The translations under genes were made by a program, and so were the position numbers. DNA of 53,847 nt from Clostridia bacterium (GTDB lineage Bacteria; Bacillota; Clostridia; Oscillospirales; Acutalibacteraceae). A model generated the notes under the pieces. It was not told the DNA's origin. It worked only from the letters and a program-made list of their open reading frames with translations, and did no database searches. The stretch is taken from the NCBI GenBank assembly GCA_017555765.1, contig JAFZFT010000067.1:1-53847 (forward strand), read 5' to 3'. Shown piece by piece: positions 1 to 53,847 of this stretch. The number at the start of each line of letters is the position of its first letter. The first letter of the stretch is position 1.

Positions 1-702
1 GCTGAAGTCGATATTTTTCACTTGCCATAGCTCTACATAATCAAGAGCACATCTTCTGAGCTGCTCACCCAGCTGATAAGGTGACGCACTCGGAAAAATC
101 TGCTGATTTTCAAGCTTATTAAGCCTTAATATGTTGCTTATCATTGAATTAAGGTTTTTCGTCGTAGAAACAATAATATCAACATATCGGTTATAGGTTT
201 CCTCGCTTATATCCGGGTCCTTCAATGCCTGACTGTAGCTCTGAATTACTGAGAGCGGAGTTTTTATCTCATGTGAAACATTGGATATAAAGTCACTTTT
301 CAGCATCTCATTATTCGCAAGCTCACGGGTCATAAGATTAAAGTCGTCTATCAGTCTGTCAAGCTCATTCTTTTTTCTCTTTCCTTTAAAGGGCTCTATG
401 CTTACGCTGAAATCACCCGAAGCAACCTTTCTTGCTGCAGTTGTTACCCTTTTAAGTGGTTTACTGACTAAAAATCTCCACACAGTACCGATTATAAGGG
501 CAAGGAGAAGACAGCTACCGATGATATAATAGGAAAGCGTTCCGACCAAAGCAAAGGGCTGATTAAAATACGATGTAACTATATAGTACTGCGCAATAAC
601 AAACAGACACATAATTACAAACAGAACAAGCGTAACCTTCCACGACAGCAATGAACCGATATTTTCTTCTCTGTCGTGTTTTTTATCGGGATTTTTTTTC
701 AT
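1..702 (-). CDS. Sensor histidine kinase, C-terminus cut by window edge
   Basis: Read from the sequence: 234 codons are visible, starting at ATG 702. An N-terminal basic stretch is followed by a membrane segment (about residues 23-45), a second one near residues 55-75, a HAMP-like linker and a HisKA dimerisation box with the phospho-acceptor motif SNVSHEIKTPL near residue 150. The catalytic ATPase domain lies outside the window. The start codon overlaps the stop of the upstream response regulator by 4 bp (ATGA), so the pair is translationally coupled and forms a two-component system. There is almost no extracytoplasmic loop between the two membrane segments, so the stimulus is probably sensed in the membrane or through a partner; this is inference. 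The ligand cannot be told. Confidence 0.9.
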   Translation of the reverse strand, partial: MKKNPDKKHDREENIGSLLSWKVTLVLFVIMCLFVIAQYYIVTSYFNQPFALVGTLSYYIIGSCLLLALIIGTVWRFLVSKPLKRVTTAARKVASGDFSVSIEPFKGKRKKNELDRLIDDFNLMTRELANNEMLKSDFISNVSHEIKTPLSVIQSYSQALKDPDISEETYNRYVDIIVSTTKNLNSMISNILRLNKLENQQIFPSASPYQLGEQLRRCALDYVELWQVKNIDFS

Positions 703-1370
703 TTCAATACCGCCTTATATCCAAACCCCTGAACTGTCAGAATTTCAACACTTTTGCACCCGGCAAGCTCCCTGCGAAGCTTTGCTATGTAAACATCAAC
801 AGTACGAAGGCCCGTATCGTTACTCATACCCCAGAATTCATCCATAAGCTCACTTCTTGTGAAAATTCTTTTTGGATGTGATAAGAGCTTATAAAGAACA
901 TTGAACTCTCTTGGTGAAACAGACAGCTCCCGCCCGTCCATATAAACAGTCATCTCATCTCTGACTAACAAAAGATCCCCTATTTCCAGACGGTTTTCTC
1001 TCGTCACCTTCGCTCTTCTGAGCAAGGCTCCGACTCGTAATACCATTTCATTCATATCAATAGGCTTGACCATATAGTCATCAGCCCCTACTACAAATCC
1101 CTTTTGCTTTGAAGAGAAATCATCAAGAGCAGTTATAAAAAGAATAGGAATCATAGGCTTGTTTTTACGGATTTCCTCAACAAAATCATAGCCGTTTATC
1201 TGCGGCATCATAATGTCGGTTATAATCAGGTCATAAATTCTGCCCGAAAGAAGTCCGAATGCCTCAACAGGATTAAGACATCCCGTTACTGTATAGCCGT
1301 TTTTAGAAAGAAAAGAGCATATTATCTGATTGAGGTTTTTATCATCCTCAACAACAAGAATGTTTATCAT
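699..1370 (-). CDS. OmpR/PhoB-family response regulator
   Basis: A 223-residue protein with an N-terminal receiver domain (residues 1-120; acidic pair near residues 9-10, phospho-acceptor Asp in the IITDIMMP motif near residue 53, conserved Lys in the MVKPID motif) and a C-terminal winged-helix DNA-binding domain (about 130-223) ending in the typical GFGYK hairpin. Length is normal for the family. It is the first gene of a two-gene operon with the kinase, behind its own consensus promoter at 1409-1437. It should be phosphorylated by that kinase and bind direct repeats at target promoters. The regulon is not recognisable. Confidence 0.93.
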   Translation of the reverse strand: MINILVVEDDKNLNQIICSFLSKNGYTVTGCLNPVEAFGLLSGRIYDLIITDIMMPQINGYDFVEEIRKNKPMIPILFITALDDFSSKQKGFVVGADDYMVKPIDMNEMVLRVGALLRRAKVTRENRLEIGDLLLVRDEMTVYMDGRELSVSPREFNVLYKLLSHPKRIFTRSELMDEFWGMSNDTGLRTVDVYIAKLRRELAGCKSVEILTVQGFGYKAVLK

Positions 1371-1408
1371 AGCTTCACCTTCTTTTCATTTTATTCTTCT
1401 TAATTACA

Positions 1409-1437
1409 ATTATAACTTTATACAGATATTTTGTCAA
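1409..1437 (-). promoter_or_regulatory. Sigma-A promoter of the two-component operon
   Basis: On the minus strand TTGACA (1432-1437) and TATAAT (1409-1414) are separated by 17 bp, a perfect consensus. It lies just past the terminator of the ilvE operon. Confidence 0.85.
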
Positions 1438-1489
1438 TAAAAGACAAAAGGTGCATCCTCCTGCCGTTACAGCCTCGGAACGCACCTTT
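1436..1489 (-). terminator. Terminator of the oxidoreductase-ilvE operon
   Basis: Inverted repeat AAAGGTGC / GCACCTTT (1447-1454 and 1482-1489), with extra pairing inside the loop and a U-rich stretch on the minus strand after the stem, immediately downstream of the ilvE stop codon. Confidence 0.75.
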
Positions 1490-1498
1490 GATATTCAA

Positions 1499-2566
1499 TT
1501 ATTTAACTTCAACTCTCCAGCCGTAGGGATCTTCTCTCTTACCCCACTGGATGCCTGTAAGCTCATCGTAAAGCTTCTGTGTAAGCTCACCGATTCCGCC
1601 GTCACCGATTGTCATAACATCGTCCATATAACGAAGCTTACCAACGGGTGAAACAACAGCAGCTGTACCTGTACCCCATACTTCTTCAAGAGTACCGTTC
1701 TTTGCTGCCTCAACAAGCTCGTCAACAGAGATTCTTCTCTCTTCAACCTCGTAGCCCCAAGCCTTACATACATTAAGGATTGAGTTACGGGTGATACCGG
1801 GAAGGATGCTGCCGTTAAGAGCAGGAGTGATAACCTTACCGTTGATCTTGAACATAATGTTCATAGCGCCAACCTCTTCGATGTACTTTCTTTCTACACC
1901 GTCAAGCCAGAGCACCTGTGAATAGCCTGCATCGTGAGCCTTAACCTGAGCAATAAGAGAAGCAGCGTAGTTACCGCCTGTCTTTGCAAAGCCCATACCG
2001 CCCTTAACTGCTCTTACGTAGTCGTCTTCAATCCAGATACCAACAGGAGCAAGACCACTCTCATAGTATGCACCTGAAGGTGAAAGGATAACGATAAAGA
2101 GATATGTCTTTGAAGGAGCAACACCGAGGAATTCGTCAGTTGCAATTACGAAAGGACGGATGTAAAGTGATGTACCGGGGTCGGAAGGAACCCAATCTCT
2201 GTCAATGTCAACAACAGCCTTAACTGCTTCAACAAACATATCCTCGGGAATTTCGGGGATGCAGAGTCTTTCGTTTGAAGCATTTGCTCTCTTTGCATTC
2301 ATATCGGGACGGAAAAGATAAATCTTGTCATCGTCGCCTCTATAAGCCTTGAGACCTTCAAACATTTCCTGACCGTAATGGAACACCATTGCACTGGGAG
2401 CAAGTGAAAGGTTAGCATAGGGCTCGATTCTTGCATCGTGCCAGCCCTTGCCCTCTGTGTAATTCATTACGAACATATGGTCAGTGAAGATATGACCGAA
2501 GCCGAGCTTTTCACCCTTTGCAGGCTTAGCCTTGGGAGCAGTTGTTTTTGTAATCTTGATTTCCAT
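1499..2566 (-). CDS. ilvE: Branched-chain amino acid aminotransferase
   Basis: A 355-residue fold-type IV PLP enzyme of the BCAT (eukaryotic-like/BCAT2) length class. It interconverts the 2-oxo acids of valine, leucine and isoleucine with the amino acids, using glutamate. The PLP lysine sits in the motif FAKTGGNYAASL and the phosphate-binding region in WGTGTAAVVSPV near the C-terminus. The start is supported by GAGGTG 6-7 nt upstream. It is the last of six genes, 11 bp after the gamma subunit of a ferredoxin-dependent 2-oxoacid oxidoreductase. The pairing of OFOR with a BCAT is the main reason to read the oxidoreductase as branched-chain specific and to propose synthesis of Val, Leu and Ile from branched acyl-CoAs. 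Confidence 0.95.
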   Translation of the reverse strand: MEIKITKTTAPKAKPAKGEKLGFGHIFTDHMFVMNYTEGKGWHDARIEPYANLSLAPSAMVFHYGQEMFEGLKAYRGDDDKIYLFRPDMNAKRANASNERLCIPEIPEDMFVEAVKAVVDIDRDWVPSDPGTSLYIRPFVIATDEFLGVAPSKTYLFIVILSPSGAYYESGLAPVGIWIEDDYVRAVKGGMGFAKTGGNYAASLIAQVKAHDAGYSQVLWLDGVERKYIEEVGAMNIMFKINGKVITPALNGSILPGITRNSILNVCKAWGYEVEERRISVDELVEAAKNGTLEEVWGTGTAAVVSPVGKLRYMDDVMTIGDGGIGELTQKLYDELTGIQWGKREDPYGWRVEVK

Positions 2567-2577
2567 AATTACACCTC

Positions 2578-3114
2578 TTATTCAAAATCGTAGCCTGTTT
2601 TGATGGCTTTAATGTTAATATCAATAAGATTTGCCTTTTTGGGAGGAACAACCTTCTGTACGGTTGCTTCGATGCCTTCGAATGAAAGAGCGTCGCAAGC
2701 CTTCATAAGCTTACCCATAAGAATCATATTTGCAAGAGTTGCAAAGCCTTCATCCTTAGCCATTTTTGTAGCGGGCACATAATAGGTTGTAACATCATCT
2801 CTTTCAACCTTCTTACCAATAAGAGTTGAGTCAACGATAATGATACCGCCTGAAACAACATCCTTCTCGTACTTTTCAAGTGAGGGAAGGTTCATAGCAA
2901 CAAGAATGTCGGGATTAGCAACAATGGGTGAACCTACGGGCTCATCACTGATTATAACACTGCAGTTAGCAGTACCACCGCGCATTTCGGGACCGTATGA
3001 GGGAAGCCATGAAACCTGCTTTTCAGCAACAAGGCCCTTGTAAGCAAGAAGCTTACCTGCAAAAAGTACGCCCTGACCGCCGAAGCCTGCAATAAGAATC
3101 TGTGTAGTACTCAT
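2578..3114 (-). CDS. 2-oxoacid:ferredoxin oxidoreductase, gamma subunit
   Basis: 178 residues, matching the OFOR gamma family. The N-terminal glycine-rich motif [15 protein letters not shown] and the segment [15 protein letters not shown] are characteristic. With the alpha, beta and delta subunits next to it, the enzyme binds CoA, TPP and [4Fe-4S] clusters and interconverts a 2-oxo acid plus CoA with an acyl-CoA, CO2 and reduced ferredoxin. Its start overlaps the beta stop by 1 bp, so the two are coupled. The substrate is not fixed by sequence. The neighbouring ilvE argues for branched-chain 2-oxo acids (VOR type); 2-oxoglutarate (KorABCD) remains the main alternative. Confidence 0.9.
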
Positions 3115-3869
3115 TATTCTGCCTCCTTTTCTGCATCTCTGTCCTTATATACACCGAGAGGATAATAAGGAAGCATCTTTTCTTCAACCCATTCGAGAGC
3201 CTTTTCAGGTGTCATACCCCAGTTTGTGGGACATGTTGAAATAACCTCAACAAGTGAGAAGCCCTTCTTGTCGATCTGATTCTGGAAAGCCTTTTTAATA
3301 GCCTTCTTAGCATTTTTTACATTCTTAACACTGTTTACGGCAACTCTTTCGATGTAGCCTGCACCGTCAAGCTGTGAGAGCATTTCGGAAACCTTTACCG
3401 GAAAACCGCAATGACTTGTGTCACGTCCGTATGGCGAGGTCTGTGTAACCTGACCGGGAAGTGAAGTGGGAGCCATCTGACCGCCTGTCATACCGTAGAT
3501 TGCATTGTTTACAAAAATGATAGTGATATTTTCATTTCTTGCAGCAGCGTGTACTGTTTCTGCAGTACCGATTGAAGCAAGGTCACCGTCACCCTGATAT
3601 GTAAATACGATGTGGTTATCCGGATCAGCTCTCTTAAGACCTGTAGCAACTGCAGGAGCACGTCCATGTGCAGCTTCAACCATATCACATGCAAAATAGT
3701 TGTAAGCAAGTACTGAACAGCCAACAGGTGCAACACCGATTGTCTTGCCTTCAATTCCGAGCTCATCAATTACCTCGGCAACGAGACGGTGAATAATACC
3801 GTGTGTACAACCGGGACAATAATGGAAGGGTACGTCACAAAGTGACTTGGGTTTATCAAATACTACCAT
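3114..3869 (-). CDS. 2-oxoacid:ferredoxin oxidoreductase, beta (TPP-binding) subunit
   Basis: 251 residues. Four features mark the TPP-binding subunit: the N-terminal cluster-ligand motif CPGCTHG, a further Cys in APVGCSVL, the TPP/Mg motif starting at GDGDLASIG and continuing to NNAIYGMTGGQ, and a conserved Cys (STCPTNW) near the C-terminus. It forms the active site of the four-subunit OFOR with its neighbours. Its start overlaps the alpha stop by 1 bp. The C-terminal 30 residues are charged and may contact the delta ferredoxin; that is inference. Confidence 0.93.
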   Translation of the reverse strand: MVVFDKPKSLCDVPFHYCPGCTHGIIHRLVAEVIDELGIEGKTIGVAPVGCSVLAYNYFACDMVEAAHGRAPAVATGLKRADPDNHIVFTYQGDGDLASIGTAETVHAAARNENITIIFVNNAIYGMTGGQMAPTSLPGQVTQTSPYGRDTSHCGFPVKVSEMLSQLDGAGYIERVAVNSVKNVKNAKKAIKKAFQNQIDKKGFSLVEVISTCPTNWGMTPEKALEWVEEKMLPYYPLGVYKDRDAEKEAE

Positions 3870-4933
3870 TACTTGTTACCTCCTTCGTTTGCTTTTCTGA
3901 TTGATTCAAGCACCTGCTCGGGTGAAGGAATCATACCGCCCACTCTGTTGCAAAGAGCAACGGGCTTCTGTGACTTTGTGTAAAGCTTAACATCTTCAAT
4001 CATCTGACCCATTGAAAGCTCAACACAGATAAAGCTGTTAACCTTTTCTGCAGCTGCTTCAAATGCCTTCCGGGGGAAGGGCCAGAGTGTGATGGGACGG
4101 ATCATACCAACCTTGATGCCTTCAGCTCTTGCCTTAACGATTGCATTTCTTGCAACACGGGCAGCAATACCGTAAGCAGCAACGCAGATTTCAGCGTCAT
4201 CCATCATATATTCTTCATACATAACCTCGTTTTCTTCGATGGTCTTGTATCTGTCATATCTTGCAAAGTTGAGCTTTTCAAGCTCTTCGGGAATAAGTGA
4301 AAGTGAGTTGATGATATTCTTCTTTCTTTCACCCTTTGTGCCTGTAACTGCCCATGACTTATCGTAATCAGCAACAACAGCTTCTTCAAGGCATACGGGC
4401 TCCATCATCTGACCCATAGTACCGTCAGCGAGGATCATTGATGTCATTCTGTACTTTTCAGCAAGGTCAAAGCCCTTAACTGTGAGATTTGCCATTTCCT
4501 GAACTGATGAAGGAGCAAGAACGATCATCTTGTAGTCACCGTGACCGCAACCTTTTGTTGCCTGGAAATAGTCTGCCTGTGAGGGCTGAATACCACCGAG
4601 ACCGGGGCCGCCTCTCTGAACATTAACAACAAGTGCGGGAAGATCACTACCTGCAAGATAAGAAAGACCTTCTGCCTTAAGTGAAATTCCGGGGCTTGAT
4701 GATGATGTCATAACTCTCTTACCTGTTGATGCAACACCGTAAACCATATTGATCGCTGCAACTTCACTTTCTGCCTGAAGGAAGCAACCACCGATTTTGG
4801 GCATCTTCTTTGCCATATATGCGGCAATTTCAGTCTGAGGAGTGATGGGATAACCGAAGTAATGACGGCAGCCTGCAAGAATCGCAGCCTCAGCAATAGC
4901 CTCATTACCCTTCATAAGAACTTTTTCAGCCAT
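3869..4933 (-). CDS. 2-oxoacid:ferredoxin oxidoreductase, alpha subunit
   Basis: About 354 residues from the chosen start. Domain I carries the PITPQTEIA motif, which contacts the CoA/TPP site in this family; domain II (about 240-350) completes the subunit. The start was set at ATG 4933 (protein MAEKVLMKG), because GAGGT lies 8 nt upstream of it. An ATG at 4939 is too close to that site, and one at 4954 would run into the delta gene. The gene is 10 bp downstream of the delta subunit. Substrate discussion as for gamma. Confidence 0.92.
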   Translation of the reverse strand: MAEKVLMKGNEAIAEAAILAGCRHYFGYPITPQTEIAAYMAKKMPKIGGCFLQAESEVAAINMVYGVASTGKRVMTSSSSPGISLKAEGLSYLAGSDLPALVVNVQRGGPGLGGIQPSQADYFQATKGCGHGDYKMIVLAPSSVQEMANLTVKGFDLAEKYRMTSMILADGTMGQMMEPVCLEEAVVADYDKSWAVTGTKGERKKNIINSLSLIPEELEKLNFARYDRYKTIEENEVMYEEYMMDDAEICVAAYGIAARVARNAIVKARAEGIKVGMIRPITLWPFPRKAFEAAAEKVNSFICVELSMGQMIEDVKLYTKSQKPVALCNRVGGMIPSPEQVLESIRKANEGGNK

Positions 4934-4943
4934 TTTCATTACC

Positions 4944-5150
4944 TCACTTTTCAACCTTGATTATGCAATCGGGACACATTGTTGCACAGAATGCACAACC
5001 GATGCACTTTTCTGCATCTGTCATTTCTGCGGGAGAATGACCCTTTGCATTGATTTTATCCTTTGCGATAACAAGGATTTTTTTCGGACAAGCGATAACG
5101 CAAAGGCCGCAGCCCTTACACATATCTGTATTAAACGTAACCTTTGGCAT
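4944..5150 (-). CDS. 2-oxoacid:ferredoxin oxidoreductase, delta (ferredoxin-like) subunit
   Basis: 68 residues with two complete [4Fe-4S] motifs, CKGCGLCVIACP and CIGCAFCATMCP, typical of the separate delta subunit of four-subunit OFORs. It carries electrons between the TPP site and soluble ferredoxin. Gene order delta-alpha-beta-gamma is that of the kor/vor-type clusters. The start ATG at 5150 has GGAGGT upstream. Confidence 0.93.
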   Translation of the reverse strand: MPKVTFNTDMCKGCGLCVIACPKKILVIAKDKINAKGHSPAEMTDAEKCIGCAFCATMCPDCIIKVEK

Positions 5151-5165
5151 AAAAATACCTCCAAT

Positions 5166-5828
5166 TTAAAAATATTTCTTCTGAAGCTCAAGAGGGAAAA
5201 GCTTTTCCTCTCTGTCGCTCATTTTTTCACATACGTTCTTTTCTGCACTGACAAAGCAGAGAGGAAGACCGCTCATTTCACTGAGTCTTTCAGCTTCGGC
5301 AAAGGTAGAAATAACATCCTCTGCAGTAGTAAGCTCACCGAGGTTTGAGTTATTTACTATCCCCGTAAACTTAAGTCCGCAGACATATTCGATTTCCTTC
5401 ATCACCGTAAAAGCTTCCTCAGCAGATCTTGTCAGAGGTCTGAAAAGATTAAGAACGAAATACATTTCATAATCATTCTCAGCATTAATGGCTTCGGCAA
5501 ACCTGCCAAGAGCCACAGCACCTGCATCGTCACCGCCTATGTCCATAACAGCATAGGTACTTTTATCGTGGACAACACGGTACATAGTCTGAGGAACCGA
5601 CGGAATATCAAGATTTGTGTTAGCGAAGGATGAGCATATAAGATCAATCCCCTGCTCCTTAAGCTCCTGCTCACTGTCTTTCGTTCTGAAGTAAGGATTA
5701 ACGATGTCAAGATCCGCTATCACGGTTGGATATCCGAGTTTTTTGAGGTTCATTGCGTAGTTTACTGCGATGTTTGTTTTACCGCTTCCGTAATGCCCTG
5801 CAAAAAGTGTAATTCGCTTTTCTGACAT
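5166..5828 (-). CDS. P-loop ATPase of the MinD/ParA/CooC-like class, first gene of the OFOR operon
   Basis: 220 residues. The Walker A motif GHYGSGKTN is near residue 10, without the KGG signature of true ParA/MinD. The segment IADLDIVNPYFR resembles switch I of SIMIBI ATPases, and VMDIGGDDAG resembles Walker B/switch II. No membrane segment or metal-binding Cys pair is seen. It starts only about 29 nt after the operon promoter and is followed 15 bp later by the delta subunit, so it is made with the oxidoreductase. A role in cluster or cofactor insertion, or in conformational activation of OFOR as CooC does for CO dehydrogenase, is a guess from class and context. I do not know a characterised homologue. 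Confidence 0.75.
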   Translation of the reverse strand: MSEKRITLFAGHYGSGKTNIAVNYAMNLKKLGYPTVIADLDIVNPYFRTKDSEQELKEQGIDLICSSFANTNLDIPSVPQTMYRVVHDKSTYAVMDIGGDDAGAVALGRFAEAINAENDYEMYFVLNLFRPLTRSAEEAFTVMKEIEYVCGLKFTGIVNNSNLGELTTAEDVISTFAEAERLSEMSGLPLCFVSAEKNVCEKMSDREEKLFPLELQKKYF

Positions 5829-5857
5829 CTTTAAACCTCCTTTATAGCGTACATTTT

Positions 5858-5886
5858 ATTATAAAACACTACTGACTTTTTTTCAA
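5858..5886 (-). promoter_or_regulatory. Promoter of the ATPase-OFOR-ilvE operon
   Basis: Minus strand TTGAAA (5881-5886), 17-bp spacer, TATAAT (5858-5863). The 5' UTR is only about 25-30 nt, too short for a T-box, so this operon is not under direct tRNA control. Confidence 0.85.
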
Positions 5887-5961
5887 GAAAAATCTGTTTT
5901 ATTTTTGCAGAAATTGATAATAATTTATAAGCTTCATTTGTCTAAAATGACAACACAGTTA

Positions 5962-8238
5962 TTAAAGCTTGTTTCTCTGAATCTTACCGCTGATAGTCTT
6001 GGGAAGCTCATCTCTGAAGACAACGATTCTGGGATACTTATAAGGAGCGGTATTCTTCTTAACGTAGTTCTGGATTTCCTTCTTGAGCTCTTCTGTAGGC
6101 TCTGTGCCCTTTGTAAGTACGATGCTTGCCTTAACAACCTGACCTCTCATTTCATCAGGCGCAGCAGATACACCGCATTCAAGAACGTAGGGAAGCTCCA
6201 TAATAACATTTTCGATTTCGAAGGGACCGATACGGTAGCCGGATGACTTGATAACGTCATCGATACGGCTTACGTACCAATAATAACCGTCTTCATCGCA
6301 CCATGCGGTATCACCTGTATGATACATACCGTCGTACCATACCTCAGCTGTCTTTTCTTCATCACGGAAATATCCCTTGAAGAGACCGCAGGGAATCTTC
6401 TTGTCCGTTCTTACAACGATTTCACCTGTTTCACCAACGGGACATTCGTTACCGTCGGGATCAACGATAGCAATATCGTAACCGGGTACGGGCTTACCCA
6501 TTGCGCCGGGCTTGGGTGTTGTACCGATAAGGTTACCGATTGTAAGAGTTGTTTCTGTCTGACCGAAGCCTTCCATAATTACGAGGCCTGTCGCCTTCTG
6601 GAACTGATAGAACACCTCGGGATTAAGTGCCTCACCTGCAGTTGTTGCATATCTGATTGATGAAAGATCGTACTTTGAAAGATCTTCCTTGATAAGCATT
6701 CTGTACATTGTGGGAGGAGCACAGAAAGTTGTGATGTTGTGCTTTTTGAACATCGGAAGAATTTCTGATGCATCAAAGCGGTCAAAGTCATAGGTGAACA
6801 CTGCACCCTCGCACATCCACTGGCCGTAGAATTTACCCCACATAGCCTTACCCCAACCGGTATCGGAAATTGTAAGGTGAAGGTCTGTAGGCTTAACTGA
6901 ATGCCAGTATCTTGCAGTAACAAAGTGACCGAGTGCATACTTGAATGAATGTGATGCAATCTTGGGATAACCTGTTGTGCCTGATGTGAAGAACATAAGC
7001 ATTGCATCATCACCGCATGCGGTATCTTCTTCTCTTTCGAAGATGCTTCTGAAGAGCTTATATTCCTTATCGAAGCTGTGCCAGCCTTCCTTTTCACCGT
7101 TAACGATAACTTTTATCTTAAGGCCGTCATACTTCTTACAAGCTTCGTCAACCTGATTTGCTGTCTGTCCGTCTGAGGTGCAAAGAATAGCCTTAACACC
7201 TGCTGCTTCAAAGCGGTATTCGAAATCGTGAACAACAAGCTGATTTGTTGCGGGGATAATTACTGCGCCGAGCTTATGAAGAGCAAGAGCAGTTATCCAG
7301 AACTGATAGTGACGCTTGAGAACAAGCATAACTCTGTCACCCTTTTCAATGCCAAGGCTCTTGAAATAGTTAGCGGCACGAGCTGATTCCTTCTTGATTT
7401 CGTTGAAGGTAAAGCGTCTTTCTGTCTTATCGTTTGAAATATGAAGCATTGCAAGCTTATCGGGATACTTATCTGCAATAGCATCAACAACGTCAAAGGC
7501 AAAGTTGAACTTATCCTCGTCCTTGAAGGAAATATCCTGAAGAATACCGTTTTCGTCCTCAACGGTATCAATAAATTTTTCAACAACAAGATCGTACTTT
7601 TCCTTTACTGCAACGCTCTTTTCGCTTACCACTGCCTTTTCAGTTGCTTCATCACCTGAAATAACAACTGCAAGGAAGGTGCAGTCTTCACCGTCAACTG
7701 CAATCATACCATGAGGTGTAGAGCTTCTGTAATAAATGCTGTCACCAGCTTCAAGAATTTCAGTATGTGAGCCTACGCGTACCTTGAGCTTACCTGAAAT
7801 AACATAGTCAAATTCCTGACCGCTGTGTGTTGTTGTAGCGATTTCCTTATTCTGAAGCTCTTCCTTGTATTCATACTTTGCGAGATAGGGCTCTGCGAGC
7901 TTATTTCTGAAAAGTAATGCAAGATGATCAATTTCAATACCGTTATCCTCATCCTTTGAGATAACCTTGCCCTGACCCTTTCTTGTAACTGTGTAGGAAG
8001 AAAGGTTGCTGCTTCTGCCCTCGAGAAGGTCAGTTTTTCCGATGCCGAAAACCTTTGCGCACTTATGAATAAAAGAGAAGGGAAGGTCGTCTGCACCTGA
8101 CTCATAAGCATTGTATTCTTCTAATGTAAGATCAACCTTCTGAGCCATTTCGTCGGAAGCATAACCGAAGATTTCGCGCATTTCCTTAATTCGGGAAGCT
8201 ACCTCTTTAAGTTCGCTGTCGATTCTGTTCATTTCCAT
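5962..8238 (-). CDS. HTH-cupin-acyl-CoA synthetase fusion (medium-chain type), Ile T-box controlled
   Basis: 758 residues in three parts. Residues about 10-75 are an XRE-like helix-turn-helix. Residues about 105-195 are a cupin barrel (THSGQEFDYVISG ... RSSTPHGM). Residues about 245-758 are an adenylate-forming acyl-CoA synthetase with P-loop SGTTGYPK starting near 419, LTISDTGWGKAMW, FGQTET, YHTGD and the C-terminal catalytic lysine in SGKIQRN (about 752). The TGWGKAMW segment places it with medium-chain/branched acyl-CoA synthetases, a family in which an archaeal member is reported to prefer 2-methylbutyrate. GGAGG 8 nt upstream fixes the start. The gene sits alone behind a T-box with an Ile specifier. 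I infer activation of 2-methylbutyrate for Ile synthesis. The HTH-cupin part is a usual transcription-factor layout and may sense ligand or regulate the gene itself. Confidence 0.85.
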   Translation of the reverse strand: MEMNRIDSELKEVASRIKEMREIFGYASDEMAQKVDLTLEEYNAYESGADDLPFSFIHKCAKVFGIGKTDLLEGRSSNLSSYTVTRKGQGKVISKDEDNGIEIDHLALLFRNKLAEPYLAKYEYKEELQNKEIATTTHSGQEFDYVISGKLKVRVGSHTEILEAGDSIYYRSSTPHGMIAVDGEDCTFLAVVISGDEATEKAVVSEKSVAVKEKYDLVVEKFIDTVEDENGILQDISFKDEDKFNFAFDVVDAIADKYPDKLAMLHISNDKTERRFTFNEIKKESARAANYFKSLGIEKGDRVMLVLKRHYQFWITALALHKLGAVIIPATNQLVVHDFEYRFEAAGVKAILCTSDGQTANQVDEACKKYDGLKIKVIVNGEKEGWHSFDKEYKLFRSIFEREEDTACGDDAMLMFFTSGTTGYPKIASHSFKYALGHFVTARYWHSVKPTDLHLTISDTGWGKAMWGKFYGQWMCEGAVFTYDFDRFDASEILPMFKKHNITTFCAPPTMYRMLIKEDLSKYDLSSIRYATTAGEALNPEVFYQFQKATGLVIMEGFGQTETTLTIGNLIGTTPKPGAMGKPVPGYDIAIVDPDGNECPVGETGEIVVRTDKKIPCGLFKGYFRDEEKTAEVWYDGMYHTGDTAWCDEDGYYWYVSRIDDVIKSSGYRIGPFEIENVIMELPYVLECGVSAAPDEMRGQVVKASIVLTKGTEPTEELKKEIQNYVKKNTAPYKYPRIVVFRDELPKTISGKIQRNKL

Positions 8239-8273
8239 AACTTTTTACCTCCTTATGTTAATTTAATAATTAC

Positions 8274-8564
8274 AAAAAAATAAACCCGTCCCAAAGAATC
8301 TCTTTGAGACGAGCAATAAACAATGTTTATAATACCCGCGGTACCACTCAAATTGCGATTATAAAACCGCCACCTCAAGCTCCAACAAGCTCTATGCATT
8401 AACGCAGCAATCACGAAGGATATCTACTCACCCTAACAGTTTTCGGACCCTCAGCTCGGAAGTGATAGGAACTGAATTTTTGTTTTATCGGCTTTACACC
8501 ACCGCCGACTCTCTGTGAAAACTCGAACTCTTCCGTCTTCGTCATAGCTTTTATTATTAAATTT
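8274..8564 (-). promoter_or_regulatory. T-box leader, specifier AUC (Ile), upstream of the HTH-cupin-acyl-CoA synthetase
   Basis: On the minus strand the T-box core TGGTACCGCGGG (8335-8346) is followed by a terminator with stem CGTCTCAAAG / CTTTGGGACG (8287-8311) and seven or more Ts. Stem I shows the AGAGAG element (8505-8515 region) and, on its 3' side, CTATCACTTCCGAGC. Aligned with the second T-box in this window, the triplet before ACTTCCGAGC is ATC (8464-8466). Its position just 5' of an A and the closing helix is the usual specifier place. The call of T-box is firm. The Ile reading rests on alignment by eye. Confidence 0.93.
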
Positions 8565-8570
8565 GAAGGT

Positions 8571-8599
8571 ATTCTACCACTTTAAGCACTTAAAGTCAA
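8571..8599 (-). promoter_or_regulatory. Promoter of the Ile T-box unit
   Basis: Minus strand TTGACT (8594-8599), 17-bp spacer, TAGAAT (8571-8576). It lies in the 55 bp between the amidohydrolase stop and the T-box. No terminator was seen before it, so read-through from the Leu unit is possible. Confidence 0.8.
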
Positions 8600-8619
8600 T
8601 AGATTTTTAACAAAAAATT

Positions 8620-9420
8620 TTAAATTTCTATAGAAAAAAGCCTTATTGCGTTTTCAAAAAGGATTTTCTTTTCCTCATCAGAATTAAGCCTCATTGCATA
8701 GAATGCTTCAAGCTCCTTTTTATGACTCCACATAGGAAAATCCGTACCGAAAAGTACTCTGTCAGCACCATAGGCTCTCACAAGCTCTCTTGCTTCGTCT
8801 GCACTGAGCCAATCAAAGCTCGATGAACAGTCAACATAAAAGTTTTTATACTTGCTGAGCTTTTCAGCTGCTTCCTTCCAGCAGGACCAACCACCGAAGT
8901 GAGCACCGACAACTATAAGCTCTGGGTACTTTTCAAGAATCGGCACCATATTATCAGGGTTAGAAAATTCGTATCTGCTGTCCCCCGTGTGAAGATATAC
9001 GGGAAGCTTACCCTGACAAAGAGAATATATCTTATGACACTTCTCATCGTCAATTCTGAATTTCTGAAAATCGGGATGCATTTTGACGCCCTTGAGACCA
9101 AGAGAGATAATCTGCTCAATATCAGCCTCAATATTATCAGAATCAGGATGAAGAGTACCAAGACCCGTCATTAATCCACCACTTGAAGATACGGTATCGG
9201 CAATAAATCCGTTTATAGACTGCACCTGAGCGGGTGTCGTTGCAACGGAAAAAATTATATAGTGCTTTATACCCACAGCGGAGCCCTGCTCAACAAGTGT
9301 AGAAGTCTTGCCGTCATAAAACATCGGAAGGTCATAAAATCCGCCTATGCTTTCAACGGCCTTTTCAGCTATTTTATCAGGATAAACATGACAGTGACAG
9401 TCAACTATAGGGTAATTCAT
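8620..9420 (-). CDS. Amidohydrolase family 2 metal-dependent hydrolase/decarboxylase
   Basis: About 266 residues from ATG 9420 (MNYPIVDCHCHVYP). Metal ligands of the amidohydrolase barrel are visible: HCH at 9-11, Lys/His in GVKMHPD, His in YLHTGD, His in VGAHFGG and Asp in FGTDFPM. The family (COG2159) includes decarboxylases and hydrolases of carboxylic acids. The reading frame is open to a TTG at 9468, but that codon sits in an intergenic hairpin and lacks a good ribosome binding site. It is the third gene of the Leu T-box unit, 62 bp after the TIM-barrel/acyl-CoA synthetase. Its substrate is unknown; a link to branched acid metabolism is inferred from context only. Confidence 0.82.
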   Translation of the reverse strand: MNYPIVDCHCHVYPDKIAEKAVESIGGFYDLPMFYDGKTSTLVEQGSAVGIKHYIIFSVATTPAQVQSINGFIADTVSSSGGLMTGLGTLHPDSDNIEADIEQIISLGLKGVKMHPDFQKFRIDDEKCHKIYSLCQGKLPVYLHTGDSRYEFSNPDNMVPILEKYPELIVVGAHFGGWSCWKEAAEKLSKYKNFYVDCSSSFDWLSADEARELVRAYGADRVLFGTDFPMWSHKKELEAFYAMRLNSDEEKKILFENAIRLFSIEI

Positions 9421-9441
9421 TTTATCACTCTTTTCAAAGCA

Positions 9442-9464
9442 AAGTGCTCCGACTAGCGAAGCAC
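9442..9464 (-). other. Intercistronic hairpin before the amidohydrolase
   Basis: Inverted repeat AGTGCTTCG / CGGAGCACT with a 5-nt loop, between two genes of one operon. The T-rich stretch after it is weak (TTTGCTTTG). It may be a partial terminator or a processing/stability element that sets a different level for the last gene. Confidence 0.5.
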
Positions 9465-9482
9465 TCAACTGTTTAAATTTGA

Positions 9483-12002
9483 TTATGCGGTTTCAACTGC
9501 ATTTGCCTTCTGAAGGCCGTATCTTTCGATAGCCTGCTCACGCATCTTGTACTTAAGAATCTTACCTGCGGCATTCATCGGGAAGGCATCAACAAAGTCA
9601 ACATATCTGGGCACCTTGTGCTTTGCCATATGATCACGGACAAACTGTTTCATTTCTTCAACGGTCATTGTCTCTCCATCCTTAAGGATAATGCAAGCTG
9701 CAATTTCTTCACCGTACTGTTCATCGGGTACACCGATAACCTGAACGTCACTTACCTTGGGGTGTGTGTAGATAAACTCTTCGATTTCCTTGGGGTAAAT
9801 ATTTTCACCGCCACGGATAATCATATCCTTAAGACGTCCTGTAATTTTGTAGTTACCATCCTCGGTCTTGCATGCAAGGTCACCTGTATGAAGCCAGCCG
9901 TCCTTATCAATAGCTGAAGATGTAGCCTTGGGCATCTTGTAGTAGCCCTTCATAATATTGTAGCCTCTTGCTACGAATTCACCGATCTGTCCTACGGGAA
10001 GGTCTTCGCCTGTTTCAGGGTCAACAATCTTACATTCTATTTCGGGAAGCGCACGACCAACTGTGCTTACTCGTACCTCGATTGAGTCGTCGGTTGAGCT
10101 CATTGTACAGCCGGGAGATGCCTCGGTCTGACCGTAAACGATGGTGATTTCCTTCATATTCATCTTATCGACAACGTCTTTCATTGTAGCAATAGGACAA
10201 GGTGAGCCCGCCATAATACCTGTTCTCATATGTGAGAAATCGGTCTTTTCAAAGTCGGGATGCTCAAGCATAGCAATGAACATTGTGGGAACGCCGTGGA
10301 AAGCTGTAATCTTTTCCTGATTGATACAAGCAAGTGAGGGCTTCGGTGTAAAGTAAGGAAGCGGGTAAAGTGTAACACCGTGAGTCATTGAAGCAGTCAT
10401 TGCAAGAACCATGCCGAAGCAATGGAACATAGGAACCTGAATCATCATACGGTCCTCGGTTGAAAGATCCATTCTGTCACCGATGCACTTACCGTTATTT
10501 ACAACGTTGTAGTGAGTGAGCATAACACCCTTAGGGAAGCCTGTTGTACCTGAAGTGTACTGCATATTACATACATCGTTAGGATCAACACTTGCAGCAA
10601 TTCTGTAAACCTCTTCAACAGGTACGTTTTCAGCTCTTTCAATTGCTTCTTCCCATGTAAGACAGCCCTTTTTCTTAAAGCCTACAGTAATAACATTTCT
10701 GAGGAAGGGAAGTCTGCGGCAGTGGAGAGGATCACCGGGCTTTGTGTTTTCAAGCTCGGGACAAAGCTCACTGATAATATTTGAATAGTGTGAATCACGG
10801 TACTCCTCAACAAGAATAAGAGTATGTGTATCTGACTGCTTGAGAAGGTACTCGATTTCATGAATCTTATATGCAGTATTAACAGTTACAAGTACTGCAC
10901 CGATTTTTGTTGCAGCCCAGAATGCGATATACCACTGAGGAATATTTGTAGCCCATACAGCAACGTGAGAGCCGGGTTTGACACCCATAGCAAGGAATGC
11001 ACGGCAGCATTCATCAACATCATCACGGAACTCTGAGTATGTTCTTGTGTAATCAAGAGTTGTATACTTAAAAGCTAACTGATCGGGGAATTCCTCAACC
11101 ATCTTATCAAGTACCTGAGAGAATGTCTTTTCGATAAGAGCTTCCTTCTTCCAGACATACTTACCTGTGCCTCTGTTGTTGAGATAAAGGTGGCTCTTCT
11201 TTCTTGAGGGAGCCTGGAACTTCTGCATATACTGAACAAAGTGTGCAAAGATAACATCAATTTCAGTAAGGTCGGGCATCCAGTCAGGATTCCATTCAAG
11301 TGAAATGAAGCCGTTATAGTTAACTGATGAAAGTGCATTGATAACGATATCAACAGGCACCTCACCCTCACCGATAAGACGGTATTCATTCTCATCGTTT
11401 ACCTCTGCGGCATCCTTGAGGTGTACGTGTCTGATATAAGCACCGAGGTTTGTAATTGTTACCTCTGTATCCTCTTTTTCTTCGCAATAGGTGTGATATA
11501 CGTCCCATAATGCAGCAAGAGAATCACAAGCGAACTCCATAAGGATATCACGAAGCTTAAGGGTGTTGGAGAACATACCTACTGTTTCGATAAGTACAGT
11601 TACCTTCTTTTCAGCAGCGTAGTCAACAACCTGAGAAAGACAAGCTATAACATTATCTCTTGCGTTTTCGCTCTTACCTGAAGCATAAACTCTTACGAAG
11701 GGTACCTTTATACCCGAAGCAAAGTCAATGCACTTTTTAATGTACTGTGCATTTTCATCCATGGCCGCTGAAGAAATATCAGTACTGATATCAACACAAG
11801 GTACGCAAACACCTGAATCATTGAGTTTACGCATTGTTGCGGCTGAATTATATTTGTGGAAGGGGCCGTTTTTATCTGAAAGATCACTTTCAAGCACATT
11901 GTGAAGTTCAATGCCCTTAAAGCCGATTTCTGTTGCGAGATCTGTGAAATCCTGCCATGAATAGTCCTTCCATCCGTTTATTGAAAAAGAAAGCTTTAAC
12001 AT
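9483..12002 (-). CDS. TIM-barrel (sugar isomerase-like)/acyl-CoA synthetase fusion
   Basis: 839 residues. Residues 1-260 are a xylose-isomerase-like/AP-endonuclease-2 TIM barrel that keeps likely metal ligands: E139 (LIETVG), D167 (LWDVYHTY), H192/H194 (RHVHLKD) and E236 (SLEWNPD). Residues about 285-839 are a FadD-like acyl-CoA synthetase with YTSGTTGFPKG (GTT from 485), VYGQTE, LHTGDL, RLKDMIIRGGENIYP and the catalytic lysine in AAGKILKYK (about 814). GAGGAGG 8 nt upstream gives a clear start, 3 bp after the LeuA-like gene. As second gene of a Leu T-box unit it is a candidate isovalerate:CoA ligase. What the barrel does is unknown. No internal start or frame change is seen, so the fusion appears real. 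Confidence 0.85.
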   Translation of the reverse strand: MLKLSFSINGWKDYSWQDFTDLATEIGFKGIELHNVLESDLSDKNGPFHKYNSAATMRKLNDSGVCVPCVDISTDISSAAMDENAQYIKKCIDFASGIKVPFVRVYASGKSENARDNVIACLSQVVDYAAEKKVTVLIETVGMFSNTLKLRDILMEFACDSLAALWDVYHTYCEEKEDTEVTITNLGAYIRHVHLKDAAEVNDENEYRLIGEGEVPVDIVINALSSVNYNGFISLEWNPDWMPDLTEIDVIFAHFVQYMQKFQAPSRKKSHLYLNNRGTGKYVWKKEALIEKTFSQVLDKMVEEFPDQLAFKYTTLDYTRTYSEFRDDVDECCRAFLAMGVKPGSHVAVWATNIPQWYIAFWAATKIGAVLVTVNTAYKIHEIEYLLKQSDTHTLILVEEYRDSHYSNIISELCPELENTKPGDPLHCRRLPFLRNVITVGFKKKGCLTWEEAIERAENVPVEEVYRIAASVDPNDVCNMQYTSGTTGFPKGVMLTHYNVVNNGKCIGDRMDLSTEDRMMIQVPMFHCFGMVLAMTASMTHGVTLYPLPYFTPKPSLACINQEKITAFHGVPTMFIAMLEHPDFEKTDFSHMRTGIMAGSPCPIATMKDVVDKMNMKEITIVYGQTEASPGCTMSSTDDSIEVRVSTVGRALPEIECKIVDPETGEDLPVGQIGEFVARGYNIMKGYYKMPKATSSAIDKDGWLHTGDLACKTEDGNYKITGRLKDMIIRGGENIYPKEIEEFIYTHPKVSDVQVIGVPDEQYGEEIAACIILKDGETMTVEEMKQFVRDHMAKHKVPRYVDFVDAFPMNAAGKILKYKMREQAIERYGLQKANAVETA

Positions 12003-12005
12003 CGA

Positions 12006-13418
12006 TTATGCCTCCTCGTAAACAATTTTGTTGAGAGCATTGAGATATGCTCTGATGCTTGCACCAATGATGTCGGTTGAAATACCCTTACCTGAGTAAA
12101 GCTTACCGTCATTGCGAAGCTTAACAAGCGCTGAGCCCATTGCTTCCTGACCCTCAGTAACTGACTGAATCTGGAAATCGTCAAGTTCATAGTGATGACC
12201 TACTATCTGCTCAATAGCAAGGAATGCGGCATCGATAGGACCGTCACCACCTGCAAGACCGCTGATTTTTTCACCGTTCTTTGTCATTGTTATATTTGCA
12301 GTTGCGGGAATAATATTACCGCTGTTGATAACATATGAATCAAGGAAATATGTTGTGGGTACCTGAAGGGCGGCTGAAGCAATAATAGCATCAAGCTCCT
12401 TTGCACCTACAGCCTTTTTGCGGCTGATTCTCTTGAATTCATCGTAAACCTTTGTGATATCCTCCTGAGAAAGGTCATATCCGAGGTTTTTAACTGCCTT
12501 TGTCACTTCGCTGATATCGTCGTGCTCATTGAGTACGAAATCATCGTTGAGAGCACCGAAAGCAGAATCGAAAGGTGTATTCTTTGCTCTTTTTGCATTT
12601 GCAATCCACTCAATCTGCTTTGAGATTCTGTGGAATTCTGTCATTTTGATACACGACTCAAGACCAAGCTCATCGCTGTGAGCCTTCACTGCCTGAGAAA
12701 CAGGTTCAAGTGAAGCAGCCTCTGTACCTGCTATAGACGTAACCTTGATTTCTCTTACGCCCGCCTTCACTGCTGAAATACTGCAAGCTGCTGCCATTGA
12801 CATCTTGTCGCTGCACTGAATACCTACGCATACATTTTCAAGTGCAGGTACATTTGCGTAAACATCATCAACGAAGGTTGTGATTTCGTCTGCAAGCATT
12901 GTTTCTGCAGTATCACAGAGTGTTACTGTTGTTGCACCTGCTTCAACAGCTGCCTCAATTGCAGTATAAAGGAAGTCTGCTTCGCTTCTGGTAGCATCGT
13001 CAGCAACAAATTCAACATCAGCGCAAAGTGACTTTGCCTTTGAAACAAGCTCCTTGATCATTTCAAGCACAACAGGAGGCTTTTTCTTGCAGATATATTC
13101 CATCTGCACAGTTGATGTGGGAACAACAATCTGAATTCTTGCCTTATGAGCACCCTTAAGTGCTTCGGCAACCCTTTCAACATCCTGCTCCTCAAGGTTT
13201 ACAGGTACTGCAAGAATGCTGTTTCTGATGCAAGATGATATTGATTTAATAAGAAGTACATCTGTCTTCTCTTTTACTATTGCAGGGAGCTCAATTACAG
13301 AAACGTTAACCTTGTCAAGTAGCTTTGCAATTTCAATCTTCTCTCTAAAGGAAAGCACATATTCACTTTTTTTAGCTGCCTGCTTCAATGTAATGTCTGC
13401 GATTGATAATTTTTCCAT
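12006..13418 (-). CDS. 2-isopropylmalate-synthase-like protein lacking catalytic residues
   Basis: About 470 residues from ATG 13418, which has AGGAG 8 nt upstream; the frame stays open to 13451 but without a site. The order follows LeuA: DRE-TIM-like barrel (1-280), linker, and a C-terminal allosteric LeuA dimer domain (about 350-470, with SDYVINSG-like strand and EGQEAMGSA). The LRDGEQ motif of active enzymes is LKQAAKK here, and the metal-binding HTHDD is QCSDK, so the base-binding Arg, the metal Asp and both metal His are gone, although VEFVADDATRS and CDTAET survive. I infer no condensing activity. A leucine-sensing or structural role is possible. It is the first gene after a Leu T-box. 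Confidence 0.85.
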   Translation of the reverse strand: MEKLSIADITLKQAAKKSEYVLSFREKIEIAKLLDKVNVSVIELPAIVKEKTDVLLIKSISSCIRNSILAVPVNLEEQDVERVAEALKGAHKARIQIVVPTSTVQMEYICKKKPPVVLEMIKELVSKAKSLCADVEFVADDATRSEADFLYTAIEAAVEAGATTVTLCDTAETMLADEITTFVDDVYANVPALENVCVGIQCSDKMSMAAACSISAVKAGVREIKVTSIAGTEAASLEPVSQAVKAHSDELGLESCIKMTEFHRISKQIEWIANAKRAKNTPFDSAFGALNDDFVLNEHDDISEVTKAVKNLGYDLSQEDITKVYDEFKRISRKKAVGAKELDAIIASAALQVPTTYFLDSYVINSGNIIPATANITMTKNGEKISGLAGGDGPIDAAFLAIEQIVGHHYELDDFQIQSVTEGQEAMGSALVKLRNDGKLYSGKGISTDIIGASIRAYLNALNKIVYEEA

Positions 13419-13464
13419 TTTAAAAACTCCTTTTAAAATATAGTATATCACTTGGCCCTAACAA

Positions 13465-13745
13465 ATAAAAAAAATCCTTGAAATTACAAAAGTAACTTCA
13501 AGGACGAATAACAATCCGCGGTACCACCTTGTTTACTGCTTTATACAGTCACCTTTCAAGACTCTGACAAGCCTTTAGCCATGATAACGGGGCATCCGTG
13601 ACTACCTACACAACCCTTAGGCCTTCAGCAATCCTGCTCGGAAATGAGACTGAATAATCACCGTGTATCGGTTCGCACCTGACACCGACTCTCTGAAACT
13701 TAACGAATGAAAATTCATAATTTCGTCAACGCATTTGTGATATTG
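13465..13745 (-). promoter_or_regulatory. T-box leader, specifier CUC (Leu)
   Basis: On the minus strand the core GGTGGTACCGCGGA (13515-13528) precedes a strong terminator, stem TCCTTGAAGTTAC / GTAATTTCAAGGA (13475-13504) with eight Ts. The AGAGAG element of stem I is at 13685-13695. The 3' side of stem I reads GTCTCATTTCCGAGC, placing CTC (13646-13648) at the specifier position, aligned with ATC in the Ile T-box. A Leu specifier fits the LeuA-like gene that follows. Confidence 0.95.
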
Positions 13746-13751
13746 GAAAGC

Positions 13752-13780
13752 ATTTTATCACAAAGAATCGGAAATGTCAA
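13752..13780 (-). promoter_or_regulatory. Promoter of the Leu T-box operon
   Basis: Minus strand TTGACA (13775-13780), 17-bp spacer, TAAAAT (13752-13757). Confidence 0.87.
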
Positions 13781-13807
13781 CACTTTTATGCTTTAAAATC
13801 GGAAATT

Positions 13808-14440
13808 TTATTTTGTACCGAAAATTCTGTCACCGGCATCACCGAGACCCGGTACGATATAACCCTTTTCATTGAGCTTTTCATCAAGAGCAGCACAGAA
13901 AACATGCACATCAGGATGAGCCTTCGTGAATGCCTCAACTCCCTCGGGAGCTGCAATTATGCAAAGGAAACGGATAGAACGGGGACCCCTGAGCTTAATC
14001 TGTGAAACAGCATCAATAGCAGAACCGCCCGTTGCAAGCATCGGGTCAACAACGAATACGTCTCTTTCATTGATATCCTTGGGTAATTTGCAATAATATT
14101 CAACAGGCTGGAGTGTTTCTTCGTCTCTGTAAAGACCGATGTGACCGATACGGCTTGAGGGCACGAGATTGGTAATTCCATCAACCATACCGAGACCTGC
14201 ACGGAGAATAGGTACAACAGCAAGCTTCTTACCTGAAATCTGCTTTACGGTTGCTTTGCAGAGAGGGGTTTCGATTTCAACCTCTTTGAGAGGAAGATCG
14301 CGTGTTGCATCATAGCACATAAGAGTTGCAATTTCTGAAATAAGAGCTCTGAAATCCTTTGAACTTGTGCTCTTATCTCTGAGAATTGAAAGCTTATGCT
14401 GAATAAGAGGGTGGTCAAAAACTGTTACATTGTTATACAT
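13808..14440 (-). CDS. upp: Uracil phosphoribosyltransferase
   Basis: 210 residues, the standard length. It converts uracil and PRPP to UMP in pyrimidine salvage. The PRPP-binding loop is [14 protein letters not shown]. The uracil-binding C-terminal segment is [16 protein letters not shown]. The N-terminal [16 protein letters not shown] is typical. It lies 33 bp after rnhA with no terminator between them, so the two may be co-transcribed. Confidence 0.97.
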
Positions 14441-14473
14441 ATCTTTCGTCCTTTCTTTATTTTACCATTAATT

Positions 14474-14914
14474 TTATTCGCTGAATTTTTTGCTTTCGCT
14501 AACTGCCATTTCATCGCATCTTTCATTTTCAGGATGTCCTGCATGGCCTTTTATCCATTCGAAGGTGACACTATGCTTTTCTGTAAGAGAGAGTAGCTCT
14601 TCCCAGAGTTCAGGATTGAGTGCAGGCTTCTTATCCTTTTTTCGCCAATTGTTCGCCTTCCATGACTTCGCCCAACCAAGGGTAATTCCGTTTGAAACGT
14701 ACTGCGAATCGGTAACGATTTTCACCTCGCAAGGTTCCTTGAGAGCTTTGAGACCTTCTATCACCGCCGTAAGCTCCATACGGTTGTTGGTAGTGTGAGC
14801 TTCACCGCCGCAAAGCTCCTTGCGTACGCCTTTATAATCAAGTATTGTTCCCCAACCGCCGGCACCGGGATTCCCCGAGCAGGCTCCGTCGGTATACATC
14901 GTTATGCTTTTCAT
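14474..14914 (-). CDS. rnhA: Ribonuclease HI
   Basis: About 146 residues from ATG 14914, with AGGAGT upstream. It removes RNA from RNA-DNA hybrids. The DEDD active site is visible: Asp in MYTDGACSGNPG, Glu in NNRMELTAV, Asp in VTDSQYV and the late Asp in ERCDEMA; the WIKGHAGHPENE loop carries the conserved His. The frame is open 18 codons further upstream, but those overlap the promoter. Confidence 0.97.
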   Translation of the reverse strand: MKSITMYTDGACSGNPGAGGWGTILDYKGVRKELCGGEAHTTNNRMELTAVIEGLKALKEPCEVKIVTDSQYVSNGITLGWAKSWKANNWRKKDKKPALNPELWEELLSLTEKHSVTFEWIKGHAGHPENERCDEMAVSESKKFSE

Positions 14915-14939
14915 TTTATAACTCCTGTCCGTTTTGTTT

Positions 14940-14968
14940 ATTTTACCACAAACTGTAGCTTCTTTCAA
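14940..14968 (-). promoter_or_regulatory. Promoter of rnhA (and probably upp)
   Basis: Minus strand TTGAAA (14963-14968), 17-bp spacer, TAAAAT (14940-14945). Confidence 0.75.
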
Positions 14969-14987
14969 GATGAAGACATATAATTTT

Positions 14988-15022
14988 ACAACAAAAATCT
15001 GTCGGAGATCATCCGACAGATT
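14988..15022 (-). terminator. Terminator after trxA
   Basis: Stem AATCTGTCGGA / TCCGACAGATT (14996-15022) with TTTTTG tail on the minus strand, 12 bp after the trxA stop. Confidence 0.85.
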
Positions 15023-15034
15023 AAAGTTATCGCA

Positions 15035-15355
15035 TTATTTGTTATTGGAAATAAACTCAGTGATTTCCTCTTTTGTGTGAAGACCAACAAGACGGTCTGC
15101 TTCCTTTCCATCTTTGAAAAGTACAACACAGGGAATTGACATAATACCCATCATCATTGCGATATCCCCTGCCTCGTCACAGTCAAGCTTACATACCTTT
15201 ACCTCACCGTCAAGCTCATCGGCGAGCTCTTCAATTACAGGAGCAAGCATTCTGCAAGGATTGCACCATGGAGCCCAGAAGTCAACAAGGACAAGACCCT
15301 TTTCAGCAGTTACTCCTGCAGCAAAATTTTCACTTGTAAGTTCAATATAAGACAT
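15035..15355 (-). CDS. trxA: Thioredoxin with CNPC active site
   Basis: 106 residues, full thioredoxin length and fold, with cis-Pro segment SIPCVVLFKDG. The active site is WAPWCNPCRM, not the usual WCGPC. The Gly-to-Asn change is expected to alter redox potential somewhat; the two cysteines needed for disulfide exchange are present. An extra Cys precedes the cis-Pro-following strand. AGGAGG lies 9 nt upstream of the start. It is 32 bp downstream of the secreted hydrolase gene and upstream of a clear terminator. Confidence 0.93.
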   Translation of the reverse strand: MSYIELTSENFAAGVTAEKGLVLVDFWAPWCNPCRMLAPVIEELADELDGEVKVCKLDCDEAGDIAMMMGIMSIPCVVLFKDGKEADRLVGLHTKEEITEFISNNK

Positions 15356-15387
15356 AAAATTTCCTCCTGAAAGTTACTGTACACTCA

Positions 15388-16929
15388 TCAACCTATAATT
15401 CCGAAAAATGACTTGAAGAAAAGGACAATTTTCTGAAATGCAGCTACAAGCCTTTCTATAAAGTTGCTGTTTTCATTTCCAGTAGAGCCGGTTGACTCTC
15501 CCTTAGTTACCGGTGTAAGCTTATTGTTTGCTTTGTCGTAATCAAGGAACTGCGGATAATTTGAATCATCCCAGATTGTAAACTGCTCTTTACTTCCAAG
15601 AATTGCATATATAAGCTTATTTATAGCCGTATTGAAATCCTCGTGAACCGAGTTTTTGATAAACCAGGTATTATCCGGAAGTACGCATGTTGATGCATCA
15701 ATTATGTTGTCCTTTGATACGTACTTAGTAGCACCCGTACCCTTGATACTATTGAGATATGCTCTGCTGAGTACCTCACCCATATTTGCAGATGTAGCAC
15801 CGAAAGAAAGCTTATCAAGCTCGATTGTACCATCTGCCTGAGCGTCACTGTTTTCGAAAATGGGAGGCAGAGCGACATTGTACTTTGCTACTACTGCCAC
15901 CTTAAGACCTTCATCCTGAAGACGGCGGAGTGTAACATCGAAGTCATTCATTACATTATAATGATAATTATCAATTTTTTCAATGAGACCTGAATACTCA
16001 GCTTTCTTGTCACCGAACACAAAATTCTTGGCTCTTTCGAAATGCTCGTCGTCAACCATACTCCAATATGAAGGCATTGTTGCGTAGGAAGCAATGAGAA
16101 GATCAGGTATAAGCTGATTTGCTATCTGCTTGTAAACAGACTCTGCAAGATCGGTACCTGTCTGAAGAAGGCTGAGAGAATGTGTAACAGAAACAACTGA
16201 ATTTATAAGACCTGAAAGGTCGCTGTCATCTGTGAGATTGGTGTTGACGTAATTGTTTATAGTATCAGGATCAAACTTGAAGGTTCCGCTGAAGGTACCG
16301 CTACAGACAACTGTTCCCATAGTGGAAGGTACATAAAGAACACAGGCATCTACCTTATCCGCGCCGTATCTGGTAAGATAAGCAGCAACATAATTTCCGC
16401 CAAGGCAACGGCCGACAAGCTGAACCTTTCTCTTACCTGTTGCTTTAAGAACAGCATCAATGTATTCATCCATACTTTCGGCTACTTCCCAAGGATCAAG
16501 TCTTGAATCGTAGTTGAAAATATAATCACTGAGCACAAAGTTTGAGGTCTTTTTCTTCGGAGCAGAACTTGGAATAATATAGCTACCATCGGTTGCTTCT
16601 CCGTTTTTATCAAGAGTTACCTCTTTATAGATACTTTTGATTACCTTTGTAAGCTTGTTGCAGTAAATGCTCCAGTCATTAGCAAGAATACTGTTCGCAA
16701 AAGCTTTGAGAAGAGTTTCCGACTGAGCCATAATCTGATCCTCAGGCTCAATTTCAAAGGGCATTATCATTGTTCCGTCAGCAGAATAAACCTCACGACC
16801 TGCACCCTTAACATAAACTATAGGCAAATCAACCTCGGCTGTTTTAACCGCAAAAGCAGGCATAACCACAGAAAAAGCCATAATAATTACAAGCACAACC
16901 GAAAGAAGTGTTTTGAATTTTCCAGACAT
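15388..16929 (-). CDS. Secreted alpha/beta hydrolase with Cys nucleophile elbow
   Basis: About 513 residues. The start at ATG 16929 has GGAGGT 7 nt upstream; an ATG five codons earlier lies inside that site. The N-terminus is a Sec signal peptide (basic KFK, hydrophobic LLSVVLVIIMAFSVV, PAFA cleavage region). The nucleophile elbow is LVGRCLGGN near residue 190, with Cys where lipases have Ser, as in the GxCxGG box of polyhydroxyalkanoate synthases. A His in NSVHEDF near residue 435 may complete the triad. A short hydrophobic amphipathic tail (VAAFQKIVLFFKSFFGIIG) ends the protein and may hold it at the membrane. I cannot name the substrate; esterase/thioesterase or acyltransferase are both possible. 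Confidence 0.8.
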   Translation of the reverse strand: MSGKFKTLLSVVLVIIMAFSVVMPAFAVKTAEVDLPIVYVKGAGREVYSADGTMIMPFEIEPEDQIMAQSETLLKAFANSILANDWSIYCNKLTKVIKSIYKEVTLDKNGEATDGSYIIPSSAPKKKTSNFVLSDYIFNYDSRLDPWEVAESMDEYIDAVLKATGKRKVQLVGRCLGGNYVAAYLTRYGADKVDACVLYVPSTMGTVVCSGTFSGTFKFDPDTINNYVNTNLTDDSDLSGLINSVVSVTHSLSLLQTGTDLAESVYKQIANQLIPDLLIASYATMPSYWSMVDDEHFERAKNFVFGDKKAEYSGLIEKIDNYHYNVMNDFDVTLRRLQDEGLKVAVVAKYNVALPPIFENSDAQADGTIELDKLSFGATSANMGEVLSRAYLNSIKGTGATKYVSKDNIIDASTCVLPDNTWFIKNSVHEDFNTAINKLIYAILGSKEQFTIWDDSNYPQFLDYDKANNKLTPVTKGESTGSTGNENSNFIERLVAAFQKIVLFFKSFFGIIG

Positions 16930-16982
16930 ATCTTTTACCTCCATTCAAAAAACTCGGTTTTTAGTTCCAAATTTCCATTTAT

Positions 16983-17011
16983 ATATTACCACAATATTTA
17001 TTACCAATCAA
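16983..17011 (-). promoter_or_regulatory. Promoter of the secreted hydrolase-trxA unit
   Basis: Minus strand TTGATT (17006-17011), 17-bp spacer, TAATAT (16983-16988). Confidence 0.65.
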
Positions 17012-17052
17012 GTAAACGGAGTAATTTTTACATTTTTTTCAAGATTAAACGA

Positions 17053-17085
17053 AAATATAAACCGCACCCGCAAAAGGGTACGGTT
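17053..17085 (-). terminator. Terminator after the DUF378 gene
   Basis: Stem AACCGTACCC / GGGTGCGGTT (17060-17085) followed by a T-rich stretch on the minus strand. Confidence 0.75.
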
Positions 17086-17093
17086 ATATCGGA

Positions 17094-17312
17094 TTATGTT
17101 TCGCTTTGCTTTTCAGGTGAAACTCTTTCTGAAAAGAGAAGGGAAATACACCAGATTGCACCAAGTGCTACTACTGTGTAGATAATCCTTGCTATTATCG
17201 AGCTCTGTCCGCCGCAAATCCATGCAACAAGGTCAAACTGGAAAATACCGATCAGTCCCCAGTTGAGTCCGCCGATGATAGCTAAAAGTAGTGCAATTTT
17301 ATCAAGCATCAT
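17094..17312 (-). CDS. DUF378-family small membrane protein
   Basis: 72 residues with two membrane segments and the family signature GGLNWGLIGIFQFDLV in the first. The second half VVALGAIWCISLLF is the second helix, then a short polar tail. AGGAG is 8 nt upstream. The family is widespread in Firmicutes and has no known function. Confidence 0.85.
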   Translation of the reverse strand: MMLDKIALLLAIIGGLNWGLIGIFQFDLVAWICGGQSSIIARIIYTVVALGAIWCISLLFSERVSPEKQSET

Positions 17313-17366
17313 TAAATCAACTCCTTTTGAGAGTATTATTGACTGTTTAAGATGCTTTATTCAGAA

Positions 17367-17939
17367 TTATTTTAAATTTTTGCACATGAGACAGTTCCCG
17401 AAAAGATTAAGTTTCTTTATGAAGCCATTTCTTGAATAGAACCTTATTGCACCCTTATTCCCCATACCGCAGGAAAGCATAAGACCGGGAGAATTTTTGT
17501 CTTTTAGATGAGCGCAAAGCGCATCAACAAGCTTACTTCCGGCACCCTTTCCCTGGCAAACAGGGAGAATGTCGATATGAAGATGTGAGGGGAACTGCTT
17601 TTTGAATATCTTGTGCACAAAAAATTCGCACCAAACAATTATCTCATAGTTTTTTCCAAGCTTTTTAACACGGGGCAGATATTTTTCCTTGAACACTCTC
17701 TCGTAGGTGTCATAGTCCTCTGCACAGAGAATATATCCTACTGCATTATCATCTGCATCGGCAACAACAAAGCAGTTATCAGGCTCTTGCTCGGTATAAT
17801 AGTCATTGAACATAAGTCTGAGAAATTCCTTCTGCACCTCTGTTTCAATAGGCATTGAGGATGTCTCATAAAGAACAGTAATGAGGTTATCCTTATCCTC
17901 AGGACGATATTTTCTGATTGTAAAATCCTTTTCTGCCAT
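17367..17939 (-). CDS. GNAT-family N-acetyltransferase
   Basis: About 190 residues from ATG 17939, which has GGGGAG upstream; further upstream ATGs lie inside engB. The acetyl-CoA loop is CQGKGAGSKL and the later GNKGAIRFYSRNGF strand-helix is typical of GNAT domains. It starts 4 bp after engB, so it belongs to the lon-engB unit. The substrate cannot be inferred. Confidence 0.85.
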   Translation of the reverse strand: MAEKDFTIRKYRPEDKDNLITVLYETSSMPIETEVQKEFLRLMFNDYYTEQEPDNCFVVADADDNAVGYILCAEDYDTYERVFKEKYLPRVKKLGKNYEIIVWCEFFVHKIFKKQFPSHLHIDILPVCQGKGAGSKLVDALCAHLKDKNSPGLMLSCGMGNKGAIRFYSRNGFIKKLNLFGNCLMCKNLK

Positions 17940-17943
17940 AGGA

Positions 17944-18531
17944 TTACTCCCCTTCCACATATTTTGAAATAAGTCCTCTGAGTTCTTCGACTCCGTCTCC
18001 CTTTGTTGATGAAAACGGTACAACAGGGATGTTTCCGTACTTTGCAAGAACCGAACAGATTTCGGTAAGACAGTTCATTCTCTCTGTTTTGTTGAGCTTA
18101 TCAGCCTTGGTAAGAGCCACAATAAAGGGAAGCTTATTTGCTACCATGTACTCAATCATATCAAGGTCCTGCTCAGAGGGTTTGTGACGCATATCAATGA
18201 GCTGAACAACTACACGTATGTCTCTGCCTGATGCAAAATAGCTTTCCATAAGCTCGGACCATCGTATTTTTTCATCGTGAGATACCTTTGCATAACCGTA
18301 GCCAGGCAAATCGACAAAACGACAATCATCAACCCTGAAGAAATTTATTGTAACGGTTTTTCCGGGCATTGAGCTGACTCTCGCAAGAGCTTTTCTGTTG
18401 AGAAGCTTGTTGAGAAGGGAACTTTTTCCAACATTTGAACGACCGGAAAAGGCAACCTCAGGCATATCCGAAGGAATAAGCTGCTTTGATGTACCGCATG
18501 AGGTTTCAAAATTACAGTTAACGAACTTCAT
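17944..18531 (-). CDS. engB: Ribosome biogenesis GTPase EngB/YsxC
   Basis: About 195 residues. GTPase motifs G1 GRSNVGKSSL, G3 DLPGYG, G4 TKAD and a G5-like segment with SSTKGDG are all present. EngB acts in late assembly of the 50S subunit. The start at ATG 18531 has AAAGGG 9 nt upstream; an in-frame TTG at 18540 directly abuts that site. It overlaps the end of lon by 14 bp. The lon-engB order is common in Firmicutes. Confidence 0.96.
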   Translation of the reverse strand: MKFVNCNFETSCGTSKQLIPSDMPEVAFSGRSNVGKSSLLNKLLNRKALARVSSMPGKTVTINFFRVDDCRFVDLPGYGYAKVSHDEKIRWSELMESYFASGRDIRVVVQLIDMRHKPSEQDLDMIEYMVANKLPFIVALTKADKLNKTERMNCLTEICSVLAKYGNIPVVPFSSTKGDGVEELRGLISKYVEGE

Positions 18532-20935
18532 CCTTTTCAACCCTTTCTCTGATTATTATATCGTGAGGTGCAAATTTAACTGAGCTTTCCGCTAAATTTT
18601 CCGTACCTTTTGCTTTGATGGCAACTGCGAAAACCTGCTCAAGCTTTTCCACGGGAATAAACTCAAGGTTTTCCTTTACAACAGTATCAATTTCCCATAA
18701 ATCGCTATAGTTCTCTTCAGGAATTATAACCTTTTCAATACCCACCTTATAAGCGGCCATTGACTTTTCCTTGAGTCCGCCTATGGGAAGCACTCTGCCC
18801 GTGAGAGTAACCTCACCTGTCATAGCAACCTTACGGTCAATTCTTCTGTCGGTAAGTACCGAAAGAAGAGCCGTTGATATAGCAATACCTGCTGAGGGTC
18901 CGTCCTTTGGTACGGCACCCTGAGGTACGTGAATATGAATGTTTTTCTTGGTAAACATTTCAGGATTTATGCCGTATTTATCAGCCTTGCTTCTAAGGTA
19001 GCTGTAAGCCGCTCGTGCAGACTCCTTCATTACATCACCGAGACTTCCCGTAAGCTCAAGCTTTCCGTCTCCATCCATTGTGACCGCCTCAATCTGCAGA
19101 AGCTCACCACCGACGCTTGTCCATGCAAGTCCGTTGACAACTCCCACCGCATCTTCCTTGAGAAGAGTTTCGTTTCTGTACTTAGCGGGGCCGAGGAGCT
19201 CTCTGATAAGCTTTACGGTAACAGTCATTCTGCCCTTACCTTCTTCATTGAGCTTTACTGCACACTTTCTGCAAAGCGCCGCAATTTTCTGCTCAAGGCG
19301 TCTGACACCTGCTTCGCGGGTATATTCCTCGATTATGCAACGGATTGCACTGTCATCAAAGCGGAGCTTTCTGCCATCGAGTCCGTGAGCTTTGACCTGC
19401 TTTTTCACAAGATGATTCTTTGCAATCATAAATTTCTCTTCGGGGGTATAGCTTGTAAGCTCAATTACCTCCATTCTGTCATAAAGAGGGCCGGGAATTG
19501 TGGATGCATCGTTAGCTGTTGTTATAAACAGTACCTTACTTAAGTCAAGCGGAAATTCAAGGTAATTATCCCTGAAGCTGTTATTCTGCTCCGGATCAAG
19601 AACCTCAAGAAGAGCAGAAGCAGGATCGCCCTTATAATCACGTCCGAGTTTATCAATTTCATCAAGAAGTACAATAGGATTGAAGGTACCTGCCTGAGTG
19701 AGTGCCGCTGCTATACGGCCTGTCATAGCACCTACATAGGTTTTTCTGTGACCTCTGATTTCTGACTCGTCACTTACACCGCCAAGAGAAAGACGTACAT
19801 ACTTTCTGCCCATAGCTTCGGCAACCGAACGTACAACAGAGGTTTTACCCACACCCGGAGGGCCTACAAGACAGATTATCTGTCCCTTTATATCGTCCGT
19901 AAGAGCCTTGACAGCAAGCATCTCAATAAAGCGCTCCTTGACCTTGGTAAGGCCGTGATGGTCTCTGTCGAGTATTTTACGTGCTGATGAAAGATCAAAT
20001 TTATCCTCTGTGTATTTTCCGAACGGTAAAGCAAGTGCGGTGTCAAGATATCCTCTTGTGATAGTTGCATCAGCTGAATTACCCGCCATTTTAGAAAGCT
20101 TGTCACATTCTGTGGTAAGCTTTTTCTTTACGGTATCACTTGCCTGAAGGTTCTCTATTTTCTGTCTGTAAAGCTGAACTTCACCGAGTACGTCTTCACC
20201 GTCTCCGAGCTCGGATGCAATGACTCTGAGCTTTTCCTTAAGATAAAACTCCTTCTGTCCTTTGTCAATCTGAGCACTCACCTTAGCTTCAAGCTTGTTT
20301 TCGATTTCAAGAATATCGTTTTCTTTAACAAGAAGAAGATAAAGCATCTCTAAACGCTTGAAGGTATCAACCTGCTGAAGAAGCTTCTGTTTATCCTGAT
20401 CCTTTGAAAGCGCAGTACCTGCTACCGCATCACAGACGAGCTCATACTCCTCACTGAAGAATACCTTTGTCGCATCCTCGAAGTCCATTTCTGTAAGTCT
20501 GAGGAATTTGTCAAATTCATCCTTTATCTTACGAACGAGAGCCTTAGCCTCATCCTCCTTATCCGCCTTGATTTTTGAGGACTTCTTTTCTTTTACATCA
20601 CAGATAAAGTAGGGCTTATCCTGCTGAATCTCGGAAATCTCCGCTCTGCATATACCCTCAACGACAACTCTCATAAACTCGCCGTCAGGAGCCTTTATAA
20701 CCTGTCGGATGTTCGCTACAACACCCATTTTGTAAAGATCCTCAGCCTCGGGATTTTCAATATTTATATCCTTCTGGGTAACGAGGAAAATTTTCTGGTT
20801 ATCATTCATTGCTGCTTTTACAGCTGCAACGGATTTTTTTCTTCCCACGTCAAAATGGAAATTAGTTCCCGGGAAAACAACTATTCCCCTGAGAGCTATT
20901 GTGGGAAGTGCTTTATATATCAAGTTTACTGCCAT
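18518..20935 (-). CDS. lon: ATP-dependent protease Lon
   Basis: 805 residues: N-terminal LON substrate domain (1-200), coiled middle, AAA+ domain with Walker A GPPGVGKTS and Walker B LLDEIDK, and C-terminal serine protease domain with the catalytic Ser in PKDGPSAGIAI and Lys about 45 residues later in GLKEKSM. It degrades misfolded and some regulatory proteins. A sigma-A promoter is at 20971-20999; no CIRCE or other heat-shock operator was recognised. Confidence 0.98.
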   Translation of the reverse strand: MAVNLIYKALPTIALRGIVVFPGTNFHFDVGRKKSVAAVKAAMNDNQKIFLVTQKDINIENPEAEDLYKMGVVANIRQVIKAPDGEFMRVVVEGICRAEISEIQQDKPYFICDVKEKKSSKIKADKEDEAKALVRKIKDEFDKFLRLTEMDFEDATKVFFSEEYELVCDAVAGTALSKDQDKQKLLQQVDTFKRLEMLYLLLVKENDILEIENKLEAKVSAQIDKGQKEFYLKEKLRVIASELGDGEDVLGEVQLYRQKIENLQASDTVKKKLTTECDKLSKMAGNSADATITRGYLDTALALPFGKYTEDKFDLSSARKILDRDHHGLTKVKERFIEMLAVKALTDDIKGQIICLVGPPGVGKTSVVRSVAEAMGRKYVRLSLGGVSDESEIRGHRKTYVGAMTGRIAAALTQAGTFNPIVLLDEIDKLGRDYKGDPASALLEVLDPEQNNSFRDNYLEFPLDLSKVLFITTANDASTIPGPLYDRMEVIELTSYTPEEKFMIAKNHLVKKQVKAHGLDGRKLRFDDSAIRCIIEEYTREAGVRRLEQKIAALCRKCAVKLNEEGKGRMTVTVKLIRELLGPAKYRNETLLKEDAVGVVNGLAWTSVGGELLQIEAVTMDGDGKLELTGSLGDVMKESARAAYSYLRSKADKYGINPEMFTKKNIHIHVPQGAVPKDGPSAGIAISTALLSVLTDRRIDRKVAMTGEVTLTGRVLPIGGLKEKSMAAYKVGIEKVIIPEENYSDLWEIDTVVKENLEFIPVEKLEQVFAVAIKAKGTENLAESSVKFAPHDIIIRERVEKDEVR

Positions 20936-20970
20936 ATATACTGTATCATCCTTTATATTTATTACAGTTC

Positions 20971-20999
20971 ATTATACAACACAGAGATTATTAAATCAA
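20971..20999 (-). promoter_or_regulatory. Promoter of lon-engB-GNAT
   Basis: Minus strand TTGATT (20994-20999), 17-bp spacer, TATAAT (20971-20976). Confidence 0.8.
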
Positions 21000-21025
21000 T
21001 AATTATCTGTGAATATATATACACC

Positions 21026-22810
21026 TTAATGAAGCAGAGCCTTTTCAAGAGCGTTGAGGTTACGGTACATGAGACTCACATATGTCTCTCCGCTATTAAA
21101 ATCCTCCGCTGAAATAACGTGACAGGAATAAAGGGTTTCCACCTCGGCGCCTGTCTGCTCGCTTATAGACTCGGCTAACATTCCTGTGCTGAGGTCAATC
21201 TTGAAGACAACGGGTACAGACTCTTCCTTAACCTTGTTGCAGAGATTTGCAACAGTCACGGGATTAGCTTCTGCCTGAGCGGAGCAACCCGGGAAAGCCG
21301 CAAAGTATTCAAGGGAATACCTCTTAGCAAAGTACATAAGCGGGAATCTGTCACCAATAACAATATAATCACTGACTCTTACGTCCATAAGCTCTGATAA
21401 ATCTTCGTCGAGAGTACGGAGTTTTTCAGCAAAGCTACTGTAATTAGAACGGTAAAGCTCACTGCTTTCACTGTCCACTTCACAGATAGCAACACATATA
21501 GCTTCTGCTATTGTAATTGCATTTATCGGAGAAGTCCACACGTGCTCATCGTACTCTTCATGCTCATCTTCGCTATGCTCATGCGAATGAACTTCGTGCT
21601 CTTCACTTTCATAAGCAGTTACGCAATCCATCATTTTTACTGTTCTTATGTCTTTGTCGATGCCGTCAAGTACACTGTAAACCCAAGTTTCGGATTCACC
21701 ACCGCCGAAGATAAACACATCGCACTGCTCGATTTTCATAATATCCCCGGGTGTAGGCTCATAGGTATGACTCTCTTCACCGGGAGAGAGCAGCATAACA
21801 ACCTCAGCATTCTCCCCTGCAATCTGTCTTGCAAAGTCATAAGGAGCAAAGCTTGTTGCAACTATAGTAAGCTTATCCTTGCGGTATATATTGAAGCTGC
21901 CGAATGTCATTGCGAAAATAAATATTACTGCCGAAACAATACACACTGCCGCTTTAAGAAGCTTTTTCACGGAATAAAAACGGCTTTTATCCGAAATATT
22001 TGACACCGCTCCGACCAAAGCAAAAACCGCAAGCATAAATATGTTTACAACTACAACACTTGCACCCGTCGGCGTCTCGTGACGTATTGAAAGGAAAAGT
22101 CCGGACAGGAAACAGAACACTGAAACTGCAGTTGAACATATTACAACGCCCTTATAGCTCTTGCAAACACGCATAGAAGTAACCGTTGGGAAAATTATGA
22201 GTGACGAAATAAGCAATGCCCCCATCATTCTCATACCTATTACGATAGTAACCGCAGTAAGTGCGGATATTATCATATTGTAGACCGATACCTTTGTACC
22301 TGTTGCCTTTGCAAAGCTTTCATCAAAAGTTACCGCGAAAATCTCATTGTAGAAAATCACGAAAAGAGCAATTACAACAACTGAAATAACGGAGCTTATA
22401 ACAACATCGCCCTCGCTCATTGTGAGGATACTGCCAAACATATAGTTATATATATCGACATTCATACCCGTAGTAACAGATGTTGCCATGATACCTATTG
22501 CCAATGCTCCCGTTGATATGAGCGCAATTGCCGCATCACCTTTTATTTTACCTCTCTCGCTCATCTTAAGAAGCATAAACGCTGCAATAACTACAATCGG
22601 AAGAGAGAAATACAACGGTGCAATATTAGCCGCAGAAGCAATCGCCATAGCACCAAAACCCACGTGGGAAAGTCCGTCACCTATCATTGAAAATCGCTTA
22701 AGTACAAGACTTACACCTAAAAGGGCGGCGCAAAGCGAAATAAGTGTACCGACAATAAGAGCGCGTACGAGAAACTGCTGGGAGAAAATCAAGGCTAAAA
22801 CTTCATTCAT
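21026..22810 (-). CDS. Zinc/manganese ABC permease fused to its substrate-binding protein
   Basis: 594 residues. Residues 1-270 are an ABC-3 type metal permease (ZnuB/MntB) with about eight membrane segments. A further membrane helix at about 284-306 is followed by a ZnuA-like metal-binding protein (312-594), with a metal His in GEESHTYEPTPGD (348), a His/acid-rich loop at 405-423 and the AFPGCSAQAEANP segment. The binding protein, normally a free lipoprotein, is thus tethered to the permease. The start overlaps znuC by 4 bp. With zur and znuC upstream, zinc is the likely substrate. The His-rich loop is typical of zinc-binding members. Confidence 0.9.
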   Translation of the reverse strand: MNEVLALIFSQQFLVRALIVGTLISLCAALLGVSLVLKRFSMIGDGLSHVGFGAMAIASAANIAPLYFSLPIVVIAAFMLLKMSERGKIKGDAAIALISTGALAIGIMATSVTTGMNVDIYNYMFGSILTMSEGDVVISSVISVVVIALFVIFYNEIFAVTFDESFAKATGTKVSVYNMIISALTAVTIVIGMRMMGALLISSLIIFPTVTSMRVCKSYKGVVICSTAVSVFCFLSGLFLSIRHETPTGASVVVVNIFMLAVFALVGAVSNISDKSRFYSVKKLLKAAVCIVSAVIFIFAMTFGSFNIYRKDKLTIVATSFAPYDFARQIAGENAEVVMLLSPGEESHTYEPTPGDIMKIEQCDVFIFGGGESETWVYSVLDGIDKDIRTVKMMDCVTAYESEEHEVHSHEHSEDEHEEYDEHVWTSPINAITIAEAICVAICEVDSESSELYRSNYSSFAEKLRTLDEDLSELMDVRVSDYIVIGDRFPLMYFAKRYSLEYFAAFPGCSAQAEANPVTVANLCNKVKEESVPVVFKIDLSTGMLAESISEQTGAEVETLYSCHVISAEDFNSGETYVSLMYRNLNALEKALLH

Positions 22811-23511
22811 TTTACTTCCCTCCCAAGATACATTTTGTAAAGCTCACTGTTTTTATACTCGTCAACAGTACCGAAAAAGCTGTTTTCTTTTTTCAGATGA
22901 AGTACGTGATCGGCGTATTCAACAGCTGAAAACAAATCGTGGGAAACCATTACCACGGTAACCCCGTAATCCGAATTAAGCTTGTTTATAAGATGATAGA
23001 ATTCATTGGTTACAATGGGGTCAAGTCCGGTTACGGGCTCATCGAGAAGAAGAAGCTTCTTACCCGCACATAACGCTCTTGCAAGAAGTACTCTTTGCTG
23101 CTGACCGCCTGAAAGCTCACGATAGCATCTGTTTTTCAGCGAGAGTATGTCAAGCTTTTTCATGTTTTCAATGGCTTCTGCTTTATTTTTCTTTGAAAAG
23201 AATATGCCTTTTTTCTCGGATATGCAGCCCGAAAGCACGACCTCATAAACGCTTGCGGGAAAATCCTTCTGTGCGGTTGTCTGCTGAGGAAGATAGCCGA
23301 TTTCGCCACCACCAAGACCGTCAGATATATGAAGATGACCTGAAGCAGTCTGCTTGAGTCCGAGCATCGCCTTTATAAGCGTACTTTTACCGCTTCCGTT
23401 TTCACCGACTATGCAAAGATAATCCCCCTGAGACACCTCAAAGTTAAGGTCATTTATAACAGTATTATTCTCATAGCTGAGATACACATTTTTACAACTG
23501 ATTACTGACAT
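22807..23511 (-). CDS. znuC: Zinc ABC transporter ATPase
   Basis: About 234 residues from ATG 23511, 1 bp after the zur stop. Walker A GENGSGKST, Q-loop LPQQT, signature LSGGQQQR, Walker B LLLLDEP and the H-loop His in VSHD are all present. It energises uptake through the fused permease/binding protein encoded next. The frame is open 27 codons upstream, but that part lies inside zur. Confidence 0.94.
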   Translation of the reverse strand: MSVISCKNVYLSYENNTVINDLNFEVSQGDYLCIVGENGSGKSTLIKAMLGLKQTASGHLHISDGLGGGEIGYLPQQTTAQKDFPASVYEVVLSGCISEKKGIFFSKKNKAEAIENMKKLDILSLKNRCYRELSGGQQQRVLLARALCAGKKLLLLDEPVTGLDPIVTNEFYHLINKLNSDYGVTVVMVSHDLFSAVEYADHVLHLKKENSFFGTVDEYKNSELYKMYLGREVK

Positions 23512-23512
23512 A

Positions 23513-23926
23513 TTACACCTCTCCCGCACATTTTTCACATAAACCGAGGATAACAGTTTTTGAATTATCAACTCTGAATTTGTGATGCTCAAGAATATGC
23601 TTTCCTACATCGGACATAAAGTCACATCCGAGATGTACAAGGCCTCCGCAACGAAGACACCGAAGATGCATATGCTCCTGACAGTTAAGGTGATCGTCTA
23701 TATACTGAAAAGACGAGGTTTTACTGTCAGAATCAGTATATTTCCGTACCTGACCGTTTTTTTCAAGGCTGTCAAGATAACGGTATACTGTTGTTTTACC
23801 GACGGGAGTACCGTTATTTTTCAGCATTTCAGTTATTTCATCGCAGCTGAGCTGTCTGTCCTTGTTATTTTCAAGCAGTTGAAGAATACTTCTTTTCTGC
23901 TTTGTGTTATATGTTGAGTTTGACAT
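23513..23926 (-). CDS. zur: Fur-family metal regulator, probably Zur
   Basis: About 137 residues from ATG 23926, with GAGGTG upstream. An N-terminal winged helix contains GKTTVYRYLDSL. The dimerisation domain contains HMHLRCLRCGG and the C-terminal CEKC, giving two CxxC pairs for structural zinc. The assignment to zinc rests on the zinc transporter genes that follow at once. A 7-1-7 palindrome overlaps its own leader, which suggests autoregulation. Confidence 0.9.
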   Translation of the reverse strand: MSNSTYNTKQKRSILQLLENNKDRQLSCDEITEMLKNNGTPVGKTTVYRYLDSLEKNGQVRKYTDSDSKTSSFQYIDDHLNCQEHMHLRCLRCGGLVHLGCDFMSDVGKHILEHHKFRVDNSKTVILGLCEKCAGEV

Positions 23927-23940
23927 AATACACCTCAAAA

Positions 23941-23955
23941 TGAAAATGATTTTCA
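23941..23955. promoter_or_regulatory. Zur/Fur-type operator
   Basis: Perfect 7-1-7 palindrome TGAAAATGATTTTCA, between the -10 box and the zur start codon. Binding there would block the zinc operon. Confidence 0.85.
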
Positions 23956-23962
23956 ATTTCAA

Positions 23963-23991
23963 ATTATAAAGATAAAATTGGCAGATGTCAA
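23963..23991 (-). promoter_or_regulatory. Promoter of zur-znuC-znuBA
   Basis: Minus strand perfect consensus TTGACA (23986-23991), 17-bp spacer, TATAAT (23963-23968). The Zur box begins 8 bp downstream. Confidence 0.9.
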
Positions 23992-24189
23992 TACTGAACA
24001 CTGCACTTTTTGACGCCAAATACTTGATTTTGCACAATCTGTTACACAAACTGTTAAAATGCACAAAATATAGTGTAAAATACTTGGCATAATTTTAACT
24101 GTTAATTAGCAAAAATCTATTGAAAAGTTTGTAGAAAAAAGTAAAATATATATGTAAAATTAAAACCAAAGGACATGGGGGTAAATATT

Positions 24190-25392
24190 ATGTCACCTGC
24201 AGCATCATTAACAGAATACCTTGATACAATTCCTCAGGGCAGACTCGGCATCATTGCCATGAGAGGCTGTGAGGAGCTTGCAAAAAAAGTAAGCGACCAG
24301 ATTGTCGAGTGCAGAGAAAAGTTCGAAAAGGAACACAGCAATCTTCATCTCAAGGGCTATCACAGAGATTCATACATCCTCGACGCTACTTTCCCGAGAT
24401 TCTCAACCGGTGAAGGTAAGGGTGTTATCAACGAATCAATCAGAGGCTACGATCTTTTCATTATCAGCGACTGCTTCAACTACAGCGTTACTTACAAAAT
24501 GTATAACCTTAAGGATGCTAACGGCAATCCCCTTCAGGTTCCCATGAGTCCCGATGACCACTTTGCTGACCTTAAGAGAGTTATCTCAGCTTGTGCAGGC
24601 AAGGCAAAGAGAATCACTGTTATTATGCCTATGCTTTATGAAGGCAGACAGCACAGAAGAACAACAAGAGAATCACTCGACTGCGCTCTCGCACTTCAGG
24701 AGCTCGAAAACATGGGTGTAAGCAACATCATCACATTTGATGCTCACGACCCCAGAATCCAGAACGCTATCAAGATCGGTTTTGAAAGCGTATCACCCAC
24801 ATATCAGATGATCAAGGCTATCGCTAAGAGCCTTAACAACGATATCAAGTTCACACCCGAAAACACAATGATGATTTCTCCCGATGAGGGCGGTATGGGC
24901 AGATGCGTTTACTATTCACAGGTACTCGGCGTTCAGCTCGGTATGTTCTATAAGAGAAGAGACTTCTCTCGAATCGTTGACGGTAGAAACCCCATCGTTT
25001 CACACGAATTCCTCGGTTCAGATGTTGAAGGCAAGGACGTTATCGTTGTTGACGATATGATTTCAAGCGGCGACTCAATGCTTGACGTTTGCCGTCAGCT
25101 CAAGAAGCTCAAGGCAAGAAGAATCTTTGTATTCTCATCCTTCGGTCTTTTCTCATCAGGTCTTGAAAGATTTGACGATGCATTCAAGGAAGGCATCTTC
25201 GACAGAATCTTCACAACAAACCTTATTTATCAGACTCCCGAGCTTCTTACAAAGGAATGGTACTATTCAGTTGATATGTCAAAGTATGTTGCTCTTATCA
25301 TCGACACACTTAACCACGACAGATCAGTAAGCCCCTTCCTTAACCCCATTCAGAAGATCAACGATTATATCGATCTTTACAACCTCAAATAA
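24190..25392 (+). CDS. prs: Ribose-phosphate pyrophosphokinase, long divergent form
   Basis: 400 residues from ATG 24190, which has GGGGG 8 nt upstream; an ATG at 24175 is part of that site. It makes PRPP from ribose 5-phosphate and ATP. Motifs align with PRPP synthetase: FDAHDPRIQNA (usual DLHAGQIQGF), ISPDEGGMGR, FYKRRDF and the PRPP loop VIVVDDMISSGDSM. It is about 80-90 residues longer than the usual 310-320. Extra sequence occurs in the N-terminal half and at the C-terminus, placing it in a divergent Clostridial branch. It is alone on the plus strand, behind an AT-rich region with no clear consensus promoter, and ends at a strong terminator. Confidence 0.92.
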   Translation: MSPAASLTEYLDTIPQGRLGIIAMRGCEELAKKVSDQIVECREKFEKEHSNLHLKGYHRDSYILDATFPRFSTGEGKGVINESIRGYDLFIISDCFNYSVTYKMYNLKDANGNPLQVPMSPDDHFADLKRVISACAGKAKRITVIMPMLYEGRQHRRTTRESLDCALALQELENMGVSNIITFDAHDPRIQNAIKIGFESVSPTYQMIKAIAKSLNNDIKFTPENTMMISPDEGGMGRCVYYSQVLGVQLGMFYKRRDFSRIVDGRNPIVSHEFLGSDVEGKDVIVVDDMISSGDSMLDVCRQLKKLKARRIFVFSSFGLFSSGLERFDDAFKEGIFDRIFTTNLIYQTPELLTKEWYYSVDMSKYVALIIDTLNHDRSVSPFLNPIQKINDYIDLYNLK

Positions 25393-25399
25393 GAAAATT

Positions 25400-25434
25400 C
25401 AAAGGCAGTACATTTGATGTACTGCCTTGTTTTT
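25400..25434 (+). terminator. Terminator of prs, possibly bidirectional with hydF
   Basis: Stem AAGGCAGTACA / TGTACTGCCTT (25402-25428) followed by TGTTTTTATT. On the minus strand the tail is poorer, so termination of hydF is less certain. Confidence 0.88.
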
Positions 25435-26635
25435 ATTCAATTATTTTAAGCACATCCGGAAAGAGCTCAAGGCTTCGTCTGAGAATGCCATTCATCTGTG
25501 CAATAGCAACACCGTAGTTTACAATGGGTACATTTTGTGAAATGCACCTCTCTGTGCGTGCTTTCATTTCCTTCTCACCAAGCATACAGCCTCCGCAGTG
25601 AACAACAAGCCGATACTGAGATAAGTCATCCGGGAAGTCTCCACTGCTTGTGAAGGAAAATTCAGGCTTTGAACCACTGAAGGATTCAATCCACGCCGGC
25701 ATTTTAACAGTGCCTATATCGTTGCACTGTCTGTGATGAGTACAACCCTCGCTTATAAGTACTTTATCACCGTCACGAAGCTTTGAAAGTACGGAAGCTC
25801 CGTTTATAAGCTCGGAAAGCTCCCCTTTATATCTTGCCATAAGAATTGAAAATGATGTGAGCGGAATATCATCAGGTACAAGCTTTGAAACCTTACCGAA
25901 AGCCTGAGAGTCGGTTATAACAAGACAAGGCTTTTCATTTAAGCAAGTAAGCGTTTCTGAAAGCTCAGTATCACGGCATGTAATTGCAACCGCTCCGCTA
26001 TCAAGAATATCACGGATTGTCATCTGCTGAGGCAGAATAAGCCTACCCTTTGGTGCCGCTTTGTCAATAGGAACAACAAGTACTATCTTATCCCCTGCTC
26101 CGATCAAGTCAGAGACGATGGGTTTGTTTTTTTCTGTACTCTTTGCAAGTTTGGCAATGAGTTCCTTAAGCGCATATATATTTTCGCCCGTAAGCGCACT
26201 GACGAAAATCTCGTTATCGCTGAGTGATTTTTCAGCTACGTTTATATCTGACTTGTTCCTCGCAATGATGAAAGGTAGTTTTTTCTCTTCAAAAAAGCTG
26301 ACAAGCTCCTTTTCTGTACTGTTAAGCTTTTTGTTGTTTTCTGTGACAAGTACGGCAATATCAACCTTAGATAAAACATCTTTTGTCTTTTTAACCCGAA
26401 GCTCACCGAGACCACCTTCATCGTCAAAGCCCGGTGTATCAATGATTACCACGGGTCCGATAGGAAGAAGCTCCATTGCCTTTTTTACTGGGTCGGTTGT
26501 AGTGCCCTTAACATCGGATACAACAGACAGATTCTGTCCTGTAACCGCATTGACAAGACTCGACTTACCTGCATTCCTAAGTCCGAAGAAGCCGATATTA
26601 ACCCTTTCCGAGGATGGTGTGGAATTAAGACTCAT
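25433..26635 (-). CDS. hydF: [FeFe]-hydrogenase maturation GTPase
   Basis: 400 residues. The GTPase domain has GLRNAGKSSL and DTPGFDD; a dimerisation domain follows. The C-terminal cluster domain carries the ligands CTHH and HCGGCMLG. HydF is the scaffold on which the 2Fe subcluster is completed before transfer to the hydrogenase. It is the last gene of the maturation operon, 15 bp after hydG. Confidence 0.97.
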   Translation of the reverse strand: MSLNSTPSSERVNIGFFGLRNAGKSSLVNAVTGQNLSVVSDVKGTTTDPVKKAMELLPIGPVVIIDTPGFDDEGGLGELRVKKTKDVLSKVDIAVLVTENNKKLNSTEKELVSFFEEKKLPFIIARNKSDINVAEKSLSDNEIFVSALTGENIYALKELIAKLAKSTEKNKPIVSDLIGAGDKIVLVVPIDKAAPKGRLILPQQMTIRDILDSGAVAITCRDTELSETLTCLNEKPCLVITDSQAFGKVSKLVPDDIPLTSFSILMARYKGELSELINGASVLSKLRDGDKVLISEGCTHHRQCNDIGTVKMPAWIESFSGSKPEFSFTSSGDFPDDLSQYRLVVHCGGCMLGEKEMKARTERCISQNVPIVNYGVAIAQMNGILRRSLELFPDVLKIIE

Positions 26636-26650
26636 AGTAGCCCCCTTTCA

Positions 26651-28099
26651 TCAGAAACGGAAGTCTCTGCGGTTGGAATTCTTGATGTTTTCAATATTGT
26701 CTATTGCAATAGCCTTTACTTTTTCGTTGGGAATTTTCTCAAGCTCTTCTTCAATAAGCTTATAGCCGATTTCCTTTGTTTTGTCTGAAGCATAGTCAAC
26801 AAGGTACTCGGTAAGAGTCATAAGTGCATTGGGATGGCAGCAGTTGAGAATCTGTCCGTTTTTGCAAAGACTCATAAAACGGTCGCCTGTTCTTCCCTCT
26901 CTGTAGCAAGCAGTACAAAATGAAGGAATGTGTCCGTTTTCCATAAGCCATGCAACTACCTCGTCAAGAGTTCTCTGATCAGAAACATCAAACTGTTCTG
27001 TATCGTGAGGTCTCTCATCCTGAGTATAGCCACCAACAGATGTTCTTGAGCCGCCACTTACCTGAGAAATACCGAGACGAAGAAGCTTTGTTCTTGTTGC
27101 TTCGGTTTCTCTTGTGGAGATAATCATACCCGTATAAGGTACTGCAAGACGGATACAAGCGGTAATCTTTGCGAAAATCTCATCGGAAATTGAGTTATCA
27201 AAAGCAGTCGGATCGATATCGTCTGCTTTTTTGATTCTAGGTACACTGATTGTATGAGGGCCTACTCCGTGTACTGCTTCCAGGTGTTCAGCGTGCATAA
27301 TAAGTCCTGCAAATTCATATTTGTAAAGCTCAAGTCCGAAAAGTACGCCAAGACCAACGTCATCAATACCTCCCTCCATAGCTCTGTCCATAGCCTCGGT
27401 ATGATAGTCATAATCGTGCTTAGGTCCTGTGGGATGAAGCTTGAGATAGCTTTCTTTATGGTATGTTTCCTGGAAAAGAATGTAGGTACCGATTCCCGCT
27501 TCCTTAAGCTTTCTGTAATTTTCTACGGTAGTAGCTGCAATGTTGACATTTACTCTGCGGATGTCACCATTCTTGTGATGCACACTGTAAATTGTCTTGA
27601 TACACTCTAAAATGTACTCAATGGGGTTATTTTTCGGGTCCTCACCCGCTTCAATAGCAAGACGCTTATGACCCATATCCTGAAGAGCAATTACCTCTGC
27701 CTTTACCTCATCCTGAGTAAGCTTCTTTCTTGCGATATGCTTATTTTTGAGATGATAGGGGCAGTAAACGCAACCATTCACGCAGTAATTGGAAAGATAG
27801 AGAGGTGCAAACATTACTATTCTGTTGCCGTAAAATGCAAGCTTGATTTCTTCTGCGATTTTATATATCTCTTCAATCTTTTCGGGGATATCACAAGCAA
27901 GAAGCACTGATGCTTCTCTGTGCGTAAGACCCGCACAGGTCACTCCGTTTCCGTTCTTCTTCGGTCTTGCCTTTTCGAGAATTGCATCAATAAGCTCGAT
28001 ATTATTTTTATTCTGCTCTGCATATTCGAGAGTAGCAAGAATTTCACCGTCATTGATAAACTCTTCTGCTTTTAATGATTTAGGATTATATATAGCCAT
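26651..28099 (-). CDS. hydG: Radical SAM tyrosine lyase HydG
   Basis: 482 residues. The SAM-cluster motif is CVNGCVYC (CX3CX2C) near residue 110. The C-terminal cluster ligands are in CTACYREG and a later Cys in NCCHPNA. HydG cleaves tyrosine to give the CO and cyanide ligands of the H-cluster. Length is normal. It lies 21 bp after hydE. Confidence 0.97.
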   Translation of the reverse strand: MAIYNPKSLKAEEFINDGEILATLEYAEQNKNNIELIDAILEKARPKKNGNGVTCAGLTHREASVLLACDIPEKIEEIYKIAEEIKLAFYGNRIVMFAPLYLSNYCVNGCVYCPYHLKNKHIARKKLTQDEVKAEVIALQDMGHKRLAIEAGEDPKNNPIEYILECIKTIYSVHHKNGDIRRVNVNIAATTVENYRKLKEAGIGTYILFQETYHKESYLKLHPTGPKHDYDYHTEAMDRAMEGGIDDVGLGVLFGLELYKYEFAGLIMHAEHLEAVHGVGPHTISVPRIKKADDIDPTAFDNSISDEIFAKITACIRLAVPYTGMIISTRETEATRTKLLRLGISQVSGGSRTSVGGYTQDERPHDTEQFDVSDQRTLDEVVAWLMENGHIPSFCTACYREGRTGDRFMSLCKNGQILNCCHPNALMTLTEYLVDYASDKTKEIGYKLIEEELEKIPNEKVKAIAIDNIENIKNSNRRDFRF

Positions 28100-28120
28100 A
28101 ATTTTATTCCTTTCTGTTTC

Positions 28121-29158
28121 TCATTTCTTTATATCGCCTCTGTCGGTTACTATCTCATAACCGATAGCATTTATTCGTTGTTTTAACTCTTCAAGCTTTT
28201 CTGCCGATTCAACACCTGTATTAAGCTTGTTGTTGTAAAGCATATATCTGCTCCTTGCTTCTTCCGGTGAAAGATTCGGCATAACTACATTTGCACCTGA
28301 CAAAATACCTTTCTCCCGTCCGTTTTCGCTGAGTGTACCGAGTGCAGTAGTAGAAGGAAGAAGTATATCAGGCTTGATAATTCGGATTATCGAAAGCAGA
28401 AAGCAAGTAAAATCAACACTTCCGGCGGGATAATCCCTAAAGGGTGTATCCTTATGCGGTATAAATGGGCCTATTCCGCACATATCAGGCTTGAATTCTT
28501 CGATAAATTTCAAATCCTTTGCGATAGCTTCGGGAGTTTGGTACGGTGAGCCCACCATAAATCCGCAACCTACCTGAAAGCCTGTTTTTTTGAGACTCTC
28601 AAGACAGGAAATTCTGTTTTCAAAGGTTAAATTCTCAGGGTGAAGCTTTGAATAATGATCACTGTCAGCCGTTTCGTGACGAAGCAGATACCTGTCCGCA
28701 CCTGCATGGAAAAGCTTCTTGTAGGATTCCTCACTTCTTTCTCCTAAAGACAAGGTTACCGCACAATCGGGATGCTCTTTCTTGATTTTAGCGACAAGTT
28801 CACAGAGATACTCATCGGTGAAAAATCCGTCCTCACCGCCCTGAAGTACAAAGGTACGAAAGCCGAGCGTGTAGCCGTAATCACAGCATTCAAGTATTTC
28901 ATCGCTACTCAGTCGGTACCTTTCAAAGAGACCGTTGCTTTTTCTTATACCGCAGTAAAGACAGTCATTTTTGCAGATGTTACTTATTTCTATAAGTCCT
29001 CTTATATAGACTGCGTTGCCGTATATTTCTTTTCTGAGTCGTACTGCTTCATCGCGAAGTACGGCGGCAAGCTCTTCATTATAACCACAGGTAAGCTTCT
29101 GGTATTCATTCAGGGTCAGGCTGTGCTCTTTTATAAGCTTTGATATAATTTTATTCAT
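28121..29158 (-). CDS. hydE: Radical SAM maturase HydE
   Basis: 345 residues with SAM-cluster motif CKNDCLYCG near residue 62 and the HydE segments FVLQGGEDG and VGCGFMVGSPYQT. It makes the organometallic precursor used for the azadithiolate-bridged diiron centre. Its start overlaps the upstream regulator gene by 8 bp. Confidence 0.97.
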   Translation of the reverse strand: MNKIISKLIKEHSLTLNEYQKLTCGYNEELAAVLRDEAVRLRKEIYGNAVYIRGLIEISNICKNDCLYCGIRKSNGLFERYRLSSDEILECCDYGYTLGFRTFVLQGGEDGFFTDEYLCELVAKIKKEHPDCAVTLSLGERSEESYKKLFHAGADRYLLRHETADSDHYSKLHPENLTFENRISCLESLKKTGFQVGCGFMVGSPYQTPEAIAKDLKFIEEFKPDMCGIGPFIPHKDTPFRDYPAGSVDFTCFLLSIIRIIKPDILLPSTTALGTLSENGREKGILSGANVVMPNLSPEEARSRYMLYNNKLNTGVESAEKLEELKQRINAIGYEIVTDRGDIKK

Positions 29159-29408
29159 TGCATATCACACCTGAATAAGCAGTTTTAACACTGACGCCCT
29201 CAAGTCTTCCGATTCTGCCCGAAAGAGCGGAAATTGTATTCTGCGGTGCGTCAATAGCTACGCTTATTATGTTTATACCCTTTTTCCTGTAGGGAATACC
29301 CATTCTGCCGATAATGTATTCACCATACTCGTGAAGAAGGGAATTGAGTTCCTCTACGGTATCGCTTTTTTCAACGATTATGCTAATCACCGCAACTCTT
29401 GTCTCCAT
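29151..29408 (-). CDS. TM1266-family putative hydrogenase-system regulator
   Basis: About 85 residues from ATG 29408, with GGAGGT 4-5 nt upstream. An ACT/NikR-C-like fold is suggested by the pattern RVAVISIIVEKSD ... GMPYR-like ... ISVAIDAPQN ... LSGRIGRLEGVSVKTAYS. Members of this family sit next to hydEFG in many Clostridia and Thermotogales and are annotated as regulators without direct proof. It is the first gene of the maturation operon, directly after an attenuator-like leader. Confidence 0.85.
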   Translation of the reverse strand: METRVAVISIIVEKSDTVEELNSLLHEYGEYIIGRMGIPYRKKGINIISVAIDAPQNTISALSGRIGRLEGVSVKTAYSGVICNE

Positions 29409-29535
29409 ATTTACCTCCAAAAAAATATTGCCACACCTAAAAAGGTATGGCAACAGAATATAGCTATAGTATGCTTATTATTTTTTCTGTCACCTTATCC
29501 TCAGAGGGATTAAATCCGTCTTTATGTCAGGTTAC
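29409..29535 (-). promoter_or_regulatory. Attenuator leader of the hydrogenase maturation operon, candidate riboswitch
   Basis: About 125 nt lie between the predicted start of transcription and the first start codon. The 3' end holds an intrinsic terminator (29420-29453). Upstream, GGUGACAG (near 29487-29494) can pair over 8 bp, two of them wobble, with CUGUUGCC, the 5' arm of that terminator, forming an antiterminator. The 5' end of the leader (GUAACC, near 29530) can in turn pair with GGUGAC. A compact segment between them has GGAU/AUCC pairing. No known riboswitch consensus was recognised. Confidence 0.6.
29420..29453 (-). terminator. Intrinsic terminator within the hydrogenase leader
   Basis: Stem TTGCCATACCT / AGGTGTGGCAA (29428-29453) followed by TATTTTTTT on the minus strand, ending only a few bases before GGAGGT. 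Its place before the first gene, not after the last, points to attenuation. Confidence 0.8.
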
Positions 29536-29539
29536 TTAT

Positions 29540-29568
29540 ATTATAGCGTATTTTAAATATAAAATCAA
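29540..29568 (-). promoter_or_regulatory. Promoter of the hydrogenase maturation operon
   Basis: Minus strand TTGATT (29563-29568), 17-bp spacer, TATAAT (29540-29545). Confidence 0.82.
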
Positions 29569-29579
29569 CATTTTTTATC

Positions 29580-30323
29580 TCATTCTTCGCAGACAGAAAC
29601 AATTCCGCCGATATCTCTTAAAGCACCTTTATCAGTACACTCATAAGTACATTCGTGCTTTGATAAAAAGGACCTGATTTTAGAAAAATCACTGTGTTTT
29701 TCTATATCTCCGAAGAAAAGAACTGTGTCTTTTGATATTTTCCCCGATGCACCGCCTATAAAGCCGTAAGGGTGTCCATCAAGAGCAATGTCCCCCTTTG
29801 AAACAAGAAGAGCATCTATCCCCTTTTCCGAGGCCTTGCGGTATATACCCTCGTCATCGGTTATCAAAGCATTTTCATTCACTACAAGAACTGAGCATTT
29901 ACAGTATCCCTGCTTTACGTCTACCCTTTCGTGCTTCTCAGTAGCATTCAGCAGTGCTTTATCAGCATAGCTGAAGTTTCCTAAAATACGGTTACCGACA
30001 AAAGCAAAGTTAAGACCAATATCATTCGGGTAATCCCCCTCAACCTCATTTTCACTTTCGATTACATTAACACCAAAGCTTTCGAGTCTCTTTTTAAGCT
30101 TAGTCTGAGCTTTGCAGATAAGAATATTCTCACCGCCAAGATGTACCGCCGCCATATCCGCGTGAGTACTTACAGCGGTATCTATATTGAGATTAGGAGC
30201 ATTTTTTATGACAGTTATTCTCTTTTCAGCAAAGTAGAAAAGTATCGCTTCATCATCAGTGCCGCAAATAAGAGTTGTAACCTTATCCTCAGGAAGATTC
30301 GGTTTATCAATAAGCTTCATCAT
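29580..30323 (-). CDS. Hypothetical protein, DUF6873/GME-fold-like
   Basis: 247 residues, no signal peptide or membrane segment. It resembles a family annotated as DUF6873 with a GME (amidinotransferase-like pentein) fold. The segments GDYPNDIGLNFAFVGNRILG and GYCKCSVLVVNENALIT are pentein-like repeats with a conserved Cys pair. The name is from memory and not verified. The start overlaps the radA stop (ATGA), so it is co-translated with radA. Function unknown. Confidence 0.7.
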   Translation of the reverse strand: MMKLIDKPNLPEDKVTTLICGTDDEAILFYFAEKRITVIKNAPNLNIDTAVSTHADMAAVHLGGENILICKAQTKLKKRLESFGVNVIESENEVEGDYPNDIGLNFAFVGNRILGNFSYADKALLNATEKHERVDVKQGYCKCSVLVVNENALITDDEGIYRKASEKGIDALLVSKGDIALDGHPYGFIGGASGKISKDTVLFFGDIEKHSDFSKIRSFLSKHECTYECTDKGALRDIGGIVSVCEE

Positions 30324-31696
30324 AATACGAGCGCCTCAAAAGCTTCACGGATAGTTCTGACACCGACAATTTCAATATCATTTTTAAGATTAGCGGATAA
30401 ATTCTTAAGGTTGCTTTTCGGAATAATACATTTATTGAAGCCGAGTCTTGAAGCTTCCTTGATTCTCTGCTCACAGTGTGATACACCTCTGATTTCACCT
30501 GCAAGACCTATTTCTCCGAAGGCAAGTACATCATCACGAAGAGCGTAATCCTTGAGAGATGATACGAGAGCCATTGCAATTGTAAGGTCAAGAGCGGGCT
30601 CATCAAGTTTCATACCGCCGACAATGTTTATGTACGCGTCACAGTTGTTGAAATAGTAGCCGCCTCGCTTTTCAAGTACGGCTATAAGCATATTGAGACG
30701 GTTGAAATCAAAGCCGTTGGATATTCTTCGGGGATTTCCGAAGTTTGTAGTACAGACAAGTCCCTGAATTTCGGCAAGAAGCGGTCTTGTACCTTCCATA
30801 ACGCAGGCAACACAGCTACCCGGTGTATTCTTCGGTCTTCCCGAGATTAGCATTTCTGAGGGGTTCTTTACCTCCTTGAGACCGCAATCGAACATTTCAA
30901 ATACACCGATTTCATTGGTCGAGCCGAAACGGTTTTTTACAGCACGAAGGATTCTGAATGAAAGGTTTCTTTCACCCTCGAAATAAAGTACCGCATCAAC
31001 AATATGCTCAAGCACCTTAGGTCCCGCTATATTACCGTCCTTATTAACATGACCAACCATAATTATGGGAATTGAAAGGCTTTTCGCAGTACGCATAAAA
31101 AGGTTGGAGCTTTCACGCACCTGAGTTACACATCCCGGCGAAGAATTAAGCTCGGTAAAGTTCATAGTCTGTATGGAGTCAATAATAACAAGCTCGGGAG
31201 TTGTGGCCTTTATATGCTCGCATATTGCCTGAGTGTCTGTTTCGCAAAGTACAGATAGATTATCGGAGCTGACACCTAATCTGTCGGCACGAAGTTTTAT
31301 CTGACTGTAGGATTCTTCACCTGAAACATAGAGAATTTTAAGAGTTTTTCCGAGCTGCTGACAAATCTGCAGAAGAATTGTGGATTTACCTATACCCGGG
31401 TCACCGCTCAGGAGCACAAGAGAGCCCTTTACTATACCTCCGCCGAGAACACGATCGAGCTCCTTCATTCCCGTTTTATAACGAAGCTCGTTATCGGGTT
31501 TTATATCCGAAAGAGAGAAGGATGTCACACTGCGTGTACCGCCTGAAAGGATATTTTTCTTACCTGCTACGACAGCTTCACGTATCTCCTCCTGAAGAGT
31601 TGACCACGCACCGCACTCGGGACACTTACCGAGCCATTTCGGTGTTTCGTATCCGCATTCCGAGCAAACATATACTGATTTTGACTTCTGTGCCAT
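30320..31696 (-). CDS. radA: DNA repair protein RadA/Sms
   Basis: 458 residues. The N-terminal zinc finger is CSECGY...CPECGAW. The RecA-like ATPase has Walker A GDPGIGKST. The RadA-specific KNRFGSTNEIGVFEM motif and a C-terminal Lon-protease-like domain (GMKLDEPALDLTIAMALVSS) follow. It drives branch migration of recombination intermediates. It sits between a CwlD-type amidase gene and the DUF6873-like gene, with overlaps at both ends. Confidence 0.97.
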   Translation of the reverse strand: MAQKSKSVYVCSECGYETPKWLGKCPECGAWSTLQEEIREAVVAGKKNILSGGTRSVTSFSLSDIKPDNELRYKTGMKELDRVLGGGIVKGSLVLLSGDPGIGKSTILLQICQQLGKTLKILYVSGEESYSQIKLRADRLGVSSDNLSVLCETDTQAICEHIKATTPELVIIDSIQTMNFTELNSSPGCVTQVRESSNLFMRTAKSLSIPIIMVGHVNKDGNIAGPKVLEHIVDAVLYFEGERNLSFRILRAVKNRFGSTNEIGVFEMFDCGLKEVKNPSEMLISGRPKNTPGSCVACVMEGTRPLLAEIQGLVCTTNFGNPRRISNGFDFNRLNMLIAVLEKRGGYYFNNCDAYINIVGGMKLDEPALDLTIAMALVSSLKDYALRDDVLAFGEIGLAGEIRGVSHCEQRIKEASRLGFNKCIIPKSNLKNLSANLKNDIEIVGVRTIREAFEALVL

Positions 31697-32451
31697 TATT
31701 TTTCCTCCCGAATAAGCATAAGGTATTCGTTTATACCCTTTGCTATTGATAAAGCTGTTTTTTTCTGATATTCCTCATCCTTAAGTAAAAGAGATTCCGA
31801 GGGATTCGACATAAAGCCGCATTCAACCATCACTGACGGAATCTTCATTCTGTCAAGCAGAAAAATATCACTGCCGCTCTTTTTGATTTTGCGCCCGTTT
31901 TCAGGCTGAAGAAGCTCAACTACACTGCACTGTATACTTTCAGCAAGAAGCTTACTATTTTCGTTGTTTGGTGAATAAAAAACCTGAGCCCCGCTATATT
32001 TACTCTGGGTAAAATAATTCTGATGAATGCTTATAAAAATCGCATCAAGGTTGGATTCTGCTATTTTAAGGCGGTTATTCAGGTCCGAAACCTTTCTCGC
32101 TCTTATCGTGTCAGGATTTCCTGAATATATAAGCTTATCCTCACTGCGCACCATAACAGTATTATACCCCATAAGCCTCAGCAGCTTTTCAAGCTTAAGA
32201 CTTATCTGCAGATTGATATCCTTTTCAAGGGTACCGTCTGAGGATTGTGTTCCTCCGTCTTCTCCACCGTGTCCCGCATCAATTACAATAGTTATCGGAA
32301 CAGAATTTTCATACACCGTGCTGCTTGTTTCAGCACTCGCAGAGGTACTGTCCGAAAATATGAGAAGTACTGATGCAAAACCTAAAAGAAAAGCAAGAGC
32401 ACATACAAGCATACTTTTGAAGCGTAAGGTCAGATAAACTGTCTTTTTCAT
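31696..32451 (-). CDS. cwlD: N-acetylmuramoyl-L-alanine amidase, CwlD-like
   Basis: 251 residues: an N-terminal membrane anchor or signal (SMLVCALAFLLGFASVLLIF), then an Amidase_3 domain with zinc ligands His in IDAGHGGEDGG, a Glu in LEKDINL, His in SIHQNYF and Glu in MVECGFM. CwlD makes muramic-delta-lactam in spore cortex; the match in length and layout suggests that role, but a vegetative amidase is possible. First gene of the amidase-radA-DUF6873 unit. Confidence 0.85.
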   Translation of the reverse strand: MKKTVYLTLRFKSMLVCALAFLLGFASVLLIFSDSTSASAETSSTVYENSVPITIVIDAGHGGEDGGTQSSDGTLEKDINLQISLKLEKLLRLMGYNTVMVRSEDKLIYSGNPDTIRARKVSDLNNRLKIAESNLDAIFISIHQNYFTQSKYSGAQVFYSPNNENSKLLAESIQCSVVELLQPENGRKIKKSGSDIFLLDRMKIPSVMVECGFMSNPSESLLLKDEEYQKKTALSIAKGINEYLMLIREEK

Positions 32452-32499
32452 ATTATCACCCGTAAATTTTATGATTTTTACGAGCTTCTTATAACATAA

Positions 32500-32528
32500 A
32501 TATTAGCACATTTATATTTTTTTGTAAA
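32500..32528 (-). promoter_or_regulatory. Promoter of the cwlD-radA unit
   Basis: Minus strand TTTACA (32523-32528), 17-bp spacer, TAATAT (32500-32505). Weaker than most in this window. Confidence 0.55.
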
Positions 32529-32562
32529 TACAGTCTTCGGGCTTAGTCCGTTATTTCGTACT

Positions 32563-32605
32563 GAAAAAAGTGCCTTCAGCCCGCAATCGGACCGAAAGCA
32601 CTTTA
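32563..32605 (-). terminator. Terminator of the gltA-to-GPH operon
   Basis: A 16-bp stem with G-U pairs begins AAAGTGCTTTCGG and ends GGCACTTTTTT on the minus strand, 11 bp after the transporter stop. Confidence 0.88.
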
Positions 32606-32615
32606 AAATCAGATA

Positions 32616-34016
32616 TTATTCCTCAGTGAGGTTTTCTCTCTTTTCTCTGTTAGCTGTAACAATTGCTGTAACCTCATCCATAAATGAGCCGTGGAGCTTA
32701 AACTTTGTGGTGAAGATGATAAGTGAAAGGAAGAAAAGTACTGCGGGAATTGCGCAGAGCATAAGAGTGATGGCAAGCTTTGCACTTTCGGGGTTACCAC
32801 TATGAAGGTCACCGTCATAGTTTGAAATACCGAGTGACGCAAAGAGAATGATTGTCTGAATTGTATAAGCCATCTTCTGAAGGAAGCCCTTCATTGAGAA
32901 TGTGATTGACTCTGCTCTGAAGCCCATCTTTACTTCGCCGTAGTCAACAACGTCAGCAAGGAAAATAGTCTGTGCTATAAACATTGATGCCATACCTACT
33001 GAACATATAAAATAGAATATATTCATAACCATAAGCATACCTGAGAAAGCACCTACAGTGATACCTACATAACCGAGACCTGCAAGAACAAGTGATGTCT
33101 GATAAGCCTTACGCTTTGACATATACTTTGTAAGCATAGGAAGGAGAAGAAGACCTACTACTGAGCCTGCTGCCTGGAAAAGATTGAACACAGACTGCTT
33201 TTCAGCATCACCTACAACTACATCAAAGTAATAAGCGGCTACACCTGAAGTAAGATACCAACCTGCATTTGATACCATCGCAAAAAGCATAAATACGATA
33301 AGCTGATCGTTTGTCTTGATAATCTGAAGAGCCTTACCGAATGAGAATTTTTCGGGTGCCTTGGTTGAAATTCTTTCCTTGGTGGTGAAAACTGAGAGGC
33401 TTGAGAAAATAACAAGGCATACTGCACATACAATCGCACAGGTACGGAAGCTGTTTGCGTCAAAAACCTTCTCGCCGTTTTCGTCGAAGGTTGAGCTGAC
33501 TGCCGCCATAACGATAGGTGCACCGATTGAAACGATACCCTGACCAAGACCTGAGAACATTCTTGCAAGGGTTGAAATGAGATTTCTTTCCTTGGGGTCA
33601 CTTGTAAAAGAAGGCACCATTGACCAATAAGGGATATCTGCAAGAGTATTTGACATACCCCAACCAACATACATAACAGTTATGTAAGCCATAAGAGCGG
33701 TACCACTAAGGTCGAATACATTCCAGAAAAGGAATACAAGTACGATAGCGTTAAGTATTGAGCCTCTGAGAATCCAGGGGCGGTACTTACCCATCTTTGT
33801 ATTTGTGTTATCAACGATTGTACCCATCATCGGGTCGTTGATACCGTCCCAGAGTCTTGCGATAGGTGTGAGAATAAGAAGGAAGTTAGGGCTCAGCTTA
33901 AGCACGTCGGTAAGATACTTTGCAAGATAGGAATAGAACATTCCGTAGCTAAGGTCGAGACCGATTGCCCCAACACCGTAGCCAAGCTTACTTTTAATAA
34001 ATTTTATGGTTTCCAT
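32616..34016 (-). CDS. GPH-family (MelB-like) sugar:cation symporter
   Basis: About 466 residues with twelve predicted membrane segments. The N-terminal motif YGVGAIGLDLSYGMFYSYLAKY and the loop DGINDPMMGTIVDNTNTKMGKYRPW are diagnostic of glycoside-pentoside-hexuronide transporters. ATG 34016 was chosen for AGGAG upstream; an ATG at 34037 overlaps the upstream gene. The substrate is not known; no glycosidase gene is adjacent. Last gene of a seven-gene operon. Confidence 0.9.
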   Translation of the reverse strand: METIKFIKSKLGYGVGAIGLDLSYGMFYSYLAKYLTDVLKLSPNFLLILTPIARLWDGINDPMMGTIVDNTNTKMGKYRPWILRGSILNAIVLVFLFWNVFDLSGTALMAYITVMYVGWGMSNTLADIPYWSMVPSFTSDPKERNLISTLARMFSGLGQGIVSIGAPIVMAAVSSTFDENGEKVFDANSFRTCAIVCAVCLVIFSSLSVFTTKERISTKAPEKFSFGKALQIIKTNDQLIVFMLFAMVSNAGWYLTSGVAAYYFDVVVGDAEKQSVFNLFQAAGSVVGLLLLPMLTKYMSKRKAYQTSLVLAGLGYVGITVGAFSGMLMVMNIFYFICSVGMASMFIAQTIFLADVVDYGEVKMGFRAESITFSMKGFLQKMAYTIQTIILFASLGISNYDGDLHSGNPESAKLAITLMLCAIPAVLFFLSLIIFTTKFKLHGSFMDEVTAIVTANREKRENLTEE

Positions 34017-34033
34017 TGTGTTCTCCTTTCGAA

Positions 34034-34675
34034 TCACTTCAGATTATTGAGTATATCCTTTATATCGGTACCGAGAACAAGTATATCCTCCGATTCCGAA
34101 CAAATTCCGTAAATAAATCCGTCTTTTTTAAAGCTGTGAAAATTAAGTCCGTAGGCACAAAAGCTTTCGTATGAAAGAAAATCAGAAAAGCTGTAAAAAT
34201 CAAGTCCTCCTGAGATTCCGTCACCCTTATATTTCAGAATCGCTTCCTTCAGTGTCCAGAGCTTTGTAAAATGCTCATCCTTTTTACTGCTCAAGGATAA
34301 TGACTGTCCTTCGTCAGAAGCAAAAAAGCGTTTTGTAACCCTTTCGTTCACAGGTCGGATATCCTGTACATCGCAACCGACTTCAGAATCGGACACTGTG
34401 CATATAACCCTTTTAAGACAGTGGCTGAAGTTGAAATACAGATCCTTACCTTCAAGATAAGGCTTTCCGTTTTCAGCCTTAAGGATTGTAAAATCCTTCA
34501 CATCAAAGTACTTGCAAAGAACATATTTGAGAAGTGCTCTCGCACAAAGGGACTCGTCTCTCATTTTTCCGTAATCGGACATATGAGTAGCGACAAGACT
34601 TCTGAAAGTATTCAACTCCTCATCGCTGACCAAGGAAAAGTCACAGTATACGGCAACGGTCTTTTTATCAGCCAT
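34034..34675 (-). CDS. 4'-phosphopantetheinyl transferase, Sfp type
   Basis: 213 residues. The Mg/CoA motifs are VGCDVQDIR and LWTLKEAILKYKGDG, and FNFSHC is also typical. In the first motif a Gln stands where a Glu is usual. Such enzymes load the phosphopantetheine arm on carrier proteins. No NRPS, PKS or carrier protein gene is in the window. The gene overlaps folD by 8 bp. Confidence 0.88.
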   Translation of the reverse strand: MADKKTVAVYCDFSLVSDEELNTFRSLVATHMSDYGKMRDESLCARALLKYVLCKYFDVKDFTILKAENGKPYLEGKDLYFNFSHCLKRVICTVSDSEVGCDVQDIRPVNERVTKRFFASDEGQSLSLSSKKDEHFTKLWTLKEAILKYKGDGISGGLDFYSFSDFLSYESFCAYGLNFHSFKKDGFIYGICSESEDILVLGTDIKDILNNLK

Positions 34676-35519
34676 TTTTCTGTATTCTGTACGCTACGAG
34701 AGTGTTTCTCATAAGCACCGCTATAGTCATCGGTCCGCAGCCACCGGGTACGGGAGTAATGTAGGATGTCTTTTCCTTAACATTTTCAAAGTCAACATCA
34801 CCGCAGAGCTTTCCGTTTTCATCACGGTTTATACCTACATCGACAACTACAGCACCATCACCTACCATATCAGCAGTAACAAACTTAGGTCTGCCTACTG
34901 CCGCAACAATAACATCAGCGTTTCTTGTAAAGGAGGCTAAATCCTTTGTTTTTGAGTGGCAGATTGTAACTGTTGCACTCTTTTCAAGAAGAAGTGAAGC
35001 CATAGGCTTGCCTACAATATTGCTTCTGCCGATGATAACACAATTCTTACCGCATACATCTATACCGTAGTACTCGAGAAGTAGCATAACACCCTTAGGA
35101 GTACAAGCAGCAAAATCGTATTCACCAAGCCACATTTTACCTACATTTTCAGCTCTGAAGCAGTCAACGTCCTTCTCGGAAGCAATTGCATCTATAACCT
35201 TTTTTTCGTCTATATGCTTAGGAAGAGGAAGCTGACAGAGAATACCGTTGATTTCACTGTTTTCGTTAAGCTCCTTAATGAGTGCAAGAAGCTCCTCTTC
35301 CTTGGTTTCCTCAGGCAAGGCATATTCATATGAAATAATGCCTGTTGCTTCACAAGCCTTTTTCTTATTATTTACATATACACGTGAAGCGGGATTGTCG
35401 CCTACAATTATAACTGCAAGAGACACACTTTCGCCCTTTTCCTTAAGGACTTCAACCTCATCCTTAACCTGATTTTTTATAAATGCGGAAACCTCTTTTC
35501 CGTCGATAAGCTTATACAT
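34668..35519 (-). CDS. folD: Methylene-tetrahydrofolate dehydrogenase/cyclohydrolase
   Basis: About 283 residues. The catalytic motifs YVNNKKKA (usual YxxxK) and GILCQLPLPKH, the NADP site VIIGRSNIVGKP, and the C-terminal TPVPGGCGPMT are all present. It interconverts methylene-, methenyl- and formyl-THF. ATG 35519 has GGAGG 9 nt upstream and overlaps lgt by 8 bp; the ATG at 35528 is too close to that site. Confidence 0.97.
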   Translation of the reverse strand: MYKLIDGKEVSAFIKNQVKDEVEVLKEKGESVSLAVIIVGDNPASRVYVNNKKKACEATGIISYEYALPEETKEEELLALIKELNENSEINGILCQLPLPKHIDEKKVIDAIASEKDVDCFRAENVGKMWLGEYDFAACTPKGVMLLLEYYGIDVCGKNCVIIGRSNIVGKPMASLLLEKSATVTICHSKTKDLASFTRNADVIVAAVGRPKFVTADMVGDGAVVVDVGINRDENGKLCGDVDFENVKEKTSYITPVPGGCGPMTIAVLMRNTLVAYRIQKNG

Positions 35520-36567
35520 CGTCTTCATCCTCCCCGTTCACAGAGTTTTCGGTATCATCCGCTGATTCCTCTGCAGCTTCTTCTTTCTTCTGTTTTCTGC
35601 GAGCCTTCTTTTCTTCCTTCTTTTTCTTTGCGGCAAGCTCCTTTTCAGTAAGCGGCGGGAAGTAATCCACACCCTCTATAGGCTTTGGATGCTTGGTAAA
35701 CTTAATCATAAGTGCAATAAGAAGTGTACCGCAGACTACTACGATAACCATTGAAAGCACCTGTGAAACCCTCAGATTTGTACCGCTTATATAAAGACTA
35801 TCTGAGCGGAGTCCTTCAACAACCGTTCTTTCAAGTCCGTACCATACACCATAGGTAAGAAAAAGCTGACCGCTGAATTTACGGTACTTTTTCATTATTA
35901 TGTAAAGCACAAAGAAGCCGAGAATGCACCAGACTGACTCGTAGAAAAAGGTAGGATGTACGAAAAGATTGTTTTCAGCTACATACTCCTTTACATTCTC
36001 AACATTTTCGAGGCCGTACATAGGTCTTATATCAGAGCGTGAGATATATTCGATTACCTTGTCACTCATCATACCCCAGTTGCCGCCGGTAAAGCTACCG
36101 AAGGCCTCCTGATTGGCATAATTACCCCATCTGCCGATACCCTGACCGATAAGAAGACTCATACCTACCATATCAAGCAAGTTGTAAAAATTCAGCTTTC
36201 TGACCTTACATACAATCCAGGCCGCGGCTATACCGCCGATAATACCGCCGTATATTGCAAGTCCGCCCTCCCAGATTTTAGGAATATCTGTAAGATTCTG
36301 TGAGTAGTAGTCCCACCGAAAAGCAACATAATAAAGTCTGGCTCCTATTATTGCGCTGATTGTACCGTAAATAAGCACATCAACCATTTTATCAAGATTG
36401 ATTTTCCATACATGGGCTGTTCTTCCACCGAAAAGTACGGCAAGAGTAAAGCCAAAGGCAATTATCGCACCGTACCATTTTACAGTGGCAAAGCCTAAAT
36501 CAAGGTCACTGTTTACGGCAAATTCCTTTGCAATTCCCGCAAAACGGACAAAAACACTACTGTCCAT
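35512..36567 (-). CDS. lgt: Prolipoprotein diacylglyceryl transferase
   Basis: 351 residues, about seven membrane helices. The Lgt signature GRWGNYANQEAFG is near residue 145, and HPTFFYESVW and the ERTVVEGLRSDSLY segment are also conserved. It adds diacylglycerol to the lipobox Cys of prelipoproteins. Unusually, the C-terminus carries a tail of about 45 charged residues (KKKKEEKKARRKQKKEE, then acidic), probably cytosolic and unstructured. Confidence 0.96.
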   Translation of the reverse strand: MDSSVFVRFAGIAKEFAVNSDLDLGFATVKWYGAIIAFGFTLAVLFGGRTAHVWKINLDKMVDVLIYGTISAIIGARLYYVAFRWDYYSQNLTDIPKIWEGGLAIYGGIIGGIAAAWIVCKVRKLNFYNLLDMVGMSLLIGQGIGRWGNYANQEAFGSFTGGNWGMMSDKVIEYISRSDIRPMYGLENVENVKEYVAENNLFVHPTFFYESVWCILGFFVLYIIMKKYRKFSGQLFLTYGVWYGLERTVVEGLRSDSLYISGTNLRVSQVLSMVIVVVCGTLLIALMIKFTKHPKPIEGVDYFPPLTEKELAAKKKKEEKKARRKQKKEEAAEESADDTENSVNGEDEDDV

Positions 36568-36580
36568 AGTTATCCTCCTT

Positions 36581-37513
36581 TTACCAGGTCATTTGTGTCA
36601 GTGCTATCATAAACGGCATTGTCAGTACTGATATAAAGCTGACAAGTGCAACCGTTTTTGAGGCAAGAGATGCATCTCTGCCGTATTTTGAAGCAAACAT
36701 AAAGGTATTGTTTGCCGAGGGTACGCAAGCGGTAATTATTACCGCAGTAAGAAGTACTCCTCTTATTCCGCAAAGATAGTATGTACCTATACATATAAGC
36801 GGCAGTACTATAAGCTTAAGTAAAGCCGTAAGGTATATCTTTTTATCGAAAATCATACTCTTCAGGTCGGTATGTGCAAGATAACAGCCAAAAATAAGCA
36901 TTGCGAGAGGACTGTTAAGGTTAGCGAGCATACCGATAGGCTGACTCAGAACAATAGGCACATTGATTTTCAGCAGAAAAACAGGAAGTCCCACCGCAAG
37001 GGATATAAGACCGGGATTAGTAAGAAGTGTTTTGAAATTAAACTTCTCCTTTTCCTTGCTCATAACAGCCGCACCGTGTATGAAATTGATAATATTGTAA
37101 ACAACCACTCCGTTTGTGCAGTAGAATACACCCTCAGGGCCGAGTACGGCATCAGCAAGAGGCAGCGCCATAAAGCCTACATTACCGTAAATCGATGCAA
37201 ATTTGTAAATTGCATTGTTTTCATGCTTGCTCTTTCTGAAAAATGGCAGATTGATTACTATTCCTATAATATGTGTTGCAGTTGCAACGGCAAAGGATAT
37301 GAAAAACTTCTTTACCGTATCCTCATTCATCTCAATTTTTATAAAGGAGTTTATGAGTGTACATGGTACAATAATGTAAAGAAGAAAATTTACCGTTGCT
37401 CTTGCGGTTTTCTCAGTGTATATCCCCTTTTTATCGCATATAAAACCAACGAAGACCATCACGAAGAGGATTGATACCTGAGTTGCCGCAGATAAAAGAT
37501 ATTCAATAAACAA
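36581..37513 (-). CDS. AEC-family (auxin efflux carrier-like) transporter
   Basis: 310 residues with about ten membrane segments in the two five-helix halves typical of the family. Segments YGNVGFMALPLADAVLGPEGVFY and VPSANNTFMFASKYG are characteristic. The start is TTG at 37513, with GAGG 9 nt upstream, 3 bp after the preceding gene. Bacterial members export small carboxylates such as malate or citrate-like acids; a place after a citrate synthase gene fits organic acid transport, but that is inference. Confidence 0.87.
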   Translation of the reverse strand: MFIEYLLSAATQVSILFVMVFVGFICDKKGIYTEKTARATVNFLLYIIVPCTLINSFIKIEMNEDTVKKFFISFAVATATHIIGIVINLPFFRKSKHENNAIYKFASIYGNVGFMALPLADAVLGPEGVFYCTNGVVVYNIINFIHGAAVMSKEKEKFNFKTLLTNPGLISLAVGLPVFLLKINVPIVLSQPIGMLANLNSPLAMLIFGCYLAHTDLKSMIFDKKIYLTALLKLIVLPLICIGTYYLCGIRGVLLTAVIITACVPSANNTFMFASKYGRDASLASKTVALVSFISVLTMPFMIALTQMTW

Positions 37514-37516
37514 AGC

Positions 37517-38401
37517 TTACACTTCCTCGCTCACTCTGTCTTTTCTAAGAAATTCTGAGATAAGAGCCACTACAAAAACTGCAAAATAAAAATCCGTTGT
37601 ATTTGCTCCCAAAGAGGAATTCAAAGCCTCGGTGCCCTTTGAAACAGCTACAGCTCCTCTCGAAATGTATAAAGTTACGGCAATAAGCGCGGCAGAATAT
37701 CCGAAGCCGCAAAGTCTCCAGGAGAAACCTGTTGAGTTTACTCCTGAATTCACCTGAGCAAATGTCATAAAGAACAGAGCCATAAATGAAAGCATTACAA
37801 GCTCAAGGAAAAGATCGGAAACCTCAAGGAAGCTTATCTGACTTAAAAAGTTGCCTACAAGACGAACCGATGCCCAGCCTGCGGGAGCAAGAGCAAGGAT
37901 TTTAAACCTCGAAGCCTTTACGGTGCCGTTTTTCATATCAAAAGCGAAAATCACCATATAGATCATTGAAACAAAAGCAAATATTCCCTGAAGGGAGCCC
38001 GTAAGCACACCGGATGCCATCAGGCCCTTGAAACCACCTGCCGACTGTGCACCCGAAAGGTTATCAGCACCGCCGAAAACATTTGAAATCCAGTTAAAAA
38101 GGAAGTAAGCTGCCATAATCAAAGCAAAAAAGAATACTGTTTTCGATTTCATTCCCATAGGCTGAAGCTCTGCAGTATCCTTACTGAGGAAGGATACTGT
38201 ACAGAATGCGAGGCAACCGCCTAAAAGAAGAACATATAACAGTATCATAAACCATCCGGGGCCCACATTAAAGCCTGTAACAGGCTCAATGAAGCTGAAC
38301 ATCTGATATGTTCTGAGTGCTGTACAGACAACGCAGAGAGCCACAAAAACAACGCTCAATATACCCGCCTTAAGCGACGGAACGGAATTTTTTATTTTCA
38401 T
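37517..38401 (-). CDS. Polytopic membrane protein of unknown function
   Basis: 294 residues with about eight hydrophobic segments and few conserved charges. I do not recognise the family. It sits 2 bp after gltA and 3 bp before the AEC transporter, so it is a member of the same operon. Confidence 0.8.
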   Translation of the reverse strand: MKIKNSVPSLKAGILSVVFVALCVVCTALRTYQMFSFIEPVTGFNVGPGWFMILLYVLLLGGCLAFCTVSFLSKDTAELQPMGMKSKTVFFFALIMAAYFLFNWISNVFGGADNLSGAQSAGGFKGLMASGVLTGSLQGIFAFVSMIYMVIFAFDMKNGTVKASRFKILALAPAGWASVRLVGNFLSQISFLEVSDLFLELVMLSFMALFFMTFAQVNSGVNSTGFSWRLCGFGYSAALIAVTLYISRGAVAVSKGTEALNSSLGANTTDFYFAVFVVALISEFLRKDRVSEEV

Positions 38402-38403
38402 TT

Positions 38404-39831
38404 TTATTCCTCCGGATAAACTCTCTGGTCAGAGGGTATATATTCCTCAAGAGAGGTGTAGTTTTCAATACGCTCGTCCATAGGAACGTACTTTTTGGGA
38501 AGTGCGATATTTTTGTAAGCAGGTCTGATTATCTTGCCGCCTGTGAGAAGCTCTTCAAGTCTGTGAGCAGCCCAACCTGCAACTCTTGCAGTAGCGAAAA
38601 GAGGTGTGAAAAGATCCTCAGGGATGCCGAGCATCTTATAAATAAGACCTGAGTAAAGGTCAACATTAGCACACATAACCTTGTTCTTGCCCTTTACTCT
38701 TCTGAAAGCCTCTGGAGTAAGTTTTTCGATTGAGTTTATAAGCTCGAAGTCAGCTTCAAAGCCGTTTTTGTAAGCAAACTCCTTTGCCTTCTTCTTAAGA
38801 ATAACCGCTCTGGGGTCAGAAAGGGTATAAACGGCGTGACCCATACCGTAAACAAGGCCTGAACAGTCATTTGCTTCTTTTCTGATGATTTTCTCAAGAT
38901 ATGCAAGAACCTGTTCTCTATCGGCAGTGTTCTCTACATTTTCCTTGATGTTCTCAATCATTTTTGTAACCTTGATATTCGCACCGCCGTGACGTGAGCC
39001 CTTAAGCGAGCCGATTGAGGCCGCGAAAGCTGAATATGTGTCTGTACCGCTTGAAGTAAGCACTCTGTTTGTAAATGTTGAGTTGTTACCGCCACCGTGC
39101 TCAGCGTGAAGAATAAGACATATATCAAGAAGCTTAGCTTCCTCGTCTGTGTACTTTTTATCCGAACGGATTGAGCGAAGGATTGTTTCAGCCGTTGAAA
39201 GTTCTCTCTTTTCAGGGTGGAAATACATACTCTTGCCGTAGTACTTCATACGCTTAACCTGATAAGCATAACTGATAACAACGGGAATCTGAGCGATAAT
39301 CTGTACTGACTGACGAAGCACGTTTTCAATTGATAAATCGTCGGGATTCTCATCAAAGGAATAAGAAACAAGGATACATCTTGCAAGCTTATTCATAATA
39401 TCAAAGGACGCATTGGTCATAAGAACATCCTCAATATAGGTCTTGGGAAGCTGTCTGCAATCACTCAGGGTTTCTTTAAAGAGGGCAAGCTGCTCCTTAG
39501 TGGGAAGTGAGCCGAAAATGAGAAGATACACAACCTCCTCATAACCGAAGCGGTTTTCTTTCTCACAAGCCTCAACTATATCGTTGATATTTATACCTCT
39601 GTATTTGAGCACACCATGCTTAGGAACTCTTTCACCGTCCTCAATAAAATAACCGTCAACAGAGCAGATATTTGTAAGACCCGCCATAACACCTGTACCG
39701 TCAGGGTTTCTCAGTCCTCTTTTAACACCATACTTCCAGAAATCATCCATATCTATTTTACTTTTTCTCTGTATCTTCTGGCTCATCACCTCAAGAAGTT
39801 CAGGAGAAATCGGATTGTATTTATCGTACAT
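38404..39831 (-). CDS. gltA: Citrate synthase family enzyme
   Basis: 475 residues. Conserved segments are HAEHGGGNNSTF (first His), GSRHGGAN, YGMGHAVYTLSDPRA (second His) and a late Arg region, FATARVAGWAAHRLEEL. It condenses acetyl-CoA with oxaloacetate to citrate; 2-methylcitrate synthase cannot be excluded from sequence. The length, with an N-terminal extension of about 60 residues, is that of the long Clostridial form. First gene of a seven-gene operon. Confidence 0.92.
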   Translation of the reverse strand: MYDKYNPISPELLEVMSQKIQRKSKIDMDDFWKYGVKRGLRNPDGTGVMAGLTNICSVDGYFIEDGERVPKHGVLKYRGININDIVEACEKENRFGYEEVVYLLIFGSLPTKEQLALFKETLSDCRQLPKTYIEDVLMTNASFDIMNKLARCILVSYSFDENPDDLSIENVLRQSVQIIAQIPVVISYAYQVKRMKYYGKSMYFHPEKRELSTAETILRSIRSDKKYTDEEAKLLDICLILHAEHGGGNNSTFTNRVLTSSGTDTYSAFAASIGSLKGSRHGGANIKVTKMIENIKENVENTADREQVLAYLEKIIRKEANDCSGLVYGMGHAVYTLSDPRAVILKKKAKEFAYKNGFEADFELINSIEKLTPEAFRRVKGKNKVMCANVDLYSGLIYKMLGIPEDLFTPLFATARVAGWAAHRLEELLTGGKIIRPAYKNIALPKKYVPMDERIENYTSLEEYIPSDQRVYPEE

Positions 39832-39887
39832 AGTAATACCTCCATATATAAAAACATATAATTACCCATATTAAAGTATTTCATTAT

Positions 39888-39916
39888 ATTTTATAACATT
39901 GAGTCAGTATTGTCAA
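39888..39916 (-). promoter_or_regulatory. Promoter of the gltA operon
   Basis: Minus strand TTGACA (39911-39916), 17-bp spacer, TAAAAT (39888-39893). Its -35 lies only 16 bp from the start codon of the divergent spoIID gene. Confidence 0.82.
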
Positions 39917-39931
39917 GAGAGGTCGGTTAAT

Positions 39932-40882
39932 ATGAAAAACTATTTACTTAGTGCACTTTTTCTGTGTTTTCTGATAGCCTTCGCACCATTTTTAACTCTT
40001 ATCTCACTGGAAACAGAAGCAGAAGACGCTACCGTACAAATAAATGACAGAGCTGACGGAAAAATACGTGTGCTTCAGGTTTCTTCAAGCCGTATTCTTG
40101 AAACAGATATAACTGAGTACCTTATAGGAGCGGTGGCAAGTGAGATGCCCGCTTCCTTCAGCGAAGAAGCATTGAAGGCGCAGGCTGTTGCAAGCTATAC
40201 ATACCTTAAGTGGATTCTTATGACCGCAGATAACCCACCAGCAGAGCTTTGGGATATTTCCGACGACAGCAATACCCATCAGGGATTTCTTACAAAGGAG
40301 CAGATGAAGGAGCGTTGGGGAGAAAAGTACGATACATACTACAGTAAATTAAAAAGAGTCATTGAAGAAACGGAAAACGAATATATAGCCTACGAAAACG
40401 AGCCCATACTTGCAGTTTTTCATGCAATCTCATCAGGAAGAACGTCGTACAGCAAGGACGTATGGGGTAATAGTATCCCCTATCTAATAAGTGTAGATGC
40501 CCCCGGTGATAAGCTGAGTCCCGAGCTTATTTCGACTAACACATTCACATACGAAGAGCTTTCTGCACTTTTCGAAGGCGCCGACGGAATCGATAAAAAA
40601 GATCGGATAAAAATTATCTCTTCAGCCGAAAACGGTTATGTAAAAGAAGTAAGCGTCGGTAACAGTACTATGAGTGGTACTGAACTAAAAGCACTTCTCA
40701 AGCTGAAAAGTCCGAACTTCACTATTAAAGCAACGGACAGTAAGGTTGAATTTACAGTTTACGGAAAGGGTCACGGTCTCGGTATGAGCCAGTACAGTGC
40801 AGATTTTATGGCAAGGCAGGGATATAACTATAAGGAAATTCTTGAGCATTTTTATCCCGGCACAGAATTGTTGACGGATTGA
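39932..40882 (+). CDS. spoIID: SpoIID/LytB-type sporulation protein
   Basis: About 316 residues from ATG 39932, with GAGAGGT upstream. An N-terminal membrane anchor is followed by the SpoIID domain with IGAVASEMPASFSEEALKAQAVASYTY and the end motif GKGHGLGMSQYSA. In spore formers SpoIID is a lytic transglycosylase used in engulfment. Its presence suggests the lineage sporulates or descends from sporulators. No vegetative promoter was seen upstream, as expected for a sporulation sigma factor. Confidence 0.92.
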   Translation: MKNYLLSALFLCFLIAFAPFLTLISLETEAEDATVQINDRADGKIRVLQVSSSRILETDITEYLIGAVASEMPASFSEEALKAQAVASYTYLKWILMTADNPPAELWDISDDSNTHQGFLTKEQMKERWGEKYDTYYSKLKRVIEETENEYIAYENEPILAVFHAISSGRTSYSKDVWGNSIPYLISVDAPGDKLSPELISTNTFTYEELSALFEGADGIDKKDRIKIISSAENGYVKEVSVGNSTMSGTELKALLKLKSPNFTIKATDSKVEFTVYGKGHGLGMSQYSADFMARQGYNYKEILEHFYPGTELLTD

Positions 40883-40884
40883 TA

Positions 40885-40913
40885 TTTACAAACACAAAAA
40901 TTAACTGTATAAT
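40885..40913 (+). promoter_or_regulatory. Promoter of comM
   Basis: TTTACA (40885-40890), 17-bp spacer, TATAAT (40908-40913). Confidence 0.78.
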
Positions 40914-40942
40914 GAAGGGGATGTTAAAAAAGGAGAGATTTT

Positions 40943-42478
40943 ATGTTTGTTCGTGTAAACAGTATCGGTCTTTTCGGTATGAAAAGCTTCGGTGTCGGTG
41001 TTGAAGCATCAATAGAAAACGGTTTCCCCCGTATGGACATAGTAGGACTTCCCGATGCCGCAGTAAACGAATCCAAGGACAGAGTCAGATCCGCCATCAA
41101 AAACAACGGATTCAAGTACAGTGACAAAAGAATTACGGTAAATCTCACTCCCGCAGATATAAGAAAAGAGGGGCCCGTATATGACCTTCCAATATTCATC
41201 GCTCTGCTTATTGCCTCGGATCAGCTTCAATGCAATATTGAAAAATCTGCTTTTATCGGCGAGCTTTCTCTCAGCGGTAAGGTAAGAAATCTCAAGGGTA
41301 CTCTTTCGATGGTTATAAGAGCAAAAGCTCTCGGAATGACAGAGATATTTGTTCCTGCAGGTAACTCCTGCGAATGCTGTGTAGTAAACGGCATTGATAT
41401 TTATCCGGTGCAGAGTGTAAAGCAGCTTGTTGACCATCTCAAGGGTATCAAAAAAATCAAAAGGCTTTCAAAGGAGCTTTACTCGGAATATACAAGACCT
41501 ATAGAATATACCCCCGATTTCAGTGATGTAAAAGGTCAGTATCAACCAAAAAGAGCACTCGAAATTGCAGCCGCCGGTGGACATAATGTTATGATGATAG
41601 GTCCTCCGGGCTCAGGCAAAAGTATGCTCGCTAAAAGAATACCTTCAATTCTTCCCGATATGACCTTCGAGGAAAGCCTCGCAGTTACGGAAATACACTC
41701 GATTGCCGGATTTCTTCCCGATAACGTTTCTCTTATAAAATCAAGGCCCTTCCGCTCTCCCCATCACACTATTTCAACAGCAGGTCTTTCGGGCGGCGGA
41801 CGTATTCCCTCTCCCGGTGAAGTAAGCCTTGCACATCACGGCGTACTCTTTCTCGATGAGCTTCCCGAGTTTCAGAAAAATACTATGGAGGCTCTGCGTC
41901 AGCCGATAGAAGACGGAAGAATCACTATCTCAAGAGTTTCAGGCTCACTCACCTATCCTTGTGAGGTTATGCTTGTATGCGCAATGAATCCCTGCCCTTG
42001 CGGATATTACGGTCACCCGACAAGAAAATGCAGTTGTCCTTCAGGCGCGGCAGCAAAGTATCTTTCAAAGGTAAGCGGTCCCCTTCTCGACCGACTTGAC
42101 ATACATATAGAAGTACCTCAGGTTGATTTTGAAAAGCTTTCAGACGACAAGCCCGCAGAATCCTCTGCAGAAATAAAAAAGAGAGTCAACAAGGCAAGGA
42201 GGATACAAAACGCTCGTTTCAAGGGCACTGCTGTTACCTGCAATGCAAAAATGACTCCCGATATGACAAGAAAGTACTGTGCACTCGACGATAAGTGTAA
42301 GGCTATACTTGAAAAATGCTTCACTTCACTTGACCTTTCAGCAAGAGCCTATGATAAAATTCTTCGCATCGCAAGAACAATCGCAGATCTTGACGGCAGT
42401 GAAAATATTCAGCTTGAACATATCACAGAAGCGGTACAGTACCGAAGCCTTGACAGAAAATTCTGGGGTACAAACTGA
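40943..42478 (+). CDS. comM: YifB/ComM-family Mg-chelatase-like AAA ATPase
   Basis: 511 residues. An N-terminal Lon-protease-like ChlI domain (VEASIENGFPRMDIVGLPDAAV) is followed by an AAA core with Walker A GPPGSGKSMLA and FLDELPEF, then a zinc-like CPCGYYGHPTRKCSC insertion and a C-terminal domain. ComM is a hexameric branch-migration helicase in natural transformation. AGGAG 7-8 nt upstream fixes the start. Confidence 0.94.
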   Translation: MFVRVNSIGLFGMKSFGVGVEASIENGFPRMDIVGLPDAAVNESKDRVRSAIKNNGFKYSDKRITVNLTPADIRKEGPVYDLPIFIALLIASDQLQCNIEKSAFIGELSLSGKVRNLKGTLSMVIRAKALGMTEIFVPAGNSCECCVVNGIDIYPVQSVKQLVDHLKGIKKIKRLSKELYSEYTRPIEYTPDFSDVKGQYQPKRALEIAAAGGHNVMMIGPPGSGKSMLAKRIPSILPDMTFEESLAVTEIHSIAGFLPDNVSLIKSRPFRSPHHTISTAGLSGGGRIPSPGEVSLAHHGVLFLDELPEFQKNTMEALRQPIEDGRITISRVSGSLTYPCEVMLVCAMNPCPCGYYGHPTRKCSCPSGAAAKYLSKVSGPLLDRLDIHIEVPQVDFEKLSDDKPAESSAEIKKRVNKARRIQNARFKGTAVTCNAKMTPDMTRKYCALDDKCKAILEKCFTSLDLSARAYDKILRIARTIADLDGSENIQLEHITEAVQYRSLDRKFWGTN

Positions 42479-42486
42479 TAAAACAT

Positions 42487-42526
42487 AAAAAAAGAAGTAT
42501 CAGCAAAAACTGATACTTCTTTTTTG
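42487..42526. terminator. Bidirectional terminator between comM and the SASA esterase gene
   Basis: Stem AAGAAGTATCAG / CTGATACTTCTT (42492-42521) with T tracts on both strands. Confidence 0.9.
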
Positions 42527-45500
42527 TTAAGCTGTAAATGAAACTGTTGTGTAAGACTTCGCCCAGATGTATTCACTGCCTGTATAAACATAGGGACGTA
42601 CGGCATATTTATAGGTTTTACCCTTCTGAAGCTTGCTGAATGATTGCTTGAGATTTACTGTTGACTTTACAACTATCTCCCACGTTTTAGTAGTATAGTT
42701 ATAGGCATAAATTCTGTAACCTGTTTCTCCACCCGTCTTTGCCCAGCTCAATGTAACACTGTTACCGCTAACAGATGCGTTAATCTTCGTAGGTTCAGAA
42801 GGCACTGTATAAGCACTTTTACTTGTATAATCCGATGCCCATACAGTGCAATTACCTGACTTCGCATAGCTTCTTACGGCAAAAGTATATTTTGTAGCAG
42901 ATTTTAAACCTTTCACAGTATAGCTGTTGTCATTTGTGGTTTTGAGAGCCTTCCAGGTACTACCGTTTTTTATGTAAACTCTGTAGCCTGTTGCTCCGTC
43001 CAGTTTTTCCCAGCTAAGCTTTACTGATGTTTCTGCCGCTTCACAGTTAATTTTAGTCAACTTCCGCGGTGCGGTAAGCGCTGTTGTTCTCAGCATATCT
43101 GAAACAGGAGACCATACTACCGTGTTTGAACTCATTTTGTAGGATCTTACAGCAAAAACATAGTTTTCACCATCATTCAAGCCTTTAACTGTTGCAGAAG
43201 TTTCTCTTGTATTTTTGATCAGCGTTTCCCATTTTCCGCTGGTTTTGTTGAGTATATATACTCTGTAGCCGTAGGCATTTTTTACTTTATCCCACTTCAG
43301 AACAACACTGCTGTCAGTAACCTTTGTAACCTTTACCTGCTTATCAGACGAAGAAAGCGTTTTAGTATTCAAAGAAATATAAACAGGCGCATATACCGTC
43401 TTTTTATCCTTTGCAAAAGCCTTAACGGCATAACTGTAATCAGTACCCGCCTTGAGATTAGTCAGAGTATATGTAGTGAAAGATGTACTGCTTACAAGAG
43501 TTTCCCACTTACCGGTGGTTTTATTGCGTACATATATGCGGTAACCCGTTGCGCCCTTGACCTTACCCCATGTGAGAGTTATGGAATTTTGCGTCGCAGT
43601 TGAGGTAATATAACCGGGTTTTGAGAGCTTAAGCCTTGTGTTGGCTTGCTCGTAGGAGTCTGTTTTACTGCAGAAATCACACACCGAAACATAAGCTTTG
43701 TTATCAAGATAAGTTGCAGGTCTCACATTATAAACGGTAAAGCTGTGTCCCGTTGCAGTGCCCTTGGCGTTGACACTGCTGTAAGCACCGCATCCGTTAT
43801 CGCATTGCGCGGTCATTGTACCGTCCTTTGTACATGTGGCGTTGTTGTCATAGGTAAAATATGAATATGAGTGTCCGAGCTTTGTACCGACATCTGCAAT
43901 CGTACGTGTTGTTCCGCAACCGAAATCACAGTAAGCAGTACGTGTGCCATCTTCCGTACATGTGGCATTGTTGTCAGATGTATACTCGGTAAATCGATGG
44001 TTTTCTTTTACTGCAGTACCCGTAATTTTGACTGTTTTATTCTTTGATGCACCGACACTGGTGAGTGTGAGTCCTTCACCGTACCCCATTGAGACTGTAA
44101 GGTCATAAAAGTTATAACTCATAACCTTACTGTTTGAAAGCTTATATGTAACCGACTTCGATTCATATACAGGAGATACAACAGGTACAACAAGAGTTGC
44201 CGCTCTCGGTTCAATTTTAGCTTCTACCGAGGTAACCTTACCGTATCCTGTCCAATCGTAAAAGGTAACAGTTATCGGTGTATTCGGCTTTTTTACTCTG
44301 CCGTGAGTATATGCGGCATTTTTTGCACTTTCAAAACCAAGCTCGTTGTATCCTATCTGATTAAAGTGGATGTTATCATGCACATCATCGGGAGTTGTCG
44401 GTGTATACCACTCCTCAGGCTGCTGAACCTGAATCGGATAATTGACACGTCCTTTCGGATATCTGCTTTCAAACCAGGCTTTTACTCCATTGGTTTTATC
44501 AGGCATATAAACCCACGAATCACCTATATTACACACTAGATTGATGTTATTTCCCTGTGTATTGCAAAGATAATACTGAGCTACCCTCTGTCCTCTCATT
44601 TCAAGATCAAGGAAACTTGTATAATAGCGGTTTTCTGCATCATCGGTATATTTGCCTCTTCTGTAGCCGCGTCTGTCTTCCTTACCTGCTCTCGGCATAA
44701 GAATATCACAAAATTCAAGGCTTTCTTTTTTGCCGTCTGCATCAATATCAAATGCTAAGTCCTGCATAAGACCGTTATGCATTGAAAGGAAGGAATTATA
44801 GTAAGCTTCAGCTGTCAAAGCATCATCCGAACAGCCCTGAAGCCAGAAATACCCCATATTCTTAAGCTTATAATGTCCCGCTTCGATTTCAGCACGCATT
44901 ACCTGTTGAGCCGCAGAAAAGAGTGCAACGGCCTGCTCATATTCAGAGGCTCCCTTCATCCAACGTGAAACAGAAGAATAACCCTGACCGGCATTTATTA
45001 CCCACACCTTATCACCGGTAAGGCGATTCCACTCATAAGCAAGAGCTCCGTCGAGTCCCTCCTTGCCGTTACCTTCCTCTGTAAGAGAGTTAACAGGATT
45101 AAGCGAAAGATATATACTATTACCGCATGTATTCTTTGTTCTGTACTCACCCTCAAGGGCGGAAGGAACAAACTGAGCGGCATTATTTTTTGTAAGATAC
45201 GCCGGTACACCGTAGGTAGAATAAACCTGTCCGTTTTCACATGCTACCGATTGTGAAGCATCACCTTCAGCACCGACCATATTGCTCTGTCCTATAAGAA
45301 GAAACATAGAGATAGGAGCCTTTTCTACCTTTATATTGTAAAAGGTCTTCTTGTTACCCTTTACTACTTTTATAGTACCTTCACCTATGCCGGCAGCACG
45401 GATAACTCCGCCTTCTTTTTTAAGCACAGCATCGTCGGGAGTACCCTTTTCAACACCATATCCCACCTTGAACGAAGAAGGATGCCCGGCGTCGGTAATC

Positions 45501-45685
45501 TCAAAGCTATCACAATTCTGCGGGATGTAACGATCACCATACTTCAAAGTGATAACATTGGTTTCCTCTACAGAAGCCGCCTTAGTTACGCTGACAGAAA
45601 AAGCCGCAGGAAGTACTGAGGCAAAAATTGTCAAAACCGCCAGAAAGCTGACCAAAAGCTTTTTGATACTTTTCAGAACTATCAT
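42527..45685 (-). CDS. Secreted SASA-type carbohydrate esterase with FN3 repeats
   Basis: About 1052 residues. A signal peptide (KSIKKLLVSFLAVLTIFAS) is followed by an Ig-like N-terminal domain. A SASA/CE6-like acetylesterase domain runs from about 135 to 450, with the nucleophile in LLIGQSNMVG and the Asp-His pair in DDVHDNIHFNQIGYNE. Two Cys-containing repeats (NNATCTEDGT...CDFGCG; NNATCTKDGT...CDNGCG) follow, then four fibronectin type III-like domains of about 90 residues each, all with an ATGYRIY-type strand. It probably removes acetyl groups from plant or mucin glycans outside the cell. Start uncertain: ATG 45685 follows AAAGGA directly, and ATGs further upstream overlap the promoter. 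Confidence 0.87.
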   Translation of the reverse strand: MIVLKSIKKLLVSFLAVLTIFASVLPAAFSVSVTKAASVEETNVITLKYGDRYIPQNCDSFEITDAGHPSSFKVGYGVEKGTPDDAVLKKEGGVIRAAGIGEGTIKVVKGNKKTFYNIKVEKAPISMFLLIGQSNMVGAEGDASQSVACENGQVYSTYGVPAYLTKNNAAQFVPSALEGEYRTKNTCGNSIYLSLNPVNSLTEEGNGKEGLDGALAYEWNRLTGDKVWVINAGQGYSSVSRWMKGASEYEQAVALFSAAQQVMRAEIEAGHYKLKNMGYFWLQGCSDDALTAEAYYNSFLSMHNGLMQDLAFDIDADGKKESLEFCDILMPRAGKEDRRGYRRGKYTDDAENRYYTSFLDLEMRGQRVAQYYLCNTQGNNINLVCNIGDSWVYMPDKTNGVKAWFESRYPKGRVNYPIQVQQPEEWYTPTTPDDVHDNIHFNQIGYNELGFESAKNAAYTHGRVKKPNTPITVTFYDWTGYGKVTSVEAKIEPRAATLVVPVVSPVYESKSVTYKLSNSKVMSYNFYDLTVSMGYGEGLTLTSVGASKNKTVKITGTAVKENHRFTEYTSDNNATCTEDGTRTAYCDFGCGTTRTIADVGTKLGHSYSYFTYDNNATCTKDGTMTAQCDNGCGAYSSVNAKGTATGHSFTVYNVRPATYLDNKAYVSVCDFCSKTDSYEQANTRLKLSKPGYITSTATQNSITLTWGKVKGATGYRIYVRNKTTGKWETLVSSTSFTTYTLTNLKAGTDYSYAVKAFAKDKKTVYAPVYISLNTKTLSSSDKQVKVTKVTDSSVVLKWDKVKNAYGYRVYILNKTSGKWETLIKNTRETSATVKGLNDGENYVFAVRSYKMSSNTVVWSPVSDMLRTTALTAPRKLTKINCEAAETSVKLSWEKLDGATGYRVYIKNGSTWKALKTTNDNSYTVKGLKSATKYTFAVRSYAKSGNCTVWASDYTSKSAYTVPSEPTKINASVSGNSVTLSWAKTGGETGYRIYAYNYTTKTWEIVVKSTVNLKQSFSKLQKGKTYKYAVRPYVYTGSEYIWAKSYTTVSFTA

Positions 45686-45707
45686 TCCTTTTCTAAAAAT
45701 TCGATAC

Positions 45708-45736
45708 ATTATATCAAATTTCTGCTTATTTTTCAA
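45708..45736 (-). promoter_or_regulatory. Promoter of the SASA esterase gene
   Basis: Minus strand TTGAAA (45731-45736), 17-bp spacer, TATAAT (45708-45713). It leaves a 5' UTR of only about 15-20 nt. Confidence 0.8.
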
Positions 45737-45857
45737 TAAAACGACACATAAAACCTCCGACTTCACAAAAAATTAATTCTTAATTTTAATTTCAAAATAA
45801 CAGCGCTGTAGATAGCTGTGTAGAATTAGACATATTTTAGTAAAGTGTAATTTTAAT

Positions 45858-45886
45858 TTGACTTTGACGCTTATTTATGTTAGAAT
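45858..45886 (+). promoter_or_regulatory. Promoter of the condensation-like acyltransferase gene
   Basis: TTGACT (45858-45863), 17-bp spacer, TAGAAT (45881-45886). Confidence 0.75.
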
Positions 45887-45916
45887 GAAAAAAATGTCGA
45901 AATAGGAGTGAATTCA

Positions 45917-47188
45917 GTGGAAAAATTCTCGTGGATAAAAATTGATACTGCTTCAATTATGTTCACTTGTCTCAGCTCAAAAACATGGGGCAGAACCTTC
46001 CGTGTATCCGCCAATCTTAATAACGGCGATATTAATCCGGAGCTACTGAAAAAAGCAGTAAAAGACCTTATCCCTCGCTTTCCGAGCATCTACAGCTGTC
46101 TGAAAAAAGGCTTCTTCTGGAACTATCAGCAGTGCGTTACCGCTTTACCTGAAATAAGAGAAGAGCATTCAAAAATTCTTCTGCCTATCACGTACCGTAA
46201 CGATGGAAGACCCGATTTCAGAGTACTTTACTATAAAAACAGAATAGCTATTGAAACGGCTCACCATATATCCGACGGTAAGGGTATGGGCGAATATTTC
46301 AACGCTCTTCTTGAAAGGTATGTTGAGCTTTGTGATAATCCGCTGTCCGAATACAAAACCGAAAAGGTTGAATGTACTGAAAATGCTTTTGCCAGGTACT
46401 ATGAAAAAGGCGGAGAAAAGGCAGACAATACAACAATTAAAGCGTACCGTCTCGAGGGCGAAATAGAACCCGGTTTTCTTCAGCTGATTTTCCTTTATAC
46501 ACCCGTCGCGCAGCTTCTCGAAAAAGCAAGAGAGAAATCCATGACGATAACAGAATACGTTGCCGCTTCTCTTATCCTCGGTACATTACGAAGAGCTGAA
46601 AAGCCTGTAAATCTCCCGATTTCTATAGCAATCCCCGTTAACCTCAGAAGATTCTTCCCGACTGACAGCGTAAGAAACTTCACTGTTCAGACAGAAATAG
46701 TGTTTGACCCAAAAGGCAAAAATGATTATACCTTTGATGAAATCTGCGACAGTATAAGAGGTCAGTTGAAGGAAAAACTCAGAAAATCAGAATTACAAAA
46801 GCTCCTCAACAGATATGGCTCTCTTACTACCAATCCCGTGCTCAGAGTTGTACCTAATTTCATCAAGCTTCCCGTAATGAGAAAAATGCAGCATAAGTCC
46901 CATGCTGCAAATACTACTATTCTCACAAACACGGGAGAAGCCGTCAACAATGAAGCTCTCAAGGGAAAAATAGAACGCATTGAAGGGGTAAACGGTGACA
47001 CAAGCGGATACGGACTTATAAGCACCTGCTCCGCACTTACTCACAACGGACTTTTTACCTTATGCTTCTCGGTTTGCAGCCACGATACCAGTTGGCCTAT
47101 GCAATGTGTAAGAGTACTCTCAGAGCGAGGACTTGATATCAGAATTGAAAGTACACACGGAAATGGGGTAAGAAAAGATGAGATGTGA
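45917..47188 (+). CDS. Condensation-domain/alcohol-acetyltransferase-like protein
   Basis: About 423 residues from GTG 45917 (VEKFSW), which has AGGAG 8 nt upstream; a GTG three codons earlier is inside that site. The catalytic motif HHISDG (HHxxxDG) is near residue 117. The two-lobed layout, with later segment ISIAIPVNLRRFFP, matches the NRPS condensation/PapA/alcohol acetyltransferase superfamily. It probably moves an acyl group from CoA to a hydroxyl or amine. No NRPS partner is present. Next gene overlaps by 11 bp. Confidence 0.82.
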   Translation: MEKFSWIKIDTASIMFTCLSSKTWGRTFRVSANLNNGDINPELLKKAVKDLIPRFPSIYSCLKKGFFWNYQQCVTALPEIREEHSKILLPITYRNDGRPDFRVLYYKNRIAIETAHHISDGKGMGEYFNALLERYVELCDNPLSEYKTEKVECTENAFARYYEKGGEKADNTTIKAYRLEGEIEPGFLQLIFLYTPVAQLLEKAREKSMTITEYVAASLILGTLRRAEKPVNLPISIAIPVNLRRFFPTDSVRNFTVQTEIVFDPKGKNDYTFDEICDSIRGQLKEKLRKSELQKLLNRYGSLTTNPVLRVVPNFIKLPVMRKMQHKSHAANTTILTNTGEAVNNEALKGKIERIEGVNGDTSGYGLISTCSALTHNGLFTLCFSVCSHDTSWPMQCVRVLSERGLDIRIESTHGNGVRKDEM

Positions 47189-47384
47189 TAAATGCAATGT
47201 GGATTTACCCGAAAGCTACACAAGATGTCCCCTTTGCGGCAGTAAGCCCGTCGACCGTGAGGTAAAAATCAAAAACGAAAGAGCCGTCCCCTACTCCGAT
47301 TTACCGGTCACATTGCCTCCAAAAAGCAAAAAAGCAAAAACAGGGTTCACCACAGAAAAAATCAAGGCTTTTTTCAATTTATAA
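47178..47384 (+). CDS. Small zinc-ribbon protein
   Basis: 68 residues. The N-terminal zinc ribbon is CDKCNVDLPESYTRCPLCG, then a polar tail ending in FKAFFNL-like hydrophobic residues. The start overlaps the acyltransferase by 11 bp, so it is coupled. From memory, related genes in Clostridia next to such acyltransferases are longer (DUF6320) and continue into membrane helices; this one stops soon after the ribbon. It may be a naturally short or a truncated copy. Confidence 0.7.
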   Translation: MRCDKCNVDLPESYTRCPLCGSKPVDREVKIKNERAVPYSDLPVTLPPKSKKAKTGFTTEKIKAFFNL

Positions 47385-47396
47385 GTACAATGAGTA

Positions 47397-47433
47397 ACAA
47401 AACACCGCCCGTAAAATACGGACGGTGTTTTTA
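47397..47433. terminator. Bidirectional terminator between the zinc-ribbon gene and ldh
   Basis: Stem AAAACACCG / CGGTGTTTT with inner CCCGT / ACGGA pairing; T tracts on both strands. Confidence 0.88.
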
Positions 47434-47450
47434 TATAGCTCAAAATTACA

Positions 47451-48395
47451 TTAAATTTTAGTCTGTCTGATAATGCTCTTAAGACTTTCTGCACTGTTAT
47501 TCAAAGCCTTAATTTCGTCATCGGTTAAAGGTAACATAACCTTATTATGAGCACCGTGACGTCCGACAACAGTAAGAAGACTCATACATACGTCGTCGAT
47601 ACCGTATTCACCGTGAAGCATTGTTGAAACTGTCATTGTAGTATCTATACCGCTTAAAAGACATTTACATATATGACATACAGACATAGAAACAGCATAG
47701 AAGGTAGCACCTTTTCTTTCGATAACTCTGCCACCGGACTTTCTTACGTACTCTTCAACCTCACTGACACTGAGCTTAGGAACAATGAGTCCGGGTCTTG
47801 CAAAGGATTTGCTGTATTCCATAACAGGTACATTTGAAATATTTGCAGTTGACCAGGGAATCATTGATGAATCTCCGTGCTCACCGAGAACATAAGCGTG
47901 AACATTCTGCTGACTAAGTGCGAAGTACTCAGCAAGACGGCTTCTGAGTCTTGCGGTATCAAGAATAGTACCTGAACCGATGATTCTTTCTTCAGGTATG
48001 CCTGAGCATTTACAGAAGGTATATGTAAGAATATCAACGGGGTTACTTACGATTACATAGGTTGCCTCGGGAGCGTACTTTGTAATCTGAGGAATAATAC
48101 TCTTGAGGATATCAACATTTATCTGCGCAAGATCTAATCTGGTCTGTCCCGGCTTTCTTGCAACACCTGAGGTGATAATGACTATGTCTGAATCCTTCGC
48201 ATCTGCATAGCTGCCCGCGTAAATTGAGCAGGGAGCACAGAAAGGTGTACCCTGACGGATATCAAGAGCTTCACCCATTGCCTTTTTAGCGTTGACATCG
48301 ATCATCACAATTTCACTTGCAATACCTGTTGCAGTAAGTGTGTATGCAATTGTTGAACCGACACTTCCGGTACCGATAATAGTAATTTTATTCAT
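47451..48395 (-). CDS. ldh: L-lactate/malate dehydrogenase family enzyme
   Basis: 314 residues. The NAD site is GTGSVGST, the catalytic His-Asp region is VLGEHGDSSM and DTARLRSRLAE carries the substrate Arg. The specificity loop reads SGVARKPGQTRLDL: the residue before KPG is Arg, as in malate dehydrogenases, where most lactate dehydrogenases have Gln, while TRLDL is lactate-dehydrogenase-like. L-lactate dehydrogenase is my first choice, malate dehydrogenase the alternative. Its promoter diverges from the hydrogenase operon. Confidence 0.85.
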   Translation of the reverse strand: MNKITIIGTGSVGSTIAYTLTATGIASEIVMIDVNAKKAMGEALDIRQGTPFCAPCSIYAGSYADAKDSDIVIITSGVARKPGQTRLDLAQINVDILKSIIPQITKYAPEATYVIVSNPVDILTYTFCKCSGIPEERIIGSGTILDTARLRSRLAEYFALSQQNVHAYVLGEHGDSSMIPWSTANISNVPVMEYSKSFARPGLIVPKLSVSEVEEYVRKSGGRVIERKGATFYAVSMSVCHICKCLLSGIDTTMTVSTMLHGEYGIDDVCMSLLTVVGRHGAHNKVMLPLTDDEIKALNNSAESLKSIIRQTKI

Positions 48396-48429
48396 AGCGC
48401 AGTAAATCCTTTACAGTTTATTTTTAAAT

Positions 48430-48459
48430 ATTATATACAAAAAAGCATTATTTTGTCAA
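48430..48459 (-). promoter_or_regulatory. Promoter of ldh
   Basis: Minus strand TTGACA (48454-48459), 18-bp spacer, TATAAT (48430-48435). Confidence 0.8.
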
Positions 48460-48478
48460 TGTTTGGAGTAAAATTACA

Positions 48479-48507
48479 TTGATTATTTACATTTAATATG
48501 TTATAAT
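48479..48507 (+). promoter_or_regulatory. Promoter of the hydrogenase operon
   Basis: TTGATT (48479-48484), 17-bp spacer, TATAAT (48502-48507). The 5' UTR of about 95 nt shows only weak pairing; no terminator or known motif was seen in it. Confidence 0.82.
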
Positions 48508-48609
48508 TACAAAGAATTTTATGTTCTCAAGAGGAATCTATCAATAAACAGTATAAATTCCGCTTTCATTTTATGTAAGCAACTTGCGGACAAATAAAGG
48601 AGAGTTATT

Positions 48610-48849
48610 ATGAAAATTACAGTTTGTATCGGTTCATCATGTCACATCAAGGGTTCACGTATAGTTGTTGAGTCTTTACAGCAGCTTATCAAAGACAATA
48701 ATCTTGGCGAAAAGGTTGAACTCGGCGGAACCTTCTGTATGGGCCAGTGCCAGCAGGGCGTCTGCGTTACTGTTGACGGAGAGTTTCATTCAGTAAGTCC
48801 CGAAACCGTTGAAGATTTCTTCAAAACAGAAGTTATCGAGAAGGTGTAA
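48610..48849 (+). CDS. Thioredoxin-like [2Fe-2S] ferredoxin, copy 1
   Basis: 79 residues with the four ligands CIGSSC and CMGQC of the NuoE/Shethna-type thioredoxin-like ferredoxin fold. As a free small protein it probably carries electrons to or from the hydrogenase proteins encoded next. A paralogue follows after 2 bp. AGGAGAG upstream supports the start. Confidence 0.88.
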   Translation: MKITVCIGSSCHIKGSRIVVESLQQLIKDNNLGEKVELGGTFCMGQCQQGVCVTVDGEFHSVSPETVEDFFKTEVIEKV

Positions 48850-48851
48850 AA

Positions 48852-49103
48852 ATGATAATTCAGATTTGTGTAGGCAGTTCCTGTCACCTTAAGGGTTCAC
48901 CTGAAATAGTTGAGCTGCTTCAGAATGCTGTATCTGAATATCATTTAGATGATGAAATAACACTCGCCGGCAGTTTTTGTATCGGCAAATGTAACCGCAC
49001 AGGTGTAACTGTTCAGGTCGACGATGATGTTCACACCGGTATAACAAAAGAAAACTTCAAAGAGTTTTTCAAAGAAAACGTTTTAGATATTATAAGAAAA
49101 TAA
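48852..49103 (+). CDS. Thioredoxin-like [2Fe-2S] ferredoxin, copy 2
   Basis: 83 residues, ligands CVGSSC and CIGKC. It is clearly similar to copy 1 (shared GSSCHxKGS start and GxFCxGxC motif), so the pair arose by tandem duplication. Two copies suggest distinct electron partners; inference. Confidence 0.88.
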   Translation: MIIQICVGSSCHLKGSPEIVELLQNAVSEYHLDDEITLAGSFCIGKCNRTGVTVQVDDDVHTGITKENFKEFFKENVLDIIRK

Positions 49104-49118
49104 AGGAGTTGACATTAA

Positions 49119-50795
49119 GTGTCAAACTGTCTTACGTTAAAAAAATCAAACTGCAAAAACTGCTATAAATGTATCCGTAATTGTCCCGTTAAAGCTATAC
49201 GATTTTCGGGTAATCAGGCTCATATCATAGAAGATGAGTGCATTCTTTGCGGTCAGTGCTTTGTTGTCTGCCCTCAGAATGCAAAGCAGATTGTGGACGA
49301 AACCGAAAAGGTTAAAGTATTTATTCAGAGCGGCGACCCTGTAATTGTCTCTCTTGCACCGTCTTTCGTTGCCAACTATGACGGCGCAGGCATTGAAGCA
49401 GTAAGAAAAGCTCTTAAAAAGTTAGGTTTCTATGATATTGAAGAAACCGCAATAGGAGCAACTATTGTAAAAAATGAATACGAAAGAATACTCAACGAGG
49501 AAGAACGCGATGTAATCATCTCATCCTGTTGTCATTCCATAAATCTTCTCATTCAAAAGGAGTTCCCTTCCTGTCTCGGATATCTTGCTGATGTAGTGTC
49601 TCCTATGCAGGCTCATTGTATGGACATCAAAAAGAGATATCCTGAAGCAAAAACAGTATTTGTTGGACCCTGCGTTGCAAAAAAGGACGAGGCAGATCAC
49701 TACAAGGGTATTGTTGATGCAGTGCTTACCTTTGAGGAGCTTGCCTTATGGATGAATGAAGAACACGTCTCCCTCGAATTTGAGACAGACAGTAATGAGT
49801 ACAGCCGTGCACGTTTCTTCCCTACAACCGGCGGTGTTCTTAAAACGATGAAGGAAAACAGCAAGTACGGTTATGTAGCTATTGACGGTGTTGAAAACTG
49901 TATATCAGTTCTTAAGGATCTTGAAAAGGGAAAAATCCATAATTGCTTTATTGAGATGTCCGCATGTATAGGAAGCTGCGTTGGCGGTCCCGTTATAGAA
50001 AAATACCAGCACGACTCAAGCGTAAAGGATTATCTCGAGGTTGCAACCTATGCCGGTGCGAAAGATTTCGAGGTTAATCAGCCTGAACCCGGAGAGCTTA
50101 AGAAATTTATCAAGTATATCGAGCATAAACTTCCCAAGCCCTCTGAGATTGAAATTAACAGTGCTTTGCGTCAGATGGGCAAATTCAAAGCTGCAGATGA
50201 ACTTAATTGCGGTTCTTGCGGATACAACACCTGCCGAGAAAAGGCAATCGCCATCTGTCAGGGCAAGGCAGAAATTTCAATGTGCTTACCCTACCTCAAG
50301 GATAAAGCGGAAAGCTTCTCGGATATAATGGTTAAGAATACTCCTAACGGTCTTATTGTACTCAACGAAAATCTTGAGGTACAACAGATTAATGAGGCTG
50401 CAAGAAAGATCATGAATATCCGCAGTGCCACAGACGTTCTCGGCGATCAGGTCATCCGTATTCTTGACCCGACATCATTCATGAATGTTATGACAAGCGG
50501 TAAAGATGTAAGGGATGAAAGAGTATACCTTGCTGAATATAAGCGTTATGTTGAACAGACCATTATATACGACAGAGAATCCCATCTTCTTGTGGGTATA
50601 ATGCGCGATGTCACAGATGAAGAGTACGAAAAAGAAAGAAAAGAAAACATCAGCCGCAAGACAATAGAAGTTGCCGACAAGGTTGTTGAAAAACAGATGA
50701 GAATTGTTCAGGAAATAGCTTCACTGTTAGGTGAAACAGCTGCTGAAACAAAAATCGCACTTTCGAAACTTAAGGAGTCGATAACTGATGAATGA
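49119..50795 (+). CDS. PAS-containing [FeFe] hydrogenase, sensory (HydS-like) type
   Basis: 558 residues from GTG 49119 (AGGAG 10 nt upstream). Order: two [4Fe-4S] motifs (CKNCYKCIRNCP, CILCGQCFVVCP); an H-cluster domain with SSCCHS (135-140), VSPMQAHC (160-167) and EMSACIGSC (about 290); a FeS domain CGSCGYNTC (about 365); a PAS domain (about 405-510); and a helical coiled-coil tail. The H-cluster loops differ from catalytic enzymes (TSCCP and MACxGGC become SSCCHS and SACIGSC). This matches the HydS proteins of Ruminococcus albus and relatives, proposed to sense H2 or redox state. The next gene, a phosphatase, overlaps by 8 bp and may take its output. Confidence 0.9.
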   Translation: MSNCLTLKKSNCKNCYKCIRNCPVKAIRFSGNQAHIIEDECILCGQCFVVCPQNAKQIVDETEKVKVFIQSGDPVIVSLAPSFVANYDGAGIEAVRKALKKLGFYDIEETAIGATIVKNEYERILNEEERDVIISSCCHSINLLIQKEFPSCLGYLADVVSPMQAHCMDIKKRYPEAKTVFVGPCVAKKDEADHYKGIVDAVLTFEELALWMNEEHVSLEFETDSNEYSRARFFPTTGGVLKTMKENSKYGYVAIDGVENCISVLKDLEKGKIHNCFIEMSACIGSCVGGPVIEKYQHDSSVKDYLEVATYAGAKDFEVNQPEPGELKKFIKYIEHKLPKPSEIEINSALRQMGKFKAADELNCGSCGYNTCREKAIAICQGKAEISMCLPYLKDKAESFSDIMVKNTPNGLIVLNENLEVQQINEAARKIMNIRSATDVLGDQVIRILDPTSFMNVMTSGKDVRDERVYLAEYKRYVEQTIIYDRESHLLVGIMRDVTDEEYEKERKENISRKTIEVADKVVEKQMRIVQEIASLLGETAAETKIALSKLKESITDE

Positions 50796-51960
50796 TTTAT
50801 GTGCAGATATCGGATATAAAAGTATAAATCATTTCGGCGAAGAACTTTGCGGTGACCACGTTGAAATTGTTGAGGAAAATGAAAATTCTACCGTTATTGT
50901 TCTTGCAGACGGTCTCGGAAGCGGTGTAAAGGCAAGTATTCTTTCGACACTTACATCAAAAATCATTTCAACAATGATGTCAGCAGGACTGCCGATTGAG
51001 GAGTGCGTTTCAACAATCGCTGCAACACTCCCCGTTTGTTCTGTCAGAGGTGTGGCATATTCTACTTTTACAATTATACAACTGAAAAACAATGAAACTG
51101 CAGAGATTATTCAATATGATAATCCTCACGTAATTGTTATCCGTGATGAAGTAAATTACGATTATCCGAAAACTGAGATGACCATCGGCGGGAAAAAGAT
51201 TTACAAAACTGAGCTTAAGCTTCAGGAAAATGATATTTTTGTTGCAATGAGCGATGGTTGTCCTCATGCGGGTATCGGTCTGATTTATAACTTCGGTTGG
51301 AAAAGAGAAGATATAATTGATTTTATTGAAACCCTTGTTCCCGCCGGATATACTGCCAAAACATTGTCAACAATGCTTGTTGATGAGTGCGATAAGCTGT
51401 ACGGAAACAAGCCCGGTGACGATGCAACAGCGTGTGTAATAAGAATAAGAAAAAGAGAGCCAATGAATATGCTCTTCGGGCCACCATCAAACCGTGATGA
51501 TGCAGACCGTATGATGTCGCTTTTCTTCTCAAAGGAAGGCAAACATATAATCTGCGGCGGTACCACCTCCTCTATTGCTGCAAAGTATCTCGGCAAGGAA
51601 CTGAAGGCCACTTTAAACTTTGAAAAAAGTGATATTCCCCCGGTTGCTGAAATCGAAGGAGTTGATCTTGTAACAGAGGGTGTTATTACCGTCAACAAGG
51701 TACTCGAATATGCTAAGGATTATCTCGGTGATAACAATTATTACGAGCACTGGAGCTTCAAACGTGACGGAGCCTCTCTTATCAGCAGACTTCTTTTTGA
51801 AGAAGCTACCGATATAAACTTCTATGTGGGAAGAGCAATTAATCCCGCTCATCAGAATCCGGACCTTCCCATAAACTTCAGCATTAAAATGAATCTTGTT
51901 GAGGAGCTTTCGGCTTGTCTTAAAAAGATGGGAAAAAGAATCAAGGTAAGTTATTTCTAA
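50788..51960 (+). CDS. SpoIIE/PP2C-like phosphatase with extra C-terminal domain
   Basis: 390 residues. Residues 1-225 show PPM phosphatase motifs: an early GDHVEI, the metal Asp in VLADGLGSGVKAS, AMSDGCPHAG and GDDATACVI at the end of the domain. The remaining 165 residues form a domain I do not recognise; a similar combination occurs in hydrogenase clusters of Clostridia. It lies between two hydrogenase genes with an 8-bp overlap upstream. I infer dephosphorylation of a protein target in response to the sensory hydrogenase. No kinase is seen nearby. Confidence 0.87.
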   Translation: MNDLCADIGYKSINHFGEELCGDHVEIVEENENSTVIVLADGLGSGVKASILSTLTSKIISTMMSAGLPIEECVSTIAATLPVCSVRGVAYSTFTIIQLKNNETAEIIQYDNPHVIVIRDEVNYDYPKTEMTIGGKKIYKTELKLQENDIFVAMSDGCPHAGIGLIYNFGWKREDIIDFIETLVPAGYTAKTLSTMLVDECDKLYGNKPGDDATACVIRIRKREPMNMLFGPPSNRDDADRMMSLFFSKEGKHIICGGTTSSIAAKYLGKELKATLNFEKSDIPPVAEIEGVDLVTEGVITVNKVLEYAKDYLGDNNYYEHWSFKRDGASLISRLLFEEATDINFYVGRAINPAHQNPDLPINFSIKMNLVEELSACLKKMGKRIKVSYF

Positions 51961-51970
51961 GGTGATAAAA

Positions 51971-53392
51971 ATGAGAAAATTTGATACAAAAGTTCAATAT
52001 TTAAAATATAAAGTACTTCGCGAGGTTGCAAGTCAAGCCTGGAACGGTACTCTTTTACAGAATGCCTTTGACATTCTTAAAATAATCGTACCCGGCACAA
52101 CACCGACAATGCGCTGCTGTGTTTACAAGGAGCGTGCAATACTCGCTGAAAGAGTAAAGCTTGCTATGGGCGGCGGAAATTATAATGATAATGTTATTCA
52201 GGTAATAGATATTGCCTGTGACGAATGTCCCGACGCAGGATATGTTGTAACTGACTCCTGCCGTGGATGTCTTGCTCACAGATGTGAGGACGTATGTAAA
52301 AGAGGTGCTATAACCTTCGACAGTAATCACGTTGCCCACATCGACAAAAGCAAGTGCGTTGAGTGCGGTCAGTGCGCTAAGGTATGTCCCTTCGCAGCTA
52401 TTATAAACAGAAAGCGCCCCTGTCAGATTTCCTGTAAGGTTAAAGCTATTACCATTAACAAGGATAATAATGCAGCTTCAATCGACGACAGCAAGTGTAT
52501 ACAGTGCGGTGCATGTGTGTACCAGTGCCCCTTCGGAGCTATAACCGACAAATCCTTTATTGTTGACGTTATAGACATCATCAAAAACAGCGACAACAAT
52601 AAGAATTATAAGGTATATGCGCTCGTTGCACCTTCAATCTCAAGTCAGTTCACCTACGCTAAGCTCGGACAGGTAATATCAGGTCTTAAGGCGCTCGGCT
52701 TCTACACAGTAGTTGAAGCAGCTCTCGGCGCTGATATGGTAGCTTATGCTGAGTCAAAGGAGCTGTCTGAAAAGGGCTTCCTTACAAGCTCATGCTGTCC
52801 CGCTTTCGTACAGTATATAAAAACAACCTTCCCGAAGCTTTTACCTCTTGTTTCTCATAATCTCTCACCTATGGCAACCCTTGCAAAATATATCAAGGAT
52901 ACCGACGAAAATGCAAAGATCGTATTCATCGGCCCTTGTACTGCAAAAAAGGCAGAGGCTCAGCTTGAAACAGTCAAGCCTTATGTCGATGCAGTCCTTA
53001 CCTTTGAGGAGCTTCAGGCTCTTTACGACAGCCGCAGTATTGATATTACAACCCTTGTCGAAGACGTACTTGATAACGCATCATATTTCGGCAGAATTTT
53101 TGCCCGCTCCGGCGGTCTTACAGATGCAGTCAAGCAGGGACTTATTGAGCAGAAGATTGATTTTACTCTTAAGCCTGTTACCTGTAACGGCATAGAAGAA
53201 TGCCGTATAGCTCTTCTCAAAAAGAGCAAGGATGCTCTTGATGCCAACTTTATCGAGGGTATGGCTTGTGTCGGCGGTTGCATCGGCGGCGCCGGTTGCC
53301 TTACTCACGGAGAAAAGAACAAGGCTGAGGTTGACAAGTACGGTATGGAAGCCTATGAAAAGACCATTACCGATGCTATTTCCGTTTTATAA
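51971..53392 (+). CDS. [FeFe] hydrogenase, monomeric catalytic-type (HydA2-like)
   Basis: About 473 residues from ATG 51971, with AAGG 8-9 nt upstream; a GTG three codons earlier lies in that site. The N-terminal region has many cysteines: CDECPD, CRGCLAHRCEDVC, CVECGQCAKVCP, CQISCK and CIQCGACVYQCP. The H-cluster domain follows with TSSCCPAF, LSPMATLAKY and EGMACVGGC, close to active enzymes. It probably exchanges electrons between ferredoxin and protons. The Cys-rich N-terminus and layout suggest group B by published schemes; this is inference. Last gene of the operon before a terminator. Confidence 0.92.
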   Translation: MRKFDTKVQYLKYKVLREVASQAWNGTLLQNAFDILKIIVPGTTPTMRCCVYKERAILAERVKLAMGGGNYNDNVIQVIDIACDECPDAGYVVTDSCRGCLAHRCEDVCKRGAITFDSNHVAHIDKSKCVECGQCAKVCPFAAIINRKRPCQISCKVKAITINKDNNAASIDDSKCIQCGACVYQCPFGAITDKSFIVDVIDIIKNSDNNKNYKVYALVAPSISSQFTYAKLGQVISGLKALGFYTVVEAALGADMVAYAESKELSEKGFLTSSCCPAFVQYIKTTFPKLLPLVSHNLSPMATLAKYIKDTDENAKIVFIGPCTAKKAEAQLETVKPYVDAVLTFEELQALYDSRSIDITTLVEDVLDNASYFGRIFARSGGLTDAVKQGLIEQKIDFTLKPVTCNGIEECRIALLKKSKDALDANFIEGMACVGGCIGGAGCLTHGEKNKAEVDKYGMEAYEKTITDAISVL

Positions 53393-53420
53393 GCCTCTCC
53401 CCTTCTCAACTCAAAGTATC

Positions 53421-53460
53421 AGAACCTCTTTCAGCTTATGCTGAGGGAGGTTTCTTTTTT
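53421..53460 (+). terminator. Terminator of the hydrogenase operon
   Basis: Stem AACCTC...TCAGC / GCTGA...GAGGTT (53423-53452) followed by TCTTTTTT. Confidence 0.88.
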
Positions 53461-53477
53461 AATTTTCAATAAAACAG

Positions 53478-53506
53478 TTGACCTTATTTATTCCTTGTTG
53501 TAAAAT
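53478..53506 (+). promoter_or_regulatory. Promoter of the alcohol dehydrogenase gene
   Basis: TTGACC (53478-53483), 17-bp spacer, TAAAAT (53501-53506). Confidence 0.8.
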
Positions 53507-53549
53507 ATAGGAAGAGGTAAACCTCTATTAAACAAAAGGAGAAAAAATT

Positions 53550-53847
53550 ATGGCAAACAGATTTGTTCTTAACGAAACATCCTACCACGGCAAGGGCGCA
53601 ATTGCAGAAATTGCAACCGAAATCAAAGCAAGAGGCTTTAAAAAAGCTTTCGTATGCTCCGACCCTGACCTCATCAAGTTTGAGGTTACAAAAAAGGTAA
53701 CAGACATCCTTGACGGTGCAGAAATCGCTTACGATGTTTATTCAAACATCAAGCCTAACCCCACAATCGAAAACGTACAGACCGGCGTTGAAGCCTTCAA
53801 GGCAAGCGGTGCTGACTGCATCGTAGCAATCGGTGGCGGCTCATCAA
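53550..53847 (+). CDS. Iron-containing alcohol dehydrogenase, 5' part only
   Basis: 99 codons are visible before the window ends. The translation starts MANRFVLNETSYHGKGA and reaches the NAD site AIGGGSS, typical of group III iron-dependent dehydrogenases; it resembles lactaldehyde reductase/propanediol oxidoreductase (FucO) most. AAAGGAG is 8 nt upstream. The metal ligands lie outside the window, so substrate and even the exact subfamily stay open. Confidence 0.85.
   Translation, partial: MANRFVLNETSYHGKGAIAEIATEIKARGFKKAFVCSDPDLIKFEVTKKVTDILDGAEIAYDVYSNIKPNPTIENVQTGVEAFKASGADCIVAIGGGSS

Follow-up and report, generated by a model that had tools for sequence, protein, structure and literature searches.

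The window, that is, the whole stretch of DNA analysed, is 53,847 nt long and comes from a Clostridia bacterium (Acutalibacteraceae; GCA_017555765.1, contig JAFZFT010000067.1), and the studied region spans positions 1446–13780. Every element named in an earlier note on this DNA is present in the region, all on the minus strand, and the features are as follows:

13752–13780, minus strand: Leu operon promoter-like site, TTGACA-17-TAAAAT (11 of 12 bases agree with the consensus)
13497–13738, minus strand: Leu T-box leader (RF00230 101.2 bits; model R1 91.4 bits; specifier CTC at 13648–13646; terminator hairpin 13505–13474)
12006–13451, minus strand: psLeuA, LeuA-like, without catalytic motifs and with LeuA_dimer (PF00682 and PF08502; alignments; fold; likely start ATG 13418)
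9483–12002, minus strand: ACS2, AP_endonuc_2 barrel plus AMP-binding acyl-CoA synthetase, putative isovalerate-CoA ligase (PF01261, PF00501, PF13193)
8620–9468, minus strand: Amidohydro_2 protein, closing gene of the Leu operon (PF04909)
8571–8599, minus strand: Ile unit promoter-like site, TTGACT-17-TAGAAT (10 of 12 bases agree with the consensus)
8302–8554, minus strand: Ile T-box leader (RF00230 86.1 bits; R1 84.6 bits; specifier ATC at 8466–8464; terminator hairpin 8314–8284)
5962–8238, minus strand: ACS1, XRE-cupin-acyl-CoA synthetase, putative 2-methylbutyrate-CoA ligase (HTH_19, Cupin_2, AMP-binding)
5166–5828, minus strand: CbiA/ParA-type ATPase, first gene of the OFOR operon (PF01656 25.7 bits, cut-off 25.4)
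4944–5150, minus strand: OFOR delta, 68 aa, ferredoxin-like (two CxxCxxCxxxCP motifs, read by eye)
3869–4954, minus strand: OFOR alpha, VorB type (NF005507 539 bits, cut-off 399)
3114–3869, minus strand: OFOR beta, TPP (PF02775)
2578–3114, minus strand: OFOR gamma (PF01558)
1499–2566, minus strand: ilvE, branched-chain aminotransferase (TIGR01123 420 bits, cut-off 250; terminator-like site 1465–1443)

As the earlier note had described, the OFOR subunits share an operon with ilvE, and the two acyl-CoA synthetases lie one behind an Ile T-box and the other behind a Leu T-box. Its inventory was right for the parts that it named but overlooked psLeuA, the sensor-like domains fused to the synthetases and the position of the OFOR operon, which is not directly behind a T-box; its T-box logic is supported. 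Since this operon has a promoter-like site of its own (5886–5858, ahead of the ATPase gene), transcription reading through from the Ile T-box into it is to be regarded as possible.

T-boxes switch genes on when the cognate amino acid is short. The Leu leader exceeds the RF00230 gathering score of 93 and the Ile leader falls below it, with a full-length match, an E-value of 2e-19 in a 501-base search and a match in the whole-genome search too. On its sequence features, we regard the 8302–8554 leader as a T-box despite the missed gathering score, because a stem I with covariation, a specifier, the conserved GGUACCGCG core and a terminator are present, as they are in the Leu leader. The specifiers are CUC and AUC as placed by Rfam's own alignments. 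Among 13 terminator-like hairpins found in the region (10.5 expected), those of the Leu leader (z −3.15) and the Ile leader (z −4.61) are the two strongest. Specifier triplets were also read by covariance model in the fetched loci, in which 75 of 75 distinct psLeuA leaders carry Leu codons (CTC 63, CTG 11, CTA 1; one psLeuA row with GGA, 37 bits and 544 bases away, belongs to the class "other" under the 450-base limit), and 59 of 59 leaders of XRE-cupin-synthetases of the ACS1 type carry Ile or Val codons (ATC 44, GTA 9, GTC 6). In stem I, 98.8% of cells are paired and 197 double changes were counted versus 45 in shuffles (first of two alignments, 70 distinct rows). Moreover, in two relatives Leu or Ile T-boxes stand ahead of true-LeuA operons (ilvA-leuA-leuC).

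The first gene behind the Leu T-box encodes psLeuA, a homologue of 2-isopropylmalate synthase (LeuA). Its best score against the LeuA equivalog models is 308.6 bits, below the cut-off (NF002086; 532), and its LeuA_dimer allosteric domain scores 105.5 bits, above the cut-off (PF08502; 24.9). The barrel fold and the LeuA_dimer domain are common to LeuA and psLeuA. However, the RDG and HxH motifs, which we take to be the catalytic/metal motifs of LeuA, are lost or almost lost in alignments of psLeuA, together with GERAGN and the NAFAHESGIHQHG segment. None of the 27 aligned psLeuA has the D or the G of RDG, the first His of HxH or the NAFAHESGIHQHG segment; R22, D23, H211 and H213 are kept in 3, 0, 0 and 1 of them. 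Conservation is inverted as well, being 0.47 in the barrel and 0.72 in LeuA_dimer, versus 0.58 and 0.45 in 7 true LeuA. Judged from its sequence, psLeuA looks like a dead isopropylmalate synthase retained only for its leucine-sensing end, and it is probably a leucine sensor that restrains ACS2 at high leucine. That psLeuA is instead an enzyme of new catalytic activity is unlikely, since these motifs have been lost entirely or almost, and the conserved positions lie mainly in the regulatory domain. The gene order psLeuA-barrel-synthetase is kept in 84 of 84 testable loci, and in 35 of them an Amidohydro_2 gene lies no more than 4.5 kb from psLeuA. A spread of psLeuA across the phylum was rejected on a scan at E 1e-110, in which matches occur in 3 of 199 genomes, with its own genome counted, and the third match (E 1e-115) is possibly a true LeuA.

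Both AMP-forming synthetases carry extra N-terminal domains, an XRE-cupin in ACS1 and an AP_endonuc_2 barrel in ACS2. By sequence, the nearest solved relative of ACS1 is PDB chain 3etc (622 bits), from MacsMa, whose preferred substrate is 2-methylbutyrate, and the best NCBIfam model is MbcS, with 450 bits versus an equivalog cut-off of 850. MbcS of Staphylococcus aureus serves lipid synthesis by activating 2-methylbutyrate and isobutyrate. The synthetase domain of ACS1 resembles those of MacsMa and MbcS; however, ACS1 adds the XRE-cupin N-terminus, T-box control and the linkage with OFOR and ilvE. Its predicted substrate is 2-methylbutyrate. The activation of acids by two separate synthetases, which had been proposed before, is supported. 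Among the 60 matches listed for ACS2 there is no solved structure that is close and has a branched acid as substrate, and isovalerate is its putative substrate because of the Leu T-box and the gene loss described below.

In the ACS1 tree, Ile- and Val-labelled members cluster (6 changes versus 15 in shuffles), and the 11 testable ACS1 loci contain ilvE in all cases and OFOR alpha in 9. The usual metal ligands of the ACS2-fused barrel, whose positions we assume by analogy with related isomerases, occur in 63, 62, 72 and 57 of 86 members; with ligands kept in only part of the members, barrel activity is not general, and the barrel as a general enzyme was rejected. In a structural comparison of the whole ACS2 fusion, the matches were filled by the synthetase domain and the barrel was barely sampled.

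OFOR alpha passes the cut-off of VorB, the VOR alpha-subunit model, while OFOR beta and gamma miss the cut-off for each of 13 and 22 NCBIfam models, respectively, among the matches listed. From its family, the OFOR is predicted to be VOR-type and to act on branched acyl-CoA / 2-oxo acids, and the aminotransferase passes the cut-off of the IlvE equivalog TIGR01123, which agrees with their suggested role as finishing steps.

In this genome (94.6% completeness), no leuA, leuB, leuC or ilvA was found, so that the classical routes to Leu and Ile appear to be absent, and the Val route is present; the ilvA model covers one enzyme type, and of 14 control genomes just 5 have a match above its cut-off. 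Of the classical genes whose loss was predicted, leuB and leuC were not found, but ilvC and ilvD are present. The lost genes form one cluster in two relatives, so a single assembly gap could remove several of them. However, leuA, leuC and ilvA were also not found in six members of the genus (91–98% completeness). Generally, psLeuA and true LeuA are nearly mutually exclusive in the genus: among 34 genomes, psLeuA is found in 24, true LeuA in 8 and both in 2 (Fisher p 0.003, shared descent ignored). In a wider scan, true LeuA is also found in 9 of 50 psLeuA genomes. The gene ilvA occurs in 3 of 28 genus genomes with the Ile unit versus 3 of 6 without it, which is not significant (Fisher p 0.053, shared descent ignored).

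Since these four genes were not found but ilvBNCD is kept, Leu is probably made from isovalerate and Ile from 2-methylbutyrate in this genome, with valine probably made de novo. We consider it likely that two starvation-induced salvage units stand in for the lost Leu and Ile pathways, with psLeuA as a sensor. In this process, uncharged tRNA-Leu or tRNA-Ile would permit transcription to continue past the T-box, the Leu operon would provide ACS2 for the activation of isovalerate, and the Ile unit would provide ACS1 for that of 2-methylbutyrate. The VOR-type ferredoxin oxidoreductase would carboxylate the acyl-CoA reductively to the branched 2-oxo acid, which IlvE would then aminate, and the retained ilvBNCD operon would supply valine. 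psLeuA would make no isopropylmalate and, with its leucine-binding domain kept, would probably restrain ACS2, its putative partner, when leucine is plentiful.

The synthetases might instead supply the acyl-CoA that primes the synthesis of branched-chain membrane lipids, as MbcS, the top NCBIfam match of ACS1, does. A side role of this kind is possible, but lipid priming as the main explanation is quite unlikely, because it needs neither Leu, Ile and Val specifiers, nor the OFOR alpha and ilvE of the testable ACS1 loci, nor psLeuA with its leucine domain. Amino-acid fermentation, in which the OFOR would form acyl-CoA by oxidation of branched 2-oxo acids while the synthetases work in reverse or serve re-uptake, is highly improbable. 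The reversibility of OFORs and the fermentation of Leu, Ile and Val by gut anaerobes speak for it, but leaders of the type found here induce under amino-acid shortage, the classical genes named above were not found, Ile and Leu T-boxes of similar sequence precede ilvA in a relative, and AMP-forming synthetases are poor ATP makers when run backwards. The biosynthetic direction of the salvage units, which had been argued from T-box logic, is well supported by the Leu and Ile leaders together with the classical genes not found.

The proposal that Val is also made from a branched acid is rejected for this genome, because ilvBNCD is retained (ilvB, ilvN and ilvC intact; ilvD present, cut by a contig end) and only one ACS1 is found at E 1e-120, with no second ACS1-type synthetase and hence no Val unit. 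Val-type units were seen only in relatives. IlvC is missing in 14 of 16 genomes with a Val-type leader versus 19 of 34 with the Ile unit only (Fisher p 0.053, shared descent ignored), in groups that were compiled by hand from fetched stretches, outside of which units would be missed, and the Val-leader group includes one locus whose gene lies beyond the fetched stretch. In ten genomes IlvC is absent and no Val leader was seen, nor was a T-box upstream of the second synthetase found in them by R1 or Rfam (416 bases only in one of the ten). A strict substitution of ilvC by the Val unit is not supported by these counts. psLeuA shows no association with ilvC in the genus (Fisher p 0.13, shared descent ignored).

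Elsewhere in the genome, a Phe T-box lies ahead of a phenylacetate-CoA ligase and an ACT protein, indicating that the logic of the unit recurs. Tentatively, and with slightly more doubt than confidence, we suggest a two-tier module in which every acid-CoA ligase under T-box control has a partner domain sensing the matching amino acid: psLeuA for isovalerate, the XRE-cupin for the Ile and Val ligases, and the ACT-pair protein for phenylacetate behind the Phe T-box. If this is true, psLeuA is a biosynthetic enzyme that now serves purely as an allosteric regulator of the replacement pathway; as a leucine sensor, it would be a clear example of an enzyme become regulator of the bypass that displaces it.

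That rumen bacteria convert isobutyrate, isovalerate and 2-methylbutyrate to amino acids is decades-old knowledge, and cattle receive isoacids in their feed; to our knowledge, the genes and control of this conversion are poorly known. The organism studied here, a gut bacterium, seems to rebuild Leu and Ile from branched acids that neighbouring microbes leak, an apparent salvage. The T-box codon names the amino acid, which gives each synthetase a predicted and directly assayable substrate, and counts of the units in metagenomes could make cross-feeding partners traceable.

Among the matches listed in our search of mostly open literature, we found no paper whose title or abstract deals with acid activation under T-box control or with a LeuA that lacks catalytic motifs. 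The chemistry is long-known rumen biochemistry, and the regulated units are apparently undescribed in the literature searched. According to PMC2494555, a T-box precedes leuA in Geobacter and Pelobacter. Leader type and codons are common to such T-box-controlled leuA/ilv operons and the locus here; in contrast, the Leu operon here contains a LeuA homologue without catalytic motifs and an acid-activating synthetase. Rumen isoacid carboxylation (Allison and co-workers, cited in PMC7356843) leads from isovalerate to Leu, from 2-methylbutyrate to Ile and from isobutyrate to Val. The conversions predicted for the units described here are the same in kind, by carboxylation and amination, and are read from genes. 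However, the rumen isoacid pathways are known as labelling biochemistry, whereas the locus here offers candidate genes, amino-acid-specific T-boxes and a LeuA-derived protein.

The observation of the earlier note was confirmed. Between 13780 and 1446, the minus strand carries two transcription units, each behind a T-box leader, followed by a third stretch, organized as follows:

Unit one, minus strand, starting at the 13780 end: promoter-like site, Leu T-box, psLeuA (12006..13451; a LeuA-like protein without catalytic motifs but with a LeuA_dimer domain), ACS2 (9483..12002), amidohydrolase.
ACS2 in unit one, minus strand: AMP-forming acyl-CoA synthetase with an N-terminal AP_endonuc_2 barrel.
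Unit two, minus strand: promoter-like site, Ile T-box, ACS1 (5962..8238; the second synthetase, with a fused N-terminal XRE-cupin part).
Third stretch, minus strand, down to 1446: ATPase, ferredoxin 2-oxoacid oxidoreductase (OFOR) delta, alpha, beta and gamma, then ilvE.

Upstream of the ATPase lies a promoter-like site with 11 of 12 consensus bases, and no terminator-like site was found on the minus strand in the ACS1-to-ATPase interval; the third stretch may be co-read with the Ile T-box unit. Single sites of either kind are weak evidence, because their counts in the region are little above expectation (33 promoter-like sites vs 24.5 expected; 13 terminator-like sites vs 10.5). Elsewhere in the window, 25433-29158 encodes HydF and two proteins of the radical-SAM type, one bearing a BATS domain, which looks like an [FeFe] hydrogenase maturation cluster and fits ferredoxin-based metabolism, and 21026-22810 is a single 594-aa ORF that joins an ABC-3 permease to a binding protein of the ZnuA type.

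The most interesting part of the locus is psLeuA, which was missing from the earlier note. The window's genome spans 2.42 Mb in 171 contigs, with completeness of 94.6% and contamination of 4.7%; at E 1e-10, psLeuA is the sole homologue of LeuA in it. A single further HMGL-like match, in a 477-aa frame at profile positions 140-258, is probably of the oxaloacetate-decarboxylase type, judging by size and range. Neither leuC (the lone aconitase-family match sits in a 758-aa frame) nor leuB (top score 30 bits vs cut-off 353) was found in this genome; ilvA was not found either (88 bits vs 379), with a model that reaches its cut-off in only 5 of 14 control genomes, and a divergent ilvA could escape detection. 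Intact ilvB, ilvN and ilvC are kept, and ilvD is present, interrupted by a contig end. Because ilvBNCD are kept and leuA, leuB, leuC and ilvA were not found, the organism could seemingly make valine de novo, and leucine and isoleucine not by the usual route. The putative salvage units, for Leu (probably from isovalerate) and Ile (probably from 2-methylbutyrate), match exactly these missing routes. With ilvB, ilvN, ilvC and ilvD in place, the earlier inclusion of valine was too broad, and the predicted loss of leuBCD, ilvC and ilvD seemingly applies to leuB and leuC but not to ilvC and ilvD.

Of the genus, 34 genomes were compared, the window's own among them: 24 carry psLeuA and 8 a true LeuA (PF00682 match, E below 1e-60), with both in 2 and neither in 4. 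The Fisher p for exclusion is 0.0034, and 0.0036 in the 25 genus genomes at least 85% complete, in tests that ignore kinship. The table for psLeuA and LeuC is identical, with two truncated aconitase-family matches (G013, G021) left out of the leuC count. Also uncorrected for kinship, ilvA is found in 2 of 24 psLeuA genomes vs 4 of 10 others (p 0.048), and the Ile unit against ilvA across the genus gives p 0.053. For psLeuA genomes reached via named loci (50 of 80 fetched), ilvC is present in 19 of 50 and true LeuA, at the same threshold, in 9, all of them with ilvC; matches near E 1e-52 in G099, G106 and G107, of unsettled type, were excluded from the true-LeuA count. A second XRE-cupin-type synthetase with 42-43% identity to ACS1 was seen at G001:C34, G009:C77, G012:C152, G019:C77 and G022:C127; in these genomes neither a T-box upstream of it nor ilvC was detected.

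The two T-boxes, one for Ile and one for Leu, were confirmed, with AUC and CUC as the respective specifiers in the Rfam (RF00230) alignments; CUC also appears in 4 of 4 relatives' psLeuA leaders displayed. Our stem I covariance model (R1), trained on 33 leaders and searched in 69 and 80 fetched sources, gave 71 and 88 matches, 148 distinct once identical ones were dropped. All 75 leaders preceding psLeuA read Leu (CTC 63, CTG 11, CTA 1), and the 59 preceding the XRE-cupin-synthetase read Ile (ATC 44) or Val (GTA 9, GTC 6), with scores of 49 to 98 bits; the remaining 14 show mixed codons. R1 was trained on leaders of these same gene types and was therefore checked on other T-boxes of the window's genome. 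Expected codons were read before valS (GTA), thrS (ACC) and trpB (TGG; L206:153-1715), whereas the hisS leader gave GAC, which codes for Asp. The leaders of pheS, alaS and a phenylacetate ligase matched only with a one-base shift (22, 35 and 51 bits), and the aspS leader was missed. In the first alignment (70 distinct rows), which had been fitted to R1, biasing the pairing figures upward, 98.8% of cells keep the stem pairs and there are 197 double changes, vs 79.7% and 45 in shuffles and at most 44% with slid partners. On these alignments, the leaders are genuine T-boxes with consistent codons. A lysine riboswitch was seen in a relative's locus (L047:1756-1924).

The synthetase domain of ACS1 is closest to 3ETC (622 bits; runner-up 367), which is MacsMa, with 2-methylbutyrate as preferred acyl substrate (available text of PMC10455477). 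Its top NCBIfam model is MbcS, which accepts 2-methylbutyrate and isobutyrate, and isovalerate hardly (available text of PMC10026030), a range that suits an Ile/Val enzyme and the need for a separate isovalerate enzyme. In the ACS1 domain tree (n=38), Ile, Val and no-leader labels take 6 changes, vs 15.0 when shuffled (0 of 200 as low). One clade, with support of 99/100, unites 8 Val rows and 1 unlabelled row. Neither Ile (5 changes) nor Val (4 changes) forms a single clade, and in one poorly resolved part 5 Val rows are mixed with 2 Ile rows. ACS2 lies further from the enzymes among the matches listed, and its Leu T-box points to isovalerate as the probable substrate. OFOR alpha scores above the VorB cut-off, and no NCBIfam model passed for beta or gamma among the matches listed.

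Within the window's genome, the logic of a T-box plus acid ligase appears to be repeated for phenylalanine, whose synthesis from phenylacetate is known in the rumen (available text of PMC7356843). At L063:12074-14176 (contig C3), a T-box (103 bits) is followed by a PaaK-like phenylacetate-CoA ligase (529 bits, under the cut-off of 646) and then by a protein carrying paired ACT domains (89 bits). The Rfam alignment reads UUC (GAA-UUC-A-UUCUG, with a 5' CAGAA able to pair), and R1 reads TCA, off by one base. Such a PaaK gene occurs in 6 of 110 loci, each time with the ACT protein directly after it. A T-box core lies just upstream in three (L063, L055, L059), all with GAA-UUC; R1 read TCC, off by one base, in L055 and L059, where the PaaK-ACT pair adjoins the psLeuA unit. 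By analogy only, the presence of a separate ACT-pair protein, of amino-acid-binding type, next to an acid ligase favours a possible leucine-sensor role for psLeuA. A sensor kinase and response regulator nearest the VanS/VanR models, under their cut-offs, lie at L063:16022-17888.

The psLeuA alignment, used as query against 84,980 genomes, gave at least 594 stretches (at least 579 confirmed), with 80 loci retained. Among the matches listed, many titles name the ruminant gut, and labels include Clostridia, Oscillospiraceae, Lachnospiraceae and others, as well as Salinivirgaceae, Synergistes, Eggerthellaceae and Abditibacteriota. In an even phylum draw psLeuA is rare (3 of 199 genomes).

The acid-to-amino-acid chemistry itself is classical: rumen fermentation yields Leu from isovalerate, Ile from 2-methylbutyrate and Val from isobutyrate (cited in PMC7356843, available text). 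No published description of T-box control of acid activation, or of a catalytically stripped LeuA, was found in the available text of the literature searched; the main text available for the T-box survey PMC2494555 leaves acyl-CoA, AMP-binding, CoA ligase, ketoacid and ferredoxin unmentioned, as does that of PMC3766115 for the terms looked up there. Two relatives keeping ilvA and leuA carry leaders upstream of ilvA-leuA-leuC, namely a Leu T-box (CTC) in G003 and tandem Leu- and Ile-reading leaders in G031 (Rfam 43.6 and 77.6 bits, under the gathering score). Compared with these classical operons, the window's salvage genes have the same kinds of leaders, which argues for synthesis, and the earlier note was right on the biosynthetic direction.
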